Shown: positions 1 through 37,574 of the stretch, one piece after another
Layout of the letters: every line of letters begins with the position of its first letter
Position numbering within the stretch: position 1 is the stretch's first letter
Origin: a virus
Reading direction: 5' to 3' (one strand)
DNA length: 37,574 nt
IMG/VR virus record: IMGVR_UViG_3300011114_000786
Span: 1-37,574 of that record
Made by a program: the position numbers and the translations under genes
The notes under the pieces: model-generated
Databases searched by the model: none
Told to the model about the DNA's origin: nothing
What the model saw: the letters and a program-made list of their open reading frames with translations, nothing else

Positions 1-127
1 CTAAACTGATTGAACTTGCTCCATTATTAATGGCAATAGCATTGGCATCATCGTTCTTTGTCGGTCTTCCTTTCATTCAACGGATAAGAATAATGAGGTG
101 GAATTATTTAAAGGTGATGAGAAACAA
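1..127. repeat. Left copy of the 127-bp terminal direct repeat
   Basis: These 127 bases recur exactly as the last 127 bases of the window. The gene at the left edge has no start codon here, but it gains one when the right end is joined to this end. The simplest reading is a circular (or circularly permuted) genome of 37,447 bp, with the repeat being the overlap left by assembly. A length of exactly 127 equals a common maximum assembly k-mer, so a biological short terminal repeat is less likely. Confidence 0.95.
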
Positions 128-293
128 CAATGACCTGCCACTGATTGCAGTAAGGATAAAGCCTTTCGATTGTTTCTCCTGCCTCTCCTTTTGGATTACG
201 TTATTAACACTAACATCTATGCAGGAAAATATTTTTAATATTATTTTACTTAGTTTTGCAACATCTCAACTTTCTAAATATGTTCAGCGATAG
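1..293 (+). CDS. Small membrane protein with a CxxCxxFW-type motif (start lies across the junction)
   Basis: Only the 3' part is at this end; the ATG is at 37426, and joining the ends gives a 104-aa protein. It has a hydrophobic segment near residues 16-35, a basic loop (RIRIMRWNYLKVMR), then DCFSCLSFWITLL leading into a second hydrophobic stretch. The Cys pair followed by FW resembles small membrane proteins of the DUF1360 type, but this is a motif-level resemblance only. The last bases overlap the start of the next gene. It lies between the glycosyltransferase cluster and terminase. A holin or other envelope role is possible, but no function can be assigned. Confidence 0.75.
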   Translation, partial: KLIELAPLLMAIALASSFFVGLPFIQRIRIMRWNYLKVMRNNNDLPLIAVRIKPFDCFSCLSFWITLLTLTSMQENIFNIILLSFATSQLSKYVQR

Positions 294-663
294 ACAAATT
301 AAAATATTGGAAGAGAACAGGCACATGCGTGACCGGATAGACATTCATCGTAACACTGATGCAAGTTGCTTCGACTCCGTGTGGCAGATTGCCAATATAT
401 GCCAAGAGGTAACGAACAGACCTGTTGACCTCTCTTGCCCTAACTGTATTATTGAAAATGTGTTATGGGTGTATAAGCAACTTGATAAGCATTACCAAGA
501 CGAGAAAGATAAGATACAAACACTTGAAATACTAAAAAAAACTTCGCTTTCGGCACTAACTGATGAGGATTTGCTTGAAATACACTTGGAAGAAAGTAAA
601 AAGGTAGCAGAAGCTGAACCAATTAAACGTAAACGAGGACAAAGAGGAAAGAATAGAATATGA
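280..663 (+). CDS. Hypothetical protein upstream of terminase
   Basis: A 127-aa protein when started at the ATG at 280, which overlaps the end of the upstream membrane-protein gene. An in-frame ATG at 256 would add eight residues and lengthen the overlap. A middle region contains SCPNCIIENVLWVYKQLDKHY, a Cys pair followed by a predicted helix. The tail is charged and ends in a very basic stretch (KRKRGQRGKNR), suggesting nucleic-acid contact. Its stop overlaps the terminase small subunit start by 4 bp, so the genes are probably translationally coupled and it may assist packaging. The family is not recognised. Confidence 0.7.
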   Translation: MFSDRQIKILEENRHMRDRIDIHRNTDASCFDSVWQIANICQEVTNRPVDLSCPNCIIENVLWVYKQLDKHYQDEKDKIQTLEILKKTSLSALTDEDLLEIHLEESKKVAEAEPIKRKRGQRGKNRI

Positions 664-1049
664 GAAACAAAGAAACAAAACTAAACGAACAGCAAACAAA
701 GTTTTGTGAATACTTCTTATCAAAGGAATTCTACGGTAATGGTATTGAAAGCTATGCAATGGCATACCAAAAGGATTTAAACAACCCAAGAGAATACAAT
801 AGTTGTAAAGTAGCAGCAAGTAAGTTGCTAACAACTAATAACATTTTGACATATATTAACTCTAAACTTGAAGAAGGTGGCTTAAATGATGCTCATATTG
901 ATAAACAATTACTGTTTGTTATCAATCAAAACGCTGATTTTGGTGCAAAAATGGCTGCAATGCGTGAATATAACAAGTTAAAGCAGCGAATAACCGATAA
1001 AATGAAGATAGAAGGTGACTTTACTTTCACGCTTGATTTGAAAAAATGA
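660..1049 (+). CDS. terS: Terminase small subunit (Terminase_2-like)
   Basis: A 129-aa protein with the N-terminal pattern of the Terminase_2 family: LNEQQTKFCEYFL, then a region with an AYQ-type motif and AASKLLTTNNILTYI, which forms the DNA-binding helical domain. The C-terminal half (DFGAKMAAMREYNKLKQRI) resembles the oligomerisation helix of that family. The small subunit recognises the packaging site and passes DNA to the large subunit. ATGA overlaps join it to the genes on both sides, including the large subunit directly downstream. Length is typical. The assignment rests on motif pattern and gene position. Confidence 0.85.
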   Translation: MRNKETKLNEQQTKFCEYFLSKEFYGNGIESYAMAYQKDLNNPREYNSCKVAASKLLTTNNILTYINSKLEEGGLNDAHIDKQLLFVINQNADFGAKMAAMREYNKLKQRITDKMKIEGDFTFTLDLKK

Positions 1050-2251
1050 GTGGCAGATATGTTAGACCGCAGCTTACCGACTATCAGCTATCAATATTAG
1101 ATAGTCAAGCAAGATACACCGTAACCGAAGCAGCAACCAAGACTGGCAAGACAGCAAGCCATGTGATATGGCTGTTGGAAGAGGCATTGAAACTGAAAGC
1201 CAATCAGAATGTGTGGTGGGTTGCTCCTGTATTTAGTCAGAGTGAAATTGCTTTTAACCGAATGCGCCACCAAGTCACGCGGCGCGAATTGTTTAAAGTC
1301 AATGAAAGTAAACTGATGCTGACACTCCCAACCGGCGCAGTTATTCAATTCAAGTCAGCCGAGAAGCCCGACAACCTGTTTGGCGAAGATGTGTTTGCAG
1401 CCGTGTTTGACGAGTTCACCCGAGCAAGAGAAGAAAGTTGGTTTGCCCTTCGCTCAACACTGACATCAACACATGGCAAATGTAAGTTCATCGGCAATGT
1501 GAAAGGCAAAAAGAACTGGGGATATAAGATGGGACAACGAGCAAAGAACGGTGAACCTGATTATGAATACCACAAGATAACAGCGTATGATGCAGCCCGC
1601 TATCCTGAACTGACAGGAATGACCTTACAGGAGATAGACCAAGCCAAACGTGACCTGCCTGAATATGTTTTCAATGAACTTTACCTTGCCGAAGCCAATG
1701 ACGATGCAGCTAATCCATTCGGCATTGACAAGATACGAATGAACATAACAGTATTAAGTTTAGACGAGCCGATATGTTATGGTGTGGACTTAGCAAAAAG
1801 CACCGACTGGACAGTGATAATAGGGTTAGACAAGATGGGAAGGGTAAGCTACTTTGAGCGATTTCAAAAGGACTGGCAACAGACACAGCACCGAGTGATT
1901 GAAGTGATAGGGAAGAAACCTGCAAAGATTGACAGCACAGGGGTAGGTGACCCGATAGTGGAAGAGATACAACGGTTATGTCCACGTGCCGAAGGGGTGA
2001 AGTTCACCAACCAAAGCAAGCAACAACTGATGGAAGGGTTGGCGGTAGCTATTCAGAAAGGTGATGTCAGATACCCACAAGGAATGATAACTGATGAACT
2101 TGAGCAGTTTGAGTTTCATTATTCCAACTTTGCTGTAAAGTATTCAGCACCGCAGGGAGTCCATGACGATTGTGTTTGCGCTCTTGCCCTTGCTGTTGAG
2201 AAGTGGCGTGAGAGAAGCCACGCAGGAAGATATACCGTTGTCGGGGTGTAA
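1046..2251 (+). CDS. terL: Terminase large subunit
   Basis: A 401-aa packaging motor with ATPase and nuclease parts. The Walker A-like loop is AATKTGKT (residues 29-36), and Walker B is VFAAVFDE (116-123) with the catalytic Glu. The RNase H-fold nuclease shows acidic residues at GVDLAKSTDW (D248), KIDSTGVGD (D296) and GVHDDCVCA (D374/D375). It pumps DNA into the prohead and cuts the concatemer. Length is on the short side but complete, with both domains intact. It overlaps terS by 4 bp and is followed by a short leader carrying a repeated 13-bp motif. Confidence 0.95.
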   Translation: MSGRYVRPQLTDYQLSILDSQARYTVTEAATKTGKTASHVIWLLEEALKLKANQNVWWVAPVFSQSEIAFNRMRHQVTRRELFKVNESKLMLTLPTGAVIQFKSAEKPDNLFGEDVFAAVFDEFTRAREESWFALRSTLTSTHGKCKFIGNVKGKKNWGYKMGQRAKNGEPDYEYHKITAYDAARYPELTGMTLQEIDQAKRDLPEYVFNELYLAEANDDAANPFGIDKIRMNITVLSLDEPICYGVDLAKSTDWTVIIGLDKMGRVSYFERFQKDWQQTQHRVIEVIGKKPAKIDSTGVGDPIVEEIQRLCPRAEGVKFTNQSKQQLMEGLAVAIQKGDVRYPQGMITDELEQFEFHYSNFAVKYSAPQGVHDDCVCALALAVEKWRERSHAGRYTVVGV

Positions 2252-2267
2252 CAACTTTCAACCAAAT

Positions 2268-2280
2268 GTAATATTATAGT
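2268..2280 (+). promoter_or_regulatory. Start-codon-abutting motif GTAATATTATAGT, copy 1
   Basis: This 13-mer ends directly at the ATG at 2281. Identical copies abut the ATGs at 9709 and 10344. It contains the 8-bp palindrome TAATATTA and a TATAGT that resembles a -10 element. It may be a phage-specific late promoter giving near-leaderless transcripts, or a translation or processing signal. Confidence 0.55.
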
Positions 2281-2916
2281 ATGAAGATTGGTGACTTGAC
2301 TGTAAAGCAGTTTCAACAACTTAGTGAGATACTCAATGACACAACCATTGAACCGATAGATAGGGAGTGTCAGATAATTGCATTGGTAGAAAACCGACCT
2401 GTTGAAGAAGTGGAGTCAATGAACCTTGTTGAGTTAAAGAACCGAGTGAAACACTATTCTAACTTTGATGTGTTGGACTTAGACAAAGAGAAGCTACCTA
2501 AGTTTGTTATTATCAACAAAAAACTTTATGATGTTTGTTTGTCAGAACGTGACATGAGTGCAGGTCAGTTTGTTGATATGTGTCACTACATAAAAGACAG
2601 CAAAGGGGCAATAGCCAACATGCACCATATATTCACGGTTATGTTACGCCGTCGCAAATGGTTAATAAAAAAAGAATACGATGGAACGAACCATGACGAG
2701 GTTGCTGAATATGTCAAGGAACACATGCCGATTCGGGCAGTTTACCCTCTCGCGCTTTTTTTTTGCAATTACATGAAAGCATCGTTAAGCGTTATAGAAA
2801 ACTATTTGGCATTGGAGAAGAAACGGATGACGGAACGGTGGGAAGCGGAACAGAAGAAAGCGAAGGACAAACACAAGAAACATTTGAAAAGCGGTGGGGT
2901 TGGTATCTCACATTAG
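2281..2916 (+). CDS. Tail assembly chaperone, short form (G-like)
   Basis: A 211-aa mostly helical protein with no catalytic motif. Its position upstream of an overlapping -1-frame ORF, with a run of nine T residues at 2756-2764 inside it, matches the lambda G/GT arrangement. Without slippage, translation continues through CNYMKASLSV to a Lys-rich end. With a -1 slip at the T run the product joins the downstream ORF and becomes about 259 aa. Such chaperones coat the tape measure during tail assembly. Here it lies directly after terminase and far from the tape measure gene, which is unusual. The identity is inferred from architecture, not sequence motifs. Confidence 0.7.
   Translation: MKIGDLTVKQFQQLSEILNDTTIEPIDRECQIIALVENRPVEEVESMNLVELKNRVKHYSNFDVLDLDKEKLPKFVIINKKLYDVCLSERDMSAGQFVDMCHYIKDSKGAIANMHHIFTVMLRRRKWLIKKEYDGTNHDEVAEYVKEHMPIRAVYPLALFFCNYMKASLSVIENYLALEKKRMTERWEAEQKKAKDKHKKHLKSGGVGISH
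2756..2764 (+). other. Probable programmed -1 ribosomal frameshift site
   Basis: The 0 frame reads CTT TTT TTT TGC across C followed by nine T, which contains a canonical T TTT TTT heptamer. Slipping back one base after the third codon enters the overlapping frame (TTG CAA TTA), which stays open to 3059. The downstream ORF has no convincing start of its own, so it needs this slip. A sequencing indel in the T run is the alternative explanation. Confidence 0.65.
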
Positions 2917-3059
2917 ACAATTTGAGTAACAATGACCGCAGCAAATGGGATTACTACTTAGCGATGAACGTGATTGAATTTTTAAATACATTAGCATACT
3001 ACAAAGAAAAAGGAATACACACCGAGAAGAAACTAAAAGCACTACGCAATGCAAGATGA
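2763..3059 (+). CDS. Frameshift extension of tail assembly chaperone (T-like part)
   Basis: This 98-aa segment is open in the -1 frame relative to the upstream chaperone gene and starts at the T-run slip site. It contains a variable acidic linker (roughly GEETDDGTVGSGTEESEGQ), followed by a conserved-looking helical region beginning FEKRWGWYLTLDNL and SKWDYYLAMNVIEFL. In lambda, the T domain of gpGT recruits the tail tube protein; a similar role is inferred here. It overlaps the next gene by 11 bp. Independent initiation at TTG 2763 is possible but less likely than frameshifting. Confidence 0.65.
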   Translation: MQLHESIVKRYRKLFGIGEETDDGTVGSGTEESEGQTQETFEKRWGWYLTLDNLSNNDRSKWDYYLAMNVIEFLNTLAYYKEKGIHTEKKLKALRNAR

Positions 3060-3672
3060 TGTGATTGTAAAAACGGCTTATGATGTGCTTACCAAGTATG
3101 GTGAAGGGCTTACTAGCCAGTTAGGCAAGAACCTGACACGAACTAACTTTCACGGACATTCAAACTTCGCATCTGGCAAATTACAAAAGTCAATCAGATT
3201 TACCGTTGTTCAGCTACCACAGTCACAGACCTTTGAACTGTATATGCTTGACTACTGGCAATGGGTGGACAAAGGGAGAAAGCCGACACGCAGCGGATTT
3301 GGAGGAGCAGTGAAAGGTGCTCCGTTGGATTGGGCAAAGCCATCATTGAGAAAGAACATACTGCAATGGATGACCGAGAAAGGAATAACACCAACGATAA
3401 AAGGCAAAGCATATAGAAGATTGACATCAGTAGGACTGAATGTAAAAACGAGCGCAGGTGATGTAGCCATTGGCAGCTCACTATTTGAGGCACGCAGCAT
3501 GGCAACAGCCATAGCACGAAAGATACACCGTTACGGATATGTAGGCAGTGGATTCTTTTCTGATGCTATGAAGAAAGGAGAGGCAGGTGATGTTACCGAA
3601 CTGGAAAAGGATTTAATGGTTGCTCTTGGAAGAGCAGTCAAACTAAATATCATTAACGACACAAACAACTAA
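3049..3672 (+). CDS. Probable tail completion or neck protein (HK97 gp10-like)
   Basis: A 207-aa protein. It has an amphipathic N-terminus, then a central part with LYMLDYWQWVDKGRKPTR and a C-terminal part with ARKIHRYGYVGSGFFSDAM. The YWQWVDKGR and GYVGSGFFSD patterns are reminiscent of HK97 gp10-like tail completion proteins, which bridge the tail and head connector. It begins within the frameshifted chaperone end, which supports a tail module. Nothing suggests an enzyme. The assignment is tentative because it depends on local motif similarity and position. Confidence 0.6.
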   Translation: MQDDVIVKTAYDVLTKYGEGLTSQLGKNLTRTNFHGHSNFASGKLQKSIRFTVVQLPQSQTFELYMLDYWQWVDKGRKPTRSGFGGAVKGAPLDWAKPSLRKNILQWMTEKGITPTIKGKAYRRLTSVGLNVKTSAGDVAIGSSLFEARSMATAIARKIHRYGYVGSGFFSDAMKKGEAGDVTELEKDLMVALGRAVKLNIINDTNN

Positions 3673-3689
3673 AAACCAAAACAAACACC

Positions 3690-3884
3690 ATGAACGAAGA
3701 ATTAGAAATGACTGAAAGCGAAGAAACACCACTTCCATCAGAAGAAACACCAAGCGACACGCAGGAGGCAAACGACCAACTGATTGACGAGTTAATGCCG
3801 GAAGAAACGGTATTGCCTGAAACAACAGAGCCGGTTGCTGAACCGTATGAAGGTGACAACGTAAACGCTGAAGGAACAGAATAA
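3690..3884 (+). CDS. Very acidic small protein
   Basis: A 64-aa protein made mostly of Glu, Thr, Pro and Ser (EETPLPSEETPSD, PEETVLPETTEPVAEP), without predicted folded structure. A stop/start overlap (TAATG) joins it to the next structural gene, so it is probably translated. Repeated EET(P/V)LP units suggest internal duplication. It may be a disordered linker, a scaffold-like helper or a minor structural protein. No family recognised. Confidence 0.6.
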   Translation: MNEELEMTESEETPLPSEETPSDTQEANDQLIDELMPEETVLPETTEPVAEPYEGDNVNAEGTE

Positions 3885-5122
3885 TGGCAATCACATTAGG
3901 CAACGTATATCCTGCGGAGGGCAACTTCTACCCTGCATACAATGACATGGTATTGACTGCGACAAGCACCAATACAGCACAACCTAATTTCAAATACGTG
4001 GTTGATGTGTATATTGCAGGCAGTCAGGTAGCACGGTTTAAATATTCGCCTGATGTGAACGGAAGATTGACAGCCAATGTACATAGGATTATTGAAAACT
4101 ATGTAACATATAATATTGATATTGCTGATGCCGCGTTTGTTCAATGTGCAAATAGTCTTTGTCTATTCAGTTTGCATGTTGGCGAAGAATACGGAACTAC
4201 GCCTGTTGTCTACCCTAACCTTTCCAACTTCCCGACAAGCGGAACGCGGTATGCTATAAATACCTGTGTGGCATGGGATGATAGGTTAGACTATTTAGAT
4301 TCAACGTATATTCTCAATGGTAGCAGTTCAAAGTTTCTATCAACACTTAATGCCTTTGACATACAAGCAAGTCAGAACGCATGGTGTCACATGATAAGAA
4401 CGACAACGAACAAACCCGCGAAGATGGAAGTGAAGACATACGACTATTGGGGCAACCTGTTAGGACAGTATAGAGTAGCCAATGCCTTTGCAACGGTGAG
4501 TGCAACGGCGGATAGATTTCTGCGGTTTCCTTGCGGAACGGCAAACCTCAATCTGATTTCAACAGGTATCATTACCGTTGTGTCAGGGGCAAACCCAATC
4601 ATTACAGCAAGTGTTGTCAGTTATACCATTCAGGCATTAGACAACAGCAATGCAGCAATGAGTGAAGTAAGGACATACACTGTGACCAGTCCTTATTGTA
4701 AATATACTAACTACCGACTGCACTTTTTAAACAAGTTCGGTGGATTTGACTCATTGAACTTCGCATTGGTTTCACATGAAACACTGCCACAGATAAACAA
4801 AAAAGTTTACAAAAAAGTATATGGAACAAATACCGCCGGCGTGTGGGCTTACACGAAGCAAGATGTATTGACAACGACTATTGATGTTGATTACAAACAC
4901 GCCTTTGAAGTAAACAGCGATTGGATTAGTGACACACAAAGCGCATGGTTAGAGGAGTTAATGACTTCGCCTGTTGTCTTTCGTGAGATAAGCGCAACAG
5001 TGATGGAGTCGGTGAACCTGACAACAGCAACCTACCAAATAAAGAAAAATGTTATTGACGGACTGATTCAACTGAACATAAGATTTGAAAACGGATTTAA
5101 CAACAAACGGCAACGCGGATGA
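3884..5122 (+). CDS. Putative tail or baseplate structural protein
   Basis: A 412-aa beta-rich protein without enzymatic motifs. The N-terminus (ITLGNVYPAEGNFYPAYNDMVLTATS) and the part containing KYTNYRLHFLNKFGGFDSLNF look like a repeated beta-sandwich design. The gene overlaps the long tail-tip protein that follows by 4 bp and is followed by fibre-like and tape measure genes, which points to a distal tail role. The identity as a distal-tail protein is inferred from order only. It could also be an upper baseplate component. Confidence 0.6.
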   Translation: MAITLGNVYPAEGNFYPAYNDMVLTATSTNTAQPNFKYVVDVYIAGSQVARFKYSPDVNGRLTANVHRIIENYVTYNIDIADAAFVQCANSLCLFSLHVGEEYGTTPVVYPNLSNFPTSGTRYAINTCVAWDDRLDYLDSTYILNGSSSKFLSTLNAFDIQASQNAWCHMIRTTTNKPAKMEVKTYDYWGNLLGQYRVANAFATVSATADRFLRFPCGTANLNLISTGIITVVSGANPIITASVVSYTIQALDNSNAAMSEVRTYTVTSPYCKYTNYRLHFLNKFGGFDSLNFALVSHETLPQINKKVYKKVYGTNTAGVWAYTKQDVLTTTIDVDYKHAFEVNSDWISDTQSAWLEELMTSPVVFREISATVMESVNLTTATYQIKKNVIDGLIQLNIRFENGFNNKRQRG

Positions 5123-7359
5123 TAAGCCAACTACTTGTAAAGCGACCAACCGACACCAACTACACAAGCATTGATTTGTTTGATGAACTACCGTATTCCA
5201 TAACCTATTCAGTGAGTGACATACGCAACCCTGAAAACAGAAATGGGAGTTTCTCAAAGACTATCAACATACCAGGAAGCAAGAACAATAATATACTATT
5301 TGAATTTATCTTTAATGTCAATAGCAACCTGACAACCTTTGACCCGAACCTGAAATGTGATGCAATTATATTGCACGATGGCATTGAAGTATTTAAAGGC
5401 AACCTTCAACTGATACAGATTCATGTGACCGACAAAGACAGTATCAGCTATGATGTGGCTGTGTATGGCAACACCAAGAGTTTATTTGATTCTATCAGCA
5501 ATAAGTTTCTGACTGACACAAACCTTTCCGCTTATAATCATACAAGAAATAAACCCAATATAATTAACAGTTGGACTGCACCGATAGGCAGCGGTTATGT
5601 ATATCCATTAATCAATAACGGACTTGATAATGTTAATGCTGTAACACCGGCATTCACCACAACAAATATGTTTCCATGCACGTATGTAAAAAGCATCGTT
5701 GATGGAATCTTTGCTGATGCAGGGTATAGCTACACTTCCAACTTCTTCACATCAACCTTGTTTAAAAGTCTTATTGTTCCAAGCATAGGAAAGACAGGAG
5801 GGCATAAAGCAACATTATCACTTGCAATCAACATCAGCGGTGTGGCATTAAATGCAGGCGGTGGATGGGCAAACATCGGAACAGGGGTAATAGTGGGAGC
5901 AATACAAATGATAAGAACAAACGCCGTAAACAACACCACACAACTACTTGCCACAACAGTATTTCATGGGGCAGGGGCAGGCTCAACAAATTACACACTT
6001 ACAGCCAATGATGTGATACTAAATCAAGGTGACACAGTATATATTTTATTTTCAGTTGGCTCACCAACAAACACTTTGAAATGGTTAGTGAATACAGCAA
6101 CATGGACAAGCATATATGAAGATAGCACAGGAACATTTACAGGGTTTGTGACAACACCAGTGACATATCAACCGGCAGGTTCAAACCCTGCACTTGCCTA
6201 TCAGAGTGAAACAGACCCGAATAACGTATTAAACATTGCAACAGGAGTTCACACTGTTCCTGCACTTGCCTATCAAAACTATCTTCCCGACAAAATACTT
6301 CAGCGTGACTTCCTGCTTGGCATTATCAGAATGTTCAATCTATATTTAGAGGTAGATAAAGACACATCGAACAAACTACTGATTGAGCCGCGTGACGATT
6401 ACTATTCGGCAGGAGCAACCAAAGACTGGACACAGAAATGGGCTGTTGATAGAGAAACGAACATAACACCGTTGGGAGAATTAGACACGCGGCAGTTTCT
6501 GTTTCAATACACACCGGCTAATGACTTTTTTAACAACCTTTACACCAAAGGCGATACGATTGGAAGCCAAACATACACAGGATGGCAAGAAATATATGGA
6601 CAATACATTAAAAACATCACAAATGACTTCGTTCATAACATAAAAACCATTCAACCTGTCTTTTCACCAACGCTTTTATCGAATATCGGCTCAACAAACA
6701 TCATTTTACCATCAATACTAACCAAACAACCAAGCACCAATGCGCCAAACGGCATTGATGACAACGGTATTGTAAGGATATTATATTACGGTGGATTGAA
6801 GACTGGCACATTCTCATTAAGTGATTTTGTAAGTTCAACAACATACACAACCTACCCTTATTGCGGACACCTTGACGATGTTCAGTCACCGACGCTTGAT
6901 ATAATGTTCGGACAACCGAAACAGGTATTTTATGCCATGAACAACCCTGCACTTTATACCGACAACAACCTATATAACAAATATTGGAAAACGGCAATAA
7001 CAGAAATGACCGACAAAGACAGCAAACTGGTGACGGCTTGGTTTTATCTTACTCCTGCTGATATACAGTTGCTTGATTTCCGTGATACGATAAAAGTTGA
7101 TGAACAATACTACAAACTGAATAAGGTAATTAACTATTCGCCAACTGTTACTGAATTGACACAGGTTGAATTGACGAAGATGAATGCCGCTGTTCCCTTT
7201 GTAGCAAGCAACACATCTGTTTTGGCTGCTGTATTGAGCAGCCATATATCATCAGGAACAAACAGCAATACTGTTCCTCATTCAAGAGGACACCATGTGA
7301 TTGTTCATGGAGGCAACAACGCATTTAACACTACTAACGCAGCAATACATATAGGATGA
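5119..7359 (+). CDS. Putative tail-tip or baseplate hub protein (Tal-like)
   Basis: At 746 aa this is the longest protein of the window. It is beta-rich, with an N-terminal region around ENRNGSFSKTINIPGSKNNN and HDGIEVFKGNLQLIQI that resembles a baseplate-hub style domain. A middle part contains LQRDFLLGIIRMFNLYLEVDKD followed by IEPRDDYYS. The C-terminus ends in a Ser/His/Asn-rich segment with HSRGHHVIVHGGNN, which could carry metal or form an exposed tip. It is most likely the tail-associated protein that organises the tip. No peptidase or lysozyme motif was seen. The family name is uncertain. Confidence 0.6.
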   Translation: MISQLLVKRPTDTNYTSIDLFDELPYSITYSVSDIRNPENRNGSFSKTINIPGSKNNNILFEFIFNVNSNLTTFDPNLKCDAIILHDGIEVFKGNLQLIQIHVTDKDSISYDVAVYGNTKSLFDSISNKFLTDTNLSAYNHTRNKPNIINSWTAPIGSGYVYPLINNGLDNVNAVTPAFTTTNMFPCTYVKSIVDGIFADAGYSYTSNFFTSTLFKSLIVPSIGKTGGHKATLSLAINISGVALNAGGGWANIGTGVIVGAIQMIRTNAVNNTTQLLATTVFHGAGAGSTNYTLTANDVILNQGDTVYILFSVGSPTNTLKWLVNTATWTSIYEDSTGTFTGFVTTPVTYQPAGSNPALAYQSETDPNNVLNIATGVHTVPALAYQNYLPDKILQRDFLLGIIRMFNLYLEVDKDTSNKLLIEPRDDYYSAGATKDWTQKWAVDRETNITPLGELDTRQFLFQYTPANDFFNNLYTKGDTIGSQTYTGWQEIYGQYIKNITNDFVHNIKTIQPVFSPTLLSNIGSTNIILPSILTKQPSTNAPNGIDDNGIVRILYYGGLKTGTFSLSDFVSSTTYTTYPYCGHLDDVQSPTLDIMFGQPKQVFYAMNNPALYTDNNLYNKYWKTAITEMTDKDSKLVTAWFYLTPADIQLLDFRDTIKVDEQYYKLNKVINYSPTVTELTQVELTKMNAAVPFVASNTSVLAAVLSSHISSGTNSNTVPHSRGHHVIVHGGNNAFNTTNAAIHIG

Positions 7360-7964
7360 GAAATGACATAACAGATTTCACGCGGTTAATCTTAAAACAG
7401 ACCGCGACCACAGGAGAAACAGGAACGATACCTGCCAGCGATGACCACACAGATGGAACGTGGCTATCAACCGACCTTTACATCGGTGAAGGACTGGTGA
7501 ACACAACCGACAATATTCTTTACATCAGGACTGACAGCGGAATAACAGAAGTAGAATTAGGCGGTGCTGATTCGGAGATATTAACAGCAAAGGTGACCAT
7601 TGCAAGTGCCGATGTTCAACAGTTAGCGGCAACACCACAAGAGATAGTTGCAGCAGTTAGCGGTAAAGCTATTGAAGTAATAAGCGCATCAGGGTTTATG
7701 ACATTTAATACCACAGCCTATACCATGTTTAACAAACTTTCGATTATAGGAAGCACAGCAACAATAGCACAACTAACAGACACTGAACTACTGAAAAGCA
7801 CAGCATCCAGAGGCGTTAGATTTTATCAGACGGACATGGCAAGAGCAACAACGGATTCGCAATTAGTAGCTGACAGTAATATTGTTCTTACTTGTGATGG
7901 CAATTCTACTGATGGTGATTCAGATATAATGGTTTCAATAGTTTACCGATTAATAACAGTATAA
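7356..7964 (+). CDS. Putative minor tail protein or fibre-base protein
   Basis: A 202-aa protein between the tail-tip gene and the tape measure gene, overlapping the former by 4 bp and the latter by 1 bp (TAATG). The N-terminal segment TGTIPASDDHTDGTWLSTDLYIGEGLVNTTDNILYIR reads like a fibre-base domain (a display-type beta fold), followed by a beta-rich domain. This suggests a short fibre or a tip accessory. There are no catalytic motifs, and receptor binding is possible but unproven. Confidence 0.55.
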   Translation: MRNDITDFTRLILKQTATTGETGTIPASDDHTDGTWLSTDLYIGEGLVNTTDNILYIRTDSGITEVELGGADSEILTAKVTIASADVQQLAATPQEIVAAVSGKAIEVISASGFMTFNTTAYTMFNKLSIIGSTATIAQLTDTELLKSTASRGVRFYQTDMARATTDSQLVADSNIVLTCDGNSTDGDSDIMVSIVYRLITV

Positions 7965-9670
7965 TGACAGAAGACATTGCGCTCAAAGTAAGGTTAGAAG
8001 CAGGGGAAAGTGCCACATCATTAAAGGCACTCAAACAATCTATTGCTGATTTAAAGAACGGCGCATTGGAGGCAGCGGCAGCCGGTGACCAAGCACTTGC
8101 TGCTAAGTTTACGGCGGCGGCAGCGAAGGCAAAGGACAAAGTAAATGACCTCAACAAAGAAATATCTATATTAGGCGATACAGGTAGCAAGTTGCAAGCG
8201 GTTGCAAAAATCGGAGGAGTGATTGCATCGGGGTTTGCGGCGGCGCAAGGTGCAGCGGCACTGTTTGGCGGCTCAACGGAAGAAGTTCAAAAGCAACTAT
8301 TGAAGGTTCAGGCGGCAATGGCACTGGTGCAGGGGTTTCAAGGGTTTGCCGAAGGGATAAAGGTAGCGAAGTTATTTGCAGGGCAGATAGGGTTTGTCAG
8401 TGCAGCAATGGAAACATTTGGAGTTACATCAGCCACAGCGATGAGTGTAGCCACATTAGGTATTGGTGCGCTGATAGCAGGAGTTGTCACGCTGATAGCA
8501 ACCTTTGACAGTTGGAAAAACAGCTTCACCGGTTCACTGTCATCAATAGAAAAGTGGCGCAAAGAACATGAAAAAGTTGTTCCTATTGTAGAAAGCATTT
8601 ATGAAACCCGAAAGAAAGAAATAAAAGAAACCCAATCACAGCTTGACCTTGCCAAAGCACAAGGCAAAAGCGCATGGGAGTTATTTAACATCGAAAACAA
8701 ACTTCTTGATTTAAAACTTGCACAGGCAAAGGCAGAACTGGAATATGTAAAGATTGACATATTTGCCAGTGAGAGCCGAAAGAATGCAGCAGCCAAAGCA
8801 TACGAAGAACTAACCAATCAGAAGATAGCACTTAATACAAACTACAATAAAAAGGTCAATGATGAATTACAAAAGCAGACCGAAAAGAAACTGGAGAGTG
8901 ACAAGATAATTGCTGAAAATGAAATGCAGATGTTGATTGATATAGCCAATCAACAGGACATACAACGACAGAAAGACCTTGAATGGGATGCACTGATAAA
9001 AAAGCAGAAAGAAGATGATTTCAATCAGTCAATGAAAGACATTACATCATTGGTTGATGCTGATGCAGAGGCGAAGGAAAGACAATTAGAGGCAGACAAA
9101 AGACTTGCTGACGAACAAAAGGCGATAGAGAAGACAAAACAAGATGCGCGATATAAGATAGCGCAAGACTCCGCCAACGCGCTAATCAACTTAAATGAAA
9201 CTGTGATGCAAATAGAATTAGCCAATGCACACGGTAATGAGAAACAGATTGAGAAGATAAGAAAACAAAGTTTCAATAGAAATAAAGAACTTCAAATTGT
9301 TGGCGCAATCATATCAGGTATTCAAGCGGTGCAGTCAATCATGGCAACATCGTCATTGATACCTGAACCGTTAAATTCTGTTTTCAAGGGAGTAGAAATT
9401 GCTGCAAGTGTAGCGACTACTATTGCCAACATAGCAAAAATTGCCTCTACCCAATACACAGGAAGCGGAAGTGCAAGCGGCGGCGCAACGGCATCAACAC
9501 CTGCTTCATCAGGAGTAAGCATTGCCAACCCGAACATACAATCAACACTTTTAGGGCAACAGCAAAACAGCCAACACACGCCACCGCAGAAAGTGTATGT
9601 TTTGGAACATGACATCACCAAGACACAAAGCAGAGTGAAGGTTTATGAAGATAAGGGAATGATTCACTAA
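7964..9670 (+). CDS. Tape measure protein
   Basis: A 568-aa protein with the composition of a tape measure. The N-terminal coiled-coil and Ala-rich part (SLKALKQSIADLKNGALEA) is followed by a hydrophobic region around residues 70-180 (VIASGFAAAQGAAALFGG, ATLGIGALIAGVVTLIATF) and by long charged coiled coils to about 460. A second hydrophobic segment and a Gly/Ser/Ala-rich tail come last. It sets tail length and is ejected into the host envelope. At about 0.15 nm per residue it predicts a fairly short tail, roughly 85 nm. The gene comes after the tail-tip genes, the reverse of the usual order. Confidence 0.8.
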   Translation: MTEDIALKVRLEAGESATSLKALKQSIADLKNGALEAAAAGDQALAAKFTAAAAKAKDKVNDLNKEISILGDTGSKLQAVAKIGGVIASGFAAAQGAAALFGGSTEEVQKQLLKVQAAMALVQGFQGFAEGIKVAKLFAGQIGFVSAAMETFGVTSATAMSVATLGIGALIAGVVTLIATFDSWKNSFTGSLSSIEKWRKEHEKVVPIVESIYETRKKEIKETQSQLDLAKAQGKSAWELFNIENKLLDLKLAQAKAELEYVKIDIFASESRKNAAAKAYEELTNQKIALNTNYNKKVNDELQKQTEKKLESDKIIAENEMQMLIDIANQQDIQRQKDLEWDALIKKQKEDDFNQSMKDITSLVDADAEAKERQLEADKRLADEQKAIEKTKQDARYKIAQDSANALINLNETVMQIELANAHGNEKQIEKIRKQSFNRNKELQIVGAIISGIQAVQSIMATSSLIPEPLNSVFKGVEIAASVATTIANIAKIASTQYTGSGSASGGATASTPASSGVSIANPNIQSTLLGQQQNSQHTPPQKVYVLEHDITKTQSRVKVYEDKGMIH

Positions 9671-9695
9671 CTTTTAACCTAAAAACCATACAAAA

Positions 9696-9708
9696 GTAAT
9701 ATTATAGT
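9696..9708 (+). promoter_or_regulatory. Start-codon-abutting motif GTAATATTATAGT, copy 2
   Basis: The same 13-mer as at 2268 and 10331, again ending at the base before the ATG (9709). It follows a 25-bp AT-rich gap after the tape measure gene. Its recurrence with zero spacing in front of unrelated genes argues for a shared control function. Confidence 0.6.
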
Positions 9709-10305
9709 ATGGTGACAGGAGTTCCGGTATTCAAATTAGTGATTGACCCGAATGTTGATGAACAAGATTTCAGCGGTGTTGATTTCGTTGCATTAGTAGA
9801 TGAACCTGCTATTGAAAAATACTTTCAGGCATTTAATAAGCAACAACCGAAATTCAAATTTACTGTTTCTAATGAAGAAAAGCGAATCGTTGCCGGCGCA
9901 TTAATGATACCTAACCTGCCAATCTATCGTAATGACATGGGTAAAGAATACTATGTTATATTCGATAACAAAACGATTGAACAGATTTCGCAGAAGTTTT
10001 TTAAGTTAGGATTTACAGGTAACGTAAACAATATGCACCAAGCTGACAAAAAGATTGAAGGGGTGTATATGGTGGAGTCATTTATCATCAATTCAGCAAG
10101 AGGCATCTGCGCTCCGAAAGGATTTGAGTATATGCCTGACGGCACATGGTTCGGAAGCTACAAAGTAGAAAACGATGAGGTATGGCAACAGGTGAAAGAC
10201 GGCACATTCAAAGGGTTTTCTGTGGAGGGTTATTTTAAAATGATTCCAGATACCATTACCGATGAAGACATGGTGAATGCAATAAGAGAAGCCATACTTC
10301 AATAA
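9709..10305 (+). CDS. XkdF-like prohead serine protease
   Basis: A 198-aa protein matching the XkdF-type phage protease pattern: DFVALVDEPAIEKYF near the N-terminus, VAGALMIPNLPIYR, then NNMHQADKKIEGVYMVESFII and a final GTFKGFSVEGYF. In this family the central His and the Ser in the VESFI-type strand are thought to act in a Ser-His catalytic arrangement. The enzyme matures the prohead by cleaving scaffold. It lies just upstream of a scaffold-like gene and the major capsid gene, as expected. The assignment rests on motif pattern and context. Confidence 0.8.
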   Translation: MVTGVPVFKLVIDPNVDEQDFSGVDFVALVDEPAIEKYFQAFNKQQPKFKFTVSNEEKRIVAGALMIPNLPIYRNDMGKEYYVIFDNKTIEQISQKFFKLGFTGNVNNMHQADKKIEGVYMVESFIINSARGICAPKGFEYMPDGTWFGSYKVENDEVWQQVKDGTFKGFSVEGYFKMIPDTITDEDMVNAIREAILQ

Positions 10306-10330
10306 AAAAATACCTAACAATTCAATAAAA

Positions 10331-10343
10331 GTAATATTATAGT
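10331..10343 (+). promoter_or_regulatory. Start-codon-abutting motif GTAATATTATAGT, copy 3
   Basis: Third exact copy, directly in front of the ATG at 10344. The preceding bases (ATAAAA) resemble those of copy 2 (CAAAA), so the conserved block may be slightly longer than 13 bp in these two cases. Confidence 0.6.
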
Positions 10344-11021
10344 ATGGATGCAAAAATTATCAAATCAATTATCGGTGCTGACAAGTTTGAGGCATTGAAA
10401 CAGGCGTTCGGCGTTAAACAATCATTTCTTACTGTGGTAGCTACTGATGGCACTTCTTTACAGGTTGATAAACTTGAAAAAGGCGCATCGGTTCAGGTTG
10501 TTACCGAGCAAGGAACGAAACCTGCCGACAGCGGTAAATACGGATATACCGATGACAACGGAACAGTATGGACAATGGTAGTTGATAACGGTATTATCAG
10601 CGACATTACCGAAGGAGCAGAAACACCTGAAACACCTGCGGCTGCGGTGGCAACACCAAGCACAGCAACAGAATCGGCTATTGCACCGGAAACAGGCAAC
10701 AACCCAACAGCGATGGCAAACATGGAAAAAGAACTTGCCGACCTGAAAGCAGAATTTGCGCTTTTGAAAACGGTGTTTGAAACAGAGCAACAGCCGAAAG
10801 TTGAGTTTGGCAAAGCAAATGAAAGTTTGAAAAGTCAGATTGCCGAACTGGAAGCAAAGACAAAGCAGATGATGGAACTGGTATTGATGATTGGCGAAAT
10901 GCCAACAGCAACATCCAACAAGGATGAAGAACCAAAGACAGTATCATTTAAAAGCAATAACCCTCAAGCTATCCAAATGGAAAAGAACATTGAGGCATTC
11001 AGAAAATCATTAAAAAAATAA
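10344..11021 (+). CDS. Scaffold-like protein
   Basis: A 225-aa protein between the XkdF-like protease and the capsid gene. The N-terminal part contains a small domain with TDDNGTVWTMVVDNGIISDI. It is followed by an Ala/Thr/Pro-rich linker and a strongly predicted coiled coil (MEKELADLKAEFALLKTVF, SLKSQIAELEAKTKQMMEL). The C-terminal tail is basic (KNIEAFRKSLKK), as often seen in capsid scaffolds that bind the inner shell. It is probably cleaved by the upstream protease and leaves the head. No direct homology can be shown. Confidence 0.7.
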   Translation: MDAKIIKSIIGADKFEALKQAFGVKQSFLTVVATDGTSLQVDKLEKGASVQVVTEQGTKPADSGKYGYTDDNGTVWTMVVDNGIISDITEGAETPETPAAAVATPSTATESAIAPETGNNPTAMANMEKELADLKAEFALLKTVFETEQQPKVEFGKANESLKSQIAELEAKTKQMMELVLMIGEMPTATSNKDEEPKTVSFKSNNPQAIQMEKNIEAFRKSLKK

Positions 11022-11041
11022 ACAACTAAAAACCCAATAAC

Positions 11042-11977
11042 ATGGCATTTAATGTATCAGGATTAACCGACTACGTAAATCAGACATCAACAGAACTGTT
11101 GGTGGCGATGAAAATCAAAAGTGAAACCGCCGCTTTGGCAACAAAGCAGACAGGAATCAAATCAGCAGAGGCACTGCAACTGTTGGCAACTGACCCGATA
11201 CCACAGGCAGGTGGTTCTTGTTCTTTCAGCGCATCAGGTTCAGCGACCTTTACGCAACGCACATTGACTGTTACTTCAATTAAGTTTGAAGATGCATTGT
11301 GTCTTGACACATTGGAAGCAAAATGGACACAAATCCTTTTGCCTGATGGAAGCAACTACAATGAAAGCGACATTCCGAAAGCGATTGTTGATGACCTTGT
11401 ATTGAATATCAACCGCCGACTTGAAACAGCTGACTGGCAAGGTGACACAACATCATCTAACGCATACCTTTCAAAGTATGACGGATTGGTAAAAATTATC
11501 AATGCCGCTTCGCCTGTAACAGCAACATCTTCTACATGGAGTGTAGCCAACAGCCGAACAATCATTCAGAACATTCTTTCCAATATACCGGCAGCATTAC
11601 AGGGTGACCCTGAAGTGACAATATGCATGGGTTACGATGCTTACACCGACTACGTAAACAAGTTGGCAATAGACAATTTGTATCACATCAGTGGACAACA
11701 AGACCCTGCAAACTACGGAACGATACAGGCGGAAAACTCACTTGTGAAAATCAAAGCCCTTCATGGATTGGATGGCTTGAAAGGAACAAGCGGCGCACAT
11801 TGTATCTTTGCTTTGAAATGGAGCAATGTATTTCTTGGAATGGATAAGTTGAAAGAAGAAAACCAAGATTTGATGTGGCTTGCCGATGACAAAGCGAATG
11901 TTCGTTACCGCTTTAAGTTCAAACGCGGATGGCAGATTGCCTACCCAAGTGAGATTGTAATGTATTCAAACACCTAA
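11042..11977 (+). CDS. Major capsid protein
   Basis: A 311-aa protein downstream of protease and scaffold genes. The order, the length and the secondary-structure pattern fit an HK97-fold capsid protein. Examples are the N-terminal arm (LTDYVNQTSTELLVAMKI), a central region with ILLPDGSNYNESDIPKAIVDDLVLNINRRLE resembling the spine helix, and a C-terminal beta region (YRFKFKRGWQIAYPSEIVMY). The start follows a short AT-rich leader. A hairpin lies shortly after its stop. No cleavage site was identified. Confidence 0.8.
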   Translation: MAFNVSGLTDYVNQTSTELLVAMKIKSETAALATKQTGIKSAEALQLLATDPIPQAGGSCSFSASGSATFTQRTLTVTSIKFEDALCLDTLEAKWTQILLPDGSNYNESDIPKAIVDDLVLNINRRLETADWQGDTTSSNAYLSKYDGLVKIINAASPVTATSSTWSVANSRTIIQNILSNIPAALQGDPEVTICMGYDAYTDYVNKLAIDNLYHISGQQDPANYGTIQAENSLVKIKALHGLDGLKGTSGAHCIFALKWSNVFLGMDKLKEENQDLMWLADDKANVRYRFKFKRGWQIAYPSEIVMYSNT

Positions 11978-11990
11978 TTAAAAACGGAAT

Positions 11991-12012
11991 AGGGTAGTGT
12001 AACAGCTACCCT
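11991..12012 (+). terminator. Hairpin after the capsid gene (partial terminator or processing site)
   Basis: AGGGTAG and CTACCCT form a perfect 7-bp stem around an 8-nt loop (TGTAACAG). There is no T tract after it, so it is a weak terminator at best. It may stabilise the capsid transcript end and lower expression of the next gene. Confidence 0.5.
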
Positions 12013-12033
12013 TAACCATAAAAATAAAACAAT

Positions 12034-12561
12034 ATGGCTTGTGCATTAACCGCCGGAATGACCTTAGATTGCAGAGATGCAGTAGGTGGAATAACAACAG
12101 TTTACATCGTTGAAAAAGCCAACGTATCAAGCGTTACTGCTTCGTCAGGAACAATCACTGCAATATCAATGTCGGGTTCAGCAAAATTCTGGACATACAG
12201 CTTCAAAGATGAAACAGGTGAATTTACTGATGAACTGATGTTGAGCGATGCTAACGGCACACAATACAGCGAACAGACATTGACCTTCCCAACATTTAAG
12301 ATGAGCGCAACCAAGCGCAATCAGATAAAACTGCTTGCACAGAATCAGCTTTGTATCATGGTGACATGCACCAACGATGCTAACGGCAACACCGCAACAT
12401 TCTTAATGGGAGAGGGAATAGGAGCAACACTTCAAAACACCAAAGGCACAAGTGGAAAGTTGAAAGGTGATATGAACGGTTACACACTTACCTTTAAGGC
12501 ACATGAGATAGCACAGGCGCAGGTAGTAACTAATTCAATCATTGCAGCAATCGTTCAATAA
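12034..12561 (+). CDS. Probable major tail tube protein or other major structural protein
   Basis: A 175-aa beta-rich protein of small, compact type that starts MACALTAGMTLDCRDAVGG and continues with many short strands (FWTYSFKDETGEFTDELML, TLTFPTFKM). Its position between the capsid gene and a strong terminator suggests an abundant structural protein. No other gene in the window is a better tail tube candidate, so that identity is inferred by elimination. A decoration or neck protein cannot be excluded. Confidence 0.55.
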   Translation: MACALTAGMTLDCRDAVGGITTVYIVEKANVSSVTASSGTITAISMSGSAKFWTYSFKDETGEFTDELMLSDANGTQYSEQTLTFPTFKMSATKRNQIKLLAQNQLCIMVTCTNDANGNTATFLMGEGIGATLQNTKGTSGKLKGDMNGYTLTFKAHEIAQAQVVTNSIIAAIVQ

Positions 12562-12583
12562 AGACACTCAAAATTTAAAAGGC

Positions 12584-12619
12584 AAAAAGCCGTGCCGTTT
12601 TGGTGGCGCGGCTTTTTTT
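12584..12619 (+). terminator. Rho-independent terminator
   Basis: AAAAAGCCGTGCC pairs with GGCGCGGCTTTTTTT around a short loop, giving a GC-rich stem with one mismatch followed by a T run. It separates the capsid and tube-like genes from the downstream portal cluster, so those need their own promoter or read-through. Confidence 0.9.
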
Positions 12620-12630
12620 AATTAAAATAA

Positions 12631-13032
12631 ATGATAGTCATAATACAATCAACAGCCAACGATGTGGTGGTAACGGTAACAGAAAAGAAAACCCTATCTG
12701 CTCCTTACTGGCTGTTTCGGTTTGTGAATATGACAAGCAAAGAAGAATTTGTTTGCATAGCTGCTAACACATCAAGCTACACCTACCGATATGATGAGTT
12801 TACGATTACCGAAGTTGCAGGAACACCATTACCTTTGTCCGGTCAGATTCATTTAAAAGACTTCGGGCTGCATAACTACTACATTTACGAACAGACATCT
12901 TCAACCAATCTTGATTATACGTTAGCAACTAATTTGTGTGAAGAGGGGAAAATGTTATTTTTGACACCTGCCTCACAACCGACCAACTACACAGGCAATG
13001 ATTCAAACACAGGAACAGTTTACAAAGGATAA
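12631..13032 (+). CDS. Hypothetical structural protein
   Basis: A 133-aa protein whose first strands (MIVIIQSTANDVVVTVTEKKTL) and later segment (SGQIHLKDFGLHNYYIYEQTSS) describe a small beta sandwich. It lies just after the terminator and just before the portal gene. Genes of this design in Bacteroidota phages are generally unannotated structural proteins. A minor capsid or decoration role is possible; function not known. Confidence 0.6.
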   Translation: MIVIIQSTANDVVVTVTEKKTLSAPYWLFRFVNMTSKEEFVCIAANTSSYTYRYDEFTITEVAGTPLPLSGQIHLKDFGLHNYYIYEQTSSTNLDYTLATNLCEEGKMLFLTPASQPTNYTGNDSNTGTVYKG

Positions 13033-13035
13033 CCC

Positions 13036-15102
13036 ATGAGCGACAAAAAGAAATACAACTTTTTTATGAATGTGGCAGCCAACCACAAACCACCGTTAAT
13101 GATTGAACAGCGGACAGGCAAATGGGTGACCTACGGAGCAACCGACAACTATCCTGACTACCTGATTGATATGTTTAACCGGAGCGCAAAGCACGGCGCA
13201 ATTATTACAGGAAAGGTGAATATGATAATTGGTGGTGGGTTAGTTACTGACAATACAACTGTTAAAAACATTATGGACAAAGTAAGCCCTGATGAAAGTT
13301 GGCAGGACTTAGCAATAAAAATAGTGACCGACTTTGAACTTTTCAATGGCATACCTTTAGAAGTGATTTGGAATAAGATGGGAAAGATTGCTTCAATACG
13401 ACATCTGCCTTTCAACAAAATAAGAAAGTCGGTGACAGGAAGAAAATTATTATATTGTGAACAGTTTGGCAGTCAGCTTCACCGATGGAATCCTGAAGGC
13501 ATTGTTCATTACAAGCCATTTGACGAGCAAGACAGAAACGGCAAACAACTTCTTTACTTCAGACTTTACCGACCAAACACACAGGTTTACCCATTACCTG
13601 ATTATATGGGAGCATTGGCAGCTATTGAAACCGATGTAGAGATTGACAACTTCCATCTTAATGAAGTGAAGAATGGATTTTGGGGAGGCAAACTGGTCAA
13701 TTTTAATAACGGACAGCCTGACACTGATGAAGAAATGAAATCTATCAGCGACCAACTACAATGGAAGACAGGAACAGACCAAGCGAACAGATTTGTTCTT
13801 ACCTTTTCTGACGGACAAGACAAAGCACCAACGATAAGTGATTTAAGCAGCGGTGACCTTGATAAAAAGTTTATTCAGCTACGGCAAGATGTTAATCAGA
13901 CCATCTTCACAGGACATAAAGTGACAAGTCCGATGTTGTTTGGAATAAAAGAAAGCGGTCAGTTAGGAGGCAGAAGTGAATTGATAGAAGCCGATGAGTT
14001 ATTCAAATCAACCTACATTGCAAGCAGAAGAAAAATTGTTTTGTCGGTAATCAATGAACTGATATTTATTCAGACAGGAATAAAAGATGCCTGTTACTTC
14101 AAAGAAGCCAAACCATTCAAGCCACAGTTTAGCGATGAAATAATTTCGCAGAACCTTACACAAAATGAAATACGAGCAACGGCAGACTATCCTGCAATAG
14201 CAGGCGGTGATGTATTATTACAACCAACATCTACTGCACCTCCTTCAGCACAGCCAACGGCTGCACCAAACATGGCAGCGGTGAATGACAACATAAAAAA
14301 CCTGACCGCCAAGCAACATCAACAACTTTTAAGAATCATCCGGCAATATGGGAAAGGGCAACTAACCAAAGAGGCAGCAACAACACTACTTAAAACAGGG
14401 TTAGGATTGAATGATGAAGATGTATTTAGTTTGCTTGGTGTAGAAGAAACACCTGAAACATTGCAGAACGAACATTTTGAACTGCAAGACAAACGGCTGA
14501 TTGAAGGGTTACGCAAATACGGAACAGACAAAAGCAAGTTTGAAGTGATGCAAAGTCAGAAATTCAACTTTGCCGACTACCGCGAAGGAAAGGAGAGTGA
14601 GCAAAGCGTATTATCGAAATTCATTTCAGATAACACCGCAGCCAAGATTATCAATGTTTACAAACACGACAGCAATGCAACGAAAGAAAGTATTGCGAAG
14701 ATGTTAGGCATTGATGTAAGTCAGATTAATGAAGTAGTGGCTGACCTGATAAAAAAGAAACAGTTAAAAGTTGCGCCTGATGAAAGTATCAGCGTGACTT
14801 CGATAGGGCTTGATGTGGTAAATAATTCAACCTTAAAGACTGAAATATTTATCATGTATGACTATGATTTAAGCCCGAATGTTGGCGGTGATAAGATAAT
14901 TGCAGGAACAAGAGAGTTTTGCCGCGAAGTAATCAACATGAATAAGATGTGGAGTTTAGCCGATATTCAAACACTATCGCTTGAATTGGGTTATGATGTA
15001 TGGGAACGGCGCGGAGGCTTTTGGAGGCATAAAGACGGAGAAACAACACCATACTGCCGGCACAGTTGGAAGCAGCAAATTGTTAAAAAAATAATTGACT
15101 AA
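13036..15102 (+). CDS. Portal protein with MuF-like C-terminal extension
   Basis: A 688-aa protein. Residues from about 10 to 390 have the pattern of a phage portal, with TGKWVTYGATDNYPDYLID at the start, then FELFNGIPLEVIW and a helical wing ending NQTIFTGHKVTSPMLFGI. After a Pro/Ala/Thr linker come charged helices (about 420-540) and a winged-helix-like segment (about 545-600, KESIAKMLGIDVSQI). The final 65 residues have TREFCREVINMNKMW and PYCRHSWKQQ, similar to the MuF/SPP1 gp7 type of minor head protein. The fused extension is unusual. It overlaps the next gene by 1 bp. Confidence 0.8.
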   Translation: MSDKKKYNFFMNVAANHKPPLMIEQRTGKWVTYGATDNYPDYLIDMFNRSAKHGAIITGKVNMIIGGGLVTDNTTVKNIMDKVSPDESWQDLAIKIVTDFELFNGIPLEVIWNKMGKIASIRHLPFNKIRKSVTGRKLLYCEQFGSQLHRWNPEGIVHYKPFDEQDRNGKQLLYFRLYRPNTQVYPLPDYMGALAAIETDVEIDNFHLNEVKNGFWGGKLVNFNNGQPDTDEEMKSISDQLQWKTGTDQANRFVLTFSDGQDKAPTISDLSSGDLDKKFIQLRQDVNQTIFTGHKVTSPMLFGIKESGQLGGRSELIEADELFKSTYIASRRKIVLSVINELIFIQTGIKDACYFKEAKPFKPQFSDEIISQNLTQNEIRATADYPAIAGGDVLLQPTSTAPPSAQPTAAPNMAAVNDNIKNLTAKQHQQLLRIIRQYGKGQLTKEAATTLLKTGLGLNDEDVFSLLGVEETPETLQNEHFELQDKRLIEGLRKYGTDKSKFEVMQSQKFNFADYREGKESEQSVLSKFISDNTAAKIINVYKHDSNATKESIAKMLGIDVSQINEVVADLIKKKQLKVAPDESISVTSIGLDVVNNSTLKTEIFIMYDYDLSPNVGGDKIIAGTREFCREVINMNKMWSLADIQTLSLELGYDVWERRGGFWRHKDGETTPYCRHSWKQQIVKKIID

Positions 15103-15692
15103 TGGCAACACCTATATTTTTTATCAGCGAGCAACACCTGAAAGACAATTCAATCCTCAATGAAAATGTGGACATGAAACTTGTCACGCCGCTGATTCAG
15201 TTAGTGCAGGATAAATACATCTTACAACTGTTAGGCACAGGCGAATTTAACGAAGTGAAAAGTGCCATACAATCTGACCCTACCCTTGCAAGCCACGCGG
15301 TGATAAAGGGGTTAGTTGATGACTACATTCAGCCGACCATGATTCACTGGCTGTTATATGAACTGCAAACGGTTCTGAATTACAAAATGACTAATAAGAA
15401 CATTGCACAAAAGAACAGCGACAATAGTAATCCTGCCAATGTTAGTGAATTAAAGTTTCTGATGGACAGACATAAAGACAACGCTCAATACTATTCAACA
15501 CGCCTTGTCCGTTACCTTTATGCCAATCCTACCTTATTCCCTTTATACACCAATCCAGGTAACACCGCAGACACTGTTATTCCCAAACGTAAGCCATACA
15601 ACAAAGGAATGTATATGGGAATAGGATTTCCACCGTTCATAAAAACCATTGAATATGTCCCCAACCTTCCGGGCTGCACCGACTGCCCATAA
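15102..15692 (+). CDS. Head-tail connector protein (DUF6712-like)
   Basis: A 196-aa mostly helical protein directly after the portal gene. It starts FFISEQHLKDNSILNENVDMK and contains VQDKYILQLLG, the type of sequence annotated in Bacteroidota phages as a DUF6712 head-tail adaptor. Portal-proximal placement supports a head completion role that joins portal and neck. The Pro/Gly-rich, Tyr-containing C-terminus probably contacts the next ring. No enzymatic motif. Confidence 0.65.
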   Translation: MATPIFFISEQHLKDNSILNENVDMKLVTPLIQLVQDKYILQLLGTGEFNEVKSAIQSDPTLASHAVIKGLVDDYIQPTMIHWLLYELQTVLNYKMTNKNIAQKNSDNSNPANVSELKFLMDRHKDNAQYYSTRLVRYLYANPTLFPLYTNPGNTADTVIPKRKPYNKGMYMGIGFPPFIKTIEYVPNLPGCTDCP

Positions 15693-15751
15693 GAAACAAA
15701 CATACAAAGTAGTTAAAATTGAAAATAAACTAATAGCCGACCTGAAAAAAA

Positions 15752-16261
15752 ATGGCATACTCATTAAATCAGATAGACAAAATATTCCTAACCTTCGCAC
15801 AAAACCATAAGCAGATAAACAGCTATGGATTTGGTGACCCTTCGGATATAGGCAACAACACCCTACAACTGAACTGGAGCGCAGGGGTGTTGAATGGTAG
15901 GGAGTCATCGCCTGTCTATCCTTTGTTATGGGTTAGCCCACAACCATCGGAGATAAACAGGCACTTTGTTATTTGGAAACTGACGATAATCATTTGTGAC
16001 CTGATAAAAAAAGACGATACCAACCAAACGGAAGTATTAAGTGATACACAACAGATAATGCAGGACACTATCGCCAACCTTCAGACACCTGCCTTTGTCC
16101 CTTACTTCACCATCGGCAATGAATTTAGCTATACCATAACACCATTTACCGAAGAGAAGTTTGACGATGAAACGGCAGGATGGCTTTGTGATATTGAATT
16201 AAGAACAGTAAACGTAAACGACAGATGTGCTATCCCGATGGTTGGCGCACCTTCATCATAA
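15752..16261 (+). CDS. Putative tail terminator or neck protein
   Basis: A 169-aa alpha/beta protein. It begins with a helix and a turn (MAYSLNQIDKIFLTFAQNHKQI), includes FVIWKLTIIICDLI, and later TPFTEEKFDDETAGWLCDIELRT. This arrangement of one or two helices and a sheet is seen in tail terminator proteins that cap the tail tube. It follows the connector gene and precedes the fibre gene. A neck identity is likely, while the precise protein is inferred. A 59-bp AT-rich gap precedes it. Confidence 0.55.
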   Translation: MAYSLNQIDKIFLTFAQNHKQINSYGFGDPSDIGNNTLQLNWSAGVLNGRESSPVYPLLWVSPQPSEINRHFVIWKLTIIICDLIKKDDTNQTEVLSDTQQIMQDTIANLQTPAFVPYFTIGNEFSYTITPFTEEKFDDETAGWLCDIELRTVNVNDRCAIPMVGAPSS

Positions 16262-16271
16262 ATAATTTACA

Positions 16272-17111
16272 ATGGCACTCAAACAGGTAATCACAAAAAT
16301 CATTTATGGAACGGCAGCAGAATTATCGTCTGCGAATCCGGTATTGTTAAAAGGTCAGTTTGCCAATGCCACTGACACAGGTGTGGTAAAGATAGGCGAT
16401 GGGGCAACAGCTTATAATTCAATAACTGCTATCGGCGGTGCTTCTGCTCCATTCACCGATGCTTCGGCATTAATAAAGAATGGGAGTGATGCCACGAAAC
16501 TGGTTATAATAAGTGCCGCTTCGGTTGCAACAGGAACAACAAGGACATTAACAGTTCAGAATAAAAACTACACTATTGCTGACAATGCAGACTTTGCAAG
16601 CTACGCAACACTTGCTTCGCCTACACTTACAGGCACACCGGCTGCACCAACGGCATCTGTAAACACCAACACAACACAACTTGCCACCACAGCCTTTGTG
16701 GTAGCACAGAAGACAATACTCGGCTCAACCTATTACGACCCGAACAGCACAGCAACATACACAACGACATCAACCACATTCGCTGCTGTTGATACAACCA
16801 ATCTACGAGTTACCTTCACTGCACCGCCAAGCGGTAATGTGATTGTGAAGTATGGCGGTTGGCTTAATGGAACACAACCTGATATGGGAGTGTTAGAAGG
16901 GTCAACAGTAAGGGCGGTGTCATTAATGGCATCAATAAACAGCTACGGAAACGGAAGTAAGAAAATTACAGGGCTAACACCAGGAACAAGTTACACCTAT
17001 GATCTTGCCTTTGCATCAACGACAGGCGGTCAGACCACAACATTTAAAGCAGGAGGCGGTATTTCGTCGGCAGGGTATGGTGCATGTTACATCGAAATAA
17101 TTTCAGCATGA
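16272..17111 (+). CDS. Tail fibre or receptor-binding protein with Mtd-like N-terminus
   Basis: A 279-aa protein. The N-terminal 60 residues (YGTAAELSSANPVLLKGQ, DTGVVKIGDGATAYNSI) match the small beta domain seen at the start of the major tropism determinant Mtd and of many fibre proteins. After a linker comes PTLTGTPAAPTASVNTNTTQ and LATTAFVVAQ, the repeat often found in phage fibres. The last 120 residues form a Gly/Ser/Thr-rich beta domain that may contact the receptor. The stop overlaps the next gene by ATGA. A template-repeat or reverse transcriptase, as in diversity-generating retroelements, was not seen. Confidence 0.75.
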   Translation: MALKQVITKIIYGTAAELSSANPVLLKGQFANATDTGVVKIGDGATAYNSITAIGGASAPFTDASALIKNGSDATKLVIISAASVATGTTRTLTVQNKNYTIADNADFASYATLASPTLTGTPAAPTASVNTNTTQLATTAFVVAQKTILGSTYYDPNSTATYTTTSTTFAAVDTTNLRVTFTAPPSGNVIVKYGGWLNGTQPDMGVLEGSTVRAVSLMASINSYGNGSKKITGLTPGTSYTYDLAFASTTGGQTTTFKAGGGISSAGYGACYIEIISA

Positions 17112-17353
17112 TAGAATACGATTACAACAAAGTAAAAGAAATGGCAGAGGCACAGGGGTTCAAATTTGATGAATCAGGTGACCTTTGTTTAAATGTTGTT
17201 GAATACAACATCACCACCTTTATTGCCTATCAGAATCAGGGTGTTCAAGTTCTTGTTCAATACAACGGCGATGAAAAAGACTATCCTGAAGTGACAGAAC
17301 TGAAAGAGAGAGCAAATAATATTATTACTATAACCTTAAAAGAAAAAGACTGA
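17108..17353 (+). CDS. Hypothetical protein after fibre gene
   Basis: An 81-aa protein when started at ATG 17108, which overlaps the fibre stop by ATGA; an upstream in-frame ATG at 17084 lies inside the fibre gene. It has the charged N-terminus MIEYDYNKVKEMAEAQGFKFDESGDL and two predicted strands (FIAYQNQGVQVLVQYN). It ends with charged residues right before the next gene. A fibre chaperone or small tail component is possible; no family recognised. Confidence 0.65.
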   Translation: MIEYDYNKVKEMAEAQGFKFDESGDLCLNVVEYNITTFIAYQNQGVQVLVQYNGDEKDYPEVTELKERANNIITITLKEKD

Positions 17354-17692
17354 ATGACACAACACGAAAAGAACATCACGGATTTGTTGAATACCTTTTC
17401 AAAGAAACTGGATTCGGTAGAACAATTCATTGAAGACAATGAAAAGGTGACATGGGTAGATAAGGTAAAAGCAATGGCATTTCCTATGCTTATAACCCTG
17501 AACGGCATTTTCTTCTTTTCTATGTATAACAAAATAGAAAAGATTGACAGTATAGAAACGAAGGTGAATGTGTTGATGAAGGTGAATAAGATTGCCCATG
17601 AAGAAAGGCAACGAAACAATCAAGAAAGTTTTTTATATTTAGAGGCGATAGTGCCTAATGAAATAACCATAAAACAAGAAGGCTATGTTTAA
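17354..17692 (+). CDS. Membrane protein with coiled coil (lysis-region candidate)
   Basis: A 112-aa protein with an N-terminal amphipathic coiled coil (LLNTFSKKLDSVEQFIED), one hydrophobic segment (AMAFPMLITLNGIFFFSMY) and a charged C-terminus. This layout resembles phage XhlA-type or spanin-like anchors. It follows the previous gene without a gap and overlaps the next small membrane gene by 8 bp. Together with that gene it is the best candidate for part of a lysis cassette, but no endolysin lies nearby. Confidence 0.7.
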   Translation: MTQHEKNITDLLNTFSKKLDSVEQFIEDNEKVTWVDKVKAMAFPMLITLNGIFFFSMYNKIEKIDSIETKVNVLMKVNKIAHEERQRNNQESFLYLEAIVPNEITIKQEGYV

Positions 17693-17864
17693 AGTAAAAA
17701 TGAAAAGTTGGAAAACAACATTATCAGGAGTGCTGATGTCAGTTCCTGTTTTACTTGCTGCAATGGGAATTAACTTGCCGACAGAGGTAAGTCAGATACT
17801 TACAGCAGCAGGAGGTTTGTTGCTTGGTGCAAGTGCCAAAGACCATGATGTTACCGGCAAGTAA
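17685..17864 (+). CDS. Holin-like small membrane protein
   Basis: A 59-aa protein starting MFKVKMKSWKTTLSGVL, with two hydrophobic stretches (VLMSVPVLLAAMGI and ILTAAGGLLLGASAKDHD) separated by a short turn. Small proteins of this pattern (KTTLxGVL ... AKDxxVTG) recur in Bacteroidota phages near lysis genes. The gene overlaps its upstream neighbour by 8 bp and its 3' end overlaps the convergent minus-strand gene by 14 bp. A holin-like role is inferred from size and topology. Confidence 0.75.
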   Translation: MFKVKMKSWKTTLSGVLMSVPVLLAAMGINLPTEVSQILTAAGGLLLGASAKDHDVTGK

Positions 17865-18015
17865 TATTCTTATACTTATCAGGAAACACCACTAACTGAC
17901 GAAGGATAAATTCCTTTTCAGATTTAGGGAACTTTAAAGACATTGCAAAGGCAATCAGGAGGGAGTCGTATTTATGATTCCAGTCTTTACTCATTTCGAT
18001 GAATATTTCGTTCAT
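17851..18015 (-). CDS. Small hypothetical protein at the end of the early operon
   Basis: A 54-aa protein, MNEIFIEMSKDWNHKYDSLL and so on, ending KYKNITCR. Its ATG overlaps the stop of the DnaA-like gene by ATGA, which makes it likely to be translated. The 3' end overlaps the convergent plus-strand holin-like gene by 14 bp, so the two operons meet without a terminator. The sequence is helical and charged, without a recognised motif. Confidence 0.7.
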   Translation of the reverse strand: MNEIFIEMSKDWNHKYDSLLIAFAMSLKFPKSEKEFILRQLVVFPDKYKNITCR

Positions 18016-18431
18016 TGGGGAACAACTTTTTTAACTTTTAAAGGTAGCTTAGAAACCGGAAAGCCGAGTTCAAACTGAAGCTGCGAATGGATTAGCTGCC
18101 ACTCTTTGCGGTGTTGCTCATTAACATCTAACTGGTCATGCCACCCATCGAGGATATGAATAATGGTTGAATGATGTCGGTTGTGAAACATTGAACCAAT
18201 CTTTACGAAAGTCCATTCACCCATGCAAAACAGCAGGGCAATACACATTGAACGAGCAATCACCACTTCGCGCTTTCTTGTTTTAGAAAGTATTAGTCCT
18301 TTATCAATTTTGTAGAAAGAACAGACGATGAACAGGGCTTTGTCGAATGCCTCTGCCAGCGATAGCTTTTCTTCTTTGTTACGTGGTGTTTCTTTGCCTA
18401 CCTTGAAAAGCAGATGAGAGAATGTTAGCAT
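18012..18431 (-). CDS. Stand-alone DnaA domain IV-like protein
   Basis: A 139-aa protein whose residues 49-94 match the DNA-binding domain IV of DnaA: SKTRKREVVIARSMCIAL, followed by GEWTFVKIGSMFHNRHHST, the counterpart of the DnaA signature IGxxFGGRDHST. R60 and the NRHHST segment correspond to residues that read the DnaA box. There is no ATPase domain, so this is a domain-only protein. It could mark a phage origin, recruit or block host DnaA, or act as a regulator. No clear DnaA box was seen near it. It ends the early operon, 4 bp overlapped with the next gene. Confidence 0.8.
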   Translation of the reverse strand: MLTFSHLLFKVGKETPRNKEEKLSLAEAFDKALFIVCSFYKIDKGLILSKTRKREVVIARSMCIALLFCMGEWTFVKIGSMFHNRHHSTIIHILDGWHDQLDVNEQHRKEWQLIHSQLQFELGFPVSKLPLKVKKVVPQ

Positions 18432-18434
18432 AGT

Positions 18435-19334
18435 TTACAATTTATCAGTTAGCTTGTTGATGTCGGAAAGTTGGGTGTTGATTAATTGACAAATTAATGT
18501 TTCTTCATCTGGTGTAGTTATATGTAATACTATTCTTAATAATTCTTCGCAACGAATATTAAATTGATTCAACACCTTATTATGTTCTTGAAGAATAAGT
18601 TTGACTTGAGATTCAAAGGTTGGTTTTTCCTCAATCTCATGTTTGGGTTCAACATATTCAATTTCATCACAAAACAAACAATGTCTTGGGTAAGGTTGAT
18701 TCATGGAACGGCTGTATTGATGTTCACATTGTTTAGATTTTAGTTTTGAAATTTCTTCAAATCCTCTCCAAAACATTCCTATCAATACATTGCAATCTTT
18801 ACCATCATTTTGAATTTGAAATTCTCTAATTTTTTCTAATGAATAAGAACCACTATAAGCCACTTCATCACCAACAGTATAAATCTCTCCGTTATATCTT
18901 ACAGAGTAAATTTCAAGATTATTCAAAGAACGAGTAGCCAAACCATCTCTTGCTGCATTACCATCGGCATCCCAAATATCTCCATCACTATCTTTGTAAG
19001 AAATAATTTCCCATTTCTGTTTAGGTTTTGTTGCACAAATTTTACATACAACTCTATGCTTATTTCCAAAAAAGAACTCTCCACAAAAACAACACTTACA
19101 TTGATAATTACCATTTTCATCTTTAAAATCTTCTTCCCAATTTCTTTCTTTAGAATCAGAATAATTTGGAATTACAATTTCCTGTTTAGGTTGTTCCTTT
19201 GCTTCCTGCTGTTGAAGATTTTGGATAATTGAAATTGCGCAATTAACACCATCAACAAATCTTGGATTATTTAAGGCATTTTTATACTTTTCAATTTCCG
19301 AAATAGCTTGACTTAATAGTTCCTGTTCTTTCAT
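18435..19334 (-). CDS. Protein with two zinc-ribbon-like clusters
   Basis: A 299-aa protein. The N-terminus is a helical segment (QAISEIEKYKNALNN). A first cluster has CKCCFCGEFFFGNKHRVVC and then CATKPK. The middle has an EIYSVRYNGEIYTVGDEVAY strand region. A second cluster is CEHQYSRSMNQPYPRHCLFC. A coiled coil closes the protein. The Cys/His pairs suggest zinc binding and protein or nucleic-acid contact, but no family is recognised. It lies 3 bp upstream of the DnaA-like gene. Confidence 0.7.
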   Translation of the reverse strand: MKEQELLSQAISEIEKYKNALNNPRFVDGVNCAISIIQNLQQQEAKEQPKQEIVIPNYSDSKERNWEEDFKDENGNYQCKCCFCGEFFFGNKHRVVCKICATKPKQKWEIISYKDSDGDIWDADGNAARDGLATRSLNNLEIYSVRYNGEIYTVGDEVAYSGSYSLEKIREFQIQNDGKDCNVLIGMFWRGFEEISKLKSKQCEHQYSRSMNQPYPRHCLFCDEIEYVEPKHEIEEKPTFESQVKLILQEHNKVLNQFNIRCEELLRIVLHITTPDEETLICQLINTQLSDINKLTDKL

Positions 19335-19498
19335 TGGTTAGTTTTTAGATTAATAATTTGTTGTCTTTCATTTTTAGAAATTCTTTTGTAAAAGATAAAT
19401 TTACTTTGCCAGTCAGCTATCAGTTTTTCTTCCTGTTTATTCATCATGTCAAACAATCTAAATGTATTATCAGGATATAAGAGAAGGTAGTATTTCAT
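19331..19498 (-). CDS. Small hypothetical protein
   Basis: A 55-aa protein (MKYYLLLYPDNTFRLFDMMN, ending NLKTNQ). Both ends overlap neighbours by ATGA: its stop lies in the start of the zinc-cluster gene, and its start lies in the stop of the upstream gene. These overlaps are the main evidence that it is real. It has an N-terminal strand and a charged helical C-terminus; no motif. Confidence 0.7.
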   Translation of the reverse strand: MKYYLLLYPDNTFRLFDMMNKQEEKLIADWQSKFIFYKRISKNERQQIINLKTNQ

Positions 19499-19734
19499 GT
19501 AGGTTGAATATTTGTATAATTAGGTTCACTTGAAATATCTGTTCCATCACGTGTGAAATTCTTTTCACGAATAATACCTTGTTGTGCTGAATACCACTTT
19601 CCATTGTAATTAAATTCAAATCCGCTATCCCTCATGCAAATTGAAATATGTTCTCCTTTATCCGTAAGAAATTTAATTCCTGTAAATACTTCTTCAAATT
19701 GTAGAGTAAAATCTTCTAAGATTGTTAGTTTCAT
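19495..19734 (-). CDS. Small hypothetical protein
   Basis: A 79-aa protein with predicted strands (MKLTILEDFTLQFEEVFTGI, GFEFNYNGKWYSAQQGII). The C-terminus is polar. ATGA overlap links it to the next gene. It may be a small beta-fold accessory protein of the early operon; no family recognised. Confidence 0.65.
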   Translation of the reverse strand: MKLTILEDFTLQFEEVFTGIKFLTDKGEHISICMRDSGFEFNYNGKWYSAQQGIIREKNFTRDGTDISSEPNYTNIQPT

Positions 19735-19747
19735 TGGTTAGTTTGTT

Positions 19748-19945
19748 TTATGGTTTGTTCCAATTTTTAATTAATTCTTCATCAGTTGCAATTTTATTCC
19801 CAATACACCAGATGGAAGTAAATTTCTGCCACTTACCTTGAAATTTATTGTAAAATTCTCTTCTCTTACATCTTTTACAAACTCTTCTGTCAGCAAATTT
19901 ATTTTGCCTCCACTTATGTCCGAATAGCTTACAGAGTAGTTTCAT
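19748..19945 (-). CDS. Small zinc-ribbon protein (DUF1660-like)
   Basis: A 65-aa protein starting MKLLCKLFGHKWRQNKF and continuing RRVCKRCKRREFYN. The pattern CxxFGHKW ... CxRC is typical of small phage zinc-ribbon proteins of the DUF1660 kind. It is basic and could bind nucleic acid or a host protein. Its start overlaps the stop of the upstream membrane protein by ATGA. Confidence 0.75.
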   Translation of the reverse strand: MKLLCKLFGHKWRQNKFADRRVCKRCKRREFYNKFQGKWQKFTSIWCIGNKIATDEELIKNWNKP

Positions 19946-20079
19946 TTGTTCAAGTAACTATCAACTGAAAGTTGAATTAAAGTTCCTACTAAAGTTCCGA
20001 AACAAAAAATGAGAATTACAAAAAGCCATGCAGCTATTTCAGAATTAGTTTCTACTGTTTTCTTTAAAAGTTTTTTCAT
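19942..20079 (-). CDS. Small single-span membrane protein
   Basis: A 45-aa protein starting MKKLLKKTVETNSEIAAW, followed by LFVILIFCFGTLVGTLI, one membrane span. ATGA overlaps on both sides (with the DUF1660-like gene and the upstream gene) support it. The basic N-terminus would lie in the cytoplasm. It might be a host-envelope modulator or anchor; no function known. Confidence 0.7.
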   Translation of the reverse strand: MKKLLKKTVETNSEIAAWLFVILIFCFGTLVGTLIQLSVDSYLNK

Positions 20080-20441
20080 TTTATTTCAAATTCAGTATTG
20101 GTTAGGAATTGTTCAAAAGTTTCAGTAGATTCAGCTTCATGTCTTGATACACCATCTGTGTTATGAAATCTTGCCCATGTATCTCCATATTCTCTACCAC
20201 TTTCAAAAACAATTTCAAGTATTGATGTAAGAGGAGTTGATTGTGATTTTAAATTATGAAGTTCGGTTAATAATGCTACAAATCTTCCATTAACAAATGC
20301 TTGCATGGTAATTCCTTTATTATTTTTTTCATAATCAGTTAGTTCATTAATAGTATCATCAAACTGTTTCTGTAATTCATTAATTCTATCTTCCAACAAA
20401 CTTTTACTGATTACAATTAGTGATTCTGATTTTGCTTTCAT
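20076..20441 (-). CDS. Hypothetical coiled-coil protein
   Basis: A 121-aa protein with a coiled coil over the first half (SKSLLEDRINELQKQFDDTI) and a second segment with GRFVALLTELHNLKSQS and ESGREYGDTWARFHNTDG. ATGA overlaps join it to the genes on both sides. It is probably an oligomeric accessory protein of the early operon; no recognised family. Confidence 0.65.
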   Translation of the reverse strand: MKAKSESLIVISKSLLEDRINELQKQFDDTINELTDYEKNNKGITMQAFVNGRFVALLTELHNLKSQSTPLTSILEIVFESGREYGDTWARFHNTDGVSRHEAESTETFEQFLTNTEFEIK

Positions 20442-20737
20442 GGTTTATGTTTTTGTTCGGTGAATAGTTTGCTGTTTTTAATACTGTCTTGGACTTCTTT
20501 ACTTATTCCTGCAATTATTTGCGCACCACATTCAGGACAATCACAAATCTTTTTACCATCTGCTAATTTATACTTACTGATGTCAGGAGAGGGTGCATTA
20601 TTACACAAATCATGTATTTGGTTTTGATTCGGTAAACTTAAATCTTCTGTCCATGAAACTAATTCATTGGCTACATTGATACATTGTTGTTTCAGCAACT
20701 CTTTTAGTTCTTCTTCGTCTTTAAATATGTATGGCAT
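20438..20737 (-). CDS. Small protein with Cys-pair cluster
   Basis: A 99-aa protein. An acidic N-terminal helix (FKDEEELKELLKQQCINVANEL) is followed by KKICDCPECGAQII, a possible zinc knuckle, although only one clear set of Cys residues is present. The C-terminus is charged. ATGA overlap links it to the coiled-coil gene downstream. Function unknown. Confidence 0.65.
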   Translation of the reverse strand: MPYIFKDEEELKELLKQQCINVANELVSWTEDLSLPNQNQIHDLCNNAPSPDISKYKLADGKKICDCPECGAQIIAGISKEVQDSIKNSKLFTEQKHKP

Positions 20738-20740
20738 GAT

Positions 20741-20935
20741 TCATTTGTTTAAAAAGTTTTGTATCTGTTGAATTAATTCCTTATCCATTTCATCTGCTGT
20801 AACAGATGATGCAGGTGCTGGTTGTTCTTTGTATTCGGTTAGCCAATTTTCAATATCTTCATAGTCGCACATAATTGATTGGTTCGCTGAATTATACTTT
20901 CCAATTTTGCCTTCTAAAAATTCTTTTGCGCTCAT
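20741..20935 (-). CDS. Small hypothetical protein
   Basis: A 64-aa protein (MSAKEFLEGKIGKYNSANQS, ending IQQIQNFLNK) with two helices joined by a Pro/Ala/Ser linker (EQPAPASSVTADE). It lies between the YopX gene and the Cys-pair gene, all read in the same direction. Supported by position and codon pattern only. Confidence 0.6.
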   Translation of the reverse strand: MSAKEFLEGKIGKYNSANQSIMCDYEDIENWLTEYKEQPAPASSVTADEMDKELIQQIQNFLNK

Positions 20936-20953
20936 GTTATTCTATTGGTTTAA

Positions 20954-21364
20954 TTACTGTTTCGGTTCGTGAATGTTGCCGATAATTGGTTGACCTGAAA
21001 TATCTATTTGATGAAAGTTAAAACATTTATCGTTGCCTTCAATCTGAAAACAGCACAAATCATCATTCCAAACACATTCCATTTTTCCGTAAACAGTTTC
21101 TACTATATCGCCTTCATAGAGTTCTGTAAATTCATTGTCGTTAAAATAACAATGCTTTCCTGTGAACATTTCAACAACAAAACGATTAGGAAACATTGAT
21201 TCGTGAATAGTTTTAACATCGCGTGTTCCTTTTTCAAATGTCCGCATACTTAAATCACCACCCATACCAACACTTAAATCTTCAAGGTTTCCTTTGTATG
21301 CTTCATAGGTAGGTTCGTAATAACGATTGTTTTCATTATCCCAAATTCTGTATTTAATTTTCAT
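20954..21364 (-). CDS. YopX family protein
   Basis: A 136-aa protein with the YopX pattern. It starts IKYRIWDNENNRYYEP, has MFTGKHCYFNDNEFTELYEGDIVETVYGK, and ends PIIGNIHEPKQ. The (Y/F)TG ... (I/L)YEGDIV and GNI(Y/H)E blocks are the family hallmarks. YopX proteins are widespread in phages and prophages and of unknown function. Length is normal. Confidence 0.85.
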   Translation of the reverse strand: MKIKYRIWDNENNRYYEPTYEAYKGNLEDLSVGMGGDLSMRTFEKGTRDVKTIHESMFPNRFVVEMFTGKHCYFNDNEFTELYEGDIVETVYGKMECVWNDDLCCFQIEGNDKCFNFHQIDISGQPIIGNIHEPKQ

Positions 21365-21393
21365 TTTCCAAAAGTTTAATTATCGTTAAAAAG

Positions 21394-21861
21394 TTATTTC
21401 TCCTCTGCTTTCTTCTGCTGATATTCGTCTTTCAGTAAGTCATTTATCATTGTCCACCGTTCAGCATCATAACTGTTTGCCCAGTCCATCAGCGTGACTA
21501 CTGTCACCGCGCCGTATGGCTTGCCGAAGTTCAGCCCTTTGCAACATTCCATAAATCGTTTGAGGTCGGCAAGATGCCAGTAATAGAATTTATTATAAAA
21601 GGTTTGAGATAGTCCGACAAGCTGCGTGTCAGTGAACTGTGATGCAAAGTATTCACCGAAGGAAGTAATCATTAATTTGATTAGTATTATCGGCTGTTGC
21701 TTTGTTACAGTGCATAACGAACTGATTTGAGGCGTGTCCATCATATATACCTGTTTCGCTGTTGTATTAACAGTCACCGGCAAGTCAGAGAGTTCCTGAT
21801 ATAATTCTATCGCGTTGCTCTTGGTTTGTTGTAATTGCGTTTTGTTGTTTTGTTGTTCCAT
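21394..21861 (-). CDS. Hypothetical replication-region protein
   Basis: A 155-aa protein when started at MEQQNNKTQLQQ; an upstream ATG at 21894 is possible. After a Gln/Asn-rich N-terminus it has helices with FGEYFASQFTDTQLVGLSQ and YWHLADLKRFMECCKG, then YGAVTVVTLMDWANSYDAER. Proteins with this pattern are found next to replication genes in Bacteroidota phages, but I cannot name a tested function. The first 77 bp overlap the end of the upstream gene in another frame, so the N-terminus is partly constrained by it. Confidence 0.6.
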   Translation of the reverse strand: MEQQNNKTQLQQTKSNAIELYQELSDLPVTVNTTAKQVYMMDTPQISSLCTVTKQQPIILIKLMITSFGEYFASQFTDTQLVGLSQTFYNKFYYWHLADLKRFMECCKGLNFGKPYGAVTVVTLMDWANSYDAERWTMINDLLKDEYQQKKAEEK

Positions 21862-22099
21862 TTTGTTTGAGTTCAAAAAGTCCGCGCCAACCATTGCTGA
21901 TTGACTGATTGATAATTTGTATTGCTGTATCTTCGCTGTTGTTCGATAGTTGCGAAAGGTGGATGAGTGCTGCCTGTTCGCTGATTATCCCTTTGTAGGA
22001 AAAGCGGAACTGTTCTTTCTTATAAAGTTTCCATGTGTCCCATGCAAGCAGGAATCGGTCAGAGGTGAAAGGGTAAATGATTTCAAATTCAGATTTCAT
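21785..22099 (-). CDS. Hypothetical protein with NGWRGLF motif
   Basis: A 104-aa protein. The N-terminal part (FEIIYPFTSDRFLLAWDTWK) is followed by a helix and AIQIINQSISNGWRGLFEL. A similar NGWxGLF tail occurs at the end of DNA-binding replication proteins of Bacteroidota phages and plasmids, so a role in replication initiation or helicase loading is possible. It overlaps the fused helicase-methyltransferase gene by ATGA and overlaps the next gene by about 77 bp. Confidence 0.6.
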   Translation of the reverse strand: MKSEFEIIYPFTSDRFLLAWDTWKLYKKEQFRFSYKGIISEQAALIHLSQLSNNSEDTAIQIINQSISNGWRGLFELKQNGTTKQQNAITTNQEQRDRIISGTL

Positions 22100-24285
22100 A
22101 AAAGAGAAATTTGTTTTTTGTTTTCTAACAATGAAGAAAGATTCTGTTTTGCCAAATCAAAATAACTTTCTTTCAATTCAAATCCCATTCCTTTTCTTCC
22201 CATTTTAACCGCCTGATATACTTCGCTGCCTATTCCCATAAATGGAGTGAAAATAGTATCTCCTTTATTGCTGTAAAGGTGTATCAGCCGTTCAATAGTA
22301 TCTAACTGCAAAGGGCAAATATGTTTTTCGTCATTATCTTCTCTGCCATTTCTGAAACCCTGCAAAGTATTTCCGTAATCAATATCCATCCAAACAGGCG
22401 ATGCGTATTTCTGCCATAAGTCCACAGGCAAATCGGTATTTGTAACAGGGTCTTTGCCCTCACCTTCTTTTCTGAAAATCATTACATAATCAGGTATTCC
22501 AACTCTTACTTGTGTGCTATCTTTTTTCACTTGCTTATGCAATAATCCTTTTGCCTTTGTCCGTTGCATTTCAATCACAGGGTCTTTCCAAATCGTAACT
22601 CTTGAATGATAAATGAAACCACAACTTTGAAACGCTTGCAAAATCATTCCGCTAAAATCCCTCAATCCGATATAGCCTTCTTTGCCTTTTTGTATTGGCA
22701 AATCCATACAATGCACCGCAACATTTCTACCTGAAATTAAAACCCGATGCAGTTCATTAATTAAGAAACCAAATTGAGTTAAAAACTCTTTGTAGTTTTT
22801 ACTGTTGCCCATATCTTCCAGATGCGAACTGTAAGTATAAAGTTCTGCAAATGGAGGAGAGAAAACAGAAAGCCCCACACTTTCATTTTCAAGTTCTGTA
22901 ATCAGTTGAACGCAATCGCCTCTTTTGATTTTATACCAGTCGTTTTTTTCTTCGGTTAAATCAAATTCGGCAGTAGTCATTAACTGTCCGTTTAAATTAG
23001 CGTTTACCGCTTTGCCCATTTCGTCTTGCATAATTTCAAATTGTTTTTGTTTGGTGTCTATTGATTGTTTTACATTTGCCATTGTGTCGGTTGTTATTAG
23101 ATAAATGTTTACTTCATTCTTTTGCCCAAATCGGTAACTCCTGCGGATTGCCTGATACAAACCCTCAAAAGAAAAATCTAAACTTGCAAAGATTTGATTT
23201 CGGCAGTTCTGATAATTCATTCCGAATGATGCAATTTTAGTTTTGCTTATCAGTATTCTAAATTTGTTTTCTGCAAATCCTAAAAGGTGTTTTTCTTTCC
23301 ATTCATTTGTATCAGCACCTTTCACTTCAATCGCTTCGGGCAAAAGTTTTTTTAGCATTTCGCCTTCCTCATTTTGTTTAATCCAAATGATAAAATTTTC
23401 TTCGGGTCGGCTGTTTACAATTCTTACAACTTCTTCCAGTCGTTCCTTTTTTGTCAATCGCAATTCAGCATTAAAATTAGTTGCTGAAATTATTGCATCA
23501 TTGAACAAACTACCGTTATCTCTTTTCGGTGTTACAATTTGTTTTTCAATTAAATTCAAAGTCGGCAAATCATAACCAAGCATTTCAAATCCAATGTCGG
23601 CAGGTTTATTCAGCATTATAGCCCAACTGCCAATGAACTGATAAAATAGTTTTGTTGCGTGTCCTTTCAATCTCCATTTTGCAGTTTCTCCGCCATCGTG
23701 AACAAAATACATTGCAAGCATTTCATTTCTTCCCATCACATCTAAAAACTCTGAATGGTTGCCTAATTCCATCGGGTCGTTTGGGCTTGGGGTTGCGGTG
23801 CAAGCAAGTTTGTATGGTGTATTTGCGAACAAATCAAGTATCAGTTTTTTTGTAGCACCTTCAAAGTTTTTCAGAATAGAACTTTCATCTAAAACAATTC
23901 CACTAAACAAACTGCAATCAATGTTTTCAAGTTGCTCATAGTTGCTAATTTGTATCGGTGCATTACTGCCATCGTAACGGCAAATATCAATGTGAAATTT
24001 TGCACCCTCTTTTATTGTTTGTCCTGCAACTGCAAGCGGAGCAAGTATCAAAACAGGTTTGCCAGTTTCTTTATTCACTCTATTAGCCCATTCAAGTTGC
24101 ATCAAAGTTTTACCTAATCCGCAGTCGGCAAATATTGCATACTTACCAGCTTTCAAAGCCCGTTTAACAATGAACTTTTGAAAGTCAAACATTGACTTAT
24201 TCAAGTCGCTTAATTCAACATCAAATCCTGAAAGTATGTGTGCTTTCTGTTTTGCGTTTAGGAAATCCTGATATTCTTTTTTCAT
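22096..24285 (-). CDS. SNF2-like helicase fused to a DNA methyltransferase
   Basis: A 729-aa two-part protein. The N-terminal half is an SF2/SNF2-like helicase: Walker A ADCGLGKT (53-60), motif II LDES (132-135) in place of DEAH, TATPSPND (163-170), and motif VI QAIRRSYRFGQK (378-389). The C-terminal part is a beta-type DNA methyltransferase, with SPPF (475-478) before FTPFMGIGSE, the AdoMet-binding FxGxG block (about 679-688). SPPF allows m4C or m6A. The fusion suggests coupled translocation and methylation, perhaps anti-restriction. It is followed by two small genes via ATGA overlap. The active site looks intact. Confidence 0.85.
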   Translation of the reverse strand: MKKEYQDFLNAKQKAHILSGFDVELSDLNKSMFDFQKFIVKRALKAGKYAIFADCGLGKTLMQLEWANRVNKETGKPVLILAPLAVAGQTIKEGAKFHIDICRYDGSNAPIQISNYEQLENIDCSLFSGIVLDESSILKNFEGATKKLILDLFANTPYKLACTATPSPNDPMELGNHSEFLDVMGRNEMLAMYFVHDGGETAKWRLKGHATKLFYQFIGSWAIMLNKPADIGFEMLGYDLPTLNLIEKQIVTPKRDNGSLFNDAIISATNFNAELRLTKKERLEEVVRIVNSRPEENFIIWIKQNEEGEMLKKLLPEAIEVKGADTNEWKEKHLLGFAENKFRILISKTKIASFGMNYQNCRNQIFASLDFSFEGLYQAIRRSYRFGQKNEVNIYLITTDTMANVKQSIDTKQKQFEIMQDEMGKAVNANLNGQLMTTAEFDLTEEKNDWYKIKRGDCVQLITELENESVGLSVFSPPFAELYTYSSHLEDMGNSKNYKEFLTQFGFLINELHRVLISGRNVAVHCMDLPIQKGKEGYIGLRDFSGMILQAFQSCGFIYHSRVTIWKDPVIEMQRTKAKGLLHKQVKKDSTQVRVGIPDYVMIFRKEGEGKDPVTNTDLPVDLWQKYASPVWMDIDYGNTLQGFRNGREDNDEKHICPLQLDTIERLIHLYSNKGDTIFTPFMGIGSEVYQAVKMGRKGMGFELKESYFDLAKQNLSSLLENKKQISLL

Positions 24286-24338
24286 TCGGCTGCAAATATT
24301 TAATTCTGTTTGTGAAAATTTCTGACTTTGTTTTATTA

Positions 24339-24356
24339 GTAACTTTTAATAGTTAC
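24339..24356 (-). promoter_or_regulatory. Inverted repeat upstream of the helicase-methyltransferase gene
   Basis: GTAACT and AGTTAC form a 6-bp inverted repeat with a 6-bp AT spacer in an 82-bp gap between the HTH gene stop and the fusion-gene start. It may be an operator or a weak hairpin. Further down, TAAATATTTGCA lies 9-20 bases before the ATG and resembles a Bacteroidota -7 element. Confidence 0.35.
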
Positions 24357-24367
24357 GCAACTATAAT

Positions 24368-24661
24368 TTATAGATAATAACTGATAACCGTTTTCTTCCC
24401 CTTCTCATCACGCAGCCATTCCTTTTTTACTTCAATCTTGTTTGCTTTAAGTTCGCTTATTCGGGTTGATAGCGAGTTTATACCATATTCATTCGCTGCA
24501 CCAAGCTGTGTCAATCGCACTCCCGACAGCAACAGGTCATAAACCTTTCGCAACTGGATTGAGAAGTGTTCATAGTTGTCGTGAAGGTGTTGTTCTGATT
24601 CTGCATTGTTCTCTCGTTCGTGACAAAACAAAGGTGGTTGGTTGAATAAGTCAAAGTTCAT
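24368..24661 (-). CDS. Winged-helix DNA-binding protein (HTH_39-like)
   Basis: A 97-aa protein when started at MNFDLFNQPPLF, whose ATG overlaps the stop of the homing endonuclease gene by ATGA. The second half has YDLLLSGVRLTQLGAANEYG and then SLSTRISELKANKIEVKKEW, the turn and recognition helix of the HTH_39 type found in phage proteins. It is a candidate regulator of the early region. The upstream in-frame start (24694) lies inside the neighbour and is less likely. Confidence 0.75.
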   Translation of the reverse strand: MNFDLFNQPPLFCHERENNAESEQHLHDNYEHFSIQLRKVYDLLLSGVRLTQLGAANEYGINSLSTRISELKANKIEVKKEWLRDEKGKKTVISYYL

Positions 24662-25197
24662 TTGCCGAAATAGTTTTCTGTTACGCTTTTCCAAATTTTA
24701 CCTTTTAAAATTTTACCAATACCAGATTGAGAATAATTTAACATTAACGCTATTTTTTTATTGGTAATTGATAGTTTTTTTAAAAAAAATATTGCATGTA
24801 TATCGTCATGTGATAGCTTAGAATTATAAACATTTTCACCTTTTATATTATTAATTAAACCTAATTTATAGGCGTGACGGGTGTTTTCGCTTGCGGTAAC
24901 CCATTCAAGGTTTTCAACTCTGTTGTCTGTTTTGATTCCATTAATATGATTCACCTGTGGTTTGCTTTCGTTATTAGGAATGAATGCTTGTGCAACAAGG
25001 CGGTGAGCAGGTTTAGATTTATGAATATTATTCTTAGAAAGACAATACATAAAATAGCCATCTCTTGAAATGGCTGGCATTAAAAGACGATGGTTTTTTA
25101 TCGTTCCATTTCGTGGATAACTTTTCAGATTTCCTAAATTACTGATTTGATACAATCTTTCATAACCAATTATATCTTTCCAAATTTCTTCTTTCAT
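24658..25197 (-). CDS. HNH homing-type endonuclease with NUMOD4
   Basis: A 179-aa protein starting at MKEEIWKDIIGYERLYQISN, a NUMOD4 domain (about 5-50). The HNH part has HRLVAQAFIPN (H65 onwards), VNHINGIKTDNRVENLEWV and TASENTRHAY. The last 45 residues form a helix-turn-helix, and the end (ENYFGK) repeats the end of the VRR-NUC nuclease upstream (DNYFGK). Such genes are mobile. It sits as a free-standing ORF with a hairpin in front of its start. ATGA overlap with the HTH gene downstream may have been taken over from the interrupted host operon. Confidence 0.85.
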   Translation of the reverse strand: MKEEIWKDIIGYERLYQISNLGNLKSYPRNGTIKNHRLLMPAISRDGYFMYCLSKNNIHKSKPAHRLVAQAFIPNNESKPQVNHINGIKTDNRVENLEWVTASENTRHAYKLGLINNIKGENVYNSKLSHDDIHAIFFLKKLSITNKKIALMLNYSQSGIGKILKGKIWKSVTENYFGK

Positions 25198-25204
25198 AAA
25201 ATTA

Positions 25205-25272
25205 CCCTTACTCGAACACAAAGGCAATCCAGTCGGAACGAGTGTTCCATAGGCATTGTATAAGAATAAGGG
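25205..25272 (-). promoter_or_regulatory. Hairpin leader that may hide the endonuclease ribosome-binding region
   Basis: On the minus strand CCCTTATTC (25272-25264) can pair with GAGTAAGGG (25213-25205; one G-U pair), so the 3' arm ends just 7 bases before the ATG at 25197. Inside lies a second hairpin, GGAAC/GTTCC around a 4-nt loop (25235-25248). The outer stem covers the purine-rich TAAGGG. Similar hairpins limit translation of T4 homing endonucleases. Confidence 0.55.
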
Positions 25273-25333
25273 ATTTTTAATTTCATTGTAACTGAATTGC
25301 GTTGCAAAGATAATCATATTTTGATAAAGAAAA

Positions 25334-25672
25334 TTATTTGCCAAAATAATTATCAACAATTTTTTTTACTTCATCAAAACTATATGCTACTTCAACAGAA
25401 TATCCGTTTGCTCTCAATCTGCCATGCCATGCTATCTGTGTTGTTGTCGGTTTGTTCTTTCCTACTTTCAGTTCAATAAATAATCCGCAATACAACCCTG
25501 ACCGTTGAGCAATGAATAAATCAGGAACGCCTGCCTTTGTGCCGGTTGCTTTCATCTTCGCTGCTTCTTTGATGTTTCTGCTTCCACCATTGGGAATAGC
25601 GAAGTAGGTATAGCGCGAATAATCAAGCCATCGGCAAACGGCTTTTTGAAGGTTGTCTTCGTTGTGTTTCAT
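25334..25672 (-). CDS. VRR-NUC domain nuclease
   Basis: A 112-aa stand-alone VRR-NUC domain. It shows the PD-(D/E)xK motif: AGVPDLFI (P50-D51), then GLFIELKVG (E67, K69), and a following TQIAWHGRLRANGYSVEVAYS segment with Q79. Such phage nucleases act on branched or Holliday-like DNA. The chosen ATG at 25672 forms a TGATG overlap with the upstream gene; another ATG is 12 bases upstream. It is separated from the next early gene by the homing endonuclease. Confidence 0.85.
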   Translation of the reverse strand: MKHNEDNLQKAVCRWLDYSRYTYFAIPNGGSRNIKEAAKMKATGTKAGVPDLFIAQRSGLYCGLFIELKVGKNKPTTTQIAWHGRLRANGYSVEVAYSFDEVKKIVDNYFGK

Positions 25673-25905
25673 CAGAATGGACAATAGTGTTGGATGACTT
25701 TATTTTGAACTGTAAGACCTTTATTAATTGCAAGGTCTGAGTATCGTTTGCTTGTCTTTGGAATCCTGAAGTGTGGTCTATTCATGTGAAATTCTTTCGT
25801 CAGTTCAATAGGTGATTCGTTTTGTAAAATATAAACTTTCCTTTCTTCAGTTACTCCTAACTGCAATTTATCATTCCACCATTTACAACGTATTTCTTCA
25901 ATCAT
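25672..25905 (-). CDS. Hypothetical protein upstream of the nuclease
   Basis: A 77-aa protein (MIEEIRCKWWNDKLQLG, middle RKVYILQNESPIELTKEF, C-terminus with KVIQHYCPF). It has a WW-type N-terminus and a basic helix-like middle (RPHFRIPKTSKRYSDLA), which could be a short DNA-binding turn. TGATG overlap couples it to the nuclease. It is the first phage gene after the cassette array. Confidence 0.65.
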   Translation of the reverse strand: MIEEIRCKWWNDKLQLGVTEERKVYILQNESPIELTKEFHMNRPHFRIPKTSKRYSDLAINKGLTVQNKVIQHYCPF

Positions 25906-25963
25906 GTAAAAAAGTTGTTTGATTGTTAGTTGATTAGTTTACAAAATAGTGTAGATAATAGAT

Positions 25964-25986
25964 GTTATGCGAAAAAAAATTATCCC
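25964..25986. repeat. Left inverted repeat of cassette A
   Basis: GTTATGCG, eight A, then TTATCCC. It matches the complement of 26230-26252 at 21 of 23 positions. It starts the array next to the phage early gene at 25905. Confidence 0.8.
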
Positions 25987-25994
25987 GCCAACGC

Positions 25995-26189
25995 TCATAG
26001 AACGATACATTTCACTTTCACAACTGCCATGTGGCTCTTTACCTGTTCCCATGTTCCCCTGTGGTCGCAACACGCTTCCTTTGCCTGTTTACGGGTGCGA
26101 TAAACTCTTTGATGTAGCATCCCCCAATTAGCGGTTGCCCATCCTGTGAACTCTGTTCCTTTTTTTGGAATTGGTTGTTTCTGTTTCAT
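25995..26189 (-). CDS. Small conserved protein (cassette A cargo)
   Basis: A 64-aa protein when started at MKQKQPIPKKGTEF (an in-frame ATG lies nine codons upstream). It has a Trp/Arg-rich middle (GWATANWGMLHQRVYRTRK), then CCDHRGTWEQVKSHMAVVKVKC. The AxxACCxHRGxTWE-type part resembles small proteins of unknown function spread among bacteria. Basic and compact, it may bind nucleic acid. It is flanked by 23-bp inverted repeats, so it appears to be the sole gene of a cassette. Confidence 0.65.
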   Translation of the reverse strand: MKQKQPIPKKGTEFTGWATANWGMLHQRVYRTRKQAKEACCDHRGTWEQVKSHMAVVKVKCIVL

Positions 26190-26229
26190 TGTTTTGATTT
26201 TTATATTTACGAGCATCCCACGCTCAAAA

Positions 26230-26252
26230 GGGATAATTTTTCATCGCATAAC
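26230..26252. repeat. Right inverted repeat of cassette A
   Basis: Inverted complement of 25964-25986 with two mismatches. Its last bases, CGCATAAC, are also the R-like box of the attC-like site that follows. Confidence 0.8.
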
Positions 26253-26337
26253 AAACAAACTAAATGCAATAATGAAAATGCTTTTCTCGTTTTTAAATTT
26301 GGTATTTTCATTACTGACATTAGTTTGCCGAACGTTA
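26249..26337. other. attC-like palindrome 1
   Basis: The left arm TAAC-AAA-CAAACTAAATG pairs with the right arm, whose complement reads TAAC-GTTCGG-CAAACTAATG. The internal loop is 3 versus 6 nt and one extra A remains unpaired in the left arm. The arms extend through TAATGAAAAT with full match. This is the R box, spacer, L box and extrahelical-base pattern of attC sites. No gene lies in 26190-26359. Confidence 0.6.
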
Positions 26338-26349
26338 CTTGCAAGTGGG
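26334..26349. repeat. Left inverted repeat of cassette B
   Basis: GTTACTTGCAAGTGGG. It matches the complement of 27568-27583 at 15 of 16 positions and flanks the C5 methyltransferase gene. It contains the palindrome ACTTGCAAGT. Confidence 0.75.
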
Positions 26350-26359
26350 GTGTAGTGTT

Positions 26360-27505
26360 TCATATTGAAGGTTCCGTTTCAAAACTTTTTAAAAAATTAG
26401 CCCCACCCGCATCAGTTTTTTCAAAACTGTGAAGAGGTTTTAGCCATTGCTCAAAAATTTCATCTGCTATCCTTGCAGTCATTATCGGTGGCACACTCAT
26501 TCCAATCATATATTTTGCACCGCTTTCAGATTCCGTTTTGAAATTATAGTCCATCGGGAATGTTCCGCACTTAATATAATCTTCATCAGAACAAGCCATC
26601 CCATCAGCAAACCGCCAATTTGTTTCACCGGCTGTAATTGTGCTTGCAATATCTTCATCGTGCCAAATCATTGCATTAAATCCGCTTTGTTTGTTGTATA
26701 ACCGATTGTTTATGTCATTCATACACTTATCCGTTTTTATTCTATGTTCCATTAGTTTGCCTCTTTCGGTGTGTAAATAATTTTTCCCTTTTTCACTTCT
26801 CACTTTTCCGAAATTTATTCCTTGCTCTTTAAATTGTAATTCCAACAATGGGGCAACGGTAAATAAATCCTTTTGGTAATTGAATTTACTGCATAGGTCA
26901 TTTCTCAATGCTACAAAGAAAACCCTTTCACGCCTTTGCGGAACGCCCATTTTTGAAGCATCTAAAAGCCAATGTTGAACATTGTAACCAGCATTTTCAA
27001 ACTCCCTGTAAATCTGAATTACATATTGTTTTGCCTCACCCATCATTAACCCCTTAACATTTTCGGCAACAACCACCTTTGGTTGCAGTTTTTTAGCAAG
27101 GTCAATGAAATCAAAAAACAGCGTATCTAAAACCTGTTCGGCTTGCCCTTCCCTGAATTGTTTTTCTTTACCCCAATCATCTTCCCTGTTTCCAGCCATT
27201 GAAAAGCTGCTGCAAGGCGGTGAGCCGTCTAAAATGTCCAAATGGTATAATTCATCAGGTAAATCATTGCGTTGTTTAAAGGTCTGTATTGGCTCTAAAT
27301 AGGCATACTTTGGATTATGGTTCAGTTTGTATGTTTCAATCATTTTCGGGTCAATTTCATTGCATCCCAAAACATCAAACCCTGATAACTTATAGCCCAT
27401 AGTTGAACCACCGCCACAGGCAAAACAAGAAAATACTTTCCCTTTGTTTTTAGTGAACTCTGCATTTTGCAAAGTCCATTCATAATTGTAGATTTTTTTT
27501 CCCAC
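26360..27505 (-). CDS. dcm: DNA cytosine-5 methyltransferase (cassette B cargo)
   Basis: A 381-aa C5 methyltransferase with all main motifs: motif I SCFACGGGSTMG (27-38), motif IV GSPPCSSFS with the catalytic C98, motif VI ENVKG (149-153), motif VIII QRRERVFFV (190-198), and a C-terminal motif X region near IMTARIADEIF. The target-recognition part (about 205-270) is small. The start is GTG at 27505; a TAG stop lies just upstream and there is no earlier ATG. No partner endonuclease is visible, so it is likely an orphan, protecting phage DNA or altering expression. It is bounded by inverted repeats and attC-like sites. Confidence 0.9.
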   Translation of the reverse strand: MGKKIYNYEWTLQNAEFTKNKGKVFSCFACGGGSTMGYKLSGFDVLGCNEIDPKMIETYKLNHNPKYAYLEPIQTFKQRNDLPDELYHLDILDGSPPCSSFSMAGNREDDWGKEKQFREGQAEQVLDTLFFDFIDLAKKLQPKVVVAENVKGLMMGEAKQYVIQIYREFENAGYNVQHWLLDASKMGVPQRRERVFFVALRNDLCSKFNYQKDLFTVAPLLELQFKEQGINFGKVRSEKGKNYLHTERGKLMEHRIKTDKCMNDINNRLYNKQSGFNAMIWHDEDIASTITAGETNWRFADGMACSDEDYIKCGTFPMDYNFKTESESGAKYMIGMSVPPIMTARIADEIFEQWLKPLHSFEKTDAGGANFLKSFETEPSI

Positions 27506-27567
27506 GCTTCGCTAATTTTTTAAAAAGTTTTGTTCAGTTCTTCGTATTGAGGTTTCTGCTTAATAAT

Positions 27568-27583
27568 CCCACCTGCAAGTAAC
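27568..27583. repeat. Right inverted repeat of cassette B
   Basis: CCCACCTGCAAGTAAC, complement of the left repeat at 26334 with one mismatch. It ends in TAAC, which starts attC-like site 2. Confidence 0.75.
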
Positions 27584-27703
27584 AATAAGTTAAAAGAAAG
27601 AGGGGGTGTGTAGGTTATTTGAGCTGAGTGCATTTAATCAAGTTTAGTGGTTTCAGAAAGTGAAGTGCTTTTAATCCCCTCCTTCTTTAACTCCATTTCG
27701 TTA
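27580..27703. other. attC-like palindrome 2
   Basis: The left arm reads TAAC-AATAA-GTTAAAAGAAAGAGGGG and the complement of the right arm reads TAAC-GAAATGGA-GTTAAAGAAGGAGGGG. The internal loop is 5 versus 8 nt, and one extra A is unpaired in the left arm. It fills most of the 195-bp gap between the methyltransferase start and the RHH-like gene stop. The stop TAA of that gene overlaps the terminal GTTA. Confidence 0.6.
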
Positions 27704-27730
27704 TGCCGCATTTTTTTTCTTCTTTTTTTT
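27700..27730. repeat. Left inverted repeat of cassette C
   Basis: GTTATGCCGCA followed by eight T, CTTC and eight T. It matches the complement of 28597-28628 (GTTATGCTGTCG, eight T, CTTC, eight T). The RHH-like gene runs through it and so ends in a Lys run. Confidence 0.75.
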
Positions 27731-27913
27731 CTCCCCTGCCCACGCTTCAAGCAAACTTTCTACATAGTTCTTAAAGTTAGTCCCGTTTTCTATTGCCTGT
27801 ATTGAAAGAGTTTTAATTGTTGCCTCCGTCAAGTGAATGTTCTTTGGTTTTCTGTCCATGTTCAAAATATTTAATTCGTTAGTTGTATCAATTATTTCAA
27901 GTAGTGTTTTCAT
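27701..27913 (-). CDS. Ribbon-helix-helix-like protein, antitoxin candidate (cassette C)
   Basis: A 70-aa protein with a ribbon-helix-helix-like core: RKPKNIHLTEATIKTLSIQA, then ENGTNFKNYVESLLEAW. Such proteins often serve as antitoxins or autorepressors. The last residues (GEKKKKKKNAA) are coded by the inverted repeat at the cassette border, so the tail may be a by-product of cassette formation. ATGA overlap couples it to the upstream gene. It is the last gene of a three-gene unit with its own promoter and a palindromic operator. Confidence 0.7.
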   Translation of the reverse strand: MKTLLEIIDTTNELNILNMDRKPKNIHLTEATIKTLSIQAIENGTNFKNYVESLLEAWAGEKKKKKKNAA

Positions 27914-28215
27914 TCAAATTCTTGTTTCAGTTTCTCATAAAGTTTTAACCTACCATCACGAAGCTCATTCATCTTTTTATCCCATTTGTCTTTTCGTATC
28001 TCAAACTCTCTATCGTTTTCTAATCTCTCACGATATACAATTACCCTACTACTATCATCATAACTGTTATTCTCTGAAATCATCCCTTCCTCTTTTTCAA
28101 TGTCAATAATATCAGTGGGTAAAATGTCTTTTGGTAAATCCGAAAACAGAAACCCTCTTATCAAGCCATCATAATGCTTGATGAAAATTTGTTCTTTTAT
28201 AATTTGCTTTTTCAT
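27910..28215 (-). CDS. Hypothetical protein, cassette C middle gene
   Basis: A 101-aa protein with a basic first strand (MKKQIIKEQIFIKHYDGLIR) and an acidic middle, followed by a long charged helix (YRERLENDREFEIRKDKWDK) to the end. ATGA overlaps tie it to both neighbours. It could be the partner of the RHH-like protein in a toxin-antitoxin-like unit or a chaperone-like third component; no family recognised. Confidence 0.65.
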   Translation of the reverse strand: MKKQIIKEQIFIKHYDGLIRGFLFSDLPKDILPTDIIDIEKEEGMISENNSYDDSSRVIVYRERLENDREFEIRKDKWDKKMNELRDGRLKLYEKLKQEFE

Positions 28216-28448
28216 ATTTTGAAGTAGTTTAATTTTCTCAACTCAACCAAAAGTCCTGAATAAACTTTGCACTCAGGGGCTTGAATTTTTTTATTGATGT
28301 AAATTTCGTTTGCAAAAAAATCTATATCAATCATAGCATGGTGCATTTTGCCATTACGAGTGTAAAGAACTTTTGCGTTCCAATCATTACTCTTTGTTTC
28401 ATCGTTTCCGAAGTAGTTGATTTTTTCTATTTTGATTGCTGGTGCCAT
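28212..28448 (-). CDS. Hypothetical protein, cassette C first gene (possible toxin-like partner)
   Basis: A 78-aa alpha/beta protein (MAPAIKIEKINYFGNDET, HHAMIDIDFFANEIYINKKI, ending ELRKLNYFKI). It is the first gene after the cassette promoter, 24 bp from the -7 element, and is coupled to the next gene by ATGA. Small size and operon place fit a toxin-antitoxin-like unit, but there is no recognisable toxin fold and no direct evidence. Confidence 0.65.
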   Translation of the reverse strand: MAPAIKIEKINYFGNDETKSNDWNAKVLYTRNGKMHHAMIDIDFFANEIYINKKIQAPECKVYSGLLVELRKLNYFKI

Positions 28449-28471
28449 TTTGTTTGTTTTTAATTATGGAG

Positions 28472-28509
28472 CAAATATACACCATATACTTCCAATATTC
28501 CAAGTATAT
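28472..28509 (-). promoter_or_regulatory. Promoter and operator of the cassette C operon
   Basis: On the minus strand TATATTTG at 28479-28472 fits the Bacteroidota -7 element TAnnTTTG. Just upstream is a perfect inverted repeat, ATATACTT/AAGTATAT with a 10-bp spacer (28484-28509), placed where a repressor would block RNA polymerase. The RHH-like protein of the operon is the obvious candidate repressor. Confidence 0.7.
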
Positions 28510-28596
28510 TTGTAACTATTTTTAAAAATTTTCATAACTGCTTGATATTCAAAGAGATTATTTTTAGTTGAAAAGGTTGAAATACAGCCCACGCAC

Positions 28597-28628
28597 AAAA
28601 AAAAGAAGAAAAAAAACGACAGCATAAC
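28597..28628. repeat. Right inverted repeat of cassette C
   Basis: Eight A, GAAG, eight A, CGAC, AGCATAAC. It is the complement of 27700-27730, with the 20-bp T8-CTTC-T8 core exact. It runs directly into attC-like site 3. Confidence 0.75.
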
Positions 28629-28725
28629 ACCGTATTAAAAGATATAAAAAATGGCAATGAAGTTCCTGCTAAAATTTGAAGTTTATCGTATGCCATTTTT
28701 AACATCTTTAATCCCTTCTTCGTTA
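28625..28725. other. attC-like palindrome 3
   Basis: The left arm TAAC-ACCGT-ATTAAAAGATATAAAAA continues with TGGCA. The complement of the right arm is TAAC-GAAGAAGGG-ATTAAAGATGTTAAAAA, again followed by TGGCA. The loop is 5 versus 9 nt and one extra A is unpaired in the left arm. This fills the gap between cassettes C and D; no gene was seen in 28510-28734. Confidence 0.6.
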
Positions 28726-28734
28726 GCTGCAATG

Positions 28735-28869
28735 CTAACTGACTTCTTCCAAATCGAGCCTTGTTTCTCCAAAGCGTTTATTGAGTAAGCATTCTAATAA
28801 TGTTATTTCAGGCACTTTGTAATATTTGCCATTAATAAATATTTGTTCGTGCATCAACGCTTCTAACAT
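28735..28869 (-). CDS. Small hypothetical protein (cassette D, second ORF)
   Basis: A 44-aa ORF, MLEALMHEQIFINGKYYKVP and ending TRLDLEEVS. Its start overlaps the stop of the preceding tiny ORF (ATGTTAG), so the pair may be coupled, or may be one gene broken by a frameshift. Its stop lies about 10 bp from attC-like site 3. The sequence has a beta-hairpin look (EQIFINGKYYKVPEI). Function unknown. Confidence 0.5.
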   Translation of the reverse strand: MLEALMHEQIFINGKYYKVPEITLLECLLNKRFGETRLDLEEVS

Positions 28870-28958
28870 TGATTTTTATCAAGTCTTACATAACAAGTTA
28901 TAATTGTTCTTGTCTTTATCGGCTCTTGAATTTCCAAGTAATTAGTTAAATTAATCAT
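28863..28958 (-). CDS. Tiny ORF (cassette D, first ORF; uncertain)
   Basis: A 31-aa ORF, MINLTNYLEIQEPIKTRTII, ending DKNQC. It overlaps the next ORF by 7 bp. It may be the front part of a gene split by a frameshift, since the second ORF continues directly. Small size makes it uncertain. Confidence 0.35.
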   Translation of the reverse strand: MINLTNYLEIQEPIKTRTIITCYVRLDKNQC

Positions 28959-28995
28959 TCTATTTTAGTTTTTCGTTAATAAATCGCACTGGTTA

Positions 28996-29057
28996 TAACA
29001 GCACCTAAATCGCAAATTTTGTGAAGAACAAAATCAGCGTTTAGCTGCGAACCGTTA
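28996..29057. other. attC-like palindrome 4 (array border)
   Basis: The left arm TAAC-AG-CACCTAAATCGC continues with AAATTTTG. The complement of the right arm is TAAC-GGTTCG-CAGCTAAACGC, then TGATTTTG. The loop is 2 versus 6 nt and one T is unpaired in the left arm. TATAAC/GTTATA extend both ends. This is the shortest and most typical of the four. The stop codon of the phage gene at 29055 lies on its border. Confidence 0.65.
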
Positions 29058-29339
29058 TATTTCACTCCCTATCGAATCAGCCATCTTCACATCTTCTAAA
29101 TAAAACTCCTTTGCCTTACTGAAATCAACACGTTCAATCACCGGCTCAATGAAAGGGCTGTTTACAATTCGTTCAATCATTTCTTCTGACTGTTCCTTCA
29201 TCCAGTCCGGTGTATCGTCATGTTCGGTTATATCGCATTTAAGACCACAACAACCACAACTCCAATAATAATTCATTTTGTTGTCACCGAAACGTATTAC
29301 AGGAATACTGCAACATTTACTTAATCGTTGAATAGCCAT
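29055..29339 (-). CDS. Small Cys-rich zinc-binding-like protein
   Basis: A 94-aa protein with an N-terminal Cys cluster, SKCCSIPVIRFGDNKMNYYW and then SCGCCGLKCDITEHDD, a possible zinc ribbon. The C-terminal half is acidic and helical (MKEQSEEMIERIVNSPF). The stop (TAA) overlaps the GTTATA border of attC-like site 4, so the array begins right at this gene's end. The start overlaps the upstream gene by 1 bp. Confidence 0.7.
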   Translation of the reverse strand: MAIQRLSKCCSIPVIRFGDNKMNYYWSCGCCGLKCDITEHDDTPDWMKEQSEEMIERIVNSPFIEPVIERVDFSKAKEFYLEDVKMADSIGSEI

Positions 29340-29695
29340 TATGGTTGAAGTTTGTTTTTAATTTGATTAATTAATAGTTCCATCCGTGCATTGTAAAACT
29401 CTGAAAAGGTTTTGAATCCTTCATTATTCTGTTCCCAAAGGATATACAATACAGCCCTTAACCGCTGTGAGTTGCTTTTTATTCCATCCAGTTCATCAAC
29501 CTTTGACGATTCAATTATTTCTTTCTCTCCTTTGTTAAACGGCTCAACCTTGATAGCAAGATACACCATTTGATTATTGAGAGAGAAAAGGTCACCTGCC
29601 ATTGAAGGCATCAGTTCCTGTGTTCCGAAGGTCAGCTTTATTGTCTTGTCTTTTCGAGACTGAATACCCTCTACCTGTGCAGCAATTAAAATCAT
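29339..29695 (-). CDS. Hypothetical protein next to the SSB-like gene
   Basis: A 118-aa protein. The first half has strands (MILIAAQVEGIQSRKDKTI, MVYLAIKVEPFNKGEKEII) and the second half helices (SQRLRAVLYILWEQNNEGF, FYNARMELLINQIKNKL). It lies one base after the SSB-like gene and is probably its functional partner in single-strand DNA metabolism, although no family can be named. Confidence 0.65.
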   Translation of the reverse strand: MILIAAQVEGIQSRKDKTIKLTFGTQELMPSMAGDLFSLNNQMVYLAIKVEPFNKGEKEIIESSKVDELDGIKSNSQRLRAVLYILWEQNNEGFKTFSEFYNARMELLINQIKNKLQP

Positions 29696-29696
29696 A

Positions 29697-30326
29697 TTAA
29701 AACGGTAAATTATCTTCTATTCCTTGTGTGGTTTCTGACTGGTGAACAATTTCTTCTTCGCTCGGATTGACTGCACGTTTGTATTCTTCGCTCTGTTTCA
29801 TCTTGTCCTGTAACCACGTTGGCAACTCATTGAAAACAAAAATATCAAAGTTGTCATAGTTCCATTCAAACGACTTATTGATTTGCGGCGCAACAGTGAT
29901 TCCTTTCATCGGTGCTGAAATACTGCTTATTTCTGCATACAGCTTTCCTGCTTTGCTTGTTTTATGAATGACTGATAACATACAAGGAATGCCGAGCAGC
30001 TTCGTTATATCGAATGACTTTGCCTCTTCTTCGGTGAATCCTTTGCCACGCCATCCCTCAAGGAACTTGCGAAGGTTAGATTTTTCGTGCATCGAAAGGG
30101 TGAACTCCTTGCTGATAGCCATCGGCTGTTCGCCTTTGTCAGCATTGAACACCTTCATTTCTGTTGGCAGTTCCCATGTGATACGAACTTTGTTCATCAT
30201 TTTATCTTCACCCATGAAATTCTCTTTCACTGTTCCGATATGAATCATTGAATAACATCGTGCAGGGTAAGTTCCTGCATCAATCGGCTTAAAGTCAGAG
30301 CCACCTGTGTTGGTTGCATTAATCAT
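29697..30326 (-). CDS. Probable single-stranded DNA-binding protein
   Basis: A 209-aa protein. The first part (TYPARCYSMIHIGTVKENFM, KVRITWELP, EFTLSMHEKSNLRKFLEGW) looks like an OB-fold of the phage replication or recombination type (DUF669-like). The protein ends GIEDNLPF, an acidic tip with a terminal Pro-Phe, as in bacterial SSB tails that recruit repair and replication proteins. It should coat single-stranded DNA during phage replication or annealing. Identity is inferred from pattern and from the diagnostic tail. Confidence 0.7.
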   Translation of the reverse strand: MINATNTGGSDFKPIDAGTYPARCYSMIHIGTVKENFMGEDKMMNKVRITWELPTEMKVFNADKGEQPMAISKEFTLSMHEKSNLRKFLEGWRGKGFTEEEAKSFDITKLLGIPCMLSVIHKTSKAGKLYAEISSISAPMKGITVAPQINKSFEWNYDNFDIFVFNELPTWLQDKMKQSEEYKRAVNPSEEEIVHQSETTQGIEDNLPF

Positions 30327-30339
30327 TGTTTATTTGTTT

Positions 30340-30537
30340 TTAGTTGTGAAAAATTAAATGTCGGTTATCGGAAGCAATTAGTATTTGATTGCAGGTGCTG
30401 TTGAAAGTATTTTTCATAAATCGTTTACGATGAAACGCGGAATGAAAATGAATCATTCTGCCACCTGCTGATATGCCGCCTCTGATGAAGTGTGCCTGTG
30501 ATTTAAGTGCTGATGAAATTGTTGGCTTGGTTGTCAT
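30340..30537 (-). CDS. Small basic hypothetical protein
   Basis: A 65-aa ORF (MTTKPTISSALKSQAHFIRG, middle HFHSAFHRKRFMKNTFNS, ending ASDNRHLIFHN). It is His/Arg-rich and fills the gap between the SSB-like gene and the next early gene. The ORF opposite it is not convincing. No family recognised; moderate confidence only. Confidence 0.5.
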   Translation of the reverse strand: MTTKPTISSALKSQAHFIRGGISAGGRMIHFHSAFHRKRFMKNTFNSTCNQILIASDNRHLIFHN

Positions 30538-30620
30538 TGGTTCAGTTATTTACATAACCCTTCCTATCAGGAAGTCCGTGTTTAAGGAGGTGGTCACCCT
30601 CGTTATATGTTGTGAATTGA

Positions 30621-30830
30621 TTAGTTTTTATTCAATCTTGCTTTTAATCGTTCGTGAATCTGTTCTGTTCGGCGTGTGTCTTTAAAAAATTCTGCCTTCG
30701 CTATTGTCATGGCTGTTTCTTCATGGCTGAATAATTTAGAAAGCAATTTGCCTTTCTGAATCTTCGCATAGTTGATTCCTACATTCACTTTGTTTTCGTG
30801 TGTCAGTTCACCGCGTAGAAAATGTTTCAT
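30621..30830 (-). CDS. Small basic hypothetical protein
   Basis: A 69-aa protein (MKHFLRGELTHENKVNVGIN, ending IHERLKARLNKN), rich in Lys and Arg, with a helical C-terminus. It overlaps the upstream gene by TGATG. Followed by an 83-bp gap with hairpin-forming sequence. Possibly DNA-binding; function unknown. Confidence 0.6.
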   Translation of the reverse strand: MKHFLRGELTHENKVNVGINYAKIQKGKLLSKLFSHEETAMTIAKAEFFKDTRRTEQIHERLKARLNKN

Positions 30831-31108
30831 CAGAATATTTTTGAAAAGTTTGAAAAAAGGTTATTCAGTATTTTTGTTGTGTCCATTGCATTGCGAAATT
30901 CGATGTTGTCGCTTGGCTGTTCGTCACCGCAATCTCTATCGCTGATAACATCATCCTGTTCCGTTTCATTCGGCTCTATCCGTTGAGCGATGAAAGGGTT
31001 TGTTCCGCCTATCGGCAAATCTTTTTCAATACGTTCAGCAATTACTTTTCCGTAATGCTGTGAGTCAATTCCTTTTTGCATTTTGTTGTTGGGTTTAATT
31101 GTGAACAT
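30830..31108 (-). CDS. Hypothetical protein
   Basis: A 92-aa ORF (MFTIKPNNKMQKGIDSQHYG), with a later acidic stretch (NETEQDDVISDRDCGDEQ). The start at 31108 overlaps the small membrane ORF upstream by 67 bp; starting at the second Met (31081) shortens the overlap. A C-terminal helix (TTKILNNLFSNFSKIF) ends it. It is coupled to the next gene by TGATG. No family recognised. Confidence 0.6.
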   Translation of the reverse strand: MFTIKPNNKMQKGIDSQHYGKVIAERIEKDLPIGGTNPFIAQRIEPNETEQDDVISDRDCGDEQPSDNIEFRNAMDTTKILNNLFSNFSKIF

Positions 31109-31206
31109 TGTCTGATTGATAAGGTAAGAGAAAGGAATCCGAGAAGGGTAAAAAGATAGATAACAACTTCAACCGGTTTCATCTTGGCGCGTGGTGGTTT
31201 CTGCAT
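31042..31206 (-). CDS. Small membrane protein (uncertain)
   Basis: A 54-aa ORF, MQKPPRAKMKPVEVVIYLFT and then LLGFLSLTLSIRQCSQL, one membrane span after a basic N-terminus. It starts 3 bp after the stop of the upstream gene, which supports translation, but its 3' third overlaps the next gene in another frame. Confidence 0.45.
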   Translation of the reverse strand: MQKPPRAKMKPVEVVIYLFTLLGFLSLTLSIRQCSQLNPTTKCKKELTHSITEK

Positions 31207-31208
31207 GG

Positions 31209-31367
31209 TTATTTCGTTTTACAAAAGTCACATGAATAAATTTTCTCTTTCAGTTTTTCTTCACCGCCTGCACATTTAATTTTTGCGCCAGTGAAAAGTA
31301 ATCTGACAACTTTTTTCTTTTCGTCAGGGGATAGTTTTTTTCTTCCGCGTGTTTCTTTTTTTTTCAT
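31209..31367 (-). CDS. Small basic protein
   Basis: A 52-aa protein (MKKKETRGRKKLSPDEKKKV, then IKCAGGEEKLKEKIYSCDFC). The N-terminal RGRKKLSPDEKK resembles a common start of small Bacteroidota phage DNA-binding proteins. Single Cys residues (C32, C46, C49) might bind metal. It fits tightly between its neighbours. Confidence 0.65.
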   Translation of the reverse strand: MKKKETRGRKKLSPDEKKKVVRLLFTGAKIKCAGGEEKLKEKIYSCDFCKTK

Positions 31368-31377
31368 GTTCGTTTGT

Positions 31378-31692
31378 TTAAAGTGCTGAATTTATTGCTT
31401 GTTGAATTTTATATCTCATTTCGTTTCCCTGGGGCAGTTCGTCAAAACAAGTATTAAACATTATTTTACGAAGTTCCAAAAGTGTTTCAATCATTATTGG
31501 TGAAGCTGCGATTAGTTTTGCATTAGCTTCTGCTTCTTCAAAGTGTGGTTTGGTTGCGCCAACCTTTGCTATGACTTCCCCATCAACTTCGATGGTAGGT
31601 ATTTGAGAAATATTGTTTTGGTAAATACCAACAGTCCAATTACCTTTGGAAAAGTTAGAGTTAATTTGTGATAAAAATTTTTCTTGATTCAT
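31378..31692 (-). CDS. Hypothetical phage protein with ANAKLIAASP motif
   Basis: A 104-aa protein. The first half is beta-rich (GNWTVGIYQNNISQIPTIEV). It then has EEAEANAKLIAASPIMIETL, a segment found at the same position in many phage early proteins of unknown function, and a helical end. Length is typical for those proteins. It follows the leader region with two hairpins. Confidence 0.7.
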   Translation of the reverse strand: MNQEKFLSQINSNFSKGNWTVGIYQNNISQIPTIEVDGEVIAKVGATKPHFEEAEANAKLIAASPIMIETLLELRKIMFNTCFDELPQGNEMRYKIQQAINSAL

Positions 31693-31724
31693 TTTTTTAA
31701 TTTTTTGCTTAGTGAAATAAATAA

Positions 31725-31774
31725 AGCACGTTTCGTGTGCTACCCGCCTGCTGAACTTTGCAGGAAACAGCAGG
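31725..31774 (-). terminator. Tandem hairpins after the first early gene (attenuator candidate)
   Basis: On the minus strand, CCTGCTG/CAGCAGG (31774-31747) is followed by AGCACACG/CGTGCT (31741-31725) and a T-rich TTTATTTATTT. They lie between the first small early gene and the rest of the operon and may form a partial terminator that adjusts downstream expression. Confidence 0.5.
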
Positions 31775-31777
31775 GAG

Positions 31778-31933
31778 TTAAATTTTTACAAAATATCTAT
31801 TGTCGGAACAATGCGTTCGGTAAAACAATTTAAAGTCTATGATTGCATTCTCTTCTGATGTTGCATTTATGTATTCAGAAAAAAATAATTCGTTTGTAGA
31901 AACAACATAAAGTTTAACAAGATAATTTTTCAT
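31778..31933 (-). CDS. First small early protein
   Basis: A 51-aa protein, MKNYLVKLYVVSTNELFFSE, then YINATSEENAIIDFKLFY. It has the look of a beta-strand plus helix plus strand fold, like many small phage early proteins that alter host functions. It is the first gene after the minus-strand promoter at 31977. Its place as the first early gene suggests strong early expression; function unknown. Confidence 0.7.
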   Translation of the reverse strand: MKNYLVKLYVVSTNELFFSEYINATSEENAIIDFKLFYRTHCSDNRYFVKI

Positions 31934-31969
31934 TGTGCAAAGTTTTTTGTTTTGTCGTTATTGACTTTG

Positions 31970-31977
31970 CAAATGTA
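31970..31977 (-). promoter_or_regulatory. Early minus-strand promoter (-7 element)
   Basis: TACATTTG on the minus strand is an exact TAnnTTTG match, 37 bp upstream of the first early ATG. The upstream stretch is T/A-rich, with no clear -33 TTG at the best distance. It likely drives the whole minus-strand operon. Confidence 0.55.
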
Positions 31978-32098
31978 AAAGCATTATTTGAATAAAAAAA
32001 CTTTTTTATTGTTATTTTTTTGCTACTTCTATAAATGTTTGAAAATCAAAGGAATAAATTTTTTTAAAATAAATTTCTTTTTATCAAAAAGATTGTTT

Positions 32099-32106
32099 TA
32101 TATTTG
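32099..32106 (+). promoter_or_regulatory. Plus-strand promoter for the small RNA region (-7 element)
   Basis: TATATTTG fits TAnnTTTG exactly and is followed by GC, as in many Bacteroidota promoters. It is about 120 bp from the divergent early promoter. No gene starts nearby, so it probably drives a non-coding RNA. Confidence 0.65.
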
Positions 32107-32111
32107 CGCCA

Positions 32112-32226
32112 TCAATAGCGGGTGAACGATTATTGATTCAACTACGGACTCTTCAAGTTTTTTAAAATAAGAAAGAACCCTTTGAGAATATTCAGTTCAC
32201 CCTGAAGAAACTTGAAGGGTTTTTTC
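32112..32226 (+). ncRNA. Candidate pseudoknotted small RNA with intrinsic terminator
   Basis: About 115 nt starting a few bases after the promoter. ATCAATA/TATTGAT (32111-32117, 32131-32137) closes a hairpin. Its loop GGGTGAAC (32120-32127) pairs with GTTCACCC (32195-32202). CTTCAAGTTT (32151-32160) pairs with AAACTTGAAG (32208-32217), and since its arms interleave with the previous pair they form a pseudoknot. AACCCTT (32176-32182) can instead pair with AAGGGTT (32215-32221) before a T run, an intrinsic terminator. No ORF of note lies inside. Not a tRNA. Family unknown. Confidence 0.6.
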
Positions 32227-32355
32227 GTTGTGCAAATTGCAGGGCTGCATAAAGGATAACACCGAACGTAATTGATTTTAAATATTGGATTGACCTGACT
32301 CGCGCCAACCAGTAGCCTCATTCATCTCACCGGACACCTTATTCGAGAGTTAGTT

Positions 32356-32430
32356 GGTAATCACATGAATTACTCCCAATCCCTCTCATTAACTTGAGGG
32401 GGTAAGGGGGTGACTCACGTGATTACCTTT
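32356..32430 (+). terminator. Long hairpin, terminator-like, before the HNH gene
   Basis: GGTAATCACATGA pairs with TCACGTGATTACC (32356-32368, 32415-32427) at 12 of 13 positions; the stem continues with ACTCCC/GGGGGT and CCCTC/GAGGG, then TTTT follows. It could end the RNA transcript. ATTAACTTGAG (32388) is also repeated inverted at 32451, an alternative fold. No gene was seen in 32227-32481. Confidence 0.55.
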
Positions 32431-32481
32431 TATCTATCCGTTTTCCTTTTCTCAAGTTAATTACGTTTTGATAAAGATAAA

Positions 32482-32955
32482 ATGAAAAATAAAAAACACA
32501 TTCAACAAAAAACGGCAAGAAAAAAATTGTTTCGTTATATGCACCACATTCTTGGATTGTCGTTGCACAAAATAAGACTGGGAACAGCGATTGATTTATT
32601 TGCCAAAGAAAGAAACTTGGTTGTAACAGGAAATAAAAGAGAGTGGTTATACAATCTTTATCTTTCCGGTGAAGATGAAATAATCAGAAAAGAAATTGGA
32701 GAATTTTATCAAACAGAGGAGTGGAGAGAATTACGAAAAAAAGTTTTGGATTACTATGGTTGTGAATGTATGAAGTGTAAGTTCAATAGCCCTTCAAATT
32801 GCGTTGACCATATTAAACCAAGAAGCAAATATCCTGAACTCCAATTAGATTTTAACAATATGCAAGTGCTTTGTGTTATTTGTAATTTGATTAAAAGTAA
32901 CAGAACAGAAATTGATTACCGAAATAAAAATACACTTTCTCAAAATTTATTTTAA
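32482..32955 (+). CDS. HNH endonuclease
   Basis: A 157-aa protein. The N-terminal half is helical and basic, followed by an HNH domain: YYGCECMKC (C96 and C99), NCVDHIKPRS with D109-H110, LDFNNMQVLCVICN with N126 and C131/C134. The two Cys pairs form the zinc-binding frame of the ICP-type HNH domain. In phages such proteins either help DNA packaging or are free-standing homing enzymes. It follows the gene-free structured region and is 9 bp from the next gene. Packaging function is less likely because terminase is far away by this map. Confidence 0.8.
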   Translation: MKNKKHIQQKTARKKLFRYMHHILGLSLHKIRLGTAIDLFAKERNLVVTGNKREWLYNLYLSGEDEIIRKEIGEFYQTEEWRELRKKVLDYYGCECMKCKFNSPSNCVDHIKPRSKYPELQLDFNNMQVLCVICNLIKSNRTEIDYRNKNTLSQNLF

Positions 32956-32960
32956 CTTTG
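32953..32960 (+). promoter_or_regulatory. Promoter -7 element before the lipoprotein cluster
   Basis: TAACTTTG matches TAnnTTTG and overlaps the stop of the HNH gene, just 4 bp before the next ATG (32965). This would give a transcript with a very short leader. Confidence 0.5.
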
Positions 32961-32964
32961 CAAA

Positions 32965-33150
32965 ATGACAATTCTCTTTAAACTCAATGACGAAAGGCAA
33001 ACACTGATTAAAGAATCAGAAAGTTATCAGATTCCTTCTGTTCATGATTTTCTAATCATCGAGAAAATAAAGTATCAGGTATTGTCGAAGATATTTCACA
33101 TCGAATCAGATGTTGTTGATGTTATCGTTCACCAAATTATTGAAAACTAA
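32965..33150 (+). CDS. Small hypothetical protein
   Basis: A 61-aa protein (MTILFKLNDERQTLIKESES, ending DVVDVIVHQIIEN), alpha/beta. It is followed with one base gap by the lipoprotein gene. There is a promoter-like TAACTTTG at its start. Function unknown. Confidence 0.6.
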   Translation: MTILFKLNDERQTLIKESESYQIPSVHDFLIIEKIKYQVLSKIFHIESDVVDVIVHQIIEN

Positions 33151-33151
33151 A

Positions 33152-33460
33152 ATGAAAACAATTCTTTTTCTCCTTGTTGCATTTATTTTTTTACTGGGTT
33201 GTGCAAAGTCAAAGATTCAGAAAGTGGTTTTCAGCTGCACCGGAGGCAGTGGTGACTATACGATGACATATACAAGTTCAGGTAATGTTATTCAAGGTAA
33301 TTATTCCGATGTAACATACATGCTTGATGCAGGGCAATATGGATATGCTAATGCGTTTGACAACAGCGGCGCAACATTCACAATGAATGTAACTGTTGAT
33401 GGAACGGTGATAAACACCAAGACAGGAACAGCCATTGAACTGAATTACACAAATCAATAG
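33152..33460 (+). CDS. Phage lipoprotein
   Basis: A 102-aa protein with a lipoprotein signal peptide: MKTILFLLVAFIFLLGCAKSK, where LLGC is the lipobox and C20 becomes lipidated. The mature part is a small beta-sandwich (FSCTGGSGDYTMTYTSSGNV). The start at 33152 is preferred over an upstream ATG because it gives a clean signal. It may block superinfection at the host envelope or act in lysis as a spanin-like part. The protein is too small for an enzyme. Confidence 0.75.
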   Translation: MKTILFLLVAFIFLLGCAKSKIQKVVFSCTGGSGDYTMTYTSSGNVIQGNYSDVTYMLDAGQYGYANAFDNSGATFTMNVTVDGTVINTKTGTAIELNYTNQ

Positions 33461-33530
33461 TTAATAAGTTTTTATCTTTTGTTATTAAAAGTCAAATAGA
33501 TATAATTACTTTCGCGTTTTCAAAATATCA

Positions 33531-33989
33531 ATGAACTGGATGGAAGAAGTTTATTGTAATGAAGTAAAAACAGTTGCCGACAAAATAGTTGGTAAGCACA
33601 AACATCTATCTGCCGACCTTATGAGCCATGTGTTTTGTTATATGACAACACTGCCTGATAGCAAGATTACCGACATACAGACGAAAGGAAATATCAAAGG
33701 TTATTTTATTCGCACGATGTATTTTGAATTTAACAACCCACGAACAACATTTTACAAACAATTCAGAAAGCAATACAGGTCTGCTCCGATGACAGACAAC
33801 CATGACTACGCAAAGGACAGGAAGATTGAAGAGGTGCTTGATGCTATTGACAAGCTGCCAAGCCATGAATACATGACACTGATGTCAGTTATCAATTACA
33901 GGTCAATTAATGAGATGAGCAAGGCAACGACTATCAACTACAAATGGATAGCGGCAACACTTAAATCGGTTAGAGAAAAGATAAAATGA
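33531..33989 (+). CDS. Sigma-factor-like protein
   Basis: A 152-aa protein resembling a two-domain sigma-70 family factor. The first part (ADLMSHVFCYMTTLP, IKGYFIRTMYFEFNN) corresponds to region 2 and ends with basic FYKQFRKQYR. The second (IDKLPSHEYMTLMSVINYRS, MSKATTINYKWIAATLKSV) has the pattern of the region 4 helix-turn-helix. It would direct host RNA polymerase to phage promoters, perhaps those with the GTAATATTATAGT motif. A promoter-like TACTTTCG lies upstream. It is weakly conserved, so the call is tentative. Confidence 0.65.
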   Translation: MNWMEEVYCNEVKTVADKIVGKHKHLSADLMSHVFCYMTTLPDSKITDIQTKGNIKGYFIRTMYFEFNNPRTTFYKQFRKQYRSAPMTDNHDYAKDRKIEEVLDAIDKLPSHEYMTLMSVINYRSINEMSKATTINYKWIAATLKSVREKIK

Positions 33990-35740
33990 GAATAACAGCA
34001 GCAGTAGATTTGACAGGTGACAGCGGTAAAGATTACTGGAGGTTACAGATGCCATTGAATCACTTAGGCAAATACCATGACTGCACAATAAAAGTATTAC
34101 CACACTTTGACCATGATAACCTAACCCTACCCGATGGAAGTGTTATCAGATTAGAAGATGTGTTGCGTGAAACAGATTTGATAGTGATAGGACAGGGTTA
34201 TGTATCAGCCAACTTCTCGGCTCGTGTTAAATACCTGAAATCATTTTGCCCTATTATCTTAGACATTGATGACTACTGGCGGTTGCCTGATACACACCCG
34301 ATGCAGAAGATGTATCTGAAAAATAAGATTGGCGAATGGACGGAGATGAAACTGCGAAGTGTGGATGCGGTGACAACAACCAATGACACACTTGCTGAAC
34401 TGATTTATCCTTTCAACCATAATGTGTATGTATTGCCAAATGCTATTGACACCGACAATGAACAGTTTGATAACAACCGCGAAGAAACAAACAGCACAAC
34501 CTTTGGCTACATGGGTGGAACGAACCACGCTGCCGATGTGAAGTTATTAGTAGAGCCGGTAAAGAAACTATATGAACTGGAGAAAGATTTTCAACTGAAA
34601 CTTTATGGCTTTCATGCAGATAACCCTGACATGAACTATTATGAATACATTCTGACTGACAGAAGAAAGAAACACCCAATCAATGAACCGCGATATAAAA
34701 GGGTTGGTGCAGCAATGGTGACCGACTATGCGAAAGGATATAACAGTATGAATGTTTCGCTTGCTCCGTTGGTTGATAACACCTACAACCGATGCAAGAG
34801 TGACCTGAAGATGATTGAGGCAGCAAACTTCGGCATACCAATCATCACCAACAACCAAGCAACCTACCCACAACTGAAAGACGGCGTGAATGGAATACTG
34901 ACAAAGAACTGGCTGCGCTCCCTTCGTGACTGCATACATGACAAAGACATGGTTGATGCGCTTGGTTACTCTGCTAAGCAGCTATTCAAGAATCAAACCC
35001 TTGAACATACGAACACGAACCGGTTAGAGGTTTACAAAATGGTGACAGGTAAAAGCCATCGACCAACACTGCGTGAACTGAACGGCGATAAGCTGAAAGT
35101 GTTTTCAATCTGTTATGACGAACAACATACTGCCGACTATAACCGATACGACAACAACCGAAAGACAATAGCTGATGGAAGTTATCTGTTTGAATATAAC
35201 CCGATGATTGAGATAATGAACAATCATTTTGAGATGGATGACTACATTGCTATACTTAGTTATCGCCACCGGATGAAGACAGGCGTGACACCATCACAAC
35301 TGATGAACCTGATGCAACAGGAAGAACAAGACAGTGATGTTTATGGACTATCGCCAAGCATTTACAAAGGCAACTATCTGAAAGAATCATTCAAGGCACA
35401 CCCGAACCTTGATAAACTGATAAAGGCACTTTGTAAAGAACTGAAGTTGATAGTTGCCGAACCATACGCAGTGGTGTTCAGCAATTCATTCATAGCCAAA
35501 TATCCTATATACAAAGAATTTATTGAAACGATAGTGAAACCGGCTATTGACCTGATGGAAGACAACCAAGAAATAAGAACAATGGCATGGAAAGACAGCC
35601 AATACCAAAACCTAACTAAAGAGGAGTTGAAAGAAAAAACAGGACTGGATTACTACCCGATGCACACCTTTGCATTGGAAAGACTATTCAGCATTTGGTT
35701 AGAGAATCATCCAAACATTAAATTTAGGCAACTGATATGA
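33986..35740 (+). CDS. Two-domain glycosyltransferase (GT4-like)
   Basis: A 584-aa protein. The first 370 residues have a GT-B fold pattern: start MRITAAVDLTGDSGKDYWRL, DIDDYWRLP (93-101) and TFGYMGGTNHAADVKLL. The sugar-nucleotide site is near KSDLKMIEAANFGIPII (271-287), the E-x7-E type seen in GT4. The C-terminal 200 residues (FNPMIE-like region with DDYIAILSYRHR) seem to be a second transferase-like part. It overlaps both neighbours by ATGA. It probably decorates phage proteins or host glycans. The donor sugar cannot be told. Confidence 0.75.
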   Translation: MRITAAVDLTGDSGKDYWRLQMPLNHLGKYHDCTIKVLPHFDHDNLTLPDGSVIRLEDVLRETDLIVIGQGYVSANFSARVKYLKSFCPIILDIDDYWRLPDTHPMQKMYLKNKIGEWTEMKLRSVDAVTTTNDTLAELIYPFNHNVYVLPNAIDTDNEQFDNNREETNSTTFGYMGGTNHAADVKLLVEPVKKLYELEKDFQLKLYGFHADNPDMNYYEYILTDRRKKHPINEPRYKRVGAAMVTDYAKGYNSMNVSLAPLVDNTYNRCKSDLKMIEAANFGIPIITNNQATYPQLKDGVNGILTKNWLRSLRDCIHDKDMVDALGYSAKQLFKNQTLEHTNTNRLEVYKMVTGKSHRPTLRELNGDKLKVFSICYDEQHTADYNRYDNNRKTIADGSYLFEYNPMIEIMNNHFEMDDYIAILSYRHRMKTGVTPSQLMNLMQQEEQDSDVYGLSPSIYKGNYLKESFKAHPNLDKLIKALCKELKLIVAEPYAVVFSNSFIAKYPIYKEFIETIVKPAIDLMEDNQEIRTMAWKDSQYQNLTKEELKEKTGLDYYPMHTFALERLFSIWLENHPNIKFRQLI

Positions 35741-36444
35741 TAACCGTTTACACCTTGACCTATAACGAGGAAGTGATATTGCCGCACTTCATTCAGAATT
35801 ACCGTAGCCGTTTTCCTAACTGCCGAATAGTAATATTTGATAATGAAAGCACCGATAACACACAGACGATAGCAAAGGCATATAACTGTGAAGTAAGAAT
35901 AAACGACAGCGACAATACAATAAACGATGAACGATACCTATCAATAAAGAATAGTTGCTGGCGTGACTGCACCACCGAATGGTGTGTGGTGGTTGACTGT
36001 GATGAGTTCCTTGACATCACACCCGAACTACTTGAATCAGCCGACTTCAATATCATTAAGGCAACAGGTTACGATATGTATGGAACAGATGCCAACATCA
36101 ACCACATCTTTGAAGGTATAAAGTCAGATGGTTATTCAAAGATTTGCTGCTTTAAGAAACGTGACTTCGCGCATATCAATTACGCAGCCGGCTGTCATTC
36201 AGCACTGCCTATCAACATTGCAAAAGAAGTGAAGTATAATAAGCAACCTATCAACCTTTACCATTTCAAATGGATAAGTTGGGAGTATGGAATAGCACGA
36301 ATGAAACTGTTTGGCGAAAGATTAAGTGACATCAACAAGCAATACGGATGGGGTATTCATTACACCTTTCCCGAACAGACACACCGCGACTATTACGAAA
36401 TGATGAACCGAGAAAAAACCATTGTGCGCCATGTCAGAATCTAA
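35737..36444 (+). CDS. GT2 family glycosyltransferase
   Basis: A 235-aa GT-A-fold enzyme. It starts MITVYTLTYNEEVILPHFIQ, followed by VIFDNESTDNTQTI, and has VVVDCDEFLD with the DxD motif (D87-C88-D89) that holds metal and nucleotide sugar. A C-terminal helix contains KWISWEYGIARMKLFGE. It overlaps the upstream transferase by ATGA and the next transferase by 14 bp. It probably adds one sugar in a short glycan chain. Donor unknown. Confidence 0.8.
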   Translation: MITVYTLTYNEEVILPHFIQNYRSRFPNCRIVIFDNESTDNTQTIAKAYNCEVRINDSDNTINDERYLSIKNSCWRDCTTEWCVVVDCDEFLDITPELLESADFNIIKATGYDMYGTDANINHIFEGIKSDGYSKICCFKKRDFAHINYAAGCHSALPINIAKEVKYNKQPINLYHFKWISWEYGIARMKLFGERLSDINKQYGWGIHYTFPEQTHRDYYEMMNREKTIVRHVRI

Positions 36445-37129
36445 CATCACCTTTTGTATCACATCGTCCGGCAGACCAACGCTCCTTTGCGATACGATTC
36501 ATTCATTCCTAACGCTTAACAAATACCCGATAGCGAAATACATTATGAGTGAAGACAGTGGCAATGAATATTATTCGAGTGAATGTATTGCTATTGCTGC
36601 CAACCTCCTCAAAGAGGAGAAAGCAGAAAAGGATTTCATTCATAAATTTTACAAGCGAGGTCAGTCAGCTTGCATTGATGATATGTATTCGCGTGTCACC
36701 ACACCATACATCTTCCATTGCGAAGACGATTGGAACTTTGACCCTACAGCCAACGCAAACTTTATAGCTGACTCAATAAAGATACTGGAGGCAAGACCTG
36801 ATATTCACCAAGTATGGATTCGCCACCGCTTCAATCACGGTCACCCGATGAAGGCAATGGAAACAATTAACGGTGTGATGTGTAGTGAAATGGAAAAGAA
36901 CTTTCTCGGCTCTTGGAGTGGGTTCACTTGGAATCCAGGTGTAAGAAGATTGAGCGACTACAAAGCAATGTTTCCTAACGGCTACCACGCACACCAAAAC
37001 GAAGGGACAGGAAGTGAGCAGTCTTGTTCAATAGTTGCTAACACGCAGAACTTTAAAGCTGTTTCACTGATTGACACCTGTTGCAGTCACACAGGGGCAG
37101 ACCATCACACAGAAAACTATCATTGGTAA
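36431..37129 (+). CDS. Glycosyltransferase (GT-A, EDDW motif)
   Basis: A 232-aa protein starting MSESNITFCITSSGRPTLLC; the ATG at 36431 lies within the end of the previous gene. Residues YIFHCEDDWNF carry an EDDW (98-101) in place of DxD. The following KNFLGSWSGFTWNPGVRRLSD is typical of a small GT family that acts on cell-surface or virion glycans. Together with the two upstream genes it makes a three-enzyme glycan cluster. Confidence 0.75.
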   Translation: MSESNITFCITSSGRPTLLCDTIHSFLTLNKYPIAKYIMSEDSGNEYYSSECIAIAANLLKEEKAEKDFIHKFYKRGQSACIDDMYSRVTTPYIFHCEDDWNFDPTANANFIADSIKILEARPDIHQVWIRHRFNHGHPMKAMETINGVMCSEMEKNFLGSWSGFTWNPGVRRLSDYKAMFPNGYHAHQNEGTGSEQSCSIVANTQNFKAVSLIDTCCSHTGADHHTENYHW

Positions 37130-37130
37130 C

Positions 37131-37322
37131 ATGGAAATAATAGAACCTAAATTAAATATCTATCAAATCAAAGCAGGTGATAAAGAAATTGCTATTGCTA
37201 TATGGACTCCCCACAATGCAACGAAAGAAGAATTGGTGAAACTACAAACTGAAACCAATGAAATAAAAGAATTGACAAACAAAATAAAATACGTTGAAAA
37301 CAAAATAAAAAAGTGGCAGTAA
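37131..37322 (+). CDS. Small hypothetical protein
   Basis: A 63-aa protein when started at MEIIEPKLNIYQIKAGDKEI (37131). The first half is strand-rich and the second a coiled coil (NEIKELTNKIKYVENKIKKW). It begins one base after the glycosyltransferase stop region and overlaps the next small ORF. Possibly a structural or regulatory partner; unknown. Confidence 0.6.
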   Translation: MEIIEPKLNIYQIKAGDKEIAIAIWTPHNATKEELVKLQTETNEIKELTNKIKYVENKIKKWQ

Positions 37323-37456
37323 ACAAACATTCATTCCCATCTAAAAAGAATAGAGTTTTTCACGCTTTTATAGAGTTTCAAGAACAATCTGACCAACATT
37401 TATTATTAAAACCTAAGAAAAATATATGGAAAGTAAAGAAGAAGCAGCTAAACTGA
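37313..37456 (+). CDS. Small basic protein across the junction (GTG start)
   Basis: A 47-aa ORF (VAVNKHSFPSKKNRVFHAFI, ending WKVKKKQLN) with a GTG start that overlaps the previous stop by 10 bp and an end that overlaps the next gene's start. It fills a 103-bp gap and crosses the circular junction (stop at 37454-37456, equal to bases 7-9). Basic, unknown function. Confidence 0.45.
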   Translation: MAVNKHSFPSKKNRVFHAFIEFQEQSDQHLLLKPKKNIWKVKKKQLN

Positions 37457-37574
37457 TTGAACTTGCTCCATTATTAATGGCAATAGCATTGGCATCATCG
37501 TTCTTTGTCGGTCTTCCTTTCATTCAACGGATAAGAATAATGAGGTGGAATTATTTAAAGGTGATGAGAAACAA
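37426..37574 (+). CDS. 5' part of the small membrane protein at the left end
   Basis: ATG at 37426 opens the gene that is completed at bases 1-293. In frame it reads MESKEEAAKLIELAPLLMA and joins the reading frame of the left-end ORF. The window ends inside it. Confidence 0.75.
   Translation, partial: MESKEEAAKLIELAPLLMAIALASSFFVGLPFIQRIRIMRWNYLKVMRN
37448..37574. repeat. Right copy of the 127-bp terminal direct repeat
   Basis: Exact copy of bases 1-127. See the left copy. Confidence 0.95.

Follow-up and report, generated by a model that had tools for sequence, protein, structure and literature searches.

A putative kissing-loop attenuator leader in a phage genome and its sequence-hypervariable counterparts in phages of Flavobacterium and related bacteria

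The stretch of DNA analysed here (IMGVR_UViG_3300011114_000786, 37,574 nucleotides, hereafter the window) is apparently a complete phage genome, with bases 1-125 repeated at 37450-37574. Between 32099 and 32226, it encodes an RNA that we interpret, with moderate confidence, as the promoter-proximal attenuator leader of a phage gene, in which two loops of the same molecule would kiss, and as one instance of a widespread architecture with hypervariable sequence. Judged from the sequences compared, such kissing-terminator units probably decide the transcription of replication and endonuclease genes in many phages of Flavobacterium and related bacteria. The window RNA has the promoter, the 5′-terminal hairpin (H1), the 8-bp match between H1 loop and terminator loop (X:X′), the terminator hairpin (T) and the U-run of this class; it lacks an adjacent AUG, which is common among the units and not universal, and a match to the covariance model. 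We suggest that it works like the class and set membership in a sequence family aside, there being neither a homologue nor a model match.

The RNA locus and its predicted folds

Structural genes run rightward over 30-17864 (terminase at 1046, portal at 13036), replication and early genes leftward over 18012-31933 (including a C5 methylase at 26360 and an SNF2-type helicase-methyltransferase at 22096-24285), and an HNH/glycosyltransferase block rightward from 32482. The RNA locus lies in the divergent gap between the latter two (31934-32481), which bears out the gene-free setting described in the first-pass annotation, although its term “early/late boundary” is loose. Promoters in the window are of the Bacteroidota type, for which the consensus of the −7 element is TAnnTTTG (PMC10620806). 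One at 31977 (TACATTTG) faces leftward, and another on the plus strand (TATATTTG, 32099-32106) precedes H1 by 4 nt, so that transcription is expected to start near 32110-32112. H1 (32111-32137) has 7 bp with arms at 32111-32117 (ATCAATA) and 32131-32137 (TATTGAT) and a 13-nt loop containing X (GGGUGAAC / GGGTGAAC, 32120-32127). X is the perfect 8-bp complement of X′ (GUUCACCC / GTTCACCC, 32195-32202), the apical loop of the intrinsic-terminator hairpin T (32171-32226, plus strand). T comprises 16+4 bp (−23.0 kcal/mol), with an outer stem at 32171-32186/32211-32226, to which AACCCTT (32176-32182) and AAGGGTT (32215-32221) belong, an inner stem UUCA/UGAA at 32191-32194/32203-32206 and a T-run at 32220-32225; an A/T-rich spacer (32161-32170) lies directly 5′ of it. 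A possible antiterminator, the window-specific 10-bp helix CTTCAAGTTT/AAACTTGAAG (32151-32160/32208-32217), is interleaved with the 8-bp helix, and its 3′ arm overlaps AAGGGTT. The clear promoter element, the pseudoknot of two interleaved perfect helices, the participation of a hairpin loop and the overlap with the terminator arm had all been described at first pass, and each was found in place.

In the minimum free energy fold, H1 is followed by a single long terminator hairpin (−33.8 kcal/mol, z = −3.6). With its closing G-C pair open, the terminator loop consists of just those eight bases that complement the H1 loop; the 8-bp helix can accordingly form as a contact between the two loops while both hairpins stay in place. 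Among dinucleotide-shuffled versions of the 122 nt, 19% contain a perfect helix of at least 8 bp and 1.5% one of at least 10 bp, whereas the crossing pair of 8-bp and 10-bp helices occurs in 0.02%; the 8-bp helix by itself is unremarkable. Shuffling the whole window 150 times never produced the combination of promoter, hairpin, loop match of at least 7 bp and terminator.

The candidate regulated gene is that of the HNH endonuclease (32482-32955, plus strand; PF01844, E 2e-8; phrog_144). No further TAnnTTTG was present on the plus strand over 32106-32953, which leaves the promoter at 32099 as the only one recognisable for HNH and makes HNH the likely target of the unit. A scan of the minus strand for an antisense promoter of the same motif found none over 32111-32482. 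Between T and HNH lies a second strong, imperfect hairpin followed by TTTT (GGTAATCAC...GTGATTACC, 32356-32426, plus strand), whose apical segment (ATTAACTTGAG, 32388-32398) can pair perfectly over 11 bp with 32451-32461, a segment some 20 nt ahead of the HNH start; this hairpin would belong to the same leader if read-through happens. As a separate observation, TTTTTCGTTGTGCAAA (32221-32236) and TTTTTCATTGTGCAAA (31926-31941) are complementary over 16 nt with one G-U pair, and an RNA reading past T would pair over these 16 nt with the region around the start codon of the leftward ORF 31778-31933.

Searches by sequence returned no relatives of the RNA. As the first-pass annotation had stated, no known RNA family was recognised: Rfam gave only chance snoRNA matches away from the RNA in the window region 30000-34500, with nothing at or near the gathering threshold, and nothing above threshold, including riboswitches, for the window together with 11 related loci. 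At the DNA level, no homologue of the window RNA was found in phages, plasmids, IMG/VR patterns or 23 records that share the helicase, and the HNH and portal proteins used as bait yielded no kin. No unit was present in the divergent gap of the closest syntenic phage (G012, TerL about 41%), in Bacteroides phage B40-8 or in the first 49 kb of Cellulophaga phage phi38:1. The terminase identity of about 41% to this nearest syntenic phage contrasts with the 79-95% identity of the SNF2 helicase-methyltransferase in the best 80 of 520 phage contigs, which are otherwise mostly unrelated; this fusion is apparently a travelling gene, with kin in Chitinophagaceae and Bacteroidales genomes and, more distantly, in Flavobacterium phages.

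Recurrence of the architecture and covariation of the loops

Because the window RNA has no nucleotide homologue, the search was made by architecture, that is for a hairpin loop matching the inside of a downstream terminator. The same order, namely promoter, X (usually in H1), A-rich spacer, T enclosing X′ and U-run, recurs with unrelated letters at dozens of phage loci, all counted around one helicase and in a few isolates. A descriptor requiring the promoter, applied to about 1 Mb of IMG/VR phage DNA linked to the helicase, gave nine strict unique matches, all on the helicase strand, compared with six over 20 shuffles together (mean 0.3). A loose descriptor lacking the promoter gave 23 matches versus about 11 in controls, and since this is only about twofold enrichment, its single matches were not relied on. 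Inspection of the helicase flanks added further units, many of which begin a few bases after TATATTTG and stop just short of a start codon. As in the window, X′ lies inside the terminator hairpin of other phages' units, and the A-rich spacers of relatives (AAAAnnTTTAAA / GAAAATATTATA) are comparable to the window spacer. One unit-like element was seen directly behind a tRNA-like 3′ end (GGTTCGAATCC...; L014, about 2332-2419, minus strand).

For a blind test, 32 units, the window not among them, were picked by promoter, terminator, U-run and nearby ATG while complementarity was ignored. The longest X:X′ match averaged 6.7 bp; when leaders and terminators were exchanged among the units, the average was 5.0 and never rose above 5.7 in 2000 permutations. 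Matches of at least 7 bp occurred in 18 of the 32 units, whereas the permuted pairings gave 3.1 and at most 10 in 2000. Each leader is thus matched to the interior of its own terminator.

The unit is carried by the isolated phages FCV-1 (X/X′ GTAGAGAG/CTCTCTAC), mumin and snusmum (GTGGAACG/CGTTCCAC), morran (GTGAGAAG/CTTCTCAC) and 11b; the X/X′ pair of filifjonk is GTGAGACG/CGTCTCAC. In the Flavobacterium phage units, the equivalent of H1 occupies the same place, 2-5 nt 3′ of the promoter element. A pattern that left X free and omitted X′ retrieved 10 IMG/VR units (one being FCV-1 itself) and L210, an example of the units without a recognisable promoter, all with a perfect 8-bp X′; the pattern fixed most of H1, so that H1 conservation in these rows is partly by construction, while X′ and T lay outside it. 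The alignment of 13 Flavobacterium phage sequences has 98.7% of its cells paired. In the X:X′ helix, change is two-sided in five of the eight pairs and one-sided in none, with a covariation score of 0.464 compared with 0.220 for shuffled controls (0 of 500) and at most 0.109 for slid ones. The first-pass annotation had proposed a comparison with related phages for compensatory changes in its helices, and these exist for the equivalents of H1, X:X′ and T. On these sequences, the class-defining contact is that of the H1 loop with the terminator loop, which corrects the earlier reading as a switch.

The covariance model R1, based on the Flavobacterium-phage alignment A2 with the pseudoknot left out, picks up several units that had been found independently (L045, L028, L201:13026 and L023) but left window positions 32111-32230 unreported at E<=5 and at E<=10. 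X varies even within one genome, as the three units of snusmum9-1 have three different X. Between mumin and filifjonk, X changes at 4 of 16 positions and the flanks at 7 of 91 (P = 0.06), which is suggestive only of a faster evolution of X. In morran9-1, the annotated “hypothetical protein” gp042 overlaps an RNA unit (L203:201-344), and its frame is probably spurious.

Attenuation and alternative readings

The position of the units argues for attenuation. The next AUG or open frame lies within 30 nt of T in 17 of the 21 units with X of at least 7 bp, compared with 3 of the 15 with X of at most 5 bp, and the usual distance from T to AUG is 6-21 nt. Most units therefore have no room for a promoter between T and gene, so that transcription must cross T, which makes them attenuators by position. 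The genes behind them encode SNF2 helicases, DUF6291 and Lin1244-like proteins, a DEAD helicase and NUMOD4/HNH endonucleases; the units ahead of NUMOD4/HNH genes in snusmum9-1 (gp039) and L024 (weak domain match) are comparable to that of the window HNH.

The window departs from this spacing, its HNH AUG at 32482 following T by 256 nt, and the units of filifjonk and morran also have a longer gap before the next CDS. Together with the unit's own promoter and terminator, these distances would suit a structured small RNA that stands alone, being transcribed from 32099 and fully terminated at 32226, with loops acting in trans, a kissing fold that stabilises it and HNH expressed independently. We regard this as the best of the alternatives and still rather unlikely, because the closely spaced AUGs of the other units leave no space for a separate promoter and no conserved sequence marks a common target. 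The first-pass annotation had proposed a new small RNA, and the prediction of an RNA that is new, promoter-driven, pseudoknotted and terminator-ended stands, whereas a leader is the likelier role; both names may fit, with the terminated RNA of about 115 nt as the attenuated product.

It had also been proposed that the RNA could switch. In such a terminator/antiterminator switch, the 10-bp helix would compete with T, and X:X′ would bias the choice. The 10-bp helix rivals the 3′ arm of T and excludes the full hairpin, a perfect helix of this length is rare in shuffles (P = 0.015), and the forced antiterminator fold is energetically close to the terminator fold (−30.1 versus −33.8 kcal/mol). As the window transcript lengthens, X:X′ is best at 32203-32214, the 10-bp helix at 32217-32222 and T thereafter. 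The helix is not a general feature of the class: complementarity between leader and terminator arm averages 5.1 versus 4.7 in permuted pairings, within the permuted range, and the 10-bp helix lies outside the covarying structure of the Flavobacterium family. We therefore consider the switch improbable and reject a general antiterminator helix across units.

DNA-level dyads, serving as operators or replication-control sites instead of RNA structure, are a very unlikely account. A divergent control gap is where such sites might be sought, and the motif AACTTGA has only four local copies, arranged as two inverted pairs in the window RNA region, but the elements keep a fixed polarity with promoter and U-run, X and X′ change together with their letters nearly free, and the homologues retain G-U wobbles in H1 (UA/UG 7:6 at one pair) and in T (UG/UA/CG at one pair). 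Least credible of all is an ordinary terminator with chance complementarity, since the frequency of lone 8-bp helices in shuffles and the lack of homologues to weigh against chance for the window copy itself are set against recurrence, the blind permutation test, homologous covariation in other phages and the absence of the arrangement from all shuffled windows.

In the attenuator leader that we prefer, the RNA would start with H1, and X in its loop would pair with X′ in the apical loop of the terminator to give an intramolecular kissing or pseudoknot complex. Since X is transcribed first and X′ still ahead of the 3′ arm of T, X:X′ can form earlier than T, as in the prefix folds of the window, and the complex could persist together with T. 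The folding of X:X′ relative to T would set the frequency of polymerase read-through, in either direction, and the terminated RNA would be a by-product of attenuation. For the window, we infer transcription from 32099, termination at 32226 and control of HNH. Candidate triggers are a protein that recognises the kissing complex by its shape, a signal of the host's state or mere kinetic tuning; conservation is confined to shape and matching, which makes a protein of this kind or purely kinetic control seem likelier than a small-molecule ligand. Rom, for example, recognises the kissing loops of ColE1.

Two variants of attenuation concern other units or further functions. In L011, L015, L022, L042, L051-L055, L074 and L167, X immediately precedes a tiny frame that begins MK.FK or MKN.., often crosses the terminator and in some cases reaches the next start codon; translation may thus contribute in some units, the tiny-frame units being candidate translated attenuators, and the window unit has no short frame of the MK.FK type. 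More speculatively, the units could be self-addressed switches, a possibility to which we give little weight: the terminated leader, carrying both X and X′, would bind in trans to leaders still being transcribed from the same unit and thereby sense phage copy number. Other units and phages would be unaffected because X differs within one genome and between close relatives. If true, replication genes of phages would possess a same-strand sensor of copy number or superinfection, comparable to the copy-number sensing of plasmid RNAs.

Phages of Bacteroidota belong to the most common viruses of the gut and of fresh water, and to our knowledge RNA-based gene control in them is little described. A literature search for such attenuators in these phages, with many subscription papers outside its reach, found no description, and a paper on Baltic Flavobacterium phages makes no mention of RNA, promoters or terminators. 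A leader whose only strict rule is that its loops match is hard to detect by sequence search or Rfam models, which would explain why it is uncatalogued. The units precede core replication genes and occur in laboratory isolates and are hence directly testable; if loop matching alone sets read-through, they would offer a simple orthogonal switch for Bacteroidota genetics.

Comparison with known systems

The HMP-PP (thiS) riboswitch has a pseudoknotted aptamer embedded in a terminator with strictly conserved nucleotides and resembles the window class as a compact leader with structure within an intrinsic terminator, a possible pseudoknot and the terminator just upstream of the gene (PMC6478431). 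In the phage units, by contrast, the letters of X and X′ are nearly free, complementarity alone is kept and no ligand is suggested.

Several RNAs of plasmids and phages share single aspects of the design. In the antisense-RNA attenuators of pT181 and pIP501 and in ColE1 RNAI/RNAII, the partner loop belongs to a second RNA, transcribed antisense from the opposite strand; they resemble the phage units in 7-8-bp loop-loop pairing in replication-gene leaders and in attenuation at an intrinsic terminator, whereas both loops of a phage unit are on one RNA. The repBA pseudoknot acts on translation. PK-repBA (RF01089), found in plasmid repBA leaders, likewise joins a hairpin loop to a downstream pseudoknot in a replication-gene leader, but the window RNA itself does not match it. 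One other locus does, below the gathering score (L053:607-724, just upstream of the helicase gene, E 0.006). The C4 antisense RNA of phages P1 and P7 (RF01695) is processed and trans-acting and makes no contact between a loop and a terminator loop; it is similar to the units in being a phage RNA with same-strand complementary segments just upstream of the regulated gene, although neither the window RNA nor the related loci have an Rfam match above threshold. Finally, phi29 pRNA has two mutually complementary loops that pair between molecules in the packaging ring. It too is a phage RNA with matching loops, but the phage units described here are predicted leaders of replication and endonuclease genes.
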